Positions 1 through 54,791 of a stretch of 54,791 bases of DNA are shown piece by piece. Source of the stretch: a virus; the IMG/VR virus record IMGVR_UViG_3300033148_005125, positions 1 through 54,791 of that record; one strand, written 5' to 3'. The stretch's first letter is position 1. Each line of letters begins with the position of its first letter. Both the position numbers and the translations under genes were made by a program. The notes below the pieces were generated by a model that was not told where the DNA came from, made no database searches, and worked only from the letters and a program-made list of their open reading frames with translations.

Positions 1-224
1 ATTATCAGGAATATCTTGAATGGCTCAAACTGGGTAATACTCCAATAGTAAAACAGCCTTCTGAGTTTCACAAATTAGTTGGTGATGAGTGGGTTCTGGA
101 TAGTGAAGCTAAAACTAAAGCTAATCAAGAAGTACTTATCCAAGCTAAAATAAGAGACCTTGCTATTGACTCTTTGAAAGTTGAAGGAAAACTTCCATCA
201 TATTTTTCGGATAATAAAGCATAA
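1..224 (+). CDS. 3' end of a phage protein with a YxEYxxWLxxGNTP motif (partial)
   Basis: The gene enters from the left edge. Codons start at base 3 and run to TAA at 222-224, giving about 73 residues. The first visible residues read YQEYLEWLKLGNTP, then a polar, charged tail ending LPSYFSDNKA. I recognise the YxxYLxWLxxGNTP pattern from the C-terminal parts of many phage structural proteins, where it is of unknown function. The next gene starts 86 bases downstream after a hairpin, so this is probably the last gene of the preceding transcription unit. The N-terminus is missing, so no function is assigned. Confidence 0.6.
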   Translation, partial: YQEYLEWLKLGNTPIVKQPSEFHKLVGDEWVLDSEAKTKANQEVLIQAKIRDLAIDSLKVEGKLPSYFSDNKA

Positions 225-240
225 TTGGGGCATATAGTTT

Positions 241-278
241 ATGACAACTTTATCAAACTTATTTAATATAAAGGTTGT
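241..278 (+). promoter_or_regulatory. candidate sigma70-like promoter overlapping an imperfect hairpin
   Basis: The 86-base gap holds ATGACA (241-246), a 17-base spacer and TAATAT (264-269), a fair match to a -35/-10 pair. The same stretch can fold: ACAACTTTAT (244-253) pairs with ATAAA, one bulged G, then GTTGT (268-278). It could be a promoter for the neck genes or a weak terminator of the preceding gene. AT-rich sequence gives such matches by chance, so confidence is low. Confidence 0.3.
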
Positions 279-310
279 ATAAATATAAATTTAAGTAAAG
301 GACGTGTAAG

Positions 311-847
311 ATGATTCGAGTAGACATAGGAGAACAATTTCCGATTGTAGTATCTCTTATAGATGAACAAACAGGACAAAATGCTTCTGGGCAAACTGTT
401 TATTATGATATAAGGGATAACAATGATGACTCGTTATCTCCAACTTTGGCGGGAACACTTTCAGAATCTTCTGTGGAATCTGGAATATACAGGAAAATAA
501 TAGTTGGTGGTATAAGTACTTCGGGTATATACACAATATACGCCACTTGTTCTGGGTTTACTACAAATACAGAAGAATTAATTGTAAATCCAGAAAATAT
601 ATATGAATTAACTAAGCAAAACAGGCATTATAATATTAGTGTAGAAGATGTAGTTAGAACTAATGCTGTAGCTACTGCGTCACAGATAGCTAGGAATGTT
701 CCGCTTAATAAAACAGATTATATTCTGACTATAATTAAAGAGGATGATGTTGTTGATTGGAGTTCAGCAACTGTTTTGGGGACAACTTATGCTTGGTATT
801 TAACTGTTGATGATGAAGTCCCATATAAAATTGGAGGGCCAAATTAA
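311..847 (+). CDS. beta-rich virion structural protein (Ig-like N-terminal half)
   Basis: A 178-residue protein, with ATG preceded by AAAGGA at good spacing. The N-terminal half alternates polar and hydrophobic residues in a beta-sandwich pattern (FPIVVSLIDEQTGQ, then GIYRKIIVGG and SGIYTIYATC), resembling the Ig-like or polypeptide-extension domains common in phage particles. The C-terminal half (about residues 95-178) is a second small domain rich in aromatic and acidic residues. There is no signal peptide or membrane segment. It sits just before the neck genes, so a head decoration, neck or whisker component is plausible. I do not recognise the family. The stop overlaps the next ATG, which implies coupled translation. 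Confidence 0.6.
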   Translation: MIRVDIGEQFPIVVSLIDEQTGQNASGQTVYYDIRDNNDDSLSPTLAGTLSESSVESGIYRKIIVGGISTSGIYTIYATCSGFTTNTEELIVNPENIYELTKQNRHYNISVEDVVRTNAVATASQIARNVPLNKTDYILTIIKEDDVVDWSSATVLGTTYAWYLTVDDEVPYKIGGPN

Positions 848-1029
848 TGGATGTTAGATTAATAGCGTGGGCCGGATACGAATTAAAAGGATCGGCTACT
901 GTTACTGTAGATAATTATATTCCAGTTTGTGACCCTGAAATGACAGCATATGAAGACGGTGTTTTACATGTTTATGCTGAAGATTATAGACCATCAATTA
1001 AAGCAGAGATAGAAGAAGAAGATTCTTAA
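847..1029 (+). CDS. small acidic protein of unknown function
   Basis: Sixty residues. The start codon shares a base with the stop of the preceding gene (TAATG), with GGAGGG a few bases upstream, so coupled translation is likely. Residues 1-25 look like two beta strands (VRLIAWAGYELKGSATVTV), and the tail is acidic (IEEEDS). No motif or relative is recognised. Its size and coupling suggest an accessory of the preceding structural protein or of neck assembly. Confidence 0.55.
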   Translation: MDVRLIAWAGYELKGSATVTVDNYIPVCDPEMTAYEDGVLHVYAEDYRPSIKAEIEEEDS

Positions 1030-1051
1030 TTAAAATTGGGGGAAAGATACA

Positions 1052-1954
1052 ATGATTCGTTTAACAATTACTGTAGAAAATATATCAACAGTTATACAAG
1101 TTTATGATCGCGTTCGGGTACGAAGTAGTGCTATTGAAACTGCTGATTGGGATACTTTAACTGATTTGACAAATATAATATTGTTATCTGGACAATCTAA
1201 TTATTATTATAATGACACGATAGGTACTGCTTCTACTTATTATGCATCTCAATATTGGTTATCCACTGATCCTGATGTAACAAGTGGTTGGTCTGACCCT
1301 ATATTAGGTGAAGCAGGGGATATATATTATAATCCTTTATATCCATCAGAGGCTAGTTATGGCACAGCTGATCAACTTGTTATTGATAGAATAAGGCGTT
1401 TAATAGGTGATCCTATTGATTTAAGAAGAGAATATGGTGAAGATGCTGCTTCCTCGATACACCCTGATAATAAAACGTATGAGTTAGATGAAAAAGGATG
1501 GCCTGCAAATATTCGTATGAATAATGAGCCGTATAATGATAGTACAAATCCTGTAGTTAATGGTTATAGATATTTAGTATTTAGTGAAGATATAGAAGAA
1601 ACAACTTGGTCAGGTTGTACTGAATATGGTGTAGATATTTGGTATTATACTTTCAGATGGTCTGATAGAGAGATAATGGAGGCCTATGATAATTGTCCAC
1701 CACCAGTTGGGTTGACTACAATTACTGCTAATTCTGAAGCATATATGCTTCAAACAGCTATAGAACTTCTTTATTCTGAGGTATGGGAATCTTCAGTGGA
1801 AGATGGTGCTGTAATAACTGATGAGGGAACGAGATACGACCCATCTCCAGGTTTAGATACCAGAAAAGGTTTGTTAGATAATTTACAGAAAAAATTAGAT
1901 AAGTTAACACAATCTCTTACATTAACTGGTATATCTGGAGTTTTACTTGATTAA
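1052..1954 (+). CDS. putative head-tail adaptor / head completion protein with an FN3-like N-terminal domain
   Basis: A 300-residue protein with GGGGG upstream of ATG. Residues 1-95 look like a fibronectin-III or Ig-type sandwich: strand-rich, with the sentence-like pattern YYASQYWLSTDPDVTSGWSDP. Residues about 105-300 are the likely connector. DQLVIDRIRRLIGDP, a long helix around AYMLQTAIELLYSEVWES and a C-terminal coiled segment (KGLLDNLQKKLDKL) match the helical style of HK97 gp6 or SPP1 gp15 adaptors. It is the first of four genes in the normal neck order (adaptor, closure, joining, terminator). The role is inferred from order and pattern, not from a firm family match. Confidence 0.5.
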   Translation: MIRLTITVENISTVIQVYDRVRVRSSAIETADWDTLTDLTNIILLSGQSNYYYNDTIGTASTYYASQYWLSTDPDVTSGWSDPILGEAGDIYYNPLYPSEASYGTADQLVIDRIRRLIGDPIDLRREYGEDAASSIHPDNKTYELDEKGWPANIRMNNEPYNDSTNPVVNGYRYLVFSEDIEETTWSGCTEYGVDIWYYTFRWSDREIMEAYDNCPPPVGLTTITANSEAYMLQTAIELLYSEVWESSVEDGAVITDEGTRYDPSPGLDTRKGLLDNLQKKLDKLTQSLTLTGISGVLLD

Positions 1955-1979
1955 CAATTAATTTTATGGGAGATAACCA

Positions 1980-2606
1980 ATGCGTAATAGAGTCAGCCCA
2001 AAAACTAAAAATAAACATAGGAAAGCCATTAGGGATATTATTAAAGGTCTTAGTAGAAAAATTCTTATTTATAAGCAGCCAATCAAGAGTGAGTGTAGTA
2101 ATTGCTATTATGATAAATTAACTAACCGTTCTACAGGTAAATGTAAGTGGACAATAACTGAAGCTGAAGCTAAACAAGCAATTTATTCAGGTGTTAATCC
2201 TAATACAGAAACTTGTTCAACAAAATCACCAACCAATATAAGATATAAATGGTTTAAATATGGTAGATGTCCTATATGTAATGGTAAGGGTTATCTTGAA
2301 GTGAAAAGAAGAACTTGGGCTGATTGTTTGGTTACTTGGGACCCAAGATCGCGTGGTGGAGCAAATGAAATTATTTATACCCCGGCCGGAACAGAAGGGT
2401 CAACTGTTGTTCAGTTAAAAACAGACCCTAAATACTTTGATACATTTAAAAATTGTGATTATTTAGTTGTAGATGGTATAAATTGTAAGATATCAAGACC
2501 ACCTATTCTAAGAGGTTTAGGTGTACAGGCTGTGTTGGTAGTAACTGCCTTTACAACAGATAAACCTAAAGTTGATAGTAGTGAAATAATTAAGGATTAT
2601 ATTTAA
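1980..2606 (+). CDS. putative head closure / joining protein with zinc-ribbon cysteines
   Basis: A 208-residue protein preceded by GGGAG. The N-terminus is basic (KTKNKHRKAIRD). Cysteines cluster as C39-x2-C42, C55, C79 and C97-x2-C100. The last pair sits in CPICNGKGYL, a DnaJ-like CxxCxGxG knuckle, so one or two zinc ribbons are likely. The C-terminal part (about residues 105-190) is beta-rich (LVVDGINCKISRPPIL), like the small beta-barrel of head closure proteins. It lies second in the neck cluster and overlaps the next gene by one base. Zinc-containing neck proteins occur in several phage groups. Head closure is inferred mainly from position. Confidence 0.45.
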   Translation: MRNRVSPKTKNKHRKAIRDIIKGLSRKILIYKQPIKSECSNCYYDKLTNRSTGKCKWTITEAEAKQAIYSGVNPNTETCSTKSPTNIRYKWFKYGRCPICNGKGYLEVKRRTWADCLVTWDPRSRGGANEIIYTPAGTEGSTVVQLKTDPKYFDTFKNCDYLVVDGINCKISRPPILRGLGVQAVLVVTAFTTDKPKVDSSEIIKDYI

Positions 2607-3223
2607 TGGATAAAGAAATAAGAAAATTTAATGGTTTATTGGAAACAGATTTAATTATTAAACTTGAAGACTTACGAGATCAGTTTATAGATTTTATAAT
2701 GGGGTCTTATGATGTTGATTTAACAGTTACTGAGCCAAAAAGTAAAGCTGATCCACAGTTATATAGAGATGAATTTATAGAACGTTTAAGTAGTTTTGAG
2801 TATTTTGAGATGATGGGTAATAGGTTAAAATTTAGATTACCAACTATAGATACTTTTGATTTTGGAGGTAGGTTGGGAATTATAAAACATATTTTAGAAG
2901 GAACAGTTGGTATTTATGCAGAGGTAAGTGCTGAAGATTATGAAAAAATGTTTGGTAAAAGAATATATACAAGAGATCCATTAGATGCTACAGTACCCAA
3001 AAAAGAATTAATTTATATAATGAGATACAATGGTGTTCTTAGAAAAGCTGAAATTAATACGTTTAATAGTAATAAATACCTGATAGTATATCCCTATTCA
3101 AACACACCACCATTTAGAATATTTGAAGAGGGAGCAGAGTTTATAGAGAATATGATGGATATATTAGTTAATGATGTTACTAAAAATACTGTTAAGAAAT
3201 ATAAAAAAAATAGCATAAGGTAA
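2606..3223 (+). CDS. putative neck / tail-completion protein
   Basis: A 205-residue protein whose ATG overlaps the preceding stop, with no strong ribosome binding site, so it is probably coupled. Residues 1-60 are helical and charged, the middle is mixed, and residues about 150-185 (YSNTPPFRIFEEGAEFIENMM) recall the PPFRIFE-type C-terminus of HK97 gp10-like proteins. The last residues are lysine-rich (KKYKKNSIR). Its place between the head-closure candidate and the tail-terminator candidate supports a head-tail joining role. No catalytic motif is visible, and the identity rests on order. Confidence 0.4.
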   Translation: MDKEIRKFNGLLETDLIIKLEDLRDQFIDFIMGSYDVDLTVTEPKSKADPQLYRDEFIERLSSFEYFEMMGNRLKFRLPTIDTFDFGGRLGIIKHILEGTVGIYAEVSAEDYEKMFGKRIYTRDPLDATVPKKELIYIMRYNGVLRKAEINTFNSNKYLIVYPYSNTPPFRIFEEGAEFIENMMDILVNDVTKNTVKKYKKNSIR

Positions 3224-3230
3224 ATTAGAT

Positions 3231-4160
3231 ATGACTTACGAAATGAAAAATCTCAGAAAAGAAGACATCTCGTTACATTTTTACTTGAAGCACAAAGTGT
3301 TAGTAGATTTTATAGAAAAAGAAGAGTATATACCATTGGAATTTATTTCTTCTGCCTCATGTTATGAAGATGGTTATGTTTATTCTGCTTTAACTGAGAT
3401 GATTCCTTCTCCAATCGATCGTGGTAGAGGGTGGGTATATTTTGATACTTGTTCTGGTACAACTACAATATGTAATTTAGATGATTCAGGAAATGTATTA
3501 CCAGACCCCTATACTACGATGTCAGGAATAAAAGAACAATCTAATAGAATTATTGTATATGATGAGAGTGATTCTATTATTCCAGACACTGAATATATAA
3601 TTGATTATATTGATGGCAGGATAGTAACATCTGGAACAGTAACTCCTGCGCGTGTTGATTATTACTTTAATTATATTAGTTTAGTGGATGAGTGGGCGGC
3701 TATTGAAGCAGCAGACCCACCTGTAGTTGTTATAGATGTGATGGGCACAGATAAAGGTGGTTATCAGTTGGGTGGTGGTAAGCGTGTGGTAAGAAAAGTT
3801 GATATACATGTATTTGCCTCAGATACTGCAGAAAGAAATGATATAGTGGAAACTATATATGATGGGTTATATTTAAAGAGTTGTCCACTTTATACTTTTA
3901 CAGAAGGTTCGGTTTTGGAATATGATGGTACTTGGCATGGTAGAAAGGGAAGTATGAATAAATTAGAAACGTTATTTGACACAAGTTATATTACTGGTTA
4001 TTTAGGTGGTAGATGTACTTTACAATTTGAAAATGTTACTACAAGGCACATAAGTTTACCTTTAATTATGACACAAAGTAGAGATGAAGTTATGTTGAGT
4101 GATTTAAATGCTTATAGATCTAAAATAAGTTTTGATATGGTTTCTTATACTGAAGGATAA
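3231..4160 (+). CDS. putative tail terminator protein
   Basis: A 309-residue protein. The core around residues 165-215 reads PPVVVIDVMGTDKGGYQLGGG, then RKVDIHVFASDTAERNDIVETIYDGLY. A strand, a loop, then a strand and helix with an N-D-I-V-E-T-I-Y-D pattern is the layout of tail terminator or tail completion proteins (lambda gpU, T5 p142 type), which cap the tube next to the neck. The N-terminal 160 residues are extra to that small fold and beta-rich. The start has only a weak AAGG upstream. It is the last gene before the tube gene, which is where a terminator gene normally lies. Confidence 0.5.
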   Translation: MTYEMKNLRKEDISLHFYLKHKVLVDFIEKEEYIPLEFISSASCYEDGYVYSALTEMIPSPIDRGRGWVYFDTCSGTTTICNLDDSGNVLPDPYTTMSGIKEQSNRIIVYDESDSIIPDTEYIIDYIDGRIVTSGTVTPARVDYYFNYISLVDEWAAIEAADPPVVVIDVMGTDKGGYQLGGGKRVVRKVDIHVFASDTAERNDIVETIYDGLYLKSCPLYTFTEGSVLEYDGTWHGRKGSMNKLETLFDTSYITGYLGGRCTLQFENVTTRHISLPLIMTQSRDEVMLSDLNAYRSKISFDMVSYTEG

Positions 4161-4354
4161 AATAATTAACTAACCTCTATATTAAATAGAGATAGATAAT
4201 TTTTATTGAGTTATAAAATTCAATAGGAAAGGGATAAGGTTTGTTGTCTTTTGGACACGCCTCTGTTCGATCTCAACAAAAAGGATAGCTTTTTTAAAAA
4301 AAACCAACCTGAAAATTTTTTTTAAAAAATGGATAATGGGAGGATTAAAAGATT
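4161..4354 (+). promoter_or_regulatory. structured leader upstream of the tail tube gene
   Basis: This is the longest gap in the window. It opens with a TAACCTCT-type element (4168-4195) whose CTCTAT...ATAGAG arms form a perfect small hairpin. Further possible stems are TATTGA/TCAATA (4204-4209 with 4220-4225), TTTGTTG/CAACAAA (4240-4246 with 4274-4280) and AAAAAG/CTTTTT (4278-4283 with 4289-4294). Runs of A and T then lead to GGGAGG before the tube ATG. The region could combine a promoter, a processing or stability element and a weak terminator for the neck operon. I cannot pick one. Its position fits separate, high expression of the tube gene. Confidence 0.45.
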
Positions 4355-5959
4355 ATGGCTAGAAACAGAATAATTTATGCGAGTCAGTCTGTATGGTGTA
4401 ATGGTGAAGTACTTTACAGAGTGCAGTCACTTGGTAGTACCACTACATTCACGTCTGAAGATATCTTTGAACTTGGTCATTTAGATATTATTGATGTTGT
4501 TGATGACGTTCCTGCAGTGGCGGTGACTTTAAACACCAATGATTTTGGTGACTTGCGTACACTGGCTACTTTAGCTCAGCTAACTCCTGCAAAGAAAATG
4601 ATGGCTGCTACAGCAACAAGCGATAATGCGAATTTAGTTGTTGTTAGTGGTACCAATCTTGTAGAAACAGATACCTATCTTCATGGTGTTGCTTTAGCTG
4701 ACTTTGCTATTGTGTGTGGTAATTTACCTGGTGTTAGTGTTTGGGCACCTGTCCAAGATGAGTGTTCTCTTGGTACGCTGGCTAATAATATTGACCAATC
4801 CTTGTTCTTGGATGAAGTATATATTAATAGCTTGGAATTTAGTTATACAACCGGCGCTAATGCGACTGAAAACTATGGAGCTGAAACAGATAATAAAATG
4901 TGGCTGTTGAATGAGGGCCGTTTTGTTAACTGGGATGCTTACACATTAGAAAATGCTGATATTACTAATATGTATGTAGACCTAACATTAGTTTCTGGTA
5001 CTATTGTAACTCCTCTGTCTGATGGTGGAGCATCAGCTTTTTTGAGAAAGGATGATAATGGTGCTGCTGGAATAAGTTGGTATGATACTTCAGAAAATGA
5101 AGTTACTAATGTTGAGATCTCTACATCTAGTGGTACTGCTACATATTGGTATGAAAAATTAGATACTGGAATTACCAGAGTTCATTTCCCATCCACTGGT
5201 CTTTATATACCGGCAGAAACAGATAGGCTTGAAATACTATATGCTGCTAATGGATATGGATCTGCTGCTACCAGTACTTATTTTTCAGCGTTAGCTGATA
5301 TTGACAGACCTGATATGATTGGTGCTTTGAGACAGGGTCAAGTGGAAGTTTATATTGTGGCAAGTGATGATGTAGCTTTTGATAATGCTTGGAGATTAAC
5401 TGGTTGTACTATTTCGGCAGACCTTACACGTGAAGCTCTTAGTGAATTAGGACATCTTGCTCCATATGACCGACCACTGACTTTACCTATTCCTATCACA
5501 GTAACTGTCGATACTACTGCTGGTGATCTTGAAAATTGGTCTAAAGTGGCTAATAAATTGAGTGAGTTTGACGCTTTGACACTTAATGATATTGATCTTA
5601 CAGATCTTACCAAGTCGGAGTCTTTAAAATTAGTTATAAAAGTATTTGCTCAAACTGATGAGGAAGCTGGAGGAACTGCTTCTAATAGAACTATTTTTGC
5701 TGGTTCACCTTTAGTTGGACAGACTTCTATGTTAGATGGTGTAGAAAATGGTGTTTATATTTCTACTAATACAGAGTATGCTTTGAAAACCATAGTTGTT
5801 GAGCATTTAAAGATTACTGATGAAGGTAATACATTGGATGTGGGTGCTAATATGACCCAAACATTCGGTTTCAGATCTACTAACGATCTATTTGTTGTTA
5901 AAGGTGATGTGTCTATTGGTAATATCACTGGTGATTTAAAAATTAGAAGAAACGGATAA
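4355..5959 (+). CDS. major tail tube protein with two tube domains
   Basis: A 534-residue protein with a strong GGGAGG site after a long leader, and followed by a hairpin terminator: the usual set-up for the most abundant tail protein. Two regions repeat one pattern. Residues 20-75 carry RVQSLGSTTTFTSEDIFELG, then GHL, DDVPAVAVTLNTND and FGDL. Residues about 345-400 carry RLTGCTISADLTREALSELG, then GHLAPYDRPL, TLPIPITVTVDTTA and GDL. A duplicated tube domain is established for T5 pb6, which packs as trimers that mimic hexamers. The insert between the copies (about residues 100-330) is beta-rich and may be an outer decoration. No sheath gene is adjacent, which favours a siphovirus tail. Confidence 0.75.
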   Translation: MARNRIIYASQSVWCNGEVLYRVQSLGSTTTFTSEDIFELGHLDIIDVVDDVPAVAVTLNTNDFGDLRTLATLAQLTPAKKMMAATATSDNANLVVVSGTNLVETDTYLHGVALADFAIVCGNLPGVSVWAPVQDECSLGTLANNIDQSLFLDEVYINSLEFSYTTGANATENYGAETDNKMWLLNEGRFVNWDAYTLENADITNMYVDLTLVSGTIVTPLSDGGASAFLRKDDNGAAGISWYDTSENEVTNVEISTSSGTATYWYEKLDTGITRVHFPSTGLYIPAETDRLEILYAANGYGSAATSTYFSALADIDRPDMIGALRQGQVEVYIVASDDVAFDNAWRLTGCTISADLTREALSELGHLAPYDRPLTLPIPITVTVDTTAGDLENWSKVANKLSEFDALTLNDIDLTDLTKSESLKLVIKVFAQTDEEAGGTASNRTIFAGSPLVGQTSMLDGVENGVYISTNTEYALKTIVVEHLKITDEGNTLDVGANMTQTFGFRSTNDLFVVKGDVSIGNITGDLKIRRNG

Positions 5960-5984
5960 TGATTTAGGGTATTTAGTTTATAGG

Positions 5985-6010
5985 ATGGGTGGTGCTTTTG
6001 CACCACCCAT
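5985..6010 (+). terminator. strong hairpin terminator after the tail tube gene
   Basis: ATGGGTGGTGC (5985-5995) pairs perfectly with GCACCACCCAT (6000-6010) around a TTTT loop, an 11-bp GC-rich stem in an otherwise AT-rich sequence. It is followed by TTATAAAATAATT rather than a clean T run, so it may attenuate rather than fully stop transcription, or protect the 3' end of the tube mRNA. Confidence 0.75.
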
Positions 6011-6040
6011 TTATAAAATAATTATGGGAGGAATATAGGC

Positions 6041-6289
6041 ATGGCAAGTAATAATAAAAGTAAGGAAAGAATGAATCGGTTAGTGGCAGATGAAGTTACT
6101 AAAATGTTTGAACATGCTCTTGATTATGCACAAGTTGCCTGCCCTACTGCAGATACATATAAAGTTCTAAGATCAAAAATTCTTAGAGTAGGTAATAATT
6201 GTATAAGAAATATTAAAAGAAAAATAGAACATTATGATGTTGAATATAAGGATATCTCTGAGGATATAATAGAAATTCCTGAGAGATAA
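6041..6289 (+). CDS. small helical protein of unknown function
   Basis: Eighty-two residues, with GGGAGGA upstream of ATG. It is mostly charged helix (RMNRLVADEVTKMFEHALDY), then KVLRSKILRVGNNCIRNIKRK and an acidic end (EDIIEIPER). There is no membrane segment or known motif. It lies directly after the tube terminator and before the two chaperone-like genes. It may belong to tail assembly, but that is inference from position only. Confidence 0.55.
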   Translation: MASNNKSKERMNRLVADEVTKMFEHALDYAQVACPTADTYKVLRSKILRVGNNCIRNIKRKIEHYDVEYKDISEDIIEIPER

Positions 6290-6324
6290 TAAATAAAAAG
6301 AAAAGGTAATGGAGGAGGTTTATA

Positions 6325-7095
6325 ATGGCAGAGGAAAAAAGAGATGATAGAAGAAGTTTTTTAGGACCTGATGGGGTAATTACTTACTATATAACACCAC
6401 CTAATGCAGAAGATATTAGAGGTGCTGATTGGCATTATAGTAAAATGTATACCCGCAGTTTGGTGGAAGGGATAACGACTAGTGCTGAAATGATGGATAT
6501 TCTAAGACAGAGAGGTATTATAGGACCTGAATTTGAGCAGCGCGCTACAGAATTACAAAAAGAATTGGGTGAAAAATTAGATCTTTTATATAAAGCTACT
6601 GATTTAGAAATAAAAAGAAATTTATCCCTTGAAGTGTATAACGCTAGAGAAGAATTATTTCAATGGAATCAAAGACTTTCTGGACCCATGAATAATACAT
6701 GTGAACAAATATCTGATGATGCTAGGTTAGAATATTTAACTTCTTGTATGATTCAAACAGAAGATGGTAAAAAAGTTTGGGATTCTTATGATAGTTTCTC
6801 TAAAGAAAAGAATACTGATCTGGCTGCGTTAGCTGTGAGATCTAGACTTGAAGTAATGTTATATTTACAAGGTTTAGAATCTGATTTTCTTGATAAGACA
6901 CCAGAGGCTATGGCTATGCGTGAAGTTGAAGAAGATATTATTAAGAGAGCCGAAGAGGCTTTAAAAGCTGCTGACGCAATAATACAGGAAGAAAAAGAGA
7001 TAGTAGAAGCAGATAAAAAAGCCGAGGCTAAAGCAAAGCCTAAAACCACTAAAAATAAAAAAATAACTAAAACAAAGAAGAATACTGACAACTAA
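6325..7095 (+). CDS. putative tail assembly chaperone, first of two tandem paralogues
   Basis: A 256-residue protein with a very strong GGAGGAGG site. The N-terminal 85 residues (FLGPDGVITYYITPPNAEDI, then EGITTSAEMMDILRQRGI) align by eye with the start of the next gene, so the two are paralogues. The body is helical. The last about 45 residues are an Ala/Lys/Glu tail, probably disordered. Its place between tube and tape measure genes is that of the gpG/gpGT-type chaperones that coat the tape measure protein. It ends with TAA at 7093-7095, followed after only three bases by the next ATG in the same reading frame. I see no convincing -1 slippery site leading into another frame. Confidence 0.55.
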   Translation: MAEEKRDDRRSFLGPDGVITYYITPPNAEDIRGADWHYSKMYTRSLVEGITTSAEMMDILRQRGIIGPEFEQRATELQKELGEKLDLLYKATDLEIKRNLSLEVYNAREELFQWNQRLSGPMNNTCEQISDDARLEYLTSCMIQTEDGKKVWDSYDSFSKEKNTDLAALAVRSRLEVMLYLQGLESDFLDKTPEAMAMREVEEDIIKRAEEALKAADAIIQEEKEIVEADKKAEAKAKPKTTKNKKITKTKKNTDN

Positions 7096-7098
7096 AAA

Positions 7099-8121
7099 AT
7101 GGATGTTACTCACGAAGAAACAGAGAAATGTCTATGTAAGATTTTTACAGGTAGTGACTTATTATATATTAAATATGGCGACGAGGATACTCATATTGAA
7201 TTTAGGCAGCCAAGCAATAATATCCGATTAAAAGCCAATATTGTTTATAATGAAGCATACGATAAAGCTATATCTGAAGGTATGTTGTCTACTGAAGATT
7301 TAAAAGCGTTGCTAAAAGAAAGAAATATTTTTACTCAAGAGGAAGAAGATCAACTTAACAGATTAGAATCAAAATTAAAAGGCCAAGAGGTTTTATTAGC
7401 TAAAACGATAGTTGTAAAAGCTAGACAAGACAGATTAAAAAAAATTGTGTCTGATTTAAAGAGTGAGATAAATGTTTTACAAGCTAAAAAAATTTCTATG
7501 CTGATGATGTCTGCTGATGCAAAAGCTGAGGAAGAAAGAACTTTGTATTTATGTTGGTCTTGTACATATAATAATGATACATTTGAATTGTATTGGAAAA
7601 CTTATAGGAATCTTTTGAAAGAAGATAATTTAGTATTTAAGGATGAAGTTTTATCAAAGTTTTTAAGGTTTTATAGGGGTGTAGATACTAAACTTATTAG
7701 ACATATAGCAAGAAGTAATTTATGGCGAATAAGATATATTACTAGTCAAAAGACGTCGGACCCTTTGTTTGGGGTACCAACGTCACAATATACAAATGAT
7801 ATGTTAAATTTGGCTTATTGGTCAAATTACTATCAAAATATTTACGAGATGCTTCCAGAAGATAGACCCCCAGATTTAATCATCGATGATGATGAAGCAT
7901 TAGATGCTTATATGCAGAGTTATTATGATGATAGAAGTAGGGAAAATGCGGCAAGGCGAAGTAAGGTTAAAACTAAGGGGAAACTATCAGCTTTTGATAA
8001 AGAGGAAGTAATCGTAACTCAATCGAATGAATTATATGAAGATATAAAATATGACAAACCAAGAGAAGCACGAAGAATTAAAAACAAAGCAGCAATAAGG
8101 AAAAAAACCAGGTCTGGTTAG
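7099..8121 (+). CDS. putative tail assembly chaperone, second paralogue
   Basis: A 340-residue protein. Residues about 15-90 (FTGSDLLYIKYGDED, RQPSNNIRLKANIVY, SEGMLSTEDLKALLKERNIF) share spacing and pattern with the preceding gene. Residues 75-135 form a probable coiled coil. A middle segment has C-x-x-C (LCWSCTYNND), and the C-terminus is very basic (ARRIKNKAAIRKKTRSG). The ATG has no Shine-Dalgarno sequence. It follows the upstream TAA by three bases and is in frame with it, so translation probably depends on reinitiation or stop readthrough. As the last gene before the tape measure gene it fits a tape-measure chaperone. It ends with TAG. Confidence 0.5.
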   Translation: MDVTHEETEKCLCKIFTGSDLLYIKYGDEDTHIEFRQPSNNIRLKANIVYNEAYDKAISEGMLSTEDLKALLKERNIFTQEEEDQLNRLESKLKGQEVLLAKTIVVKARQDRLKKIVSDLKSEINVLQAKKISMLMMSADAKAEEERTLYLCWSCTYNNDTFELYWKTYRNLLKEDNLVFKDEVLSKFLRFYRGVDTKLIRHIARSNLWRIRYITSQKTSDPLFGVPTSQYTNDMLNLAYWSNYYQNIYEMLPEDRPPDLIIDDDEALDAYMQSYYDDRSRENAARRSKVKTKGKLSAFDKEEVIVTQSNELYEDIKYDKPREARRIKNKAAIRKKTRSG

Positions 8122-8171
8122 GAATGATAGGATAAGAATAATAATGTTTTTGGTTTAAACTAATGTTTAAT

Positions 8172-8187
8172 GGAGGTGCTGTTCTTG
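8172..8187 (+). promoter_or_regulatory. ribosome binding site that sets a TTG start for the giant gene
   Basis: GGAGGTG (8172-8178) lies six bases before TTG at 8185. The in-frame ATG at 8170 overlaps this Shine-Dalgarno sequence and has none of its own. The natural start is therefore TTG, giving a protein beginning M(L)AKDEYTF and 7440 residues long. Confidence 0.8.
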
Positions 8188-11100
8188 GCTAAAGACGAAT
8201 ATACATTTACTTTCCTAAAGGGTTCTACACAATCTACAGGTGGTGGCGCAGCCAAAACTAAGTCACAAGCCGGTGATTCTTCTATGAAAGATCTTCGTAG
8301 AACCCTTGAAAAAATCTTTAGAGAAAGTTCTAAAGATAATTCCAATACACTTGCAAAATCACTAGAAAAAATAATTATAAAATTTGCTAAGATACAAACG
8401 CAAGTTAAAGGTACTGCTGCGTCCGCAGGCCTTAGTGGTGCTGATGCACGTAGAATAGCCAAAGAGGTAGCCTCTGAAATTGTTAATCAACAAATAAGAC
8501 AATTAGCCAAATCATTTCCATCAAAAACTACCACCACAAAACAATCAGATGATAAACTTATAAAGTCTATAGAAAGAAGTGCTGATAGACAAGCAAAAAC
8601 TATTATTGGTGGTCTTAATTCTATTTTATCTAGACATGGTGTACAGCTTGAAAACATTAAAGATTTAGAAAGAGCCATATCTGGAGCTGTAAAAAATGCT
8701 ATTCCTAAAGATACCAGTATGGGTATCAAAGAAATAGGTAGAGCAGTGACATCATTAAAATCTGGATTTAATGAAATAAACAAGCTTTCCAGACAAATAA
8801 TGTCTATGCGTAAAAGTGGCGGTGGTATAGATGTAAAAGAAATAAAAGAAATGATGAGTTCATTTCAAAAACTTAATAAAGATTTTAAACAAATAACTGA
8901 TTCTACTGTAAAAGCTGGTAAAGCAATAGAAAGTGTAACTAATGATGTTGTTGGGTTTAAGAAAAGTTTGTCAGAAGTAAAAAAAGCTGCTACATCAAAA
9001 GTACGTGGGGTTAGAGAGAGAGCTGAAGCAGATCCTTCTAAGTTTGCAAAAACAGCAGCTGTGGCTATAGGACAAACTTTAGAAAGAGCACTTCAAAAAT
9101 CACCTGGTTTTAAAGGAAGTGATTTAGAACGTAACATAAAAAAGTTAGGTGATAATGTAAAAGATATAGGGGATGTTTTAGATAAATTTAAAAAAGTACA
9201 GGCTGATATAACTACATCAACTAAAAAAGGTAAAATATCTATTGATACAAAGGCAATTATTGGTTTATCCAAAGACTTAGGTAATTTACCAGATAAAATT
9301 GGAGTTGATATAGATACTAAAGGATGGAAAGATTTAACTAAAGGTCTTGAAAATTTTGCAAAAACCGCAGATTTTATAATAAGTTCTTTAAAAAAATTAA
9401 AGGTATCCGTTGATGTAGATACTAAACCAATAGAAAAGAAAGTTGAAAGTGCAGTAAAAAGTGGTGTAGAAAAAGGGTTTTCAAATAATATCAAAGCAAT
9501 AATGAAAGAAGCAGATACTTCTTTTAATAAAGTTATAAGTGAAATGCGGGTTATGTATAAAGCATTACCCAAAGAAAGCCCCATAAGATCACGTTTTGAA
9601 AAAGCAGGCAAAGCATTAACAGTTGCTAAAGAAAGAGGAGATTATCTAGAGATAGCTAAACGTATTACTGGAATACAAGATGTTGTTAAAGCTCCAGTTC
9701 TAAACAAAGCTATAAATGAGTTAAAAGGTGTTATAGTAGAAATTACATCAGAACTTAAAGGGGCTGGTGTTGATGATGTATCAGGCGCATTAAAGAAAAG
9801 TGGTAAAGCTGTTGATGAGTTAACTAATACCATACTTAAAAAGAAAAAAGAGATAGATCAATTTCCTGCTAAAAAGTTTAATATATCTGGAGCTATGGAT
9901 AAAGTTAAATTTTTACAATCTACATCCAGACAATTCCCACAAGAATATATAAAACCAGGAAAAGAGTTTGAATTAAAGGGCACTGATATAGGATTTGGTG
10001 CAAATGTTAGACAGGCGGTAAAAGAAAAAGCAGATTCTTTAGCTAAATCTTTAGGGGCACTTGAACAAGATTTAATATCTGGTTTGGAAGCAGGTCCTGG
10101 ATTTCAGAAGGGCGGTTGGAAACTATTAGATAAAGAACTTAAAAGAGTGGGCCAACAATGGACTTTACAGATGGCCCAGATTGGTGGAGAAGAAGGAATT
10201 GAAGGTTTATTAAAACAATTAGATAAGACTTATATAAAAATCAAAGATCCAAAAAAGTTGTTAGCAGAGTATAAAAGTAAAAGAAAAGAAAAAATAACTA
10301 ATGTTGTAAAAGAGGATTCAAAGAGAGCAACAGAGGTTGGTAAATGGCTTATTCAAAGAAATGAAGATGATATAGAAAAATTATCTTTATCTAAACCTAT
10401 GGCAGGAACAATTAAAAAGTCACTTAAAACCATTAAATCTAAATTTAAAGGTACTGAAGTTGGCGAGATCATGCGTTCAGAATTAATTAGTAGTTTAGGA
10501 ACATCTTTAGAGGAGGTATTTAAAGAGACTTTCGCCGCAGATTTAGTTAAAAAAGAATTGGCTACTGATAGGGGTATAAAAGGACCACTTGTAAGAAGAA
10601 TGGCTATCCCAGCAGCAAAACTTTCTGAAACAGGTACTGCCACATTTAAAACTAGATATGGTACTGAGAGGGCTTTACCTAAATTTGCTACTTATAAAAC
10701 AGGGTTTGAAGAATTATATGATAAAATGACTAAACAACAAGCTATGGTGGGCGAGGAGGCTCGTAAATTTCAAAATGCTATAATTGATATAGGAATGAAG
10801 CCAACTAGTCCAAAAGCTTTTTCAAAAGCAAAAGATGTTTCTAAAGATATGTTAACCAGAATGGCTAAAACTGGTCCACAGCAGTTAGATTTTGTTATAG
10901 AGCAGTATAAAGAAGCTGCTACAATGATAGGTGCTAAAAGACAACAGGCTGGTGTGGGTTCTATAGAAAGTTATGAGAAGAAAATAAGTTCTGGGATAAA
11001 TAGTTTTAGAAATAAATATACTGATTTACCAGAGGTATTTGACAAATTCGTGGTTGAAATGGAAGATCTTGGTCTTTCTGCATATGATGTAGTTAAGTCC

Positions 11101-14100
11101 CTTGAATCTATAAAATTTGAAAATGTTTATGATATCTATAGAAAAGTTTTAAAAGGTAAAGTTTATAAAGGAAAAGGTGGTAAAAAAGATGTATTTGAAG
11201 GTCCTACCCCAGAAGTGTCACAATACCCTGGATCTAGACGAAATCTTAGACGGTTTGATCAGGCTGTTGCTCAAGTAGAACAGTTAATGCCTATAATAGA
11301 AAAGGCTAAGGTTAAAAGAGGTAAGCATCAGGAAGAAGTTACCACAACATTTTTTCAAACATCACCTATGTATAAAGGTTCCGAAAAAGAACTTAAATTT
11401 GATGCTGATAAACAAAAAGATAAAATATTATCTATAAATATGAATTTGAGAGACATGCTAAAAGAATATGAGACTTTGTCTCAGTCTGGCGCTGAAATGT
11501 CAATGCAAACAGCAAAAAGATTAGAACGATATGCTGGTGTTCCAAGGGGAGTAAAAACAATTTCAACATTAGGTCCTCCAGAAGAACAGGCATCTAAATA
11601 TACTGAATTTAGAGGTGGTAAGTTTGCAGAGAAGGCTAGATCTTTAGCACCATTAGAATCTACAGCTATAAAATTATATACAGAAAAACTATTGGATCAG
11701 GCACCGTTCGGTGAGTTTAGTAGACTTGGTAAACAGATAGGTTATGTAAACAGTGCTATGTCAAGTTTGAGTGATGATGCAAAGAAAGTTTTTAGTGTTG
11801 CTGGGATTACTACAGAAGAACCCAAATTTAGAACAACAAGAGAGCGAGAACTTACTTCTGCTGGTAGATACGGTTCTACTGGTTATGGTTTTAATGTTAT
11901 AGCAGAACTTAAGCATTCTGCTGATACTTTTGAAGATCAAGTTGTGGTCTCTGGCAATTTAGCAAAAGCATTAACACAAGCTGTTAGTACTTTAGTTAAA
12001 CCAGGTCCTAAAGGTAGATTAGGTAGTATGGCCGGAGCTCATGTTACTGATATTGAAAAGGGCCAGGTGTTAAGAGATACCACAGTTAAAGAGATAGGTA
12101 AAGTATCCAAACAATTTATGGAGATACTTGGTGTACCACAAGAATATAAGAAAGAAGCTGATAAAGCTTTAATAGAAACTGTAAAAAAAGAAATAATTAA
12201 TGTTAGGGGTCAGGATGTAGAAATTCAGAAGGCTCAATTAGCTGAAGTTTTTATGAATTATTTCGGTAGAAAGTTCACCACAAGGTATGGTTCTAAAGGT
12301 GTTAGTATAAGTAAGGAAGATTTAGGTACAGCTAAAATACCTAAATCAATGGGCCAGTTAGCGTCTGATATTATAGGTAAAATGGAGGAAGAAGGTAAGG
12401 CTCCTAAATTTGGTAAATTAAAAAATATTGCTGGTATACAGAAGGAATTAGTAGAATCAGGTAATAAGTTTATGATTAGTATGTTTAGTGATGCTACTAG
12501 TCAAGTTGCTAAAGGATTAGGTGTAGAAGAAGAAATAGAGAAACAAGCTAAGATATATAAAATGTTTACAGGTCTTATAAAACGGGTTTATGGTGAAGAT
12601 TTACCAAAAGATGTTGAGGGTATACTTAAGTTAAAAAGTCTTTATAAACAAAAAGTTGGTGGAAAGCTTTTTGAAGAAAAACCTATTGATATAAGAATAA
12701 GTGCACGTGGTGCTATTAAACGTGGTTTACAACCAGAATTTATAGAAACCATGATGGGTAATGTTATAGGTGCAGGAGCTAAAGAAACTACAGTTCAACC
12801 AAGGATTGAAAAAGGCGTTTATGAAAAAATATTAGGTACTAAAGGAAAAGCAGGGATGCTAAGCAGATATAGCAAAGCACTGGGTTTTGAGTCCGCCGGA
12901 CCTAAAAAGAAAGAAATAGAAAAAGAACTTTTTAAAACATTTAAAGCGGCCGGCAAAACCGATGAAGAAGCTAAAGTTATGGCTGAGAGAGCAGCCGCTT
13001 TTGAAGCATCCGCTAATTATTACACAACAGTTAAAAATGAATATGGAAAAGCAACTAAAAGTATAATAGGGCCTAAATTTGTTCAGATAATAGAAGAACC
13101 ACATGAGACAGAAAAGTGGTCTGCTAAAGGAGTAAAGGAGTTAAAGAAAGGAGCTAAAATAAATTTAGCTGCTTACTCTGCTTATGCTGGTGTTTTTGGT
13201 GAACAATCTTCTTTAATGAAGCAAATAAAAGGTGGGACTACTTTAGAGTCTAAAAAACAGTTTGAATATATAAAAGCCTTAGAAGCAATGGCTGTAAAAG
13301 GCCCAGGCAAAGAGATGGCAGATGCTTTAATGCAGGGTGTTAGAAAAGTTCCTTTGGGAGAACTACAAGAATTTGAACCACGTACAGGAACATTCAGTAA
13401 GGAGGATCTTGAAAGAAGTTTAAAAGGAACAGTTCTAGATATAGAAAAATATGCATCTGATTTTGCTGTAGATTTACCAGCTGGCAAGGGTGCTAAAGGT
13501 GAGATGTTAACAAAGCCTTTTTATATCCCAGGGCCATTAGCTAGACAAACATACCCAGAAGAATTATTAGCGGGCGAATATGGCATGGATGAAATAGCAA
13601 GATACTTACAGATGGTGATTAACACTGCTAAGGAAACAGAAGCAGCATTCTCTGGTGAAGGATCTAAAGTAAAAGATGTAAATAAGGTTATTAGAGATAA
13701 AGTTTTATCCGCTATAGCAAAGGCACAAGAAGGTGGTGTTACAGAAAAAACAGATGTACTTAATAAACTTTGGCAGGGTTTACAAGATATTGAAGTTGAT
13801 TTTGCTTTCAGAAAAGAAATGGGAGCTCCTGAAGGTACAACAGAAAAACAATATATAACTAAATATTTTGAAAAATTTAAAAGTAGATATGCTCAAACAC
13901 CAGGCAAAACTGAAGAAGATGCAATGTTGCAAACTATTCGTAGGATGGGTGATATATTAGTAGGTCCTAAACTAGGAGCTAGAAAAGATATAGCGGCCAC
14001 TAAACCAAGGTTAGCTAAAGAAGTAGAAGCTGGTACTACAGCAGCTTTTGCAAAAAGATTGGGTATAGATATAACTGATGATGAATTTATAGATAAAAAA

Positions 14101-17100
14101 TTAGATCAGTTGAGAAGAGCTAAAGTTACTTATATGAGTGCTTTAGCCAAATCTTTATTGGGTAAAAGCGGCGCTGTACAATCTACATTTTTCGAAAGAA
14201 AAGCACCAGCGGTTATGGGTAAAGCTATAAATGCTGTTACTGATAGAACATCCGAGTTAAAAGAATTTAGTAATACATTAAGAAAGTTAGCATCAGAAGC
14301 TGGGTTCGAAAAATATATAGAAGCATTTGGCAGTATAGCTAATGTTGTTGATGAAATAGGTGCTGAACACGCAAATATTATATCTAAATATAAAAAATCA
14401 GGTGTTCCTGTTTTAAAACAAGAAGAGCTTGGAATACCAGAGTCTATGGCTAAAAAAATGCCAGTCACATTTGAAAAAAGATATGAAATGACATCTGGTA
14501 TGCCTATACTAACTAATAAACCCAAAGCGGCTACTACTGTAGAATCTAATCTTTCTAAGATGTTGGATTATAAAAAAGAACTAGAAGAAGGTTTAAGTAA
14601 AGTAGATATTAAGTCAGACGTAAATGCTATTAAAGATTTCATAGAACAAGAATTAGTTCCTCATGTAGAAACTATGAGGTTCCCTTTCACAGGTGTTTCT
14701 TCATTACAACCATATAAAGCCAAAGTATTAAAAGAAGAAGATTATCCAAAAGGAAAATTTGCATACGCAGTGCCGGGTGTGCCTGAAATGAGAATGGCTA
14801 CTGAGGGTGATAAAACTGGTTTTGTTGAAGTAGTTAAAAAATTAGAAGGAATAAGAGATGATTTTATAAAAGCCAGAGAAGGATTACATACAACATCAGA
14901 AGCTGCAGGAATGGAAGCAGATCCATCAAGAGTAAAAGAACTTACTGATAAAATAGGAATGTTAGATGAAGCAATATCAAATGTGTTGCCTAGATATACA
15001 GCCATACAACAAAAATTAGATTTTGACGGTGATGAAATAGAAGCACATTCTGGTGTATTAGCGGGGGCTAGACGGGATATAAAGAAACATTTTGATACAC
15101 TCAATAAATCTACAGACTCTATTGAAACTGCTTGGAGACAAGTTAGAGGTTTTGAAGAAACTACACCAGGAGCCACTAGTTCTAGATTTCCATTTGCTGA
15201 TTTATTAACATATTTTGAAAGTAAGTGGAAACCTGAAAAAGGATATGAGTTTCTAAAAAGACCAGAAATAACTGAGAAATTAGAATTTTTAAAACCATCA
15301 GAAAAATTAGATATTTTATCCGGTGGCGAGCCACAAAAAATAGGCATGTTGTTGAAGGATATTACTTCAAGACAAGTTACAGAGTCAGGTCCTAGAGAAG
15401 AGATATTTGCTACTATAGATAAAAATATAAATGAAGGTAATAATACTTCCAAAGCATTATTAGAAGCTATAAAGATGTTAGATTCTGATTTTTCTAAGTT
15501 GATAGAAGCAGGTGTTAACGAAAGTCTATATCAGCAAAAATATTCGGATGCTATAATTGGTCAGTTATATAAATTACACACAGGACCAGATGTAGAGGCT
15601 GTATATAGAATGCAGAGAGTATCTGAATCTAGAATGGGTTTTGGTGGAGGTATGATAGCACCTGAAGAAGGTGGTTATAGAACCAATGTTTCTGATACTT
15701 TCAGAAAAAGGTGGCCAACAGGTTTAAAAATGTTAGGTAAAGTTTCACCTGAATCTGAGATAAGTACCTTCATGAATGAAATAAGTCGTTTTGCACAGCA
15801 AAAAGGTATGGATGTTAAATTAGCTGGTGAAAAACCAGTTGGTGGTGAGATGACTTCTTTATTAGGTAAGGGAACAGAGGGTATGGACATCCTGTTAGAA
15901 AAAATAGGTTTAGCAGGAGAAAAAGCTAATGATGATTACAAGCAATTAAAAGAATTTGCTGATACAAGTTCTAAAGTTATAGAAAAAAGACTAGGTACTT
16001 TACCCACAGAGGCAATAAAGAAAGAAGTTTCTGGATTAAGAAAAGTAAGAGGTATGCCAGAAATTACAATGGGAACCAGAAAACAAGCCGTGGATGAAGC
16101 TGTAAAATTGATAGGTTTTGAAGGTTTTCTTAGAGAGTTATCCAAACAAATAGAAGAAGATGCTGTAGAAGCTCTCACTGCTCAACTAGAGGCTATGCCT
16201 GAACATAAAAGAAAAAAACGTATGAGTAGAAAATCTTACCTGTCTACCAAAGAATTTGCTGAAGAAGAAATACAGACTAGCGAGAAAATAGGAAAGAAAT
16301 CTCCTACTGGAATAAGTACGTCTAAAATAATGCAACAGAGAGCACCTTTATATGGTTTTAGGAGCTCTAGCGCTACACAAGATGATATAGTAAAAGCATA
16401 TAGAGATACTGCAGAGCCAGTTGTAGCTCCAAAGTATTTGAAAGGTGATACTGCTTTAAAATATGAAAAAGCTCAGGAAGTTGCTTTAAGTATAGCCAGA
16501 TCTTTAAAAGAAGTAGGTCAAATGAGACCTGGTGGTGCTTATAGTGATTTAGTGTTGTCTACTATAGACAATATGTACAAAGAACAAGCAAAGAAAGAAT
16601 CCACTTTAAACGATTTAAGACAGGAAGGTTATAATATAGGTATAAAACGTGAGACATCTGATATACCACAAAGAATGTTTGAAGAAGGTATGCCTGACAT
16701 ACCATCATTTATTAGAGAACTTATAGATCCTTCAAATACTGCAGCTAACTCTTTACAAGAACTTAAAAAAGAAGTTGATGCTCTTTCTTTATTAGCAGGG
16801 GTACCCCCACTTAGTGCTGAAACCAGAAAGCAAATTAAAATAGATATGCCAGAATTAGGTGCCGCTGCCAGAGCAAAATATCCAGAAATAGTAGAAGAAA
16901 GTGAAATTGCTAAATCTGAACGAGAGAGTAAAATAAGTGAATTTACTGATTTACTAATTCAAAAGGCTCAAGCAGTTGCTCAAATGGATAGAGCTATAGC
17001 TTCTTTAATATCTTCAAAAGGTTTTGAAACTAAATTATTACCCCCAAAAGAGGATGTTAAAAGAGCTTTAAATGAAACTATAAAAGCTACAATAAAAGCC

Positions 17101-20100
17101 CCAATAGGTAGACCAACTATTGTTGAACCATCAACTACTAGAGAACTTAGACAAGGTATAGAAAAAGCAAGTGATATGTTTTTTTCAAAAACACAAGAGG
17201 TAAGTAGAATGCCTGTTGTTGGTGGTCCTACCGGTCCAAGCGATATAGGTCCTAGTGGAACATTAGCTGGAAGGCTTAGTGATGAGGTAGTACGTGTTCA
17301 TATACAAAGTGTTCAAGAAGGTATAGGGCTATCTTTTACACCTGCCGGCGCCATGCAGGATGTTATAGAGTCTAGAAAACCAGATAGAAAAGGATATACA
17401 GATGAATTAAAAGAATTACAAAGAAGATCTGCTGGGGTAACTCAAACTTTAGAAGAAACTTATGCAAATGTTTATAGAGCAAGTGCTCTATCTGGTGGTG
17501 GTATATACGGTAGTAAAAAAGGTAGTAGAGAACAACAACAAGTTGAATCTATAAAAGAATATATGAGAACCGGTAAAAAAGAAGTTCCGCCAAAAGCTGA
17601 AGCTATGGCATTTGAGGGAACTGTTATACATAAAAAGGAGCAAGATAGATTAATAAAAGAAATAGAGGCACAGACTGGTGGAAAAGAAAAGTACGATGTT
17701 GAAAGATATGTTAAATACACCAGTTCAATGGCAAAAGATATAACTGGTCATGTAGATCTAATTAAACAAAGATTAGATGAAGATACTCAGGAATATGTTG
17801 ATAATAAAATTATAGACATTAAAACTGTTAGTGATAAAATGGTAAAAAGATTTAAAGATTTAGGTGTAGAAAAATTTTCAGATTTACCAGAACTAAAAAA
17901 GAAAGGTGGATTAACAGAATACGATGTACAAAAATTAGAAGATGTAGCTTCCCAACTTAATTTATACATAGCTGCTGTAGCACAAGCTAATAGTGTTGCT
18001 GCAGATAGTCTTAAAGGCGAAGCTTGGTTTTATGATAGAGATGATATAAAAAATATAGCTAAAGTAAGTTTTGATTTTGATCCTAATAGATTAAAAAAGG
18101 ATATAGACGCTGTATCTAAAGCAAGAAAGTCCATAGTTTCTGAATATGGTAAAGATGCATTTGCTAAAGCTACACATGTAATAGATTTAGAAAAAGCAGA
18201 TGCTAAACGTAAAGCTGGAGTAGAACCATTATCTACTAAAGAATGGAAAAGGTTTGAGAATATATCTAAAGAACATAGAAAGATGGTAGAAGATCCAAGC
18301 AGTGATTATTGGAAAAGAGAAAAAGATGTAAAACCTAGAAGTATTGATAAAGAAAGACTTAGGGAGGAAAAAGGAAGTCAAAGAGCAAGGTTTGAAAGTT
18401 ATACAATACCAGAAGCCCCTGTGATGGGAGAAGCAGTTTATGATCAACTAGAAAACCTTAAACTTGTACATAAAGCAGCTAAAGATTATCAATTAAGATC
18501 TAAAGGTATAAACATGAAAACTGTTGGTACCGATATTCATGAAAGTTTAGCTCCTATAATAGAAAATGTACAAGAAATAGGACCACAGGGTAATGCATTT
18601 TCAGAAGCCATCGAGGATTTAAAATTTGCTGGAATGATTGGTGGTGGTGAAATAAGTAAAGCTTGGAAATATTACAGAATAGCGTTGGGTGATTTTTATA
18701 TAAAACAAGCTGAAGAAGCTAAAAAATTAGAATCTGATTTACAACAACAAGGTGAGTTAGGTGGAGCAAACGAGGCTTATCAGCAAGCAGAACGTACTAT
18801 AAATGATATGAAGAAAAGGATGTCTCAATCATTAGGCAAACCTTCTGATATTTATACTGAAATGAGACGTTATATATCTCCAGATATTATGCAGCAATTA
18901 GGTTTGTATTTAACACCAGAGCAACTTATTACTAAATCTAAAGGTTCTTTAGGGGATGATGAAAAACTTGATAAAATATTTAAAGAAGGTATTGTTGGTG
19001 ATGTATTAGAGGGCGGAAAACTTACTGCTCCTATAGAAAAAGTCAGAGATGCTTTAAAAGGAATTAGTGATTTAGATGAAGACATGGTTAAAGTATTAAC
19101 TGATGCAAACAAGCTTAAAAAGGTAGGACCTGAAATACAAGAAGCTTGGAATTTTGAAAAACTTACTGATAGAGTAACTAAATTAAGAGCGAGTTTAGAA
19201 ACATTTTTAAGATTTAGATTGCAAGAAGATGACGATGTAGTAGGTAGAAAAAATTTAGAAGATACGTTAAAACTTTTAAAGAGTTTAGAAAACCAGTATT
19301 CATCTCTTGGAAGAGTACAAAAAGAAGGCCCTGCCGGTTGGGGACAAATGGGTCTTGTTAAGGTTCCAAAATTTGTTGAACCTAAACAACAATATGCAAT
19401 GCATATGAGAAACGTCCAAAAGACTAGAGAATATTTTGGAAAGATAGAAGAAAAAGGTGGTCCAAAAGCTGGCGAAAGATACAGCTATATGTTTAAAGTG
19501 ATAGGTGAATCTGGCGACACAATAAAAAATGCAGTATATGATTTTAGAAAGTATGGAGATGCTGTAAATTTTGCAGGTGAAAAAGTAGGTGTTTTTAAAG
19601 AAGATCAGCGCGATATGTTTGAGTTCATGCAGGAAGGCGGTAGGACTTTTAGATCTGCTATTATGCGTGCTATTAGATGGGGCGCTGCTTCTAGAATAGT
19701 CTATGGTGGATGGCAGAAATTAGGTCAATCTATAGGATTGCTTGCTGATATTGAAACTGGTATGGCTAATCTAAGAATGGTTATGAGTCCACTAGAAACT
19801 GATTTTGGTGGTTTGGGCAAATCTGCTATAGGTTTTGCTAAACAATATGGTGTACCCATGACAGATGTGCTTAAATCTATGAAGATTTTTGCTCAACAAG
19901 GTTTAAAGCAGGAAGAAGTTGTAGATAGGACTCAAACTGCTACTTTAGCTTCTAACGTTACTACTTTAAGTGCAACTGAGGCTACGGAAGCTTTAACTGC
20001 TGCTATGAAAGTTTTTCGTCAAGAAGGCGAAAGCTCTATGAAATTTATGGACGCTTGGAGTGAGGTTGAAGCTAAGCATGCTATTACATCTGGTGATATG

Positions 20101-23100
20101 GCAAATGCTTTAAAGAAAGCAGCGTCCGCTGGTAAGAATGCTGGATTTTCTTTTGATGAATTAAATGGTGTTGTAGCAGCTATAGGAGCAGTAACTAGAC
20201 AAAGTGGTAAAGAAGTGGGTACCGCTATGAGATTTATTTTTAGAAGACTTACTAGTGAAAAAGGTCCAAAAGAATTAGCTAAAATAGGGATACCTGTTTT
20301 AACTGATACAGGAGAACTTAGAAAAGGTTTTGACGTTCTAGATGATCTGTCTAAATCTTGGAAAGATTTAACCAGTGCTCAAAGAATGAATATAGCACAG
20401 GCTATTGGTGGTACAAGACAATATAATGCTCTCTTAGTTTTAATGGATAATTGGGGTGAAGCTCTTAGTGCTATTAAAGATAGTACTAATTCTAAGGGTT
20501 CAGCTGAGAGACGTAATTTAGAAATAATGAAGACTTTTACTAAACAGATGGCGCAGATGAAACAAGCTGCTACTGAAGTTTATATGTCTTTTGGTAAGAT
20601 TACATTTCCAGCAGCTAAGGTTGGTCTGAAAGGTTTAAAGTTTTTGTTAGAAGCTTTTACTGAGGTGCCTGGTGTTATAAAAGGCGCTATGATAGCGATA
20701 TCTGGTTTCTTTATTTATATGTCTAAGGGTGCTGATATTATAGATTATTTCTTTGAAAGATGGAGAGGTGGTAAATCTATAATAGGTAATGTTATGAAAG
20801 AAATTGGTAATGAATGGACTATGGGAATGTCAGAAATGTTTGGAACTGGCGCTCTTGAGCAGAATTTAAAAACTATAGGTAAAGGTAAAAAAATAAAAAT
20901 ACCTGTGGGTGTTTTTGATGTAAGCCCTAAGGGAGTAGCACAAGAAAGAGTTGTGGAAAGATCAGTACCACAAGGTAAAAAATTAGGAGATTTCCATTCT
21001 GTATTAGGTAAAACAACATTTTTACTTAAACAGACTGGTATGGCTTATAATGATTTTATAGGTGATGTAATTAAAGGAAGCGGAGACCTTGCTAAAGATA
21101 TGGGCGGTCCTTTTGAATATATTTCTAAAAAAATGTATGCTTTAGAGAGTATGTTTAAAAAGCTTACTAGTACTATGGTTAATCCAGAGATGATAATAAC
21201 GGCGTTAGAAACTGGTGGTTTTGTAGATTTAATTCCTGGAATCATCGGTACTGTAGGAATTGTTGCTAGTAAAGCAACTGGTGATGCTACTAAAGCCGTT
21301 TCTAAATTATCAGATTTTGCTGGAGATAAGTTTGGACAGACAGGAAAATCTTTTGTAGAGGGATTTGCTTCCGGTAATACCGATATGGTTAAGGCTTTAG
21401 CTCCGTTGGGTGCTACTATTATTGCTCTTTATCCAGCACTTAAATCTTTAAGTGAATATTATATGAAAACTACACAATCTGCACAAGATTATGAAAAGGC
21501 TATGTATGGTGTCAGACGTGCTAATGAGAGTCAATTAAAAGGTATTAGAGAATTAATGAGTGGTTATTCAGGTTTAGAAAGTTCCATGGCTGATGTTGCT
21601 AAAGTATCAGATCCTAATGTAAAAAAACGAAGACAAGAATTAGGTACTTTTGAAAGTCCATTATTAACTATGTCTTCAATTATTAAAAAATCAAGAGATT
21701 TATCAAATAATTTAGCTGACAGTAATATTAATTTAGTAGTAGGTTATGATAAATTTGGTAATGCTATTTTAAATGTTACTGGAAATCTTAAAGATTATTT
21801 AAAAACTTTAGAAAATATAAAAGTAAAAGAAGTAGCTAAAGTTGAAATAGATATAGCAGCTAAATTTATTACAGATTTAACAGAAATAGAGGGACCAGAA
21901 AAATGGAAATATGCTTTAAAGAATTTACTTAAAGAAGCCCCTGCTTTCGGTGAGGTTTTAGCTAAAGGTATAAAAACATCTCCGGCTAAAGCTATGAATG
22001 TAGTTACTGAAAGATTAAATGATATGTTAGCACTAAAAAAGAAATTTCCTATGTCCACAGCTTTTGATAAAGATATAAATAAACATCAAGCTAATTTAAA
22101 GAAAGTACGTTCTGGTTTCAGCGCCACATATTCTGATTTTAGAAGAGTCTTATCTGATATAACAACAAAAGGTTTAGGTAAAGATGAGATAGCAGCATTA
22201 TTAGGCACTAAAGAACTTCGTAAAGGTTATGAATTAATGATTGAAGTTGAACCTAGATTTAATCTTAAGGAAACAAAAGGTAAAGTTGAATGGCAGGATG
22301 TATTAGGGGCAGAAGTTATGAGAAGAGCATTTCCTTCTTTTGCTGCTACATTTGATGCCACATCAGTTTTAACTAAAGCAAGATTAGAGACTTCCGGAGC
22401 TGTTAAAAGAGAAGGGAAAGCTATGTCTGGTGATGTAGCCTTCTTTATGGATAGTGCTGCTGATAAATATGGTATAGCTGGAAATCAAGCTGTTGTTTCT
22501 CTAAAAGAAACTACTGATGGTGTGTTTGATTGGTTTATTACTTATTTCAATAGTAAAACTCTTAAGATAGAAGAAAAACCATTTACAGAAGATTTACAAG
22601 GTATGGTTGAAAGTATATTCCCAAAGAATAGAATAGAAGAAGAGTTATCTGAGAGAGTGCAATCTCTAAACGAGTTCGTAGCAGGCGCTTCAGCTGGTTT
22701 GAGGGGATTATCTGCTAAAGATTTCAAGAAAGATTTTGGTCTAGGTGAAAGATTTTTCTCTGAAATTCCTACTACTACTATATTACAAGGCCCAAAAGGA
22801 TTTGTTCCTAGCGCTGCCGGCGGAGCGGGTACTTTTGGCCAATCTCCATTTCAAAAAGATTGGAAAGAAACTACTGAACAATTTTTCTTTAAACCAATGC
22901 GTGAATATAGACTTAAAGCTGATCAATTAGATAAACTTAAGCTTGAAGGTTTACAGGGAGGAGAAGTTACTTTAGCAAAAGGTTTATATGAAGAATTAAC
23001 TAAATTACAAAATACATTAAAAAATAATCAAGTAGTTTTACAATACAGAGCTGTTTTTGCTGATTTAACAAAAACACTAGAAGAAGGAACTAGAGCATTA

Positions 23101-26100
23101 AAAGAAAATTTAGCAATTGAGAAAAGCAGGTTGAAACTAAGAAAAGGTGTAGCTGGTTATCAAAAAGGTATCCCAGAAGGTTTAGATGATATAGATCTTG
23201 GCGTTCAAAAATTTTCTGATTTAACTGTAAAACAAAGAGCACTTATGGCAGGACCTGAATATGGTAAATCAGCTATTAGATTTAGAGAATTGGAAACTAG
23301 AAAGGGTGCTGGAGAAGAACAAGTTTACGGTATAGATAGAGCTTTAGTAGCATTAGAGAATATAAGACAAGTTTCTAAGGGGTTTGGTACTTCTTTAAGT
23401 CCTGAAGACATGAAAAAATATACTGAAATAATAGCTAAAACTGATGATACAGGTGCACAATCTATAGCGATAGAGACCAGTAAGGTTGTGGATAACACTG
23501 CTAGCACTGTTGATAGATTAGATCAAATTTTAGAAAATATGGGAGATGTTAGTGTATTAGAAAAACAATTAGAAAATATAGGTAAAATGTCTCCTAGTTC
23601 TATGGTTAGTATGATGGAGAAGGTAGCTAGAGTTAGGGAGAAGAAACTTGAAACTGGTGATAAGGAATCAGTTAGGGCCACTAATAAAACTTTAGATGTA
23701 TTGGTAAATAGTCTTGTTGAACAAGTAGGAATTAAAAAAGCTATGTCTATGGTTGATAATAGTTTTACATTATTTTCTAAGAGGTTTAAACCAGAAGAAT
23801 TTACACAAAGAGCTTTTGGTGGATTAGATTTTAAACAGTTTACAACCAGTATGAAAGAAAATTTACCAACCCAGAGATCATTTTTCAAAAGATTTTTAGG
23901 GATTGGTGAAAATATATCTGGATTTGATAAAGAAATAAAACCATTGGTTAAATTACAAGATAAAAATAATAAAGAACAATGGGTTAGTTCTAAAGAAATG
24001 ATTAAATTGTCTGCTGCCATGGCTGTTTGGTCTTCTTTTAATAAACACCAATCAAGTAGAGTTATAAAAGAATTAGAGGGCCAGAAAAAAGAGTATAAAG
24101 TTGGAAGTAAGGAAAGAGTAGCTATAGAAAAAGCTATAGAAAAAGAAAGAACAAGCGGTATAATGGAAGGGAGAGGTGGGGAAAATGTCTGGAAATTAGC
24201 ACAATCATTTTCTTTCTTAACAGGCACTGTTGGTATGTTTGCTAAAGAATTAGGTATGACTGAAAGACAAATAAAAACATTAGGTGGTGCTTCTGCTGGA
24301 TTATATGCTGGTTTAAAATTAGCTAGTAAAATTACTGGCGATAAATTACCAGAGTCTGCTAAAAAATTTGAAGCTAGTTTAAAAGAAGCAGCACTCACTG
24401 GTAAAAAAGGTCCTTTAATAACTGCTAGTGCTGAGTTAGCTAAAGATGCTAAAAAAATGTTTAAAAAAACTGGCGCTATCTCTGAAGAAGAGTATAAAAA
24501 AACAGCAACAGATAAGGATTTTAAACAGTTTAAAGACGCTCTGGATTCGGCAGTTACGAAACAAGGTGATATGTCTGATAAAGTTGGAGACTTTTTAAGT
24601 AAGGCTAGAAGTCCAAAGGTTGTAGATGAAAGATTTTTAACAAAAATATTAACTACTTATTTAGCAGCAACAGCTGCTGGATATGCTGCCCAAAGAACTG
24701 AAGATGAAACACGATTAGCCACACTTAATTCTCAAGCTGAAAAAGAAGCAAAATTATTCGTGGAGATTGTTGAAAAATACCCTAAAGCTGCACAAAAAAT
24801 GATAGATGCTAGAAAAGAATTAGTAGATAATATAGAAAAAGTAAAACCAGTTCCCACCACAGAGAAATCATTAGTGATGGATACTGAAAAAGAACGGGAA
24901 AAAATTGTTGGTGATCTATCTAAAATTAGAAAAGATATTATAAGTGAACATGAAAAAATGAATAGTGAGTTATCTAAAGTAGCTAAAGAAATGGCTAAAT
25001 TAGAAATAGCAGAAAAGTTTAAGATAGAATTAGAGGAAATGGAACGTGCTATTAAAGATATAGATATTGCTTCAGCCACTCAAAGAGTTTTAGAAACGAG
25101 TTTGTCTGGATTTACTGGCGGTTCTGTTTTTGGTGGTGGTACTATAAGACGTGATTTGGGAACCCAGTGGTCTGGTGATGTTTCTAATATGATAGAAGAT
25201 CGTTTTGAGGATATGTCAAACACACTTAGATTTCCTAAATCTGCTGGTAAGTTAGTTGGTAAATATAAACCCCAATCTGTAGATTATGGTATTAGAGGAA
25301 TAAGTGAAATGACGCCAGAACAGTATATGGTTCATACTGGAAAAAGAGTTGCTTATAAACCATCATTAGGTCAGTTTTTTGGACAAGAAGTTTCAGGGCC
25401 TCAGCGCGGAGAAATGGGAATTGTTACATTATTAAAAGATGTTCTCTCTGGAAAAACTTTAGGTATATCTAAAGTAAGAACTGCTGAAGACATGTTCAGC
25501 AATCTTGAAAATATGCAGAAAAAAAGAGAGGTAACAGAAGCTAAATTTATAGAACATATGTCTAGAAGAGAGGAGCTTAGAGGCAGAAAAGGGAAATTAT
25601 CTGAAACAGAAAGTGCCGAATTAGATAAACTTGATAATATTATAGAATCGCTTGGTGATGGTTTAGTTTCCATGGTAGAAGATATAGCTAAAGCTAAAGA
25701 TGCTTTGAAAACAAGTTTGGAGGAGGCTGCAGATGTTATAAGACAAAGAGTAACAGCTTTTGATGCTTTAAGAGATCTTAATGAATCTAATATAAATAGA
25801 ATGTACGGTAATACAGCTGTTGTGAATAGAGGTTTAGCTGGTTTTGGTGGTGGTTATGATCTACCAATGGGCAAGAGAGAAATGTCATTACAACAACGTA
25901 TTTTTACTGACGCAACTAGCGGTTTCAATGAAAGGACCAATGAGTATGCATATAAATTAAACACTTTAATTCCTAGTATGTCTCAAAATATATCAGAACT
26001 CACACAGATGAGAGAGGATGTACCGGTTGGTGACACTGACAGATATAATGAATTAACCAAACAAATAGAAAAGTCAAAAAGTGCTATGGATAAAATGATT

Positions 26101-29100
26101 GAGAGTACTAGATCTATGGGTGAGGCTCTATTTGTGGCTAATAAATTTGCTGAAGTGATGTATAAGTTCAAAGATGCTATTGAGGATATACAAATAAATG
26201 AAACTGTGGAAGGTTTATCAGGTTTTAAAGGTTTTAGAGAAAGCATGGATAAAGTTTTTGGTGGTGCCCACCCATTAGCCCCAGTACAGGTGTCCCCTGA
26301 AGAGGAACGAAGGGCTGCACAGGTTGGTATAGAACTTAAAGATTTACGTTCTACCCAATTTGATAAGATGGAAGCAGAATCTAGATATAAATTAAGGTAT
26401 GGTGGTCTAAAAGGTAAAGATTATAGAGAAGCAACACAACAATATTTAGACATACCAGAACTTAAAGCTAGAGCGGAAGAAGCTTATAAACAAAGACAAG
26501 AAGTGTCACAACTTCAAAGACAAGCGGCGCCTTTTGAAGAAATATTGAAAATGTTGCAACGTTTATCTGTATCTGAAACCATAACTCCTGAAAGAAGAGG
26601 AGAGGTAATAGCTATGAGGGATTCAATAGCTAATGCTATAGATGGTTTTGGGGATATAATGACTCAACAGCAAAAATTGGATGAGTTAGAAAAAAACAAA
26701 GGAATGTTTTCTAAGGAAGAGTATACACAAGTTAAAAAATCAATAGAAGAAGGAGCACCAGAACAATATAAAGGTTTACAAGCTTTCAGTCAAACTGGAC
26801 TTATGAAAGAATTTGGCGCTGAACTTCAAAAAATGATGCAAGTTACACCGAAACCAGATGATTTAGAAAATATTTTTGGTAAAAGTTTGGGTGATGTTAC
26901 TTCACGTCAAGATACGCAAATAAAAATATTAACTCAGATAGCTCAAAAAGGATTTGGTCTTTCTCCAGAAGACATGGGTATAGTTTCTCCAAAAGACATT
27001 GATAAATCAGGAGTGTTTGAAACTATAATAAGGACACTAAGAAGTGTTGGCAGTGTTTGGGATAAAAAGGCTGGTGGTGGTAGAATTTTTGGGGCTGGTG
27101 GTCCACGCGAAGATAAAGTTCCAGCTATGCTAAGTCCTGGTGAATATGTAGTAAGAGCAGCGTCTGCGCAGAAGTTAGGTTATGGAGCTCTTGAACATAT
27201 GAATCAAAAGGGAGAAGTTCCAGGATTTGCTGAAGGCGGCCGCGCAAAAAGATTTAAAATAGATCAACAGTTTGGCACTATAGAATATACTGCTTATGAA
27301 AAATCAGAAGTTAAAGAAGAAAAGAAAAAAGAAGAATTAGTTGCTAAAGAATTAATGAAAAAAACTAAAATAGGTAAAACACTTTCAGATAGACAAAAAA
27401 GGTTGAAAGAAGCTTTAGGTTATGCGGGTGGTGGTGCTGTTGAAACATTAAGATCTATGGGCATGTCAGAAGAAGATATTAAGAGAGAACTTGGTGGTCT
27501 TGAAGAACCACTGTTAGGTCCTGGTGATATCATAGGTATGGCCGCAGGAGTTGGTAAATTAGCATTAGGTTTAGGTAAAACTGTTGTCAAACAAATAGTT
27601 AAAAAACCTAAAACTTATGAAGAACTTCTCAAACCTGGAACTAAAGATGTGATTGATTTTATTAAGAATAGGTTAGCTGAACCAGGTGATTTAGTTACTG
27701 AGAGCAAAGCAGCAAGAGATGCGTTAAGTAGTGGAAGGGGCGATTTCCTAAGAAGGCAGGGATTACTTCCTTCTAAGAAATTTTCTAATATAAAGAAAGA
27801 ACTTCCTGAATTTACAGGTTTTGCGGACGGTGGTAAAGTTTCTTCTGAGGAAGTTTATGGTTTTATTAAGGAAGCCGGTAGAAAACATAATTTGGACCCA
27901 GAATTGTTGAGAAGAATGGTAGGGGTTGAAAGTGACTTTGATCCAAGAGCTGTGTCTAAAAAATCAGCTATAGGACTTGCACAAGTTTTATTATCAACTG
28001 CTCAAGGAATGGGTTATAAAGGTGATGCTGAAGGACTTAAAGATCCTCGTACAAGTATAATGTATGGAGCACAATATCTTAGACAAATGCTTGATAGATT
28101 TGGCAGCATTGAATTGGCTCTTGCAGCATATAATGCTGGTCCTTATGCAGTTGAAAAACATGGAGGAATCCCTCCATATAAGGAAACAAAAAAGCATATA
28201 CCTAAAGTTTTAAAAGGTTATAAAGGACCTGTTATTTTTCCAGAAGAAAGAAAAACAGGGGCTATGGGGGCACCTAAAAAACTAAAACCAGCAGCTGCTA
28301 CGACAGGGACTATGGGAGCACCTTCTAAAACTGGTAGAATGGGAAGAGGTTTAAATATACCTGTAAAAGACAAAGTTAGATATTTTACAGATGAGGGTGA
28401 AGTGGATAAAGAATTGTATGAAGCAACACTACATGGTGGTTCAGCACAACATAGGACTGATGGATATGAACCAATTTTGGAAGGTAAATCTGTAACTGGT
28501 TTTAAAAGAACTGGCACATGGGATGTAGAGGGTGAAAAGGAATGGGAGGGAAGACAATTAGTTGCTTTAGAGGAAAGATCTAAAAAAACAATAAAAGCTT
28601 TAAATGCTGGAGTTTATGATTATGATGTTGGTACACCTTTAATTGTTCCAGAGAAAAAAATTCAACTAGAAAAATGGGTAGATGATAAAGAATCAATGGA
28701 TTGGATAAATTCTGTGGTTGAAGCCAGACGTAAAGAAAGACAAGAAATAATTAAATCTTACCAATCTGGTGGTTTAATTACAGGAATAGATAAAGAGGAA
28801 GAAGAAAGATTATATAAAGGTTTTGGCCCAAGAATGTATGGTAGAGAAACATCTAAAAGAGTACAAGATACTTTTAGAACAGATGCTTTAGCTAAAGCAA
28901 AACAAAGAGTTAGTGAGGCTACAGCAGATACATTTGAACCTAAAATTGGTGAAACAAAGCGTATAACTCCAGGTAAGGCCAGTGATATAGAGTTTAGAGG
29001 GTATAAAATACCAACACCAATATCAAAAGCCGGTAAAGACCAAATATATGGTGGAACTATAACACCAGGTCCTAAAGTTAAAGGAGAACTATACGAGCTT

Positions 29101-30507
29101 AGGCGAATGCAGGAAAAACTTAAATTTATAGTTGGTAATAAGGAAGAAGTTTATAAACAAAAAGGTTATAATGAAGAACAAAAAGAACAGTTTGATAAAT
29201 ATATTGGATCTCAAAACAATGAAATAAATGATTTAGTTAGTAAAATACAAACTGGCCAAAAATTAAGTGATAATAGAGCATGGGACCCAGAATACAAGAG
29301 GAGTTATTTCCCAGATGTAGAGAAGTATCATTCGTTAAAAGAAGGTTTTACGTTTCCTGAAGGTATTTATAGCACCATAAAGAATAAACAATTAATAGAA
29401 AAATATAAAGGTTTTGAAAAATTAAATGTATTACCATCAGATCCACATAAGAAAATAATTGGTTTGATTAACGAAGGAAAGAAAAAAGAAGCCAAAGAAT
29501 TATATGATGATATGTTGAAAACAAGAAAGACTTTTAGTGATCAAGATCTTAGACGTTTTGATTCAATGTCTTTTGGTGACAGACGTAAAAAGAGTGATGA
29601 TGAATTAGCTAAGTTAAGACTACTTACAGAAGCTACTAGAATTAAAACCTTAGCTGAATTAACGGGTAGAGATCCAAACACAGGTACTTTAGATATTTTA
29701 CGTAAACTTTTTCCAGAGGCAAAAACCGATGATGAAATTTATAGATTATTAAAAAACAAAAATGAATTATTTATAAAAGAACGCGTTGATAAAGCAGGTT
29801 TAAGTGAAAAGACAGCAGCTGAAAATAAACACCATGGCGGAGAAATTAAAAAAACAGGTAATGTTTTTATGCAAAAAGGTGAAATGGTTTATCCTAAAGC
29901 GTTTGCTATGGGAGGACCTGTTTATGGTGAATTAGCTAAAGAAGCTACCACTCAGTCTTTAAATAGTATGATGGAAATTAGATTGGATGCTACTGCGCTC
30001 AATAATGCAATTAGTAAATTACAAACATTGGAATTAAAAATAGAAGATAAAAAACTTGAAATTGTAGAGCTTCCTAAAATAGAAGTTGACACTGGTAATG
30101 TTAATTTAGTAGTAAATGGTGATGAGGCTGCAGCTAAAATACGAGCAGCTGTTGAAGATATAACGATAGATGTTAATTCTACTGGGGCAGTTGGCGCGGA
30201 AGAATTAAAAAATGTATCTGATCAACTTGAAAATAGAATAAATAGTTTAAATGTTAATGTAGAGGATTTACAAAATAATTTTAAGATTATATCCTCTGCC
30301 GGAGAAAATATAGATATAAATGGTTTACTTAATGCTAAAATTAATGAATATACTTCTGACATTAACAGGGATATAAGTGAAGTTAAGTCTGATATGTCTA
30401 ATTTGGAGTCTAAAATATCACAAAATCAAAATAGAGTGAATGTGGTTGCTACTGAATTGGATCGTAAAATAATGCACTTACAAAATTTAACTGGTAGGGG
30501 GATTTAA
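8185..30507 (+). CDS. giant tape measure protein with embedded RNA polymerase core, nuclease and lytic transglycosylase
   Basis: One open frame of 7440 residues (roughly 0.8 MDa). Order: helical Lys/Ala-rich N-terminus (1-780); RNA polymerase beta-like signatures (about 1233-1515); beta-prime-like signatures (about 1779-2290); helical linker; PD-(D/E)XK nuclease (about 3095-3335); TP901-type tape measure core (about 3813-4180); hydrophobic segments near 4166-4190 and 4340-4370; long helical region; PGEYVV cassette (about 6297-6350); lytic transglycosylase (about 6553-6680); C-terminal coiled coil. Position after tube and chaperone genes, length and the TP901 core make it the tape measure, which fills the tail lumen and is ejected into the host. 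The upstream gene ends in TAG 63 bases before the TTG, and the stop overlaps the next ATG. No frameshift or codon shift marks the embedded domains. Processing into several mature proteins is possible. Confidence 0.9.
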   Translation: MAKDEYTFTFLKGSTQSTGGGAAKTKSQAGDSSMKDLRRTLEKIFRESSKDNSNTLAKSLEKIIIKFAKIQTQVKGTAASAGLSGADARRIAKEVASEIVNQQIRQLAKSFPSKTTTTKQSDDKLIKSIERSADRQAKTIIGGLNSILSRHGVQLENIKDLERAISGAVKNAIPKDTSMGIKEIGRAVTSLKSGFNEINKLSRQIMSMRKSGGGIDVKEIKEMMSSFQKLNKDFKQITDSTVKAGKAIESVTNDVVGFKKSLSEVKKAATSKVRGVRERAEADPSKFAKTAAVAIGQTLERALQKSPGFKGSDLERNIKKLGDNVKDIGDVLDKFKKVQADITTSTKKGKISIDTKAIIGLSKDLGNLPDKIGVDIDTKGWKDLTKGLENFAKTADFIISSLKKLKVSVDVDTKPIEKKVESAVKSGVEKGFSNNIKAIMKEADTSFNKVISEMRVMYKALPKESPIRSRFEKAGKALTVAKERGDYLEIAKRITGIQDVVKAPVLNKAINELKGVIVEITSELKGAGVDDVSGALKKSGKAVDELTNTILKKKKEIDQFPAKKFNISGAMDKVKFLQSTSRQFPQEYIKPGKEFELKGTDIGFGANVRQAVKEKADSLAKSLGALEQDLISGLEAGPGFQKGGWKLLDKELKRVGQQWTLQMAQIGGEEGIEGLLKQLDKTYIKIKDPKKLLAEYKSKRKEKITNVVKEDSKRATEVGKWLIQRNEDDIEKLSLSKPMAGTIKKSLKTIKSKFKGTEVGEIMRSELISSLGTSLEEVFKETFAADLVKKELATDRGIKGPLVRRMAIPAAKLSETGTATFKTRYGTERALPKFATYKTGFEELYDKMTKQQAMVGEEARKFQNAIIDIGMKPTSPKAFSKAKDVSKDMLTRMAKTGPQQLDFVIEQYKEAATMIGAKRQQAGVGSIESYEKKISSGINSFRNKYTDLPEVFDKFVVEMEDLGLSAYDVVKSLESIKFENVYDIYRKVLKGKVYKGKGGKKDVFEGPTPEVSQYPGSRRNLRRFDQAVAQVEQLMPIIEKAKVKRGKHQEEVTTTFFQTSPMYKGSEKELKFDADKQKDKILSINMNLRDMLKEYETLSQSGAEMSMQTAKRLERYAGVPRGVKTISTLGPPEEQASKYTEFRGGKFAEKARSLAPLESTAIKLYTEKLLDQAPFGEFSRLGKQIGYVNSAMSSLSDDAKKVFSVAGITTEEPKFRTTRERELTSAGRYGSTGYGFNVIAELKHSADTFEDQVVVSGNLAKALTQAVSTLVKPGPKGRLGSMAGAHVTDIEKGQVLRDTTVKEIGKVSKQFMEILGVPQEYKKEADKALIETVKKEIINVRGQDVEIQKAQLAEVFMNYFGRKFTTRYGSKGVSISKEDLGTAKIPKSMGQLASDIIGKMEEEGKAPKFGKLKNIAGIQKELVESGNKFMISMFSDATSQVAKGLGVEEEIEKQAKIYKMFTGLIKRVYGEDLPKDVEGILKLKSLYKQKVGGKLFEEKPIDIRISARGAIKRGLQPEFIETMMGNVIGAGAKETTVQPRIEKGVYEKILGTKGKAGMLSRYSKALGFESAGPKKKEIEKELFKTFKAAGKTDEEAKVMAERAAAFEASANYYTTVKNEYGKATKSIIGPKFVQIIEEPHETEKWSAKGVKELKKGAKINLAAYSAYAGVFGEQSSLMKQIKGGTTLESKKQFEYIKALEAMAVKGPGKEMADALMQGVRKVPLGELQEFEPRTGTFSKEDLERSLKGTVLDIEKYASDFAVDLPAGKGAKGEMLTKPFYIPGPLARQTYPEELLAGEYGMDEIARYLQMVINTAKETEAAFSGEGSKVKDVNKVIRDKVLSAIAKAQEGGVTEKTDVLNKLWQGLQDIEVDFAFRKEMGAPEGTTEKQYITKYFEKFKSRYAQTPGKTEEDAMLQTIRRMGDILVGPKLGARKDIAATKPRLAKEVEAGTTAAFAKRLGIDITDDEFIDKKLDQLRRAKVTYMSALAKSLLGKSGAVQSTFFERKAPAVMGKAINAVTDRTSELKEFSNTLRKLASEAGFEKYIEAFGSIANVVDEIGAEHANIISKYKKSGVPVLKQEELGIPESMAKKMPVTFEKRYEMTSGMPILTNKPKAATTVESNLSKMLDYKKELEEGLSKVDIKSDVNAIKDFIEQELVPHVETMRFPFTGVSSLQPYKAKVLKEEDYPKGKFAYAVPGVPEMRMATEGDKTGFVEVVKKLEGIRDDFIKAREGLHTTSEAAGMEADPSRVKELTDKIGMLDEAISNVLPRYTAIQQKLDFDGDEIEAHSGVLAGARRDIKKHFDTLNKSTDSIETAWRQVRGFEETTPGATSSRFPFADLLTYFESKWKPEKGYEFLKRPEITEKLEFLKPSEKLDILSGGEPQKIGMLLKDITSRQVTESGPREEIFATIDKNINEGNNTSKALLEAIKMLDSDFSKLIEAGVNESLYQQKYSDAIIGQLYKLHTGPDVEAVYRMQRVSESRMGFGGGMIAPEEGGYRTNVSDTFRKRWPTGLKMLGKVSPESEISTFMNEISRFAQQKGMDVKLAGEKPVGGEMTSLLGKGTEGMDILLEKIGLAGEKANDDYKQLKEFADTSSKVIEKRLGTLPTEAIKKEVSGLRKVRGMPEITMGTRKQAVDEAVKLIGFEGFLRELSKQIEEDAVEALTAQLEAMPEHKRKKRMSRKSYLSTKEFAEEEIQTSEKIGKKSPTGISTSKIMQQRAPLYGFRSSSATQDDIVKAYRDTAEPVVAPKYLKGDTALKYEKAQEVALSIARSLKEVGQMRPGGAYSDLVLSTIDNMYKEQAKKESTLNDLRQEGYNIGIKRETSDIPQRMFEEGMPDIPSFIRELIDPSNTAANSLQELKKEVDALSLLAGVPPLSAETRKQIKIDMPELGAAARAKYPEIVEESEIAKSERESKISEFTDLLIQKAQAVAQMDRAIASLISSKGFETKLLPPKEDVKRALNETIKATIKAPIGRPTIVEPSTTRELRQGIEKASDMFFSKTQEVSRMPVVGGPTGPSDIGPSGTLAGRLSDEVVRVHIQSVQEGIGLSFTPAGAMQDVIESRKPDRKGYTDELKELQRRSAGVTQTLEETYANVYRASALSGGGIYGSKKGSREQQQVESIKEYMRTGKKEVPPKAEAMAFEGTVIHKKEQDRLIKEIEAQTGGKEKYDVERYVKYTSSMAKDITGHVDLIKQRLDEDTQEYVDNKIIDIKTVSDKMVKRFKDLGVEKFSDLPELKKKGGLTEYDVQKLEDVASQLNLYIAAVAQANSVAADSLKGEAWFYDRDDIKNIAKVSFDFDPNRLKKDIDAVSKARKSIVSEYGKDAFAKATHVIDLEKADAKRKAGVEPLSTKEWKRFENISKEHRKMVEDPSSDYWKREKDVKPRSIDKERLREEKGSQRARFESYTIPEAPVMGEAVYDQLENLKLVHKAAKDYQLRSKGINMKTVGTDIHESLAPIIENVQEIGPQGNAFSEAIEDLKFAGMIGGGEISKAWKYYRIALGDFYIKQAEEAKKLESDLQQQGELGGANEAYQQAERTINDMKKRMSQSLGKPSDIYTEMRRYISPDIMQQLGLYLTPEQLITKSKGSLGDDEKLDKIFKEGIVGDVLEGGKLTAPIEKVRDALKGISDLDEDMVKVLTDANKLKKVGPEIQEAWNFEKLTDRVTKLRASLETFLRFRLQEDDDVVGRKNLEDTLKLLKSLENQYSSLGRVQKEGPAGWGQMGLVKVPKFVEPKQQYAMHMRNVQKTREYFGKIEEKGGPKAGERYSYMFKVIGESGDTIKNAVYDFRKYGDAVNFAGEKVGVFKEDQRDMFEFMQEGGRTFRSAIMRAIRWGAASRIVYGGWQKLGQSIGLLADIETGMANLRMVMSPLETDFGGLGKSAIGFAKQYGVPMTDVLKSMKIFAQQGLKQEEVVDRTQTATLASNVTTLSATEATEALTAAMKVFRQEGESSMKFMDAWSEVEAKHAITSGDMANALKKAASAGKNAGFSFDELNGVVAAIGAVTRQSGKEVGTAMRFIFRRLTSEKGPKELAKIGIPVLTDTGELRKGFDVLDDLSKSWKDLTSAQRMNIAQAIGGTRQYNALLVLMDNWGEALSAIKDSTNSKGSAERRNLEIMKTFTKQMAQMKQAATEVYMSFGKITFPAAKVGLKGLKFLLEAFTEVPGVIKGAMIAISGFFIYMSKGADIIDYFFERWRGGKSIIGNVMKEIGNEWTMGMSEMFGTGALEQNLKTIGKGKKIKIPVGVFDVSPKGVAQERVVERSVPQGKKLGDFHSVLGKTTFLLKQTGMAYNDFIGDVIKGSGDLAKDMGGPFEYISKKMYALESMFKKLTSTMVNPEMIITALETGGFVDLIPGIIGTVGIVASKATGDATKAVSKLSDFAGDKFGQTGKSFVEGFASGNTDMVKALAPLGATIIALYPALKSLSEYYMKTTQSAQDYEKAMYGVRRANESQLKGIRELMSGYSGLESSMADVAKVSDPNVKKRRQELGTFESPLLTMSSIIKKSRDLSNNLADSNINLVVGYDKFGNAILNVTGNLKDYLKTLENIKVKEVAKVEIDIAAKFITDLTEIEGPEKWKYALKNLLKEAPAFGEVLAKGIKTSPAKAMNVVTERLNDMLALKKKFPMSTAFDKDINKHQANLKKVRSGFSATYSDFRRVLSDITTKGLGKDEIAALLGTKELRKGYELMIEVEPRFNLKETKGKVEWQDVLGAEVMRRAFPSFAATFDATSVLTKARLETSGAVKREGKAMSGDVAFFMDSAADKYGIAGNQAVVSLKETTDGVFDWFITYFNSKTLKIEEKPFTEDLQGMVESIFPKNRIEEELSERVQSLNEFVAGASAGLRGLSAKDFKKDFGLGERFFSEIPTTTILQGPKGFVPSAAGGAGTFGQSPFQKDWKETTEQFFFKPMREYRLKADQLDKLKLEGLQGGEVTLAKGLYEELTKLQNTLKNNQVVLQYRAVFADLTKTLEEGTRALKENLAIEKSRLKLRKGVAGYQKGIPEGLDDIDLGVQKFSDLTVKQRALMAGPEYGKSAIRFRELETRKGAGEEQVYGIDRALVALENIRQVSKGFGTSLSPEDMKKYTEIIAKTDDTGAQSIAIETSKVVDNTASTVDRLDQILENMGDVSVLEKQLENIGKMSPSSMVSMMEKVARVREKKLETGDKESVRATNKTLDVLVNSLVEQVGIKKAMSMVDNSFTLFSKRFKPEEFTQRAFGGLDFKQFTTSMKENLPTQRSFFKRFLGIGENISGFDKEIKPLVKLQDKNNKEQWVSSKEMIKLSAAMAVWSSFNKHQSSRVIKELEGQKKEYKVGSKERVAIEKAIEKERTSGIMEGRGGENVWKLAQSFSFLTGTVGMFAKELGMTERQIKTLGGASAGLYAGLKLASKITGDKLPESAKKFEASLKEAALTGKKGPLITASAELAKDAKKMFKKTGAISEEEYKKTATDKDFKQFKDALDSAVTKQGDMSDKVGDFLSKARSPKVVDERFLTKILTTYLAATAAGYAAQRTEDETRLATLNSQAEKEAKLFVEIVEKYPKAAQKMIDARKELVDNIEKVKPVPTTEKSLVMDTEKEREKIVGDLSKIRKDIISEHEKMNSELSKVAKEMAKLEIAEKFKIELEEMERAIKDIDIASATQRVLETSLSGFTGGSVFGGGTIRRDLGTQWSGDVSNMIEDRFEDMSNTLRFPKSAGKLVGKYKPQSVDYGIRGISEMTPEQYMVHTGKRVAYKPSLGQFFGQEVSGPQRGEMGIVTLLKDVLSGKTLGISKVRTAEDMFSNLENMQKKREVTEAKFIEHMSRREELRGRKGKLSETESAELDKLDNIIESLGDGLVSMVEDIAKAKDALKTSLEEAADVIRQRVTAFDALRDLNESNINRMYGNTAVVNRGLAGFGGGYDLPMGKREMSLQQRIFTDATSGFNERTNEYAYKLNTLIPSMSQNISELTQMREDVPVGDTDRYNELTKQIEKSKSAMDKMIESTRSMGEALFVANKFAEVMYKFKDAIEDIQINETVEGLSGFKGFRESMDKVFGGAHPLAPVQVSPEEERRAAQVGIELKDLRSTQFDKMEAESRYKLRYGGLKGKDYREATQQYLDIPELKARAEEAYKQRQEVSQLQRQAAPFEEILKMLQRLSVSETITPERRGEVIAMRDSIANAIDGFGDIMTQQQKLDELEKNKGMFSKEEYTQVKKSIEEGAPEQYKGLQAFSQTGLMKEFGAELQKMMQVTPKPDDLENIFGKSLGDVTSRQDTQIKILTQIAQKGFGLSPEDMGIVSPKDIDKSGVFETIIRTLRSVGSVWDKKAGGGRIFGAGGPREDKVPAMLSPGEYVVRAASAQKLGYGALEHMNQKGEVPGFAEGGRAKRFKIDQQFGTIEYTAYEKSEVKEEKKKEELVAKELMKKTKIGKTLSDRQKRLKEALGYAGGGAVETLRSMGMSEEDIKRELGGLEEPLLGPGDIIGMAAGVGKLALGLGKTVVKQIVKKPKTYEELLKPGTKDVIDFIKNRLAEPGDLVTESKAARDALSSGRGDFLRRQGLLPSKKFSNIKKELPEFTGFADGGKVSSEEVYGFIKEAGRKHNLDPELLRRMVGVESDFDPRAVSKKSAIGLAQVLLSTAQGMGYKGDAEGLKDPRTSIMYGAQYLRQMLDRFGSIELALAAYNAGPYAVEKHGGIPPYKETKKHIPKVLKGYKGPVIFPEERKTGAMGAPKKLKPAAATTGTMGAPSKTGRMGRGLNIPVKDKVRYFTDEGEVDKELYEATLHGGSAQHRTDGYEPILEGKSVTGFKRTGTWDVEGEKEWEGRQLVALEERSKKTIKALNAGVYDYDVGTPLIVPEKKIQLEKWVDDKESMDWINSVVEARRKERQEIIKSYQSGGLITGIDKEEEERLYKGFGPRMYGRETSKRVQDTFRTDALAKAKQRVSEATADTFEPKIGETKRITPGKASDIEFRGYKIPTPISKAGKDQIYGGTITPGPKVKGELYELRRMQEKLKFIVGNKEEVYKQKGYNEEQKEQFDKYIGSQNNEINDLVSKIQTGQKLSDNRAWDPEYKRSYFPDVEKYHSLKEGFTFPEGIYSTIKNKQLIEKYKGFEKLNVLPSDPHKKIIGLINEGKKKEAKELYDDMLKTRKTFSDQDLRRFDSMSFGDRRKKSDDELAKLRLLTEATRIKTLAELTGRDPNTGTLDILRKLFPEAKTDDEIYRLLKNKNELFIKERVDKAGLSEKTAAENKHHGGEIKKTGNVFMQKGEMVYPKAFAMGGPVYGELAKEATTQSLNSMMEIRLDATALNNAISKLQTLELKIEDKKLEIVELPKIEVDTGNVNLVVNGDEAAAKIRAAVEDITIDVNSTGAVGAEELKNVSDQLENRINSLNVNVEDLQNNFKIISSAGENIDINGLLNAKINEYTSDINRDISEVKSDMSNLESKISQNQNRVNVVATELDRKIMHLQNLTGRGI
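11881..12741 (+). other. RNA polymerase beta-subunit-like segment (double-psi barrel 1) in the giant protein
   Basis: Three signatures occur in canonical beta order. Residues about 1233-1255 hold GYGFNVIAELK, then FEDQVVVSGNL, matching the cellular G-x-N-x-x-VA...GYNFEDAIVISE-L block. Residues 1361-1375 read GRKFTTRYGSKGVSI, matching GDK-x-x-x-RHGNKGVI. Lysines K1363 and K1371 keep the eight-residue spacing of the two active-site lysines (E. coli K1065 and K1073), and are followed by KEDLG where cellular enzymes have EDMP. Residues about 1500-1514 read PIDIRISARGAIKRG, matching PVDIVLNPLGVPSRM. Order, spacing and the invariant lysines make chance resemblance unlikely. The structural assignment is inference without a profile search. 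Confidence 0.8.
13501..15060 (+). other. RNA polymerase beta-prime-like segment (double-psi barrel 2, DFDGD) in the giant protein
   Basis: Five signatures follow beta-prime order. FYIPGPLARQTYPEELL and GMDEIARYLQMVINTAKE (residues about 1779-1817) resemble the LPP-x-LRP...DLN-x-LY-x-x-VI-x-x-N block. LLGKSGAVQSTFFERK (about 1991) resembles LKGKQGRFRQNLLGKR. VPVLKQEELGIPESMAKK (about 2074) resembles SLKLHQCGLPKEMALE. RFPFTGVSSLQPYKAKVL (2165) resembles RAPTLHRLGIQAFEPVLI. KLDFDGDEIEAH (DFDGD at 2279-2283, bases 15019-15033) matches NADFDGDQMAVH with all three Mg-binding aspartates. The gap from the RFP arginine to DFDGD is 114 residues, against about 35 in E. coli, so the barrel carries an insertion of about 80 residues. 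A bridge helix and trigger loop were not identified. Confidence 0.8.
17464..18180 (+). other. RecB/Cas4-type PD-(D/E)XK nuclease domain in the giant protein
   Basis: All core motifs of the RecB-like family appear in order. G3145-T-V-I-H3149 supplies the GxxxH histidine. GHVD with D3191 supplies the first acidic ligand. IIDIKTVS, with D3211 and K3213, is the D-x-K catalytic strand. QLNLYIAAV (Q3257, Y3261) is the Q-x-x-x-Y helix. The domain begins near RASALSGGGIYGSK. The family normally acts on DNA ends in recombination, repair or CRISPR adaptation. In an ejected tail protein it could attack host DNA, process the incoming genome end or act in packaging. It does not look degenerate. Confidence 0.85.
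19600..20720 (+). other. TP901-type phage tail tape measure core domain
   Basis: Residues about 3813-4180 show the classic tape measure core. It starts RAIRWGAASRIVYGGWQ, then IETGMANLRMV and FAKQYGVPMTDVLKSMKIFA. Next come SATEATEALTAAMKVF, TSGDMANALKKAASAGKNAG and FDELNGVVAAIGAVTRQSG. It ends with AMRFIFRRLTSEKGPKELAK and MNIAQAIGGTRQYNALLVLM. These blocks are hallmarks of the TP901 tape measure family. A hydrophobic segment (AMIAISGFFIYM) follows directly, as is usual in tape measures, and may insert in the host membrane during ejection. This domain identifies the giant protein as the tape measure. Confidence 0.92.
27070..27240 (+). other. GGG...PGEYVV tail-protein cassette in the giant protein
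   Basis: Residues about 6297-6350 read GGGRIFGAGGPREDKVPAML, then SPGEYVVRAASAQKLGYGAL and FAEGG. I know this G-rich KVPAMLSPGEYVV block from the C-terminal parts of many tape measure proteins, where its function is unknown. A shortened relative (GGEIKKTGNVFMQKGEMVYP) recurs near residue 7220. The cassettes flank the lytic transglycosylase. Confidence 0.7.
27841..28230 (+). other. soluble lytic transglycosylase (SLT) domain in the giant protein
   Basis: Residues about 6553-6680 form a full SLT family 1 domain. The catalytic glutamate is E6582 in GVESDFDPRAVSKKSAIGLA, followed by GLAQ (27973-27984). AAYNAGP (from 28126) and the terminal YKETKKHIPKVLKGYKG complete the fold. The domain cleaves the MurNAc-GlcNAc bond of peptidoglycan. 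In a tape measure it opens the cell wall during DNA ejection, as in several phages of Gram-positive and Gram-negative hosts. All active-site motifs are intact. Confidence 0.93.
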
Positions 30508-32447
30508 TGGCTACTAATTCTTTTTGGGAATCTTTTGGTGATTCATCTGCATACCAAGAAGTTAGTGATGGATTTACTGGTAGTTTGGCAGCTCAGGTTG
30601 TAGAGTCTTATGGACTGGAATGTTCTACAGATGATATTGGCGGTAGTTTGTCTTCTTTAGATATAAAACAGATGGATGCGTTACAATTAATTAAGATCTC
30701 GTTACTACAAGACTCTATTGATAATAGCCATGGCCCATATGAGGCTTATGTAGATTATTCAGATGGTCGTGTGGAGTTTAGGGAGGTAGGCGCATATTCT
30801 GCTAGTGTATCTGATATTTATTTTGAAACACAAACGTCCAGATTTGTTGAAAGATGTTCTGGAGCACTTGTTTATGGTGGTAAACCATTAATACAAAGAT
30901 TAGAAAAACCATGGGTTTCAGTATTTACTGACGGCAAACAAATTTATGATACTACTAATATGACATCCAATTGTCAGAAAGATGGGTTTTCTGCCAGCGC
31001 TAAAATAGTTTATAAAGATCCTAATTTAAATACAAATTATAATGATGGTATAGATAATTTATATGATGTAACAGATCCATATGAAAGTGTTGTTGGTTAT
31101 GGTAGAATGATTAATACACCTGGTATTAGGGATAATACTACTATTACTCATTCAAGACAAACTAGTGTTCCTGTATTAGTGCCTGATGCTATAACTACTT
31201 TAGTAAGAAGACCATATGTACCAGCAGGCGATGTTGATTTAGGGTCTGATTGTTGGTCGGTGTATTCTGAAGGGGTTGAAGGTGGAACAGAGATACCTGT
31301 AAATGGTGATTTTAGATATAGTACTGCTTACGGTACAACACAAGATAATTTTATAGGTATATCAAAAGTTTATGCTGTAGGAATAGAGTTAGCTGAGTGT
31401 GGTTCTAAACCTAAAACATACGAAGCAATGAAAAAAGCAAAAACTGGAACTGATTCTGAAAATGATCATGAAGTATGGGTTAGTATAGATGATACTCAAA
31501 AGAAAACCATAGTTTTAAGAGAAGGTGAAGATTATGTAATAAACTATGAGGATGGTTCTAATCCTAGAATACAGTTTGCAAACAACGCTATGCGTTATGA
31601 TAAAGCTAAATATGGTAAGGATACTATGTATAATGTTAGACGTAATTGTGAATATACTAGAGGTAAAGATGAATTGTTAAATCAAATTGGAATTATTTTA
31701 CCTACTAAAAATATGGGTATTCTAGTTTCAGAGATTTGGGTTATGGTAGATATAGCTACTCCCTCTATTTTTATAAATGATCCTAATGGTAATGCTAGAC
31801 AAATAGCAGAAAATTTGGAATATGAATTAATGCCTATAGTAATATACGAAGAACCACAACCAATAGGGTTCAATGGTAGATTAATAGACCAAAGAGATGG
31901 TATTACTGATAAAGACCCTACAACAAGGCAGGCCTCGTTTAATGCTACCCAATTGGAGCAGGCTATGCAACAATTAAATGGTGGTGGTGGTATTACATTG
32001 AATTTATCTTTTTTAGATGGCCCAGCAGTTGCTTCTCTTTCAGGTTTATTATATAGATATATGAACAGTGGTGATGGTATTGAGACTGTATATACATGTG
32101 GACCTGATTGTAATCCAAAGTTAGGTGGTTATCATTCGTCTGGTGGAGTCATAAATAAAATAACACATTCATATACTGATAGTGGTTCTTATACTGTTTC
32201 TGTATATGAAAGTAATAGATTAATAGAAGATACTGATTTAGTAGGTATCAGTGGTGGTCCTTATTTTAAAAGATCAGAATCACCTTCAGTACGAGGAACA
32301 GTGATAGCTGATTTAGGTAACCATATTCATTATAGAGTAAGGGTAGATGGTTTTGGTGAACAACTTGCTATAAATTGTCAGTCTGAGGTGTTAAGGGTTG
32401 GAGATAAAATAACTTGTACTATACACAACAATCCAGTGGAACAATAA
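30507..32447 (+). CDS. putative baseplate hub / distal tail protein
   Basis: A 646-residue protein whose ATG overlaps the stop of the giant gene, with GTAGGGGG upstream. The first gene after the tape measure normally encodes the distal tail or hub protein. LVYGGKPLIQRLEKPWVSVF (about residue 115) recalls a hub strand motif. The middle is mixed alpha/beta with repeated acidic turns. Residues about 545-570 (THSYTDSGSYTVSVYESN) look PKD-like. The last 45 residues (VRGTVIADLGN to KITCTIHNNP) resemble an OB-fold or spike-like strand set. The role is inferred from position and these weak similarities. Confidence 0.45.
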   Translation: MATNSFWESFGDSSAYQEVSDGFTGSLAAQVVESYGLECSTDDIGGSLSSLDIKQMDALQLIKISLLQDSIDNSHGPYEAYVDYSDGRVEFREVGAYSASVSDIYFETQTSRFVERCSGALVYGGKPLIQRLEKPWVSVFTDGKQIYDTTNMTSNCQKDGFSASAKIVYKDPNLNTNYNDGIDNLYDVTDPYESVVGYGRMINTPGIRDNTTITHSRQTSVPVLVPDAITTLVRRPYVPAGDVDLGSDCWSVYSEGVEGGTEIPVNGDFRYSTAYGTTQDNFIGISKVYAVGIELAECGSKPKTYEAMKKAKTGTDSENDHEVWVSIDDTQKKTIVLREGEDYVINYEDGSNPRIQFANNAMRYDKAKYGKDTMYNVRRNCEYTRGKDELLNQIGIILPTKNMGILVSEIWVMVDIATPSIFINDPNGNARQIAENLEYELMPIVIYEEPQPIGFNGRLIDQRDGITDKDPTTRQASFNATQLEQAMQQLNGGGGITLNLSFLDGPAVASLSGLLYRYMNSGDGIETVYTCGPDCNPKLGGYHSSGGVINKITHSYTDSGSYTVSVYESNRLIEDTDLVGISGGPYFKRSESPSVRGTVIADLGNHIHYRVRVDGFGEQLAINCQSEVLRVGDKITCTIHNNPVEQ

Positions 32448-32459
32448 GGAGGATAATTA

Positions 32460-33041
32460 ATGGGAATTAGTCAGGTAAAGGTAAGAGCAAAAATAACTAT
32501 AGGAACCAGTTTAACTGTGGAGACTCCATATGTATTAAGATTTGATGTAAATAAAGTAAGAGGTCAAATATCTACTTTTAGCGCATCTCTTAAAGTACAT
32601 GGAGATGTTATTACGCAGTCTATAGCTGGTGATAATATTAAAATATATGCTGGTACTTCTTCTAATTATATAAGTAATATAATTTTTTCTGGTATAGTAA
32701 AATCTATACAGATATCTCCTTGTTGGGATGATCCACAATATGTTTTTATGAATGTAAGTGGTGAAGATATTTTAAGTATGTTGCGCGGTAAGAAGTATAC
32801 AAGAAGAAGTACAGCTAGTACAGCTTCTTGGGTTTCTATAGACGGTATAACTAGGAAAGGTTTGAGAAGTGGTAAATTTAAAGCTACATTTGAAAATAGA
32901 GTAGACACCTTACAAGATGATTTAACACATATTACAGCTGTTGAAACTTCAGATATACACGATTCAAAAAAGGCTGATAAACATGTAAACGATACTAAGA
33001 CTCCAAAATCATCTGCTCAGGCAAGCAATAGGATAAATTAA
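32460..33041 (+). CDS. short baseplate hub-like protein
   Basis: A 193-residue protein with AAGGAGGA upstream. Residues 1-105 match the first domain of hub proteins of the gpD/gp27/Dit-Tal type in pattern. VLRFDVNKVRGQISTFSASL, then a hydrophilic strand pair, DNIKIYAG, IIFSGIVKSIQISP and VSGEDILSMLRGKKYTRR give the usual order: frame definition, axis, field, then GxxxxIL. Full hubs are longer, so this is either a single-domain version or one part of a hub split over two or three genes. The C-terminal 80 residues are polar and probably disordered. Confidence 0.5.
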   Translation: MGISQVKVRAKITIGTSLTVETPYVLRFDVNKVRGQISTFSASLKVHGDVITQSIAGDNIKIYAGTSSNYISNIIFSGIVKSIQISPCWDDPQYVFMNVSGEDILSMLRGKKYTRRSTASTASWVSIDGITRKGLRSGKFKATFENRVDTLQDDLTHITAVETSDIHDSKKADKHVNDTKTPKSSAQASNRIN

Positions 33042-33060
33042 GGAGGAGGGTGGTAATAAA

Positions 33061-33471
33061 ATGTCTAATGATTTTTCTTCACAAACATCTTTATATTTAA
33101 TACCAGGTATGAGAGTAGAACTTTGGATACCTATAAATACTAAAGATAATATAGCAATGTTTCCTACACAGGACGTAAGTTATAAAGTAGGTGATATTGT
33201 TTATGAATTGACTAATAGTTTTTATGAAGAATCACAAGGTACTGTGGGGGAAATAGTAAGGGCTATTCCTGATGAGTACCAAAGATTTGGTGTAGAATAT
33301 TGGCATAAAAAACCAGAAGAAAATACGATATGGTATATAAGTGCTCACCCAGATATAAAACTTATTTGGAATGTAATTGCTGTACCAATTCATGATCACT
33401 CATCTATTGTTCAAGGCGGACCTGCATATGGTACATATTTTAGTGATGACATAGAGGCTGAAGGAGAATAA
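33061..33471 (+). CDS. small tail-tip protein with an HDHSSIVQGGPAYGTY motif
   Basis: A 136-residue protein with GGAGGAGGG upstream. Residues 1-105 are beta-rich (PGMRVELWIPINT, VSYKVGDIVYELTN, TIWYISAHPDIKL). The C-terminus reads IPIHDHSSIVQGGPAYGTYF, then an acidic end. The HDH cluster could bind a metal ion as seen in spike-type proteins, and the GGPAYGTY motif looks like a conserved docking strand. It sits among hub and small tail-tip genes. The exact role is not recognised. Confidence 0.5.
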   Translation: MSNDFSSQTSLYLIPGMRVELWIPINTKDNIAMFPTQDVSYKVGDIVYELTNSFYEESQGTVGEIVRAIPDEYQRFGVEYWHKKPEENTIWYISAHPDIKLIWNVIAVPIHDHSSIVQGGPAYGTYFSDDIEAEGE

Positions 33472-33472
33472 A

Positions 33473-34102
33473 ATGGCATATATAGTAGGTGGACCTAGAG
33501 GAAGCACAGGTTGTTGTCAGTTAGTTGGTAATTTACATCTATCTGGTTTTAATGGATGTGTAACTTCTATTAGTGTTAGTGCTAATACTGAAATAAATGC
33601 ACAGTGTGCAGAACCTAGAACAGGTCCTACTATAGGTAATGTATCTTTAAGTGGTTATGCGTCTACTAGTACTTATGTGGGTTGTCCAAGCCAGGCTGGT
33701 GTTTCTATAAATTGGATTAGAAAATATGATTGTGTAAATGACATTGTTTATTTTATACATTCAGGGCAAGGATCGTCTTTTATATCAGGACCTCTTACTG
33801 GAATTACTTATGTGCACATGAATCAGAGTACTGGAAGAACTTACCCAATAATTAATGCTAGTTCTAGTTCAGGCCCGACAGGTTTGTATCTAGAAACCAA
33901 TAGGGAAGATGGTTATGGTATGGGATATACCGGCGATATTTTTACTTTTAATACTTCAAATGAAAATGATTTGATAGTATCTAATTTCGGAGTTGGAAGT
34001 GGTGATATGTATTTGCAAAATTTTAGTTTATCGGCAAATCCAGGGAATTATCCAACAGTTTCATATTCTTTTCTATTCACTATTTCTGAAGGGGGTTTTT
34101 AA
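33473..34102 (+). CDS. beta-rich tail protein of unknown function
   Basis: A 209-residue protein starting one base after the previous stop, with AAGGAG inside that gene. It is Gly/Ser-rich and beta-structured with four or five cysteines. It opens with GGPRGSTGCCQLVGNLHLSG and includes SISVSANTEINAQCAEPRTG. The alternating pattern and the C-terminal strand (TVSYSFLFTISEGGF) resemble small tail-tube-like or collar proteins. Neighbours at 34103, 34465 and 34950 share this style, which suggests a set of small tail-tip components. No family is recognised. Confidence 0.45.
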   Translation: MAYIVGGPRGSTGCCQLVGNLHLSGFNGCVTSISVSANTEINAQCAEPRTGPTIGNVSLSGYASTSTYVGCPSQAGVSINWIRKYDCVNDIVYFIHSGQGSSFISGPLTGITYVHMNQSTGRTYPIINASSSSGPTGLYLETNREDGYGMGYTGDIFTFNTSNENDLIVSNFGVGSGDMYLQNFSLSANPGNYPTVSYSFLFTISEGGF

Positions 34103-34447
34103 ATGGCTGACAATGTAATTGTAATAGATGGCTCTACATATGGGTCTAGTTGGTCTGGTGATGGTACTGTTTTTACTGGCCAGCATTATAGATTAAGAGC
34201 TGGTGCTCCTATGCCTATAGCTGGAGGTGGTTTTGTATTACACACATTTAAAGCAGAGCTAACTGATGTAGATGTATATATGTGTACAGAGTCATTACCT
34301 GGAAGTGATCAGTTTAGAGGTCAAAGGGGCGATTATTTATCTGCTAGTTTTTCTAGATTAAATATAAAAGGTGGAAATACTTTTCAAGGTAAAATTACTA
34401 GAAATCTTAGGTATATTACTGAAGGTAGTGTTTTTACATTTGGTTAA
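34103..34447 (+). CDS. small beta-rich structural protein
   Basis: A 114-residue protein with GAAGGGGG upstream, directly after the previous stop. It starts MADNVIVIDGSTYGSSWSGD and continues with short strands (HYRLRAGAPMPIAGGGFVLH, KITRNLRYITEG). It has one cysteine and no membrane segment. It is likely a virion component from its neighbours, with the fold and role unknown. Confidence 0.45.
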   Translation: MADNVIVIDGSTYGSSWSGDGTVFTGQHYRLRAGAPMPIAGGGFVLHTFKAELTDVDVYMCTESLPGSDQFRGQRGDYLSASFSRLNIKGGNTFQGKITRNLRYITEGSVFTFG

Positions 34448-34464
34448 TAAAGGAGGGGTTTGTT

Positions 34465-34695
34465 GTGGCATCATTTATAGAATGTACATCATTAAATTTT
34501 TCTTATGATATCCTTGGTTTGGTAACAGTTAGTTATACAATGGTACATAATACCGCTAACTTAACTGTAGATACTAGTATTGATGCCGGCGGACAAACTT
34601 TTAGAGGGTATGTTATGGATGCATCTATGAACCCTATACCTAATACTATTGGATGGTATGAAACACATGTAACTTTAATTGCTACTACTAATTAA
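34465..34695 (+). CDS. small beta-rich structural protein, GTG start
   Basis: A 76-residue protein. GTG at 34465 is preceded by AAAGGAGGGG at suitable spacing. Residues 5-28 (ECTSLNFSYDILGLVTVSYT) repeat the beta-hairpin style seen in the 33473 and 34950 products. It may be a single-domain relative of those proteins. No function is recognised. Confidence 0.45.
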   Translation: MASFIECTSLNFSYDILGLVTVSYTMVHNTANLTVDTSIDAGGQTFRGYVMDASMNPIPNTIGWYETHVTLIATTN

Positions 34696-34709
34696 TAGGG
34701 AGACTATAT

Positions 34710-34916
34710 ATGGCTTGTGGAGGATGTTCTAAGAAAAAAGCTGCTAGGCGAGTAACAGCTGTTAATAAAGATGGTGTTATGGGTGGATATGGACATTTAA
34801 CTGATAGACAAATTAAAGCTAGGTTGGAAGTTTATAAGAAAAAATATTGTAAGGATTGTGATAAACGTTATGAGTGTGATTACAAAATGTATGTAGAATG
34901 TAAAAAAAATAAATAA
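34710..34916 (+). CDS. small cysteine-rich, probably zinc-binding protein
   Basis: Sixty-eight residues with GGGAG upstream. Cysteines C3 and C6 (MACGGCSKKK) and C47, C50, C56 and C64 (CKDC...C...C) could form one or two zinc knuckles. The chain is very basic. It resembles the short MACGGC-type proteins found in other phage structural operons, whose role is not known to me. It may bind DNA, or staple tail-tip proteins together through metal or disulphide links. Confidence 0.5.
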   Translation: MACGGCSKKKAARRVTAVNKDGVMGGYGHLTDRQIKARLEVYKKKYCKDCDKRYECDYKMYVECKKNK

Positions 34917-34949
34917 AGTAACCTTTGTAATAATAGAGGAATTAACTAA

Positions 34950-35609
34950 TTGAGGAGGTTTATAATGAGCATTGTAATAGGAGCAACTACAACGGTTTCT
35001 TTTCCATATGGTGAATGTGTTGTGTCTGTAAGCTGGGGTTATAATCCAAATGTGCAAAGATTATATTGTTTGGGCAGTTGGGATGTTTTTGATACAATAG
35101 AAAAACCTACTGAAACTTTTAATGTAACCATATATGCTCCTGGAAGTTCAATGAATGTGTTACCCACTGGTGAATGTGCTAATGCCTCTCCTCTAATAAC
35201 AGCTTCAGTTTCACCTACAGTTTGTGGTGATCCTGTGCCGGGCGTTTCCGGCGATTGGTATTTAACAAGTTATGGTTTTAATAAAGACGATCCGGTTGGT
35301 CCAGGACAGGAAACGTGGTCAATGACTAGATGGGTTGCTGGTGGTAGCACACCACTTCCTACTTATGTTATCAGAGGTATAGCCGAAGGCCAAGCCTCTA
35401 ATGTTGATGGTGTAGTTAATTCCGGAGTTATTTTTACTGGGATAACTACAGAAGCAACAACTGGTAGTGTTTCTGCCGGCGCTGTTAGTGTAGGAAGGGC
35501 TTATACTAATACTGTTGGTCAAGTAGTCAGTGTTGGTGGCGGAACAAATGCAGGAGGAGAAACAGGAACAGCAAGTGTATCAATACCATATACACCATTA
35601 TGGTTATAA
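34950..35609 (+). CDS. tail-tube-like beta-rich structural protein
   Basis: A 219-residue protein with TTGAGGAGG upstream, after a gap holding a TAACCT-type element (34917-34940). WGYNPNVQRLYCLGSWDVFD, then KPTETFNVTIYAPG, is the pattern of tube-like domains (strand, turn, KPTxTFNVTIY strand). Residues 80-150 contain two further cysteines and aromatic strands. The C-terminal 60 residues are Gly/Ala/Thr/Val repeats (GVVNSGVIFTGITTEATTGS) that look flexible. It may be a tube-initiator-like ring at the tail tip. Confidence 0.45.
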   Translation: MRRFIMSIVIGATTTVSFPYGECVVSVSWGYNPNVQRLYCLGSWDVFDTIEKPTETFNVTIYAPGSSMNVLPTGECANASPLITASVSPTVCGDPVPGVSGDWYLTSYGFNKDDPVGPGQETWSMTRWVAGGSTPLPTYVIRGIAEGQASNVDGVVNSGVIFTGITTEATTGSVSAGAVSVGRAYTNTVGQVVSVGGGTNAGGETGTASVSIPYTPLWL

Positions 35610-35621
35610 AGGAGAAGGATT

Positions 35622-36053
35622 ATGGCTAAATTTTTATTATCTGAAAAATACAGGCTTGAGTTTCATTGGAAAAAAGTTAAATATGAATGTGAAGGAATTT
35701 GTAATTTAGAGAAAGCTTATTTTTCTGGTCCAGCTTTATTAGATGCTGAAGAGGTTTTACCTAATGATGAGATTTTGTTAGATTTTTATTCACAATATAT
35801 TGTTTTAGTCAAAAATGTTTATGTAGGAAAATTATCGTGGAGCGCTGTAAAATATAATAAGAATAATATTATAAGTTTAACGGATGCTAAAATAACACAT
35901 ACCACAGAGTTAAATAGAGTCCCAAAACTTAATAATAATGATTACTTAGTTATAGACACAAGAAATCATGAAGCAGCAGTCCACATGTTTAATTTAACTT
36001 ATAAAACATATGTTGTTAATAAAGCTGGAGAACCGTATAATTTTAAAAGATAA
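35622..36053 (+). CDS. unknown tail-region protein
   Basis: A 143-residue protein with AAAGGAGAAGG upstream. It is mixed alpha/beta with aromatic strands (YRLEFHWKKVKYECEGICNL, FYSQYIVLVKNVYVGKLSW). It has two cysteines and no recognised motif. It lies inside the tail-tip block and shares its operon spacing, so a structural role is likely. Confidence 0.45.
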   Translation: MAKFLLSEKYRLEFHWKKVKYECEGICNLEKAYFSGPALLDAEEVLPNDEILLDFYSQYIVLVKNVYVGKLSWSAVKYNKNNIISLTDAKITHTTELNRVPKLNNNDYLVIDTRNHEAAVHMFNLTYKTYVVNKAGEPYNFKR

Positions 36054-36064
36054 AGGAATAAAAA

Positions 36065-36565
36065 ATGGCAAGATGTAGACCAGATTGTGTTACAACTTAT
36101 TCAGGCACCAACAGAGAGAAGTGGGACTATGTAAGAAGCCTTTATTTTGGAGATTATGTGGAAATTAGAGCTGTTGATGATGAGGCAAGGATTGCATATG
36201 AAATTGCATTAACGGCTTTGTTTGGTGAGGACGAGGCTTCTTGGCTTGCGCGCGCAGCTAGCACACCATTTGAGAGATGGATGCAGTGGAAATATGAATA
36301 TGGTACTGGGGCTTATGCTAATTTACCACAATATAAAATTGATAACCATGTGGGACGTTGTTATGCTGCATGCCCTTATTCTACAGAAGCAACAGATTTA
36401 AGATCAGAACATATGTTGGGTGCAGTACCAACAAAAGTTACTCATACAGTAGGTGATGTGACACATTATATGGAGATAGCTTATCAAGGAAAATGGGGGT
36501 TTAGATGTACATATGATGGCTGTCCATATTATTTGACAAACGGAGTTAGATATTTTTATTGTTAA
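36065..36565 (+). CDS. cysteine-rich tail-region protein of unknown function
   Basis: A 166-residue protein with AAAGGA upstream. It has about eight cysteines, including the N-terminal CRPDC, RCYAAC in the middle and a C-terminal GFRCTYDGCPYYLTNGVRYF-YC pattern that looks like a metal- or disulphide-bridged knuckle. The middle is helical (EDEASWLARAASTPFERWMQ). No family is recognised. Its cysteine content echoes the 1558-residue protein near the right edge. Confidence 0.45.
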   Translation: MARCRPDCVTTYSGTNREKWDYVRSLYFGDYVEIRAVDDEARIAYEIALTALFGEDEASWLARAASTPFERWMQWKYEYGTGAYANLPQYKIDNHVGRCYAACPYSTEATDLRSEHMLGAVPTKVTHTVGDVTHYMEIAYQGKWGFRCTYDGCPYYLTNGVRYFYC

Positions 36566-36589
36566 AATTATATAGGGGGTATTTAAAAC

Positions 36590-37576
36590 ATGGCTATAAA
36601 TATAAGCACACAAGATTTAATAAATTATCCAGGCACAGTTAAAACTGTTACTGTAGATCAAAGTTCAATAGTTCCTGCAGGGTATGAAGGGGATGAGCAG
36701 TATGTTCAAAAATTTTCTACTACTGCTTATAGTGACATAGCTACTACTACAGCTATTCAGGCTATATATGTTACTAATTTTAAAGCAGGGTGGTGTAAAA
36801 GTTCTGGTTTTGCAGGCGCCGGCGGAAAATTTAGTTTAGATTCAACTCATTATAAACTTAATGTTAAAATAGATGCTACTACAACTACAAGTGGAAGTAG
36901 TATAGGTGATGGTTATTATGAAATATCATTATCCTATAACGTAGATGAAACACCAGTAGATGGTAGTGCTGTTGCTGCTGATATGGAAGAAAAAATAAGA
37001 GCTATATCATTACATACAGAAGACACTGGATTTTCTCTTCCTTATTTAAATGCTTCTGTAGAGTATACAGATGGTAAATTTTATATAGTTTCAGGAAGTA
37101 TAGGTAATTATTTCAGTGGAGATGATAGAAGTTCTGTTAAAGTGATGGCTGCAGCTGCAACTGATTGTTCTATAGAATTAGGATTTAATTTATCATTAGA
37201 TAGTGAAACATTAGATGGTATTGCAATTAAAGAATCTTATATAACATCTAGTTATACTACTGATACTACACCTTTAGTTATAGCTGCCGGTACTGGTGTT
37301 ACAGCTGGTGATTGTTTAATGATAACTGATGGGACTAACACTGATTATTTTACTGCTATATCAGGAACTACTAGTACTAGTGTTGTGGTACCTACTAGTG
37401 GTAATAATAGTTATGTTGGTATAGCTAATGATTATACTACTGTTAGTGGTGCTAGAGTACAAATTCTTAATCAACAAGATCCTGAAGGTACACCCACTAT
37501 GTGGTATAAAGATATAGATTCTATAGTTCGTTGGGGTGTAAAGTCTATTGTTAATCAAATAGATTATTCTAGTTAA
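36590..37576 (+). CDS. structural protein with a flagellin/FliD IN-like beta domain
   Basis: A 328-residue protein with a GGGGG site. Residues about 85-215 hold a strand, then VAADMEEKIRAIS, then ASVEYTDGKFYIVSGSIG, then SSVKVMAAAATDCSIELGFN. This is the layout of IN-type domains in flagellar cap and hook proteins (strands, an in-line helix of the A-x-x-I-x-x-K-I type, then G-K-L-x-I-x-S-G and SSV). The same layout recurs in the 46672 gene, so the two are related. Residues 230-330 add an oligonucleotide/oligosaccharide-like strand set ending in WYKDIDSIVRWGVKSIV. A tail fibre or tail-tip structural protein is likely. Confidence 0.5.
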   Translation: MAINISTQDLINYPGTVKTVTVDQSSIVPAGYEGDEQYVQKFSTTAYSDIATTTAIQAIYVTNFKAGWCKSSGFAGAGGKFSLDSTHYKLNVKIDATTTTSGSSIGDGYYEISLSYNVDETPVDGSAVAADMEEKIRAISLHTEDTGFSLPYLNASVEYTDGKFYIVSGSIGNYFSGDDRSSVKVMAAAATDCSIELGFNLSLDSETLDGIAIKESYITSSYTTDTTPLVIAAGTGVTAGDCLMITDGTNTDYFTAISGTTSTSVVVPTSGNNSYVGIANDYTTVSGARVQILNQQDPEGTPTMWYKDIDSIVRWGVKSIVNQIDYSS

Positions 37577-37597
37577 TTTGTAAATTGAGGTGTTTAG

Positions 37598-38092
37598 ATG
37601 GCACAGTTTTTAATTAGAAATTCACTTAATCCACAAAAAGTGGTTAGTTGTGGTATAACTTTTGAACAAGTAACTACCAAAGGTGGTATGGGTGAGCCAA
37701 TTTGGGTAATAGAGTTGGCTACAGATGAGCCTCATAAAAATGGTGGTAATATACCTCCTGAATTTATAAATTTAACTAGTTTAGATAATTTAGATGAAGA
37801 AATAGAAAAAGCGGTTGAAATACTATCTGAAAAGATTGATTGGACTCCGTTAGAAATTGATTTAAGACCCCCATTTGTTGAATCATGTTACCCATCAAGT
37901 TATGAAGTAGATATAGAAAGTTCTATAGAAATAATTTTAAAAGATTTATTACCAGCCGCCGGAATAGATATAGATAGTATAAACATGACGATAAATGATT
38001 TTGATGTCACATCAGAATTAGAAATAAGTGGTGATCCTTATGAATATACTTTAAAATGGAAACCATTTATACGTGTTTATAGTGAAGAATAA
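37598..38092 (+). CDS. small tail protein with an Ig-like C-terminal domain
   Basis: A 164-residue protein with GAGGTG upstream. Residues 1-85 form a small alpha/beta domain (FLIRNSLNPQKVVSCGITFE). Residues about 95-160 are Ig-like: RPPFVESCYPSSYEVDIESS, IILKDLLPAAGIDIDSINMT, then GDPYEYTLKWKP. The pattern P-x-x-x-x-x-x-P...D-x-x-x-x-I-x-x-x-x-D...G-I-D-x-x-S-I-x-M resembles the C-terminal Ig-like domains of the 40413 product, suggesting shared origin. Probably a fibre-attachment protein. Confidence 0.45.
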   Translation: MAQFLIRNSLNPQKVVSCGITFEQVTTKGGMGEPIWVIELATDEPHKNGGNIPPEFINLTSLDNLDEEIEKAVEILSEKIDWTPLEIDLRPPFVESCYPSSYEVDIESSIEIILKDLLPAAGIDIDSINMTINDFDVTSELEISGDPYEYTLKWKPFIRVYSEE

Positions 38093-38110
38093 GGTTTATA
38101 GGAGGAATTT

Positions 38111-38560
38111 ATGGTTAAGGCAGAGGAATTTTGGAGTTTTTTATGTAACGAATTAGATTACAGGTTTTTTGCTGGCATACCATGTAAAGGATTAAAACCC
38201 TTATATGATACAATGAGCCCAGAATTTATGCATTATATACCAGCTGTTAATGAACGTGTTGCCGCAGGAATGTGTAATGGTGCTCGTCTTGCTGGTGTGA
38301 AAAGTGCTATGTTAATAGATTTAAAAAATATATATTCTATATTTGATTTAATATTTAATTTTAACAGTATCTATAAGATTCCATTTTTAATTATAGCATA
38401 TGAAAATAATAAAATTAATTTAAATAAAATAGGTTTTGATGTAAAGCATAAATATTTAAGTAAGACTTTATTTAAGCCAAGTTTGAGGAAATTTGTAAAG
38501 GTTGTGGAAGAGGATAATACAACAGGAATTGTAATTATAAAGGAGGGGGTATTAGAATGA
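38111..38560 (+). CDS. TPP-enzyme pyrimidine-domain protein, phosphonopyruvate/sulfopyruvate decarboxylase alpha-like
   Basis: A 149-residue protein with TAGGAGGAA upstream. YRFFAGIPCKGLKPLYDTM, then YIPAVNERVAAGMCNGARLA, then KSAMLIDLKNIYSIFDLIFN and IPFLIIAYENN, match the Pyr domain of phosphonopyruvate and sulfopyruvate decarboxylases (FFTGVPDSLLK...AANEGNAVAIAAG...YMQNSG...PLLLIIGWRG). The cofactor-activating glutamate is kept (E48 of VNE). Length fits a single Pyr domain, as in the split archaeal ComD/ComE enzyme. It overlaps the next gene by four bases. The QNSG-like loop is altered to DLKN. An enzyme of this kind amid tail genes is unexpected, and it may be a structural re-use. Confidence 0.65.
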   Translation: MVKAEEFWSFLCNELDYRFFAGIPCKGLKPLYDTMSPEFMHYIPAVNERVAAGMCNGARLAGVKSAMLIDLKNIYSIFDLIFNFNSIYKIPFLIIAYENNKINLNKIGFDVKHKYLSKTLFKPSLRKFVKVVEEDNTTGIVIIKEGVLE

Positions 38561-39153
38561 AACGTTTTACATTAAGTAGACTTTTTTTATCTTTATTGGA
38601 AGATAATGATGTGGTGATTGTAGCTGGAAAAGGTCTGTGTGAAGAGGCTCATAGATATGATAAAAAAGGTTATTTTTATATAGAAAATTCTAATGGTGTA
38701 GCATCATCTTTAGCCCTTGGTATAGCAATACACACAGATAAAAGAGTTTTTGTTTTATGTAGTGATTGTGATTTTTTGAAAGAACTGGGCACCGCACCCC
38801 AAATATCAGTTAGTAGATGTAATAATATTTTTTATGTAATATTTAATGAAGGCATCTATTCTGATGAAGGTAGTTTTCCCACTATAATAGAATCAATACC
38901 TTCTTTCATGGGTATGTTATTTGATTTTGGTTTTGGTGTTAGTAATTATTCAGATTTTTTTTATAAAAAAGGGTCTATGAAGCAATTAAAACATGTCCTT
39001 AGTAGAACAAAAGGTCCAAGGGCCATAGTTATAAATGTAGGTGATGGATACAAAAAATTTGATGAAATACCTTATTCAGAGATAGAATTAAAAGATAGAA
39101 TAAGTGAGTTTATATGTAATATTGATTTAGGAACATCAATGGCTAAAAGTTAG
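38557..39153 (+). CDS. TPP-enzyme diphosphate-domain protein, partner of the preceding gene
   Basis: A 198-residue protein. ATG overlaps the previous TGA, with AGGAGGGGG inside the upstream gene, so the two subunits are made together. YIENSNGVASSLALGIAIHT, RVFVLCSDCDFLKELGTAPQ, then NIFYVIFNEGIYSDEGSF, match the PP domain (GSMGxASSIALGIAL...VVLDGDGSLLMxLGTLAT...LDNGxYDSTG). The GDG motif is S69-D70-C71: only the aspartate is kept. The usual metal-ligand asparagine of DN is E98. Spacing is conserved. It could bind TPP with altered metal chemistry or be inactive. With the preceding gene it would form one alpha-beta enzyme. Substrate cannot be read from sequence. Confidence 0.65.
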   Translation: MKRFTLSRLFLSLLEDNDVVIVAGKGLCEEAHRYDKKGYFYIENSNGVASSLALGIAIHTDKRVFVLCSDCDFLKELGTAPQISVSRCNNIFYVIFNEGIYSDEGSFPTIIESIPSFMGMLFDFGFGVSNYSDFFYKKGSMKQLKHVLSRTKGPRAIVINVGDGYKKFDEIPYSEIELKDRISEFICNIDLGTSMAKS

Positions 39154-39179
39154 TTTTATTACATTGGAGGAATACCAAT

Positions 39180-40400
39180 ATGGCTTATGAGAATATAACA
39201 TTTAGAAAAAGAAACGTGGTTATGGTAGATGGTTATTTTTATATGATTGATGAGGATTTGGATAATTTGGTTGTTAAAACAGATGATGGTACACAAGCAT
39301 TTTCTTATCCTCTTGATACTACTATTACTACAGAAATTTCAAGTTTAGAATATGATGGAAGAAATTTTTGGACCTTAGAAAACTTAGCTGCTAATGATAT
39401 TAGGATTAGAAGATGGTATATAGATAACTATGTTTTAAAGTTGAGAACCACTTTTAGTTTAGTTGAGACAGGCAGCCATAAGTATGAATCTGATGCTTTT
39501 ACTGTTGAGCATTATCATATAGAATTTAGTGGTGATGAGGTTGTTGGACAAAATATATTAAGTATCACAGATGGTTCCAAATTATCAAGTGGTATGACTA
39601 TAACTTTAGGTCCTAATTCTTCTGGTCAAGTAGAAGAATGTACTGTTAACTCGGCAGGCGCTGATTGGGTTCAAATTAATGGAACAACCACATATGCTTA
39701 TAGTAGTGGAGATTCAATTTGTTTTTATAATAATTTTTGGATTTTTAACGATTGGGATGGTTTAGATTCTACTGGTGCATTATATAAATTTAGTGCTTAT
39801 ACTGGATCTCTTGTAACAAAGTATTCTGGCGGAGCTTATGAGTCTGTAGATGCATGTACTTTTTATGATATGTCTGATGTTTATGGCGCAGGATCAGATG
39901 CTATATGTTATATAAAAGGTACCAATATGATATTTTTAGATCCAGATGATATAACTATTAGTTTTGGATCTATGGTGATGGATGCCGTGGAAGATGATAA
40001 TGCAACTGTTATATCTATTTATGATGTGACTATTGAAGGTGATAATGTTTATAGGTTACAATTGAAAGCTACGTATTATGGTACTACTTATACTTTTGCT
40101 AACAGTAACTACAGTTATCAACTTTCAACATTAAATCCATTTATAACAAGTATTAGTTTAAGTGCTGCTCCTGCTATATTACCAGCAGATTTAGTAAGTT
40201 CAAGTATTATTACAGCCATTGTTAAAGACCAATTTTTAAATCCTATTGCAAGTAAATTAGTTTATTTCACCGATGATGATTCTAATGGTTATATTGTTAC
40301 TTCACCTGTTACTACAGATAGTAATGGTGTAGCTACAACAAGTTATAAAGCCGGCAATACAGCTAATGAAGTGAGGATTACTGTAACGGCTCAACAATAA
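39180..40400 (+). CDS. propeller-like tail protein with a C-terminal Big_1 Ig-like domain
   Basis: A 406-residue protein with GGAGGAA upstream. Residues 1-310 contain repeated strand pairs with W and DG turns (DGRNFWTLENLAAND, WIFNDWDGLDSTGALYKFSA, ICYIKGTNMIFLDPDD) suggesting a beta-propeller. Residues about 325-406 form a Big_1 domain: ISLSAAPAILPADLVSSSII, then VKDQFLNPIASKLVYFTDDD and TTDSNGVATTSYKAGNTANE. Big_1 domains occur in invasins and phage adhesins. The next gene is a longer paralogue. A host-surface binding role is likely. Confidence 0.55.
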   Translation: MAYENITFRKRNVVMVDGYFYMIDEDLDNLVVKTDDGTQAFSYPLDTTITTEISSLEYDGRNFWTLENLAANDIRIRRWYIDNYVLKLRTTFSLVETGSHKYESDAFTVEHYHIEFSGDEVVGQNILSITDGSKLSSGMTITLGPNSSGQVEECTVNSAGADWVQINGTTTYAYSSGDSICFYNNFWIFNDWDGLDSTGALYKFSAYTGSLVTKYSGGAYESVDACTFYDMSDVYGAGSDAICYIKGTNMIFLDPDDITISFGSMVMDAVEDDNATVISIYDVTIEGDNVYRLQLKATYYGTTYTFANSNYSYQLSTLNPFITSISLSAAPAILPADLVSSSIITAIVKDQFLNPIASKLVYFTDDDSNGYIVTSPVTTDSNGVATTSYKAGNTANEVRITVTAQQ

Positions 40401-40412
40401 AGGACGGTGTAA

Positions 40413-43139
40413 GTGGCTGAAAATATACATTTGAAATATTCAAATTTTTGTTTAGGTCCTAGAGCTACCACTTTTTGTAGTATTAATCAAGATGATGCTA
40501 CAACAATATTGAGAATTAAAAACTCTACTGGTGGTTTGCTTGGTGATTATTTTTTATCTTCTAATATTATAAATGAATTAATACATTTAGAATATGTTGG
40601 GCCTTCTAATCTAACTGAGGAAATAGATGGATTAACTTTTTTTACTATAGAAAAAGTAGATTCTACTAGATGTATTATAAAGCGATACGAAATGCGGACA
40701 AGCTCTAATCAATTAAATATGAAGCAACAAATCGTTAAATATACATCAGGTCTTTATTATTATGATATTAATGCTGCTGCGGTAGAACATTATGAGAGAA
40801 CTTTTTCTCTTCATAATCCTGGAGGAATAAATTATTTAAATATAAATAATACAAATAGGTTAACTTCAGGAACAAGATTATTTTTAGGGCCTAGTAGTGA
40901 TTCAGATAATGTCGGCGCTGCAGAGTTTGTTATAGTTAGTCATATAATAGGAAGCACAGTTTATTTGACATCCGATTTAGTTTATCAATATATTATAGGA
41001 GATCAAATTTCTTTTTATACTGATGTTTATTTGATAAGTAATTTAGGTATGGGTGGGGATACTTCTAGAGGAACTATATTTAAAGTTGATGCAGATAGTG
41101 GAAGTGTCAGTGATATAAATACCGATAAAGTTTATAGAAATATAAGTGCGGCGAGATGGTATCCTCTCAGTGAAACTGTAGCTTCTATAAGCAACAATAA
41201 TTTATTTTTTATAAATCCTTACGCTTCTTATTATAACTGGAAATCAGTGTTTTTAAATAATATAGAAGATGATAATTCAACTTTAATTTCTAATTATGAT
41301 GTAGTATTTGAAGACTATAATATATATCTTTTAGCTAATAAAAAAACTATAAGAGATGATGATGGTAATAGAACTACTGAGGATTGGGGCACTTGGTATA
41401 ATTATGTACCTAATGGTATAGTCCCCTATTCTAATAGTATTGAAATTTATGTTGATGATAATGTAATAATTGGAGATTTAGGTTCTATTACTTTATATGT
41501 AAAAGTAGTAGATCAATTTGGTGTTGGTCTTTCTGGTAAGACTGTTTATTTTACTATGAGCCCTGGTGGGCTTGGTTATTTTACCCCAGTGGGTGCTCAA
41601 GTTGATACAGATATAAATGGAGAGGCTAGTATTATTTTTACTTTTTATGGTGCCGGGGAAGAAGTTGAGAATAGGGATATAGAAATAATGTGTAAAACAG
41701 ATGGTTCATCAGCATCTTTTACTGGTAGCGCTTATATATGGAATTCTATAAAAATTTTTCAAGAATTAAAAGGATTAAATGAAGGAAGATTAGATGCTTG
41801 GGATGATGAATCTGATAGTGAATTAGGTATGATAGCCACTTATTCTGGTATCTCAAGTGAAAATGATATATTTACTAAATCTTTTTTTACTAATCCAGGT
41901 GGTGATTGGTCTCAAAACCCTCAAACAGCTGTACAGGTAGCTACCTATTTACCAGGAATAGTTGTTGGCGATGGTGAAGGACCAGTATATAGTTTTTCAG
42001 CACCTAGTTATTTTTCGAACCCAGATGTATTAAATCCTATGCCAAACAATTTACGACAAGTTGAAGAATTTAATAGTGTAGGTCAAGCAAGGCAGTTAAA
42101 GAATTTTAAATGTTTAACCGAGTATGATGCCGGCGCATTTAAATATGAGGAGCCTTATTCTATAGTACAACAAATAATAGAGTCTTTCGACCTACAACTT
42201 AGTCAGTTAAAAACAAGCGGTCATACATATTGGATTGGAGCAACACCTTATGATTATTTATGGACACATACCAATTTAGATCAATTTATATTTGTAGACG
42301 AAGCTATCCCAGCATTTTGGAGTGTAAAAAATTCAATAGATACAAATATTTGGATAAGACTGAGACCTTATGCTTATAGTTTATCACAAGCGACACTTAG
42401 AATGTTTGTTAGAGAAATTTGGTGGGCCGGAGATACAGGATATGTTGATGTATCTTCTCAATTATCTATAGATGATTTTGATGCTGGTGGTGGTGTATTA
42501 GGTTTAGAGGTAACTTATAATCCAATACAAGATTTTCATAATGATTCTATAGTATATGTTTTTATAGAGGTCTATGATATAGCACCAAGTCCTAATCGTA
42601 TTACAACAAATTATTGGTTTGAAGTAATACCAGATTATAAAGCACCTTATCTTGAAAATTTAAGCCCGAGCCGAGAGCAGGATAATGTTAATGTGGATAC
42701 TGATGTTTATTTTGAAATTAAAGATGATGGTGCAGGTGTAGATATAAATACTTTAGAACTATACATTAATTCAAGAATTGTTACACCAACAAGTATAATT
42801 AAAGTAAGTGATCATCACTACAAGGTTACTTATACACCTTCAACCAATTTCTTTTTTGATAAAAGAATTACAGTTGGAGTTATAGTTGATGATTTAACTG
42901 ATTATGATAATTGGTTAAATGATAGATATGCATTTTATACAATAGAAAGTGATGAAATATATTTTACAGAATTTTCACCTGGTGCTTGTAAGCGTGGTTT
43001 ATCAAGATTTACGGACGTCTCATTTCTCGCGCTGGGAATTGGTTCAGGTGTGGATAGAGATACTCTTAGATTACAAGTAAGAGAGAAGGATGTGACAGAT
43101 CAATCTACAATAGTACCGGTTATTTATAGAATATCTTAA
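40413..43139 (+). CDS. large fibre/adhesin-like tail protein, paralogue of the preceding gene, GTG start
   Basis: A 908-residue protein. GTG at 40413 follows AAAGGA. Residues about 1-310 share with the preceding protein the pattern AVEHY...SG-x-x-x-x-LGP-S...GDQISFY...EDDN-x-T-x-IS-x-YDV. Residues about 345-440 are a Big_1-like Ig domain (LYVKVVDQFGVGLSGKTVYF). Residues 450-740 are a distinct region with aromatic strands (IWIRLRPYAYSLSQATLRMF). Residues about 745-850 are an Ig-like domain (APYLENLSPSREQDNVNVDT, DDGAGVDINTLELYINSRIV), and a truncated copy follows (GSGVDRDTLRLQVREKDV). Likely a tail fibre or receptor-binding protein grown by duplication. Confidence 0.55.
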   Translation: MAENIHLKYSNFCLGPRATTFCSINQDDATTILRIKNSTGGLLGDYFLSSNIINELIHLEYVGPSNLTEEIDGLTFFTIEKVDSTRCIIKRYEMRTSSNQLNMKQQIVKYTSGLYYYDINAAAVEHYERTFSLHNPGGINYLNINNTNRLTSGTRLFLGPSSDSDNVGAAEFVIVSHIIGSTVYLTSDLVYQYIIGDQISFYTDVYLISNLGMGGDTSRGTIFKVDADSGSVSDINTDKVYRNISAARWYPLSETVASISNNNLFFINPYASYYNWKSVFLNNIEDDNSTLISNYDVVFEDYNIYLLANKKTIRDDDGNRTTEDWGTWYNYVPNGIVPYSNSIEIYVDDNVIIGDLGSITLYVKVVDQFGVGLSGKTVYFTMSPGGLGYFTPVGAQVDTDINGEASIIFTFYGAGEEVENRDIEIMCKTDGSSASFTGSAYIWNSIKIFQELKGLNEGRLDAWDDESDSELGMIATYSGISSENDIFTKSFFTNPGGDWSQNPQTAVQVATYLPGIVVGDGEGPVYSFSAPSYFSNPDVLNPMPNNLRQVEEFNSVGQARQLKNFKCLTEYDAGAFKYEEPYSIVQQIIESFDLQLSQLKTSGHTYWIGATPYDYLWTHTNLDQFIFVDEAIPAFWSVKNSIDTNIWIRLRPYAYSLSQATLRMFVREIWWAGDTGYVDVSSQLSIDDFDAGGGVLGLEVTYNPIQDFHNDSIVYVFIEVYDIAPSPNRITTNYWFEVIPDYKAPYLENLSPSREQDNVNVDTDVYFEIKDDGAGVDINTLELYINSRIVTPTSIIKVSDHHYKVTYTPSTNFFFDKRITVGVIVDDLTDYDNWLNDRYAFYTIESDEIYFTEFSPGACKRGLSRFTDVSFLALGIGSGVDRDTLRLQVREKDVTDQSTIVPVIYRIS

Positions 43140-43181
43140 ATAAATAATGTAACTTGTCTAATAGGTAGGAGGTAATGAAAC

Positions 43182-43832
43182 ATGGCGACACCAACAATAA
43201 CGTTTTTATTTAATAGTACTGATAGTGATATAGCTTATAGCGGAGCCGGGACCCCCAATGCTACTTATAGCGGTATAAATATCAATTCTGATAAATTAAT
43301 ATTTACTGGAGGTGGTATTCAAGATGATTTACTCACAATACCTACCTGTGCAAGTGGTACAAGATCTGCTACAATAAGACCCAGTGTTACAAGTTATGTT
43401 ATACCAGAAACTTATATTGAAAATTCATTGCTTATGACACATATACCATTAGTAGGTTATAATGCAAATAGATATTGTATGTGTGTATACGTAGATGGTA
43501 CGGCTACAAGTGATGTTTATTTAGAGGCGTGGGATGATAACACACTTTCTACAACCAACCTACCAGTTCTTCAAGGATCTGCAAATTCCAGTAATGAAAG
43601 TTATGTTAATGCTATAAGAACAACTGCTTCTGCGCCGCCTTGGGGACCAGGTTGGGATGGAAACAGTGCTGGAGCAGCTTTTTTAAGAGGTACAAGTGAT
43701 AGAGTAGCTCTGTCAAACACTTCTACGGTGACTGACAAGGCTCTTTATTTTAATATTTATATACGCTTAGAGACAGATTCATCTACATTTCATAATACGC
43801 CAGTATTGGCATTTAGATATTTATATACTTAA
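43182..43832 (+). CDS. small beta-sandwich tail protein
   Basis: A 216-residue protein with GTAGGAGG upstream, after a gap holding a weak TAACTTGT-type element. It is strand-rich with Thr/Ser (TITFLFNSTDSDIAYSGAGT). YLEAWDDNTLSTTNLPVL, a WG-P-W-D loop and a C-terminal FRYLYT strand match the style of the 44311 protein (RLTAWDDATHSTTLNEI, VLHYSYT). The two are probably paralogues, decorating the tail tip or fibre. No enzymatic motif. Confidence 0.5.
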   Translation: MATPTITFLFNSTDSDIAYSGAGTPNATYSGININSDKLIFTGGGIQDDLLTIPTCASGTRSATIRPSVTSYVIPETYIENSLLMTHIPLVGYNANRYCMCVYVDGTATSDVYLEAWDDNTLSTTNLPVLQGSANSSNESYVNAIRTTASAPPWGPGWDGNSAGAAFLRGTSDRVALSNTSTVTDKALYFNIYIRLETDSSTFHNTPVLAFRYLYT

Positions 43833-43851
43833 AGTTAAGGGAGAGGGGACA

Positions 43852-44295
43852 ATGAATAATTTTAAACATATGACTAAGGAAGATGGAAAGATTTATGGAA
43901 GACATAATGTGGTAACTAGTGTTAATCCACATCAATGTCATTTTGTAGCAGAATATCCAGACGGTAAAATTATAAAAGGAAATAATTTGTTTACAACTGG
44001 TTGGGATAATATTCCTAATGGTTTATCAATGTTAAGATATGTTTTAAGTACTGGGCATTTAATTCAGATACCAAGGTTTAAAGCATACTTACCTTTAATA
44101 GAAACAAGTCTTGGTATGGATGGAAGTAGAGTTTTTCATTCAATAAATGTTAAATGTTTAGGTAATAAAGAGGTTATAATTTATAGAATAATTTTAAGAC
44201 GGGATAATATTTCCAAACTTAAAATAGGTGATGTGGTTATGGGTAAAGAAAAAAGACCAAAAGAATTTAATAAGTCTTGGAAATTTACAAGTTAA
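43852..44295 (+). CDS. unknown protein between two paralogous tail genes
   Basis: A 147-residue protein with GGGAGAGGGG upstream. Mixed alpha/beta: it starts MNNFKHMTKEDGKIYGRHNV, with CHFVAEYPDGKIIKGNNLFT in the middle and a basic C-terminus (GKEKRPKEFNKSWKFTS). EYPDG...NLF...W might be a short hairpin. It is less Thr/Ser-rich and more basic than its neighbours. No relative is recognised. Confidence 0.45.
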   Translation: MNNFKHMTKEDGKIYGRHNVVTSVNPHQCHFVAEYPDGKIIKGNNLFTTGWDNIPNGLSMLRYVLSTGHLIQIPRFKAYLPLIETSLGMDGSRVFHSINVKCLGNKEVIIYRIILRRDNISKLKIGDVVMGKEKRPKEFNKSWKFTS

Positions 44296-44310
44296 AAGGA
44301 GAATTAAATC

Positions 44311-45015
44311 ATGGCAGTAACTATAGAAACTAAATTTTATGAAGAACAAGATGAAGACACTCCTGGTGATTGGGAAGTAGGAGAATGGCATACATTATCT
44401 AAAATAGTGTTTACAAGTCCTAATATGGATAGTCCTAATACAGTTGGAACTAGATCTCATATTTTGCCCGGCGGTGGAGTAGATCTGGGACTTTGGTATG
44501 AGGACACATCATATATGTATAGAATAGCTGACTGCCAACAAGTTACATGGGAGCAATACACAAATTGTAGTGGTACTTTGGTTAGTGGAACATGTGTAAG
44601 TGGTAGTGGTTATAGTTGTTTTTGCCAATCTAATTCCGTTAATTTCCAACTGACAGCAGGTGAATGTTATGATTGTAGATTAACAGCGTGGGATGATGCA
44701 ACCCACAGTACTACCCTCAATGAAATTATTCTAGGACAACATTGTAGAGTGTCTGCTTTTGCTTTTAATTACGAAGGTATTGATTTTCAAAATCCATCAG
44801 CCGTAAATGTTGTTCATGCGCCTGTTTATAATAATGTATTGCAAGGTAATGTAGGTGGTAAATATTATGGAGATTTTGATATGGTTTATAGGGCAGCCGG
44901 TGGCGGAACAACCGGAGATTATTTAATATTTAAGCCAATGTTGGATGGTTTACATTCTGGAATTAGTTACGGTGTTCATGATTTTGTGATTGTGCTTCAT
45001 TATTCATACACGTAA
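44311..45015 (+). CDS. beta-sandwich tail protein with several cysteines
   Basis: A 234-residue protein with AAAAGGAGAA upstream. Seven or more cysteines cluster in residues 75-140 (CQQVTWEQYTNCSGTLVSGT, then GYSCFCQS, ECYDCRLTAWDD). The AWDDATHSTT motif and the last strand (FVIVLHYSYT) link it to the 43182 product and, more loosely, to the end of the 46672 product. Likely a structural domain at a fibre or tail tip, perhaps stabilised by disulphides or zinc. Confidence 0.5.
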   Translation: MAVTIETKFYEEQDEDTPGDWEVGEWHTLSKIVFTSPNMDSPNTVGTRSHILPGGGVDLGLWYEDTSYMYRIADCQQVTWEQYTNCSGTLVSGTCVSGSGYSCFCQSNSVNFQLTAGECYDCRLTAWDDATHSTTLNEIILGQHCRVSAFAFNYEGIDFQNPSAVNVVHAPVYNNVLQGNVGGKYYGDFDMVYRAAGGGTTGDYLIFKPMLDGLHSGISYGVHDFVIVLHYSYT

Positions 45016-45029
45016 TATAGGAGAGGTAA

Positions 45030-46604
45030 ATGCCGGATGGTACAAATAATATATATATTGACGCTACTTTCTCTACAACTTCTGATAATGAAGAGGATGT
45101 TACTAGTGAATTAACTTTAGCAGATGCTGATGTGATCGGCGCATATAATATGCCGGTTATCTATACAACAGCAGTTCTTACTCCGGCAGAACAATTAGTT
45201 AATGTTATATATTCCACAGGTACTGGCACAGTGAGTGGAACTGTAGAAAGATATATAGAATATACCATAAGCCCTTCTGTGAGTGGAATTTATACAAGTT
45301 TAATTGATTATACTATTGGAGCAACAATATCTGGTAGTTCAAGTAAATATGTTGATTGTTTTCTAGCAGGTTATACTGGAATTTCTGGAGTTCCAAATAT
45401 AATACCTGCTGTACAAAACACACTGATTGATTATATTGTAGGTCAGACATTTAATGAATTAGATATAAATATTAACACCTTTTATTGGAACTGGCCAGTT
45501 TTTTCTGGTATAGTAAGTTTTCCAACACAATATACATATTTACCTGGAATAAATACAAGTATAGATAGAACAGCATACATTACTTTAGGCTCGCCATCTA
45601 CAATGTATTCTGGAACACAAACTGGCTATGTGAATGTAGAATTTGCTGGTTGGGTAAATTACCCATTGGAATTTGATTTATATTGTACATTACAAGACAC
45701 AAAATATATTGATTCAGAACTTACAGTTATAAGTGGTGCAGTTAATTTTTACTTGTCAGATATTATATGTGCTGTGTCTGGTACACAAAATTTTGATTTT
45801 GAAACTTATTGTTGTTTAGAAAATTTTTCTAAAATATATTCAGAATTAACAGTCATACTTGGTTCGGTAGATAAATTGAATTGTGATTTTTATTGTTCCG
45901 GCCAAACTGTAGATTATTTAAGTTTTGATATAGATTTACTATCTTTAAAAATTTCAAATTTTTTACCAATAGAAGAAGATTACGCTTATGTTAATGATGG
46001 CATCTCGGTTGATATAACAGATGATGTTTATAATGTTTTAACATCGATGTCAGGAATTCCTTGTTCTGGAACTTGTTGTTTAAAAGTGGATGATGAGGTT
46101 GTTCCAGTAACATTTTCAGGTATAACTGATGGTTATACGATGTATTATAATCCAGTCGATAATTTTAGTTCATTAACAGGAAGCACAACATTTACAGTTC
46201 ACGCAGAAAATTCTAATGGTGATATTTTAGAGAGAGATTATTATCTAACTTATGGTTATTTAGTTGATTATGATAACATAGATAGAATAGGTTTTGATTA
46301 TGGTATTGATACACAAGTTCTTGTAAGAATGTCAGCAGAGAATTTAGCCACGTGCCCTAAGTATTCTGCTGATGCTTATTGGTTTGAAACGAGAGATTAT
46401 TTCCAAAAAGATTTAAATGTAAGTATTATTGGGGAATTACCTGATATTATATCCGATGAAGTTAGTTTGGGAGCGTCAATTAATCCTCAATCAACAGCAT
46501 TTTTCTACGGTAAAATATTTAGAGTAGTACTAAATGCTAAGGATTTTACAGGTAATGAAATGGAATCTTATGAATTTGAATTTAAAATAGAAGATGTTTC
46601 ATAA
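45030..46604 (+). CDS. repetitive Ig-like tail fibre protein
   Basis: A 524-residue protein with GGAGAGG upstream. Residues 60-300 contain short related repeats: YCTLQDTKYIDSELTVISGA, then CCLENFSKIYSELTVILGSV, with a D-x-YC...SELTVI-x-G core; an earlier set reads SLIDYTIGATISG and TLIDYIVGQTFNE. Residues about 305-410 are an Ig-like domain (YVNDGISVDITDDVYNVLTS, YNPVDNFSS) resembling those of the 40413 product. The C-terminal 110 residues are another beta domain. The layout is a rod of repeated small domains, as expected of a side fibre. No enzymatic motif. Confidence 0.5.
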   Translation: MPDGTNNIYIDATFSTTSDNEEDVTSELTLADADVIGAYNMPVIYTTAVLTPAEQLVNVIYSTGTGTVSGTVERYIEYTISPSVSGIYTSLIDYTIGATISGSSSKYVDCFLAGYTGISGVPNIIPAVQNTLIDYIVGQTFNELDININTFYWNWPVFSGIVSFPTQYTYLPGINTSIDRTAYITLGSPSTMYSGTQTGYVNVEFAGWVNYPLEFDLYCTLQDTKYIDSELTVISGAVNFYLSDIICAVSGTQNFDFETYCCLENFSKIYSELTVILGSVDKLNCDFYCSGQTVDYLSFDIDLLSLKISNFLPIEEDYAYVNDGISVDITDDVYNVLTSMSGIPCSGTCCLKVDDEVVPVTFSGITDGYTMYYNPVDNFSSLTGSTTFTVHAENSNGDILERDYYLTYGYLVDYDNIDRIGFDYGIDTQVLVRMSAENLATCPKYSADAYWFETRDYFQKDLNVSIIGELPDIISDEVSLGASINPQSTAFFYGKIFRVVLNAKDFTGNEMESYEFEFKIEDVS

Positions 46605-46605
46605 T

Positions 46606-46648
46606 AATTTAACCTCATAATAAATAAAGGGTTGATTTTTTTAATCCT
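46606..46648 (+). terminator. TAACCT-type element with a weak terminator-like hairpin
   Basis: The 67-base gap begins right after the previous stop with AATTTAACCTCATAATAAAT, related to the elements at 4168 and 48224. AGGGTT (46628-46633) can pair with AATCCT (46643-46648), one G-U included, around a T-rich loop. It is weak alone. Its recurrence in other gaps argues for a function. Confidence 0.35.
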
Positions 46649-46671
46649 ATAAAAAAGAAGGAGGAATTAAT

Positions 46672-48204
46672 ATGGCTGCTATAACTAGATGGTGTGAATA
46701 TTCTGTGGCCGCAGAAGGAGTAATAAGTGAAGGTGGTGCCACAATATCAGGAGTAGGAACTCGTGGTTATGTGCTGGCTAATTCTAGTGTGGGAGACTCA
46801 TTTAGTTTAGGGTCATCTAATAATAGATTATATATTGATTTAGATGGTGATACTTCTACATATGTTACATTAGTTAGTGGAACTGATACAGATCCCAGAT
46901 CAGTTGCAAGAGATATAACTGAAAAAATACATGCTACCGGAAAATCAGGCGGGTATGAAAATGCTCAGTGTGTTTGGGAGAATAATAAATTAAAAATCTA
47001 TTCTGGAACTCTTGGTTCAAGTAGTTCAGTTGCAGTTTCAAGTGGTACTAACACAGCACATTTAGAGTTAGGTTTTGGGTCTAAAACTGAAACTGGCGGG
47101 TCAGCATCAGGTAATACTTATGTTGGTGGATTAACTACAAGTGGTACTTATAGTGGATTTTTAGATGAAACGTATCGTATTTTAATAAATAAAGAATTAC
47201 AAATAGGAACGCCAAGTAAAGGTGGAGGTAATAGTTATTTAGGTACTATATCTACTGGGGGTGTATTTCAACACGGCAGTAATATAACTTACGTCATTAG
47301 TATAGATATAACAAATGGTTCTACTATGGGAGCTGGTACTGGTAATGTTCCAAGTATGTCTTGGACATCAACTGGTAGTGCTGATGATGGTGGTCCTATA
47401 GAACTTTTATTCCCTAATTATTGGTACAAACTTGGGACTAAAGGAGTCATGGTTAAATTTACTGATGCTGTATTTAATACCTGTGATCCAGCTTGGACTA
47501 TTATTTGTACTTATGCATCTGAGGCAGTAACTGGTAATGCTCAGGCGGCAGCAGGAACTGCAAAATATATTTGGTCAAGTACTAGAGGAGATGATGCTGC
47601 AGCTGCAATTACAACCTCAGACGCATCTTTTGTTAGATTAGGAACCAGAGGCGTTTATGTAAAATGGACTGGCTCTGGTAATTTTTTAGCTGGTGATGAG
47701 TTCTATGTAATTTGTAAAGCACCACAACCAACTAGTTATGGTATTACAACACTAAATTATGGAAATGTTACTGTTAGCACAAACAGTGCCGTGAAATGTG
47801 TTATGTTTGAGATTATGAGTGGTGGTGTAGAGATGTCTACTGTTAAATTTGGTTTACAAAGTCACGGTACCTTTTCTCATCATGATGCTGGAAGTTTAGA
47901 TACAGAATTTCATTTTGGTACAATAGGTCCTGGTAATAATGCTGGAACAGGTTCTATTGATGGGAAAGAATGGCGTGCAAATGTTACAGCTACAGATATA
48001 AGTAGTGATACTCCACCAAGTTATTTATATGCAACCAAACAAGACTTGGCCGTAGTTGCCGATGCTGATAATAGCGAAGCCATTGGAGCGAGTCATCATA
48101 TGGGAATGGTAGCTGATCCTCTATTTTTGTCAATAAAATTAGGTAGTTCGGAAGTAGGAGCAAATAGTCAAATTAATTATCGCTGCTATTTCGATTATAG
48201 TTAG
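46672..48204 (+). CDS. structural protein with a flagellin/FliD IN-like domain
   Basis: A 510-residue protein with AAGAAGGAGG upstream, following a gap with a hairpin. Residues about 45-140 carry LYIDLDGDTSTYVTLVSGTD, RSVARDITEKIHATGKSGGY, then NKLKIYSGTLGSSSSVAVSS and LELGFG. This is the same layout as in the 36590 product. The middle has repeated phrases (AWTIICTYASEAVTGNAQAA; RLGTRGVYVKWTGSGNF), suggesting duplicated beta units. The end reads INYRCYFDYS, as in the 43182/44311 family. Ends with TAG. Probably a fibre or tail-tip structural protein. Confidence 0.5.
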   Translation: MAAITRWCEYSVAAEGVISEGGATISGVGTRGYVLANSSVGDSFSLGSSNNRLYIDLDGDTSTYVTLVSGTDTDPRSVARDITEKIHATGKSGGYENAQCVWENNKLKIYSGTLGSSSSVAVSSGTNTAHLELGFGSKTETGGSASGNTYVGGLTTSGTYSGFLDETYRILINKELQIGTPSKGGGNSYLGTISTGGVFQHGSNITYVISIDITNGSTMGAGTGNVPSMSWTSTGSADDGGPIELLFPNYWYKLGTKGVMVKFTDAVFNTCDPAWTIICTYASEAVTGNAQAAAGTAKYIWSSTRGDDAAAAITTSDASFVRLGTRGVYVKWTGSGNFLAGDEFYVICKAPQPTSYGITTLNYGNVTVSTNSAVKCVMFEIMSGGVEMSTVKFGLQSHGTFSHHDAGSLDTEFHFGTIGPGNNAGTGSIDGKEWRANVTATDISSDTPPSYLYATKQDLAVVADADNSEAIGASHHMGMVADPLFLSIKLGSSEVGANSQINYRCYFDYS

Positions 48205-48223
48205 AAAGTTTATTCTGGTATTA

Positions 48224-48268
48224 AACTAACCTCTCTATAATATAGAAGGGATATTTTCCCTTTCTAAT
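48224..48268 (+). terminator. TAACCTCT element followed by an AAGGGA/TCCCTT hairpin
   Basis: AACTAACCTCTCTATAATAT (from 48224) repeats the first bases of the element at 4168. Just downstream, AAGGGA pairs with TCCCTT around a short T-rich loop (about 48246-48266), followed by TTCTAATAAATT. This looks like a terminator separating the fibre genes from the endonuclease gene. It could equally be a promoter plus processing hairpin. Confidence 0.4.
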
Positions 48269-48289
48269 AAATTATACGGAGGTGTTAAA

Positions 48290-49381
48290 ATGAATTTATG
48301 TAAATGTGGTTGTGGTAGAGAGATAAGAGAAGGTAACTTATATATTCATGGACATAATAGACGTGGATTAGTAAGTTATACTTCTGGTGAAAAGTGGGCG
48401 ATAGAATATGATTGTTGTGTTTCATGTGGTGATATAAAATATGAGCATCAAGGTAATGGATTATGTAAAAGGTGTTATTCAAAAAGTTTTTATCAATTAA
48501 AAAAATCTAGTGTTGGTAAATGGGCAAAAGATTATGATTATTGTGTAGATTGTGGTAGAATTGATAGACCTCATAAAGCAAATGGTCGTTGTAGTACTTG
48601 TTATACAAATTATTTCAACAGACAAAAAGGTATTAAAAAAAGAAATTTTGGCGCTTGGTCTTGGTATTATGATAAATGTCAAAAATGTGGAACCACAGAA
48701 AGACCCCATGCTGTTGAAGGATTATGTTGTGATTGTCATGAAGCTTCAAAAAGGGATTTTTCAGATGGTTATGAAATATGTCCAGTATGTAGTGCAAAAG
48801 TTTTAAACTTAAATCAACATATATCTATGCGTGCTAAGAAATGTGAACAACATAAAAAGTATCAACATGATTTGTTTGAAATATATTTCAAAAGTGATTT
48901 AGGAATGGATGATATAGCAAAGGAATTAAAAATGGATAGACACGCCATATCAAAGAATTTTACAAAATTTTTTGGAAAGGAAAAAACAATTAAACGTAAT
49001 CAATTAGTAAAAAGTTGTTTATGTTCTGAAAAAGCCGCTTTAAATTTTAATAATAAAAATAGATTTGGAACCGTTTCATATTATGATTCATTAAACAATG
49101 GTAAGGTCAGATTTAGATCTAAATTAGAAAAACAATTTGCAGAATTTCTTGATGGGTCTGGAGTCAAGTGGGTCTATGAACACAAAGCATTTCCTTATAT
49201 TGATAAAAAAGGAAAGCGACGGACCTACACTCCAGATTTTTATTTTGTAGATGAAGATCGTTATGTTGAGGTAAAAGGATATAAAAAAGATATAGATGAA
49301 TATAAAGTTAACAAACTTAAAGAAATAGGAATAAATATAATAATGATAGGAAAAGGAGAATTCAAAAATGCCACTATTTGA
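48290..49381 (+). CDS. free-standing homing-type endonuclease: zinc fingers, HTH and PD-(D/E)XK nuclease
   Basis: A 363-residue protein with CGGAGGTG upstream. Three near-identical modules have the pattern C-x2-CG-x8-G-x3-C-x2-CY/H: C43/C46/C59/C62, C85/C88/C101/C104 and C130/C133/C146/C149. A C164/C167/H177/C185 knuckle follows. Residues about 205-226 (MDDIAKELKMDRHAISKNFT) are a helix-turn-helix. The C-terminus is a PD-(D/E)XK-like nuclease: RFRSKLEKQFAEFL with E280, E297, TPDF with D316, and EVKG with E327 and K329. This architecture is that of phage homing endonucleases, which cut a cognate site to spread. It interrupts a structural operon but keeps phage-like codon use. No intron is seen around it. 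Confidence 0.8.
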   Translation: MNLCKCGCGREIREGNLYIHGHNRRGLVSYTSGEKWAIEYDCCVSCGDIKYEHQGNGLCKRCYSKSFYQLKKSSVGKWAKDYDYCVDCGRIDRPHKANGRCSTCYTNYFNRQKGIKKRNFGAWSWYYDKCQKCGTTERPHAVEGLCCDCHEASKRDFSDGYEICPVCSAKVLNLNQHISMRAKKCEQHKKYQHDLFEIYFKSDLGMDDIAKELKMDRHAISKNFTKFFGKEKTIKRNQLVKSCLCSEKAALNFNNKNRFGTVSYYDSLNNGKVRFRSKLEKQFAEFLDGSGVKWVYEHKAFPYIDKKGKRRTYTPDFYFVDEDRYVEVKGYKKDIDEYKVNKLKEIGINIIMIGKGEFKNATI

Positions 49382-49571
49382 TTTTAGATGTAACCATTGT
49401 GATTTTGAAATAGAGCTGCTTCAAAAAATGGACGAGAAACCACCTAATTGTCCCGTGTGTGGACGATCTATGGTTAAGCTTGTGTCTACTACTACTTTTA
49501 TATTAAATGGTAAAAATTGGGAACGTGATGGTTATGGACTAAGATCTAAAAAAGAAGGAGGCAAAAAATGA
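49368..49571 (+). CDS. FmdB-type zinc ribbon protein
   Basis: A 67-residue protein whose ATG lies 14 bases inside the end of the endonuclease gene, with AAAAGGAG upstream. MPLFDFRCNHCDFEIELLQK, then CPVCG, then VSTTTFILNGKNWERDGYGL, match the FmdB putative regulatory family (MPIYEYRCxxCGxxFE...CPxCG...F-x-LxGxGWxxDGY). Zinc ligands would be C8, C11, C28 and C31. Members are small, often annotated as regulators, with unknown biochemistry; some occur in phages. Partner genes here are the endonuclease and a small unknown gene. Confidence 0.8.
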   Translation: MPLFDFRCNHCDFEIELLQKMDEKPPNCPVCGRSMVKLVSTTTFILNGKNWERDGYGLRSKKEGGKK

Positions 49572-49876
49572 GTATAAGGCGGGGGTGGGAGGTAGAGTAC
49601 GTTGATGGAACTATTATAAATGAAAACCAAATGGAATGGAAAAAGATACCTAAAGTTGATATTGTAAGAGTTACCTTACATTTCGATGGCAGACAATGGG
49701 ATATGGAAAATAAAATAGCATACGTCCAGAAAAAAAGAGCCTCTGTTGTACCTGGGGTTGTAGGTAGTTTTATGGTAGAGTCACGTTCGATTGGATATTA
49801 TGAGGGAAATAAAAAAGTTTGGTACACTGTTAATGAATTCACAGGTCAAATGAAAATGGAGGTTAAGGAGCTTTAA
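49568..49876 (+). CDS. small protein of unknown function
   Basis: A 102-residue protein. ATG overlaps the previous TGA (ATGA), and AAGGAGG lies just upstream. It is a compact beta-rich domain (RGWEVEYVDGTIINENQMEW, VDIVRVTLHFDGRQWDM, then SRSIGYYEGNKKVWYTVNEF). The pattern of a short strand-turn-strand with conserved WEV-x-Y-x-DG is one I associate with small phage proteins of unknown role. Its stop shares a base with the ATG of the next large structural gene, so it may be an assembly partner of that protein. Confidence 0.5.
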   Translation: MSIRRGWEVEYVDGTIINENQMEWKKIPKVDIVRVTLHFDGRQWDMENKIAYVQKKRASVVPGVVGSFMVESRSIGYYEGNKKVWYTVNEFTGQMKMEVKEL

Positions 49877-52800
49877 TGGCCCTTACTGATGATGATATTG
49901 CTGGTATAATAGCACTATGGCAATATAATGAACAACAGGCTGATCCTAGGTCTAAAGAGGAAGACATAGTTTCTGGTCTTAGACAGACCCAACTATTGTC
50001 TTGTCAATATTGGATCAAAGGGTTATCTCCTGTTTGTGATTATTGGAATGGAGGATTTAATAATGGTATTGGTGGTTGTATATTTAAAACACCACCTGAT
50101 GAACAAGGTCCTAGTGGATACAATGGCGGACACTGTGACTACATAGGACGTAAATCTACTTGTGATAGATATAAAACATTTCAAATAGAAGATTTAGAAA
50201 CATACCATTGTATACTTCCAAATATATTTTTATCTGGGATGGGAAAAGCTTCTGGTACCCCAGTTACTGGATTAACTTTAACTGCCATACCAAAGGGAGA
50301 GATTACTGGTTATTGTGATGGTGATTGTGATGGTTTTGGTAGAGGTACTGGCTGTGGTGGTACTCCTGGCACAAGTCCTATAGTTTGTAATTATTTTAGA
50401 CCTTGGCAAATGGGTTTTGGTTCTCTCACACCGCGTGATGTAAGAAGAACAATAGGAGAAGATGGTTCTGTTTATATTTCTCCAGAAGATTTACAAGCTG
50501 CTTATGATGCCGTGCACACTCCTATGGCATATAGACTTCCATTATCTTTTAAAATTTATAATCTAAGATCAGAATTTCAAAAATGTGCTTATTGGAATAG
50601 TGATTATGGTGCTAGATTTGAATTTGATAATGATGGTGATATTTATTTAGATGCAGATTCAGAAGATCCAGATGAAGGTTGTACTTGTACTAATGTTAAT
50701 TGTAGACCTTATTGTACATTAGCCGAAGTGCCTGATGGTGCACAACAATGGATATTAGATCAAGTTTGGTCTCAAGCAGGCACAATTGTATGTAATGGTG
50801 CTAAACCAGAATGCCCTTGTTATACTGGTGAATGGGTTTATTGTAATGATGCAAATATGCTTGTTGGGATGAGAGTTACAGCTAACCAAATTTTTGAACT
50901 GAGATTTTGGTCATCTCAATGGGGGAGTCAGGTAGAATATGATGCATTTTTTGAAAGTAAACCTAATTGGCAAGATGTTCCAACAGCTAATATATATACA
51001 TTTAAAAAATGGCTTCAATTAGGTGAAACTGCTGCAGATAGTGTAGCACAAGGCCAGATATTACATATGTGTCAGCCAGCCCCTATCAATGATAGGAGGT
51101 TTGTACCAAGTTTATATTTAACTGCTAAAGATATTCAATATACAGCTGCTGGAATTAATATGGGTACCACGGCCCCTGAAAATTATGAAATTTATTACCC
51201 AACTTTAATAAGAGATCCAGAGTTTGAGATGGATATTTGGCCAATAGATATAGTTTATCCTTATGCTAGTACAGATCCTTTTTCATCCGAGTTGTGTAAT
51301 AAAGAAACAAATGAAGATCCTTTATGTATAAAAAGAGGATCAAGTATAAATGGTGATACTGTTTCAGTTATAGGAACAACCACAAGAAATAAATCTGTTT
51401 ATGTATTTAATCTTAATTTATTAGATAACACTTTGTCCGAATTTAATAATCATTGGACTGCAAGTACCATTTCTGATGTTGAAACTACAAATGGTGAAGA
51501 CGAGGGTAATTTTTCAGGTCTTAGCCCCCGTGATGAATTTTTTATAAAACTTGATGAGTTTTTAGAAGAAAGTTTGAAAACAAATCCAGATAATATTTCA
51601 ATAGTTACATCTAATTCTGAAACTGGTTATTTTAAAGCGCCCCCTTTGAATTTGAATTATACAGAAGTTAATTACATAGTTGTATGTGTAAAATTTACAG
51701 ATACAATTTGGGATTTTAGAATAAGACCCGTCCTGTCTGTGTGGTATGGCGGTCTTTTAATACAAAATAGTTTTACTCAAGAAGATGATGGTCAATACTT
51801 GCCTAATAGATTTTTCCCAAATGCTCAAATTACCGGTTGTATATACAATCTTGTGTCTACCAGTAAATACAGTGGTTCTCACTGTAATTTAAATTCTATT
51901 GTTCATGTAGCTAGTAATAAATATACTAATGCAGATCTTGGTACCTCTGAAAAATATTCTTATTGTTATAGAAAAATTACTATTAAAGATACATATATTT
52001 ATAACTGGACAAGAATAGGAAATAGTGGTTTAATTTGGGCAGAGTTTGAGGACACTAATATAAATTATTTATTTGAATGGGAAGTTACATCCGCAACAAT
52101 GAGATATAATGCATCTGTAGAAGGGGACACCTCTGAAGATGTAGTGATGGAGGTTGTAGAAGTAGAGACGTTTATAAGTGGTGAGAGGAGCGTTCCTCCT
52201 TCAGCTTGTATATTACAACCAGAAGATAATTCTATTAAAAAAATGTTTTTTAATGATGATTGGATTTTAGAAGTAACTTATTGGTATAAGGAAATAAGTA
52301 GTGATAATTCACAAGAACAATCCTCTGAAAAAGATATTGAAATAGTATCTCCAGATTTTGATGATGATAATATTTTTTTTGATGATAGCAGTATAAATAT
52401 AGAAATAAAAAAGGACACATTTAATATTGATAGTATAGACAACCAAACAGTTGCTGTGATGGGTTTATTTACAGAGGAAGATGGCAGGATAATATCTTCT
52501 ATGGCCACAAAAATGTTGGTACAAGTTTCTATGCTTGAATGTAGAAATGTAGAAATAGATTATAGATATAGTCAACCTGCTAATTGGTATATATTAAAAC
52601 CAGAAACTAGTATGTCACAACTAGCTATTCCACCAACTAGTGAAGAACTTCAAGGAGAATATAGTCCTCGTTATTTTAGACCGTTTTGTGGTGATCATAA
52701 AAATGGTAATCAAGGGTTAGGTAAAGGTCCCATGTGGTATCCTTTTTATACGTGTGAGCAAAATGATTTTTATCAGGCTTTTGCTGGCGCTTCTTATTGC

Positions 52801-54552
52801 ACTAATTGGTTTCCTGGTTGTCCTAGAGATGATATGAGGTTCTGTGGCCCAACTAAATACACTGCTTTTGTAGCGCCCGGAGGCGGTTCTGCGTATGCTG
52901 ATTGTGTTTTAGATTTTCATTATAGATATAGTGTAACTACTGCAGAACCTTATTTTGCTGGTTATGCTAATATTGTAGCTTATGTAAATGTAGCAGAATA
53001 TGCATCACATAATTGGAGTCTTCCTCCGTTTGGTAATAAAGGAAGAGAAATGGCTCGCAAATGGCTTAGCCAAGATAATTGGGTTTACTTATCATATAAA
53101 AACACTGATAGACCATATGTTTCAAGTCAGTGGGTACCTATGGTTCCTGACAATACTGATTTTTATACATCTTTTAATTCTTTTTCTGAATCCTCTGTTA
53201 TTAGTCCAGATGATTTTATGCATGTAAACCAATTAAGTTTTTTTACATCTAATCTTATTGAAGAAGAAATTGGAACAGAAAGAAAAAGATTTGAAGAAGT
53301 TTTTGGTTCGCGTGGAATATGGATGGCTACTTATCCACCACCACTAGTTACACAAGGAATAATACAAAAAACAATACATTATTATTTTTTAGACTCTTCT
53401 ACTGTATGGGCGTGGAGAGAAAGATGGGAAGATATATCATATGTCGACGCTGAAAGAAGTTTTTATTTTTTAACATACGAAAAACCAAATTATGTATATG
53501 ATTATGAAAAACAAGAACATAGATATATATGTGATGAAGGATTGTATGTAGTAAAATTTACTGCACCAGTTATAAGTGGTCCTGTATTACTAGAGTATCC
53601 ATCTTTGCAATTAGGGAATGGCCCAAAACGTTTTTTTGAAATAAGATATAGTGATTATACCACAGGTGATATTGAGTGGAAGGATGAAGGTAGTGGTAAT
53701 GTAGATGGTAGTGTTGAAGATGGAGAAGAAGAAAATATCTATGAAGTTACTTCTCCAAATGCTCCTAATAGTAAATGGAATCATGATGAGGATTGTTTAT
53801 TTGATGGTGAAGCTGTTAGAACCTATGAATTGGCAGAAGCAGCTGGTAGAAAAGTTGAAACCCCGGACGGTGATGGTGGTTTTAATAATGTTTATTATAA
53901 TAGGGGTTTAATTTTTGATATAGAAAAAAGTAATTTAAAAAATTTACCATATGAAGAAGTAGATAGTGTTTTTATGTTTAATACGGTTCCAAAACCTAAT
54001 ATATACTTAGGTAAAGTAGATTATTGTTGGTTTAACACTTCTACTCATATCACTATAGATTTATCTTCTGAAGATTTAGGAACATGTGTTTCAGAAGTGG
54101 TAATAAAAGGTTTTTGGGGTCTTTATATGGTGCAAATACAATTCAGTGCTAAACAACATAATGTTTGTATACCAGGAGTTATTATTAGTGAGACATTTGG
54201 TGATGAAGAAAGTAGAACCGTTGCTTCAAGAGACGAAATAAAATTTGATGAGGATGTTTATGGTGGTATTGGTATAGTTCCTTATACTCTTACTTTTAAA
54301 TTACAGCCAACTGTTGATAGAATGATAAATAAACAAGCTACATTATTAGATATTTATTTAGATTGTGTTACTGCTCAATATATTTATTTACAATCTGTTG
54401 AATTTAAATCTGCCTCGTATGTGGATTCTGTAGAAGTTATACAAGTATATGAGAGGAAATATATAACTTCTACAGCTGATAGTTTAGGTGATCATAATAT
54501 AAATGGTCCTAAAGTAGGAAGTAATTTTGTTTTGTTCTACAATATGAATTAG
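49876..54552 (+). CDS. very large cysteine-rich tail/baseplate protein
   Basis: A 1558-residue protein, coupled to the previous gene (TAATG), with AAGGAG upstream. Residues 30-130 and 145-165 are cysteine-rich (GHCDYIGRKSTCDRY, TGYCDGDCDGFGRGTGC). Residues 251-264 (DNDGDIYLDADSED) look like a calcium-binding loop of EF-hand or dockerin type. Cysteine clusters recur near residues 268-325 (GCTCTNVNC, KPECPCYTGEW) and 985-1040 (CEQNDFYQAF, YCTNWFPGCP, RFCGPTKY). The rest is beta-rich with many aromatics. There is no signal peptide or catalytic motif. Size, place and style fit a baseplate or tail-tip component held by metal ions or disulphides. I do not recognise the family. Confidence 0.55.
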   Translation: MALTDDDIAGIIALWQYNEQQADPRSKEEDIVSGLRQTQLLSCQYWIKGLSPVCDYWNGGFNNGIGGCIFKTPPDEQGPSGYNGGHCDYIGRKSTCDRYKTFQIEDLETYHCILPNIFLSGMGKASGTPVTGLTLTAIPKGEITGYCDGDCDGFGRGTGCGGTPGTSPIVCNYFRPWQMGFGSLTPRDVRRTIGEDGSVYISPEDLQAAYDAVHTPMAYRLPLSFKIYNLRSEFQKCAYWNSDYGARFEFDNDGDIYLDADSEDPDEGCTCTNVNCRPYCTLAEVPDGAQQWILDQVWSQAGTIVCNGAKPECPCYTGEWVYCNDANMLVGMRVTANQIFELRFWSSQWGSQVEYDAFFESKPNWQDVPTANIYTFKKWLQLGETAADSVAQGQILHMCQPAPINDRRFVPSLYLTAKDIQYTAAGINMGTTAPENYEIYYPTLIRDPEFEMDIWPIDIVYPYASTDPFSSELCNKETNEDPLCIKRGSSINGDTVSVIGTTTRNKSVYVFNLNLLDNTLSEFNNHWTASTISDVETTNGEDEGNFSGLSPRDEFFIKLDEFLEESLKTNPDNISIVTSNSETGYFKAPPLNLNYTEVNYIVVCVKFTDTIWDFRIRPVLSVWYGGLLIQNSFTQEDDGQYLPNRFFPNAQITGCIYNLVSTSKYSGSHCNLNSIVHVASNKYTNADLGTSEKYSYCYRKITIKDTYIYNWTRIGNSGLIWAEFEDTNINYLFEWEVTSATMRYNASVEGDTSEDVVMEVVEVETFISGERSVPPSACILQPEDNSIKKMFFNDDWILEVTYWYKEISSDNSQEQSSEKDIEIVSPDFDDDNIFFDDSSINIEIKKDTFNIDSIDNQTVAVMGLFTEEDGRIISSMATKMLVQVSMLECRNVEIDYRYSQPANWYILKPETSMSQLAIPPTSEELQGEYSPRYFRPFCGDHKNGNQGLGKGPMWYPFYTCEQNDFYQAFAGASYCTNWFPGCPRDDMRFCGPTKYTAFVAPGGGSAYADCVLDFHYRYSVTTAEPYFAGYANIVAYVNVAEYASHNWSLPPFGNKGREMARKWLSQDNWVYLSYKNTDRPYVSSQWVPMVPDNTDFYTSFNSFSESSVISPDDFMHVNQLSFFTSNLIEEEIGTERKRFEEVFGSRGIWMATYPPPLVTQGIIQKTIHYYFLDSSTVWAWRERWEDISYVDAERSFYFLTYEKPNYVYDYEKQEHRYICDEGLYVVKFTAPVISGPVLLEYPSLQLGNGPKRFFEIRYSDYTTGDIEWKDEGSGNVDGSVEDGEEENIYEVTSPNAPNSKWNHDEDCLFDGEAVRTYELAEAAGRKVETPDGDGGFNNVYYNRGLIFDIEKSNLKNLPYEEVDSVFMFNTVPKPNIYLGKVDYCWFNTSTHITIDLSSEDLGTCVSEVVIKGFWGLYMVQIQFSAKQHNVCIPGVIISETFGDEESRTVASRDEIKFDEDVYGGIGIVPYTLTFKLQPTVDRMINKQATLLDIYLDCVTAQYIYLQSVEFKSASYVDSVEVIQVYERKYITSTADSLGDHNINGPKVGSNFVLFYNMN

Positions 54553-54554
54553 AC

Positions 54555-54791
54555 ATGGATAATTCAGGCACTTATTATGCTATTTCACCCGAATTAAATT
54601 ATGTTCCAGAGGGTGAAATAGAAGCTAGAGATAAAATGAGGGCTGTTTATGCCAGCCAGCAGTATAGAGAAGATGTACCTTTAGAAATAGATATAAGTAA
54701 TATATTAACAATAGAACAAGAAGAACAAAAAAATCTTTATGGTGATGCTTTTAATAGGGACGTAGATGGTGACGTTATGACATATTTAAGT
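54555..54791 (+). CDS. 5' end of an unknown phage protein (partial)
   Basis: ATG two bases after the TAG of the previous gene opens a frame of 79 codons that is still open at the right edge. It starts MDNSGTYYAISPELNYVPEG and continues with charged helix-like sequence (IEARDKMRAVYASQQYREDV). There is no clear Shine-Dalgarno sequence, so translation is probably coupled. It most likely continues the structural operon. Function unknown. Confidence 0.55.
   Translation, partial: MDNSGTYYAISPELNYVPEGEIEARDKMRAVYASQQYREDVPLEIDISNILTIEQEEQKNLYGDAFNRDVDGDVMTYLS

Follow-up and report, generated by a model that had tools for sequence, protein, structure and literature searches.

Adjacent short and long putative tail assembly chaperone genes in an uncultured tailed phage and its relatives

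We report two adjacent paralogous genes, A and B, in the IMG/VR record IMGVR_UViG_3300033148_005125 (54,791 nt, analysed over its full length and called the window below), which comes from an uncultured tailed phage. Gene A (6325..7095, + strand) and gene B (7099..8121, + strand) quite probably encode separate short and long tail assembly chaperones, with A in excess and B kept low through termination-reinitiation. We annotate A as a putative short tail assembly chaperone of 256 aa (TAC-N, gpG-like) and B as a putative long one of 340 aa (TAC-NC, gpGT-like), likely names for two genes that the family libraries searched did not recognise. Across a broad uncultured group of 121 loci, duplicated genes seem to supply both products, whose dose seems to be set at initiation. 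A testable proposition is that selection keeps the short:long ratio and not frameshifting as such.

The gene pair and its relatives

The start-stop junction between A and B is ordinary in itself, and the gene pair is real and well conserved. The first-pass annotation had described two genes in one codon phase, separated by one TAA, with a second ATG that follows three bases on and lacks a Shine-Dalgarno sequence, and all of this is confirmed. The two starts lie 774 nt, or 258 codons, apart (7099-6325), and the junction reads ...AAC TAA AAA ATG GAT..., with the TAA at 7093-7095 and the ATG at 7099-7101. Gene A has a strong Shine-Dalgarno sequence, GGAGGAGGT (6311..6319, + strand), with an anti-Shine-Dalgarno duplex energy of -12.8 kcal/mol, against +0.2 kcal/mol at the start of B; the lack of a site at B is not due to chance. 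The stop of A, the 3-nt gap and the B start (7093..7101, + strand) together form the proposed termination-reinitiation site.

The earlier claim that the genes are paralogous, with a duplicated N-terminal domain, also stands. BLASTP aligned A and B with 21% identity over 132 aa (E 5e-5), and profile-profile comparison with hhalign gave E 1.1e-12 over 167 columns with 20 relatives on each side; with deeper profiles of 30 and 32 sequences, the probability was 99.7 and the E value 3e-27 over 183 columns. Judged by these alignments, the paralogy is real and not a chance resemblance. AlphaFold2 models (mean pLDDT 83.3 for A and 81.3 for B) have the same order of elements in the shared domain, with predicted helices of 20, 10, 23, 29, 17, 5, and 19 residues in A and of 20, 10, 23, 29, 16, 5, and 16 residues in B. 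In A, the shared domain covers approximately residues 10-190 and is followed by a long helix and a lysine-rich tail. In B, BLASTP, the profiles, and the matching secondary structure place the domain paralogous to A at residues 1-193 (7099..7677, + strand), and a C-terminal T-like domain that is absent from A follows at residues ~197-292 (7687..7974, + strand).

Scans of viral contigs and one genome scan yielded 121 distinct loci, of which the genome-contig scan contributed one (L038, a MAG contig). In 46 loci the short gene comes first and the long gene second, as in the window (short-long order); in 71 loci the long gene is followed, after a few hundred bases, by the short gene (long-short order). 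The long-short order is exemplified by L113:3992-6228, with a long chaperone, a small ORF, a short chaperone, and a tape measure gene. The remaining loci are L015, a short-long locus whose short gene contains a stop, two that are cut by a contig end, and L111, which has a single N-domain. Both genes are present in all but three of the 121 loci, namely the two contig-end cuts and L111. Since duplicates were removed by identical stretches only, near-identical phages may count more than once; dereplicated counts use the tree representatives (~62% identity). An ORF of more than 500 codons with a start lies downstream of the pair in 42 of 46 short-long and 66 of 69 long-short loci, the loci being cut at the flank. 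In L015 (4231-4998), an in-frame TAG is found about two thirds along the short gene, for which sequencing error and suppression are candidate explanations; other long ORFs in this locus end in TAA or TAG.

A phylogenetic tree was built from 77 short and 77 long N-domains and that of L111 (quick search, midpoint root). The short and long domains lie on opposite sides of one branch with moderate SH-aLRT values (87-89), and members of both gene orders are mixed within each side. This topology fits one ancient duplication that occurred before the two gene orders parted.

Ribosome sites and the translation of gene B

The ribosome site of the short gene is stronger than that of the long gene in 45 of the 46 short-long pairs (Wilcoxon 4e-9) and in 64 of the 69 long-short pairs, with one tie (Wilcoxon 6e-10). 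These counts exclude the four of the 121 loci that have neither order and two without a candidate start. After dereplication, the short gene is stronger in 25 of 26 short-long and 46 of 48 long-short pairs. An initiation imbalance in favour of the short gene is thus a conserved feature of the pairs, with site strength serving as a proxy for dose. The single short-long exception is L088, in which the long gene has the stronger site. Median anti-Shine-Dalgarno energies in the short-long loci are -9.3 for the short gene, -3.05 for the long gene, -10.45 for the tape measure gene, and -9.9 for the small ORF upstream, so that the neighbours have normal sites and only the long gene stands out. In the long-short loci, the tape measure sites (median -4.35) are as weak as those of the long gene (-4.2), and the weak long-gene site is therefore less telling there. 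A weak Shine-Dalgarno-like GGAG is kept near the long start in L007, L010, and L011.

Among the 44 short-long pairs counted, gaps span -1 to 91 nt, plus one of 801 nt. The gap and frame counts cover these 44 pairs and 19 long-short pairs of 69 rows, omitting L015, L111, and any row for which no start had been called. A gap of -8 to +10 nt is taken as predictive of termination-reinitiation in a passage of PMC10666635, which also states that reinitiation needs short distances in E. coli and Haloferax and that coupling is nearly abolished at gaps of more than 20 nt. The +3 nt gap of the window lies inside that range, as do those of 25 of the 44 pairs; seven more reach up to 20 nt. The first-pass annotation had named reinitiation as one possible route to B, and the window gap and these 25 relatives support this reading, under which termination-reinitiation probably yields B in small amounts. 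Twelve of the 44 gaps exceed 20 nt, and reinitiation therefore cannot hold throughout the family. No excess of promoters was found near the junction (5 found versus 10.8 expected over 5900-8300). Genes linked by termination-reinitiation often encode subunits of one complex, according to PMC10666635 and PMC6728339. A and B resemble such pairs in their gap and differ from them in that B lacks a Shine-Dalgarno sequence and that some relatives have hairpin-containing gaps of 44-91 nt.

We propose the following scheme. With its strong Shine-Dalgarno sequence, A would be made in excess, and ribosomes stopping at its TAA would now and then restart at the ATG three bases further along and so yield a little separate B. 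On the model of lambda gpG and gpGT, the tape measure protein may be covered by many copies of A, and a few copies of B, with their extra C-terminal domain, may recruit the tail-tube subunit. The unequal dose would be set at initiation, in place of the -1 frameshifting of lambda, and in relatives with a longer gap a hairpin possibly sets it.

B might instead be translated by independent, Shine-Dalgarno-free initiation on an A-rich leader with ribosomal protein S1, uncoupled from A. The junction in the window is indeed A-rich and almost unstructured (MFE -3.8, z -1.15), and in L028, L036, L079, and L083, with gaps of 44-54 nt, the long gene also lacks a site (+0.6 to +1.9). Against this, 32 of the 34 called genes in the window use a Shine-Dalgarno sequence that scores -4.0 or stronger in the duplex calculation; only B and the truncated last gene at 54555 do not. 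The last gene (54555-54791) also follows a stop, with its start 2 nt past it, which points to coupling. Uncoupled initiation at B thus appears unlikely.

Assignment to tail assembly chaperones and comparison with known systems

The first-pass annotation had called the genes chaperone-like and analogous to the lambda G/GT pair. Three lines of evidence favour that view: position, the pairing of a short with a long form, and, at modest Z, the predicted fold. Because they agree, we read A as TAC-N and B as TAC-NC, and the chaperone function assigned to both is by analogy. The pair is flanked by the probable tail-tube gene on one side and by a giant tape measure gene on the other. In VIA-align searches, the HK97 chaperone 2ob9 matched the A model with Z 7.7 and rmsd 4.9 over 96 of 107 residues and the B model with Z 8.3 and rmsd 7.3 over 104 of 107 residues. 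It was among the top rows for both models, the other rows being mostly generic helix pairs; these Z values are at or below the level at which the tool warns of a merely common helical arrangement. The 2ob9 match surfaced only with VIA-align; the Foldseek PDB search of A was uninformative, and no match reached E 0.001 in the Foldseek searches of A and B. Weak fold matches in a viral library were annotated chaperones of Arthrobacter phage Faja for B (E 0.013) and of Rheinheimera phage barba for A (E 0.11).

Named families gave little. Searches of A, B, and their relatives returned no family assignment from Pfam, with sub-threshold hits only, or from PHROGs, with weak scattered hits only. The best hit of the short-family profile against PDB sequences had E 0.085 and was unrelated, and 2ob9 was not listed. 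When 50,697 records of annotated phages were searched with tblastn, none matched any of the six queries (five long proteins and a T-domain). A and B could accordingly be some other paralogous pair of morphogenesis proteins, a reading favoured by the lack of a sequence match to named chaperone families and by the modest Z of the structural matches. We regard it as improbable, as the pair adjoins the tape measure gene, the N-domain is common to the short and long forms, and the alignments to the HK97 chaperone cover 96 and 104 of its 107 residues.

The HK97 chaperone, nearly all of which is covered in the alignments to both predicted models, is smaller than A and B, and the short-family profile found no sequence similarity to it. 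The likeness to lambda gpG/gpGT is in arrangement: A and B are upstream of the tape measure gene, and the N-domain is common to both forms, the long one adding a C-terminal domain. Unlike lambda gpG/gpGT, A and B are two genes, each with its own N-domain and with no frame overlap, and their dose is apparently set by initiation strength and not by frameshifting. Since B shares the frame of A, has a separate start, and contains a full N-domain, the pair would work like G/GT without being a frameshift gene. Chaperones of the G/GT type are further characterised by a large excess of the short form, by not being part of the virion, and by binding to tape measure and tube proteins. In lambda, the 30:1 molar ratio of the two proteins is described as crucial for tail assembly in a passage of PMC5009743, where the chaperone frameshift is said to be widely conserved among long-tailed phages except T4. 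A passage of PMC12846349 gives the short isoform as the major one and the long isoform as the minor one. In our pairs, to judge from the initiation sites, the A:B ratio would likewise favour A.

T4 gp26 and gp51, which we take to be the tail chaperones of T4, are similar to each other (E 2e-6), and one hit record labels a gp51 homologue "tape measure protein assembly chaperone". The profiles of A and B gave hhalign probabilities of 0.1-0.2% against gp26 and gp51, a weak test because single T4 sequences were used. The gp26 and gp51 genes are on opposite strands, whereas A and B are adjacent on one strand. Separate short and longer chaperone genes in some T4-like phages are reported in a passage of PMC10885494, citing Vladimirov et al. 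2022; like those duplicated chaperones as described there, A and B consist of a short gene and a longer gene that repeats the short part, with no frameshift. The first-pass annotation had called the duplicated N-domain an unusual variant of the lambda pattern. Given the report from T4-like phages, separate chaperone genes are not new in kind, and that description is only partly borne out. As far as our searches go, the novelty lies in the phage group and sequence family, in the layouts with both genes adjacent on one strand, and in the pattern of initiation strength and hairpins. No paper that joins tail assembly chaperones with paralogy and gene duplication was found among the open-licence PMC papers searched, a result that applies to that collection and does not imply absence from the literature. 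A search of the same collection for chaperone reinitiation or phage-tail translational bypassing returned only the frameshifting review PMC5009743.

We rejected two ways of fusing A to B after tests of frame, stops, and gaps in the relatives. The first is readthrough of the TAA, which would give an A-B fusion of ~598 residues as the equivalent of GT. In its favour, A and B of the window share a frame with no further stop ahead of the ATG, and 13 of the 44 short-long pairs are in frame. That share (10 of 27 pairs after dereplication) is at chance level among the related pairs. Of 47 short-gene stops, 41 are TAA, six are TAG, and none is TGA, and a same-frame relative, L011, has two in-frame stops in a row at the junction. 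All 20 aligned B sequences have a start codon at the corresponding position. As neither the frame nor a leaky stop is conserved, and the spacing varies as well, the fused product of 600 residues suggested by the first-pass annotation finds no support among the relatives; moreover, B already has a full N-domain of its own, so that a fusion is unnecessary for a GT-like product. We consider readthrough very improbable. Just as hard to credit is a -1 frameshift late in A that would likewise produce an A-B fusion, as in lambda G/GT. Of 32 short-long pairs with gaps of -10 to 20 nt, 19 have a frame relation that fits such a shift, and in L013 the last part of A contains an A AAA AAG run (by eye). 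In the window, however, A and B are already in one frame and cannot be joined by a single shift; in the first 21 junctions, the frame of B is open for just 0-33 nt ahead of its start; and the N-domain is already in B.

Hairpins and neighbouring genes

All 12 short-long gaps of 44-91 nt fold into a strong hairpin. Stems of at least 8 pairs were present in 11 of 11 such gaps (median z -4.6), in 0 of 6 gaps between the small ORF and the short gene, and in 10 of 32 gaps between the long gene and the tape measure gene (median z -0.2). In the long-short loci, 37 of 49 gaps between the short gene and the tape measure gene contain one (median z -3.9). The stem counts exclude gaps of less than 38 or more than 110 nt, and L028 is left out because an upstream start was chosen there. 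Stems thus follow the short gene in both the short-long and the long-short order, and the hairpin is recurrent in both. It could act as an attenuator, a stabiliser of the 3' end, or an aid to reaching the next start. The junction in the window is too short for such a hairpin.

L111, represented by one contig, has a different organization. In its locus (L111:3868-4923), a single N-domain ORF, the only N-domain found there, precedes a hairpin of 17 pairs; the T-domain beyond the hairpin lies in another frame and lacks a start codon of its own. No standard slippery site was seen. Because the T-domain is out of frame and lacks a start, a long form would need frameshifting or ribosome bypassing. 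The N-domain scores 120 and 123 bits with the two families and attaches on the branch between them. As a query, it retrieved itself and just one other locus, L171, where the long and short genes are separate, and a T-domain scan gave no second L111-like locus among the 121. L111 may preserve the arrangement before the duplication, its long form being made by recoding, or its gene may simply be broken. A speculative history, to which we give little credence, is that the pair arose from one recoded gene, that the hairpin stayed as a dosing device, and that the lineage of the window swapped it for a reinitiation start without a Shine-Dalgarno sequence. An ORF at L111:4907-5279, which by eye resembles S-adenosylmethionine decarboxylase, adjoins the chaperone locus.

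Upstream of the pair, the probable major tail (tube) protein gene (4355..5959, + strand, 534 aa) is named from its position and size only, and it has no Pfam or PHROG match. A hairpin seen by eye after this gene (5985-6015) is absent from the terminator listing. The small ORF that precedes the short chaperone (6041..6289, + strand, 82 aa) has no family in Pfam or PHROGs. The short gene is preceded by a small ORF with a start in 46 of 46 short-long and 64 of 69 long-short loci, with homology judged by eye, and an R..IL..GN..R-like pattern is visible by eye in both gene orders.

Downstream, the tape measure protein gene (8185..30507, + strand) was recognised from its length, its position, and its sequence by eye. 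It has a probable TTG start at 8185, for which the Shine-Dalgarno sequence at 8172..8177 (+ strand) gives an energy of -10.6; the ORF as listed runs from 8170 to 30507 and encodes 7,445 aa. Tail length usually amounts to 0.15 nm per tape measure residue, and 7,445 codons would correspond to a tail of ~1.1 micrometres. The ORF also contains a lytic-transglycosylase-like stretch (by eye). Among the tail genes, two overlapping ORFs at 38111-39153 resemble the halves of a thiamine-diphosphate decarboxylase, the first of them matching Pfam TPP_enzyme_N with E 6e-4, below the cut-off. An endonuclease-like ORF at 48290-49381, also between tail genes, scores 30.5 bits with Phage_endo_I against a cut-off of 29.1 and is possibly a homing endonuclease.
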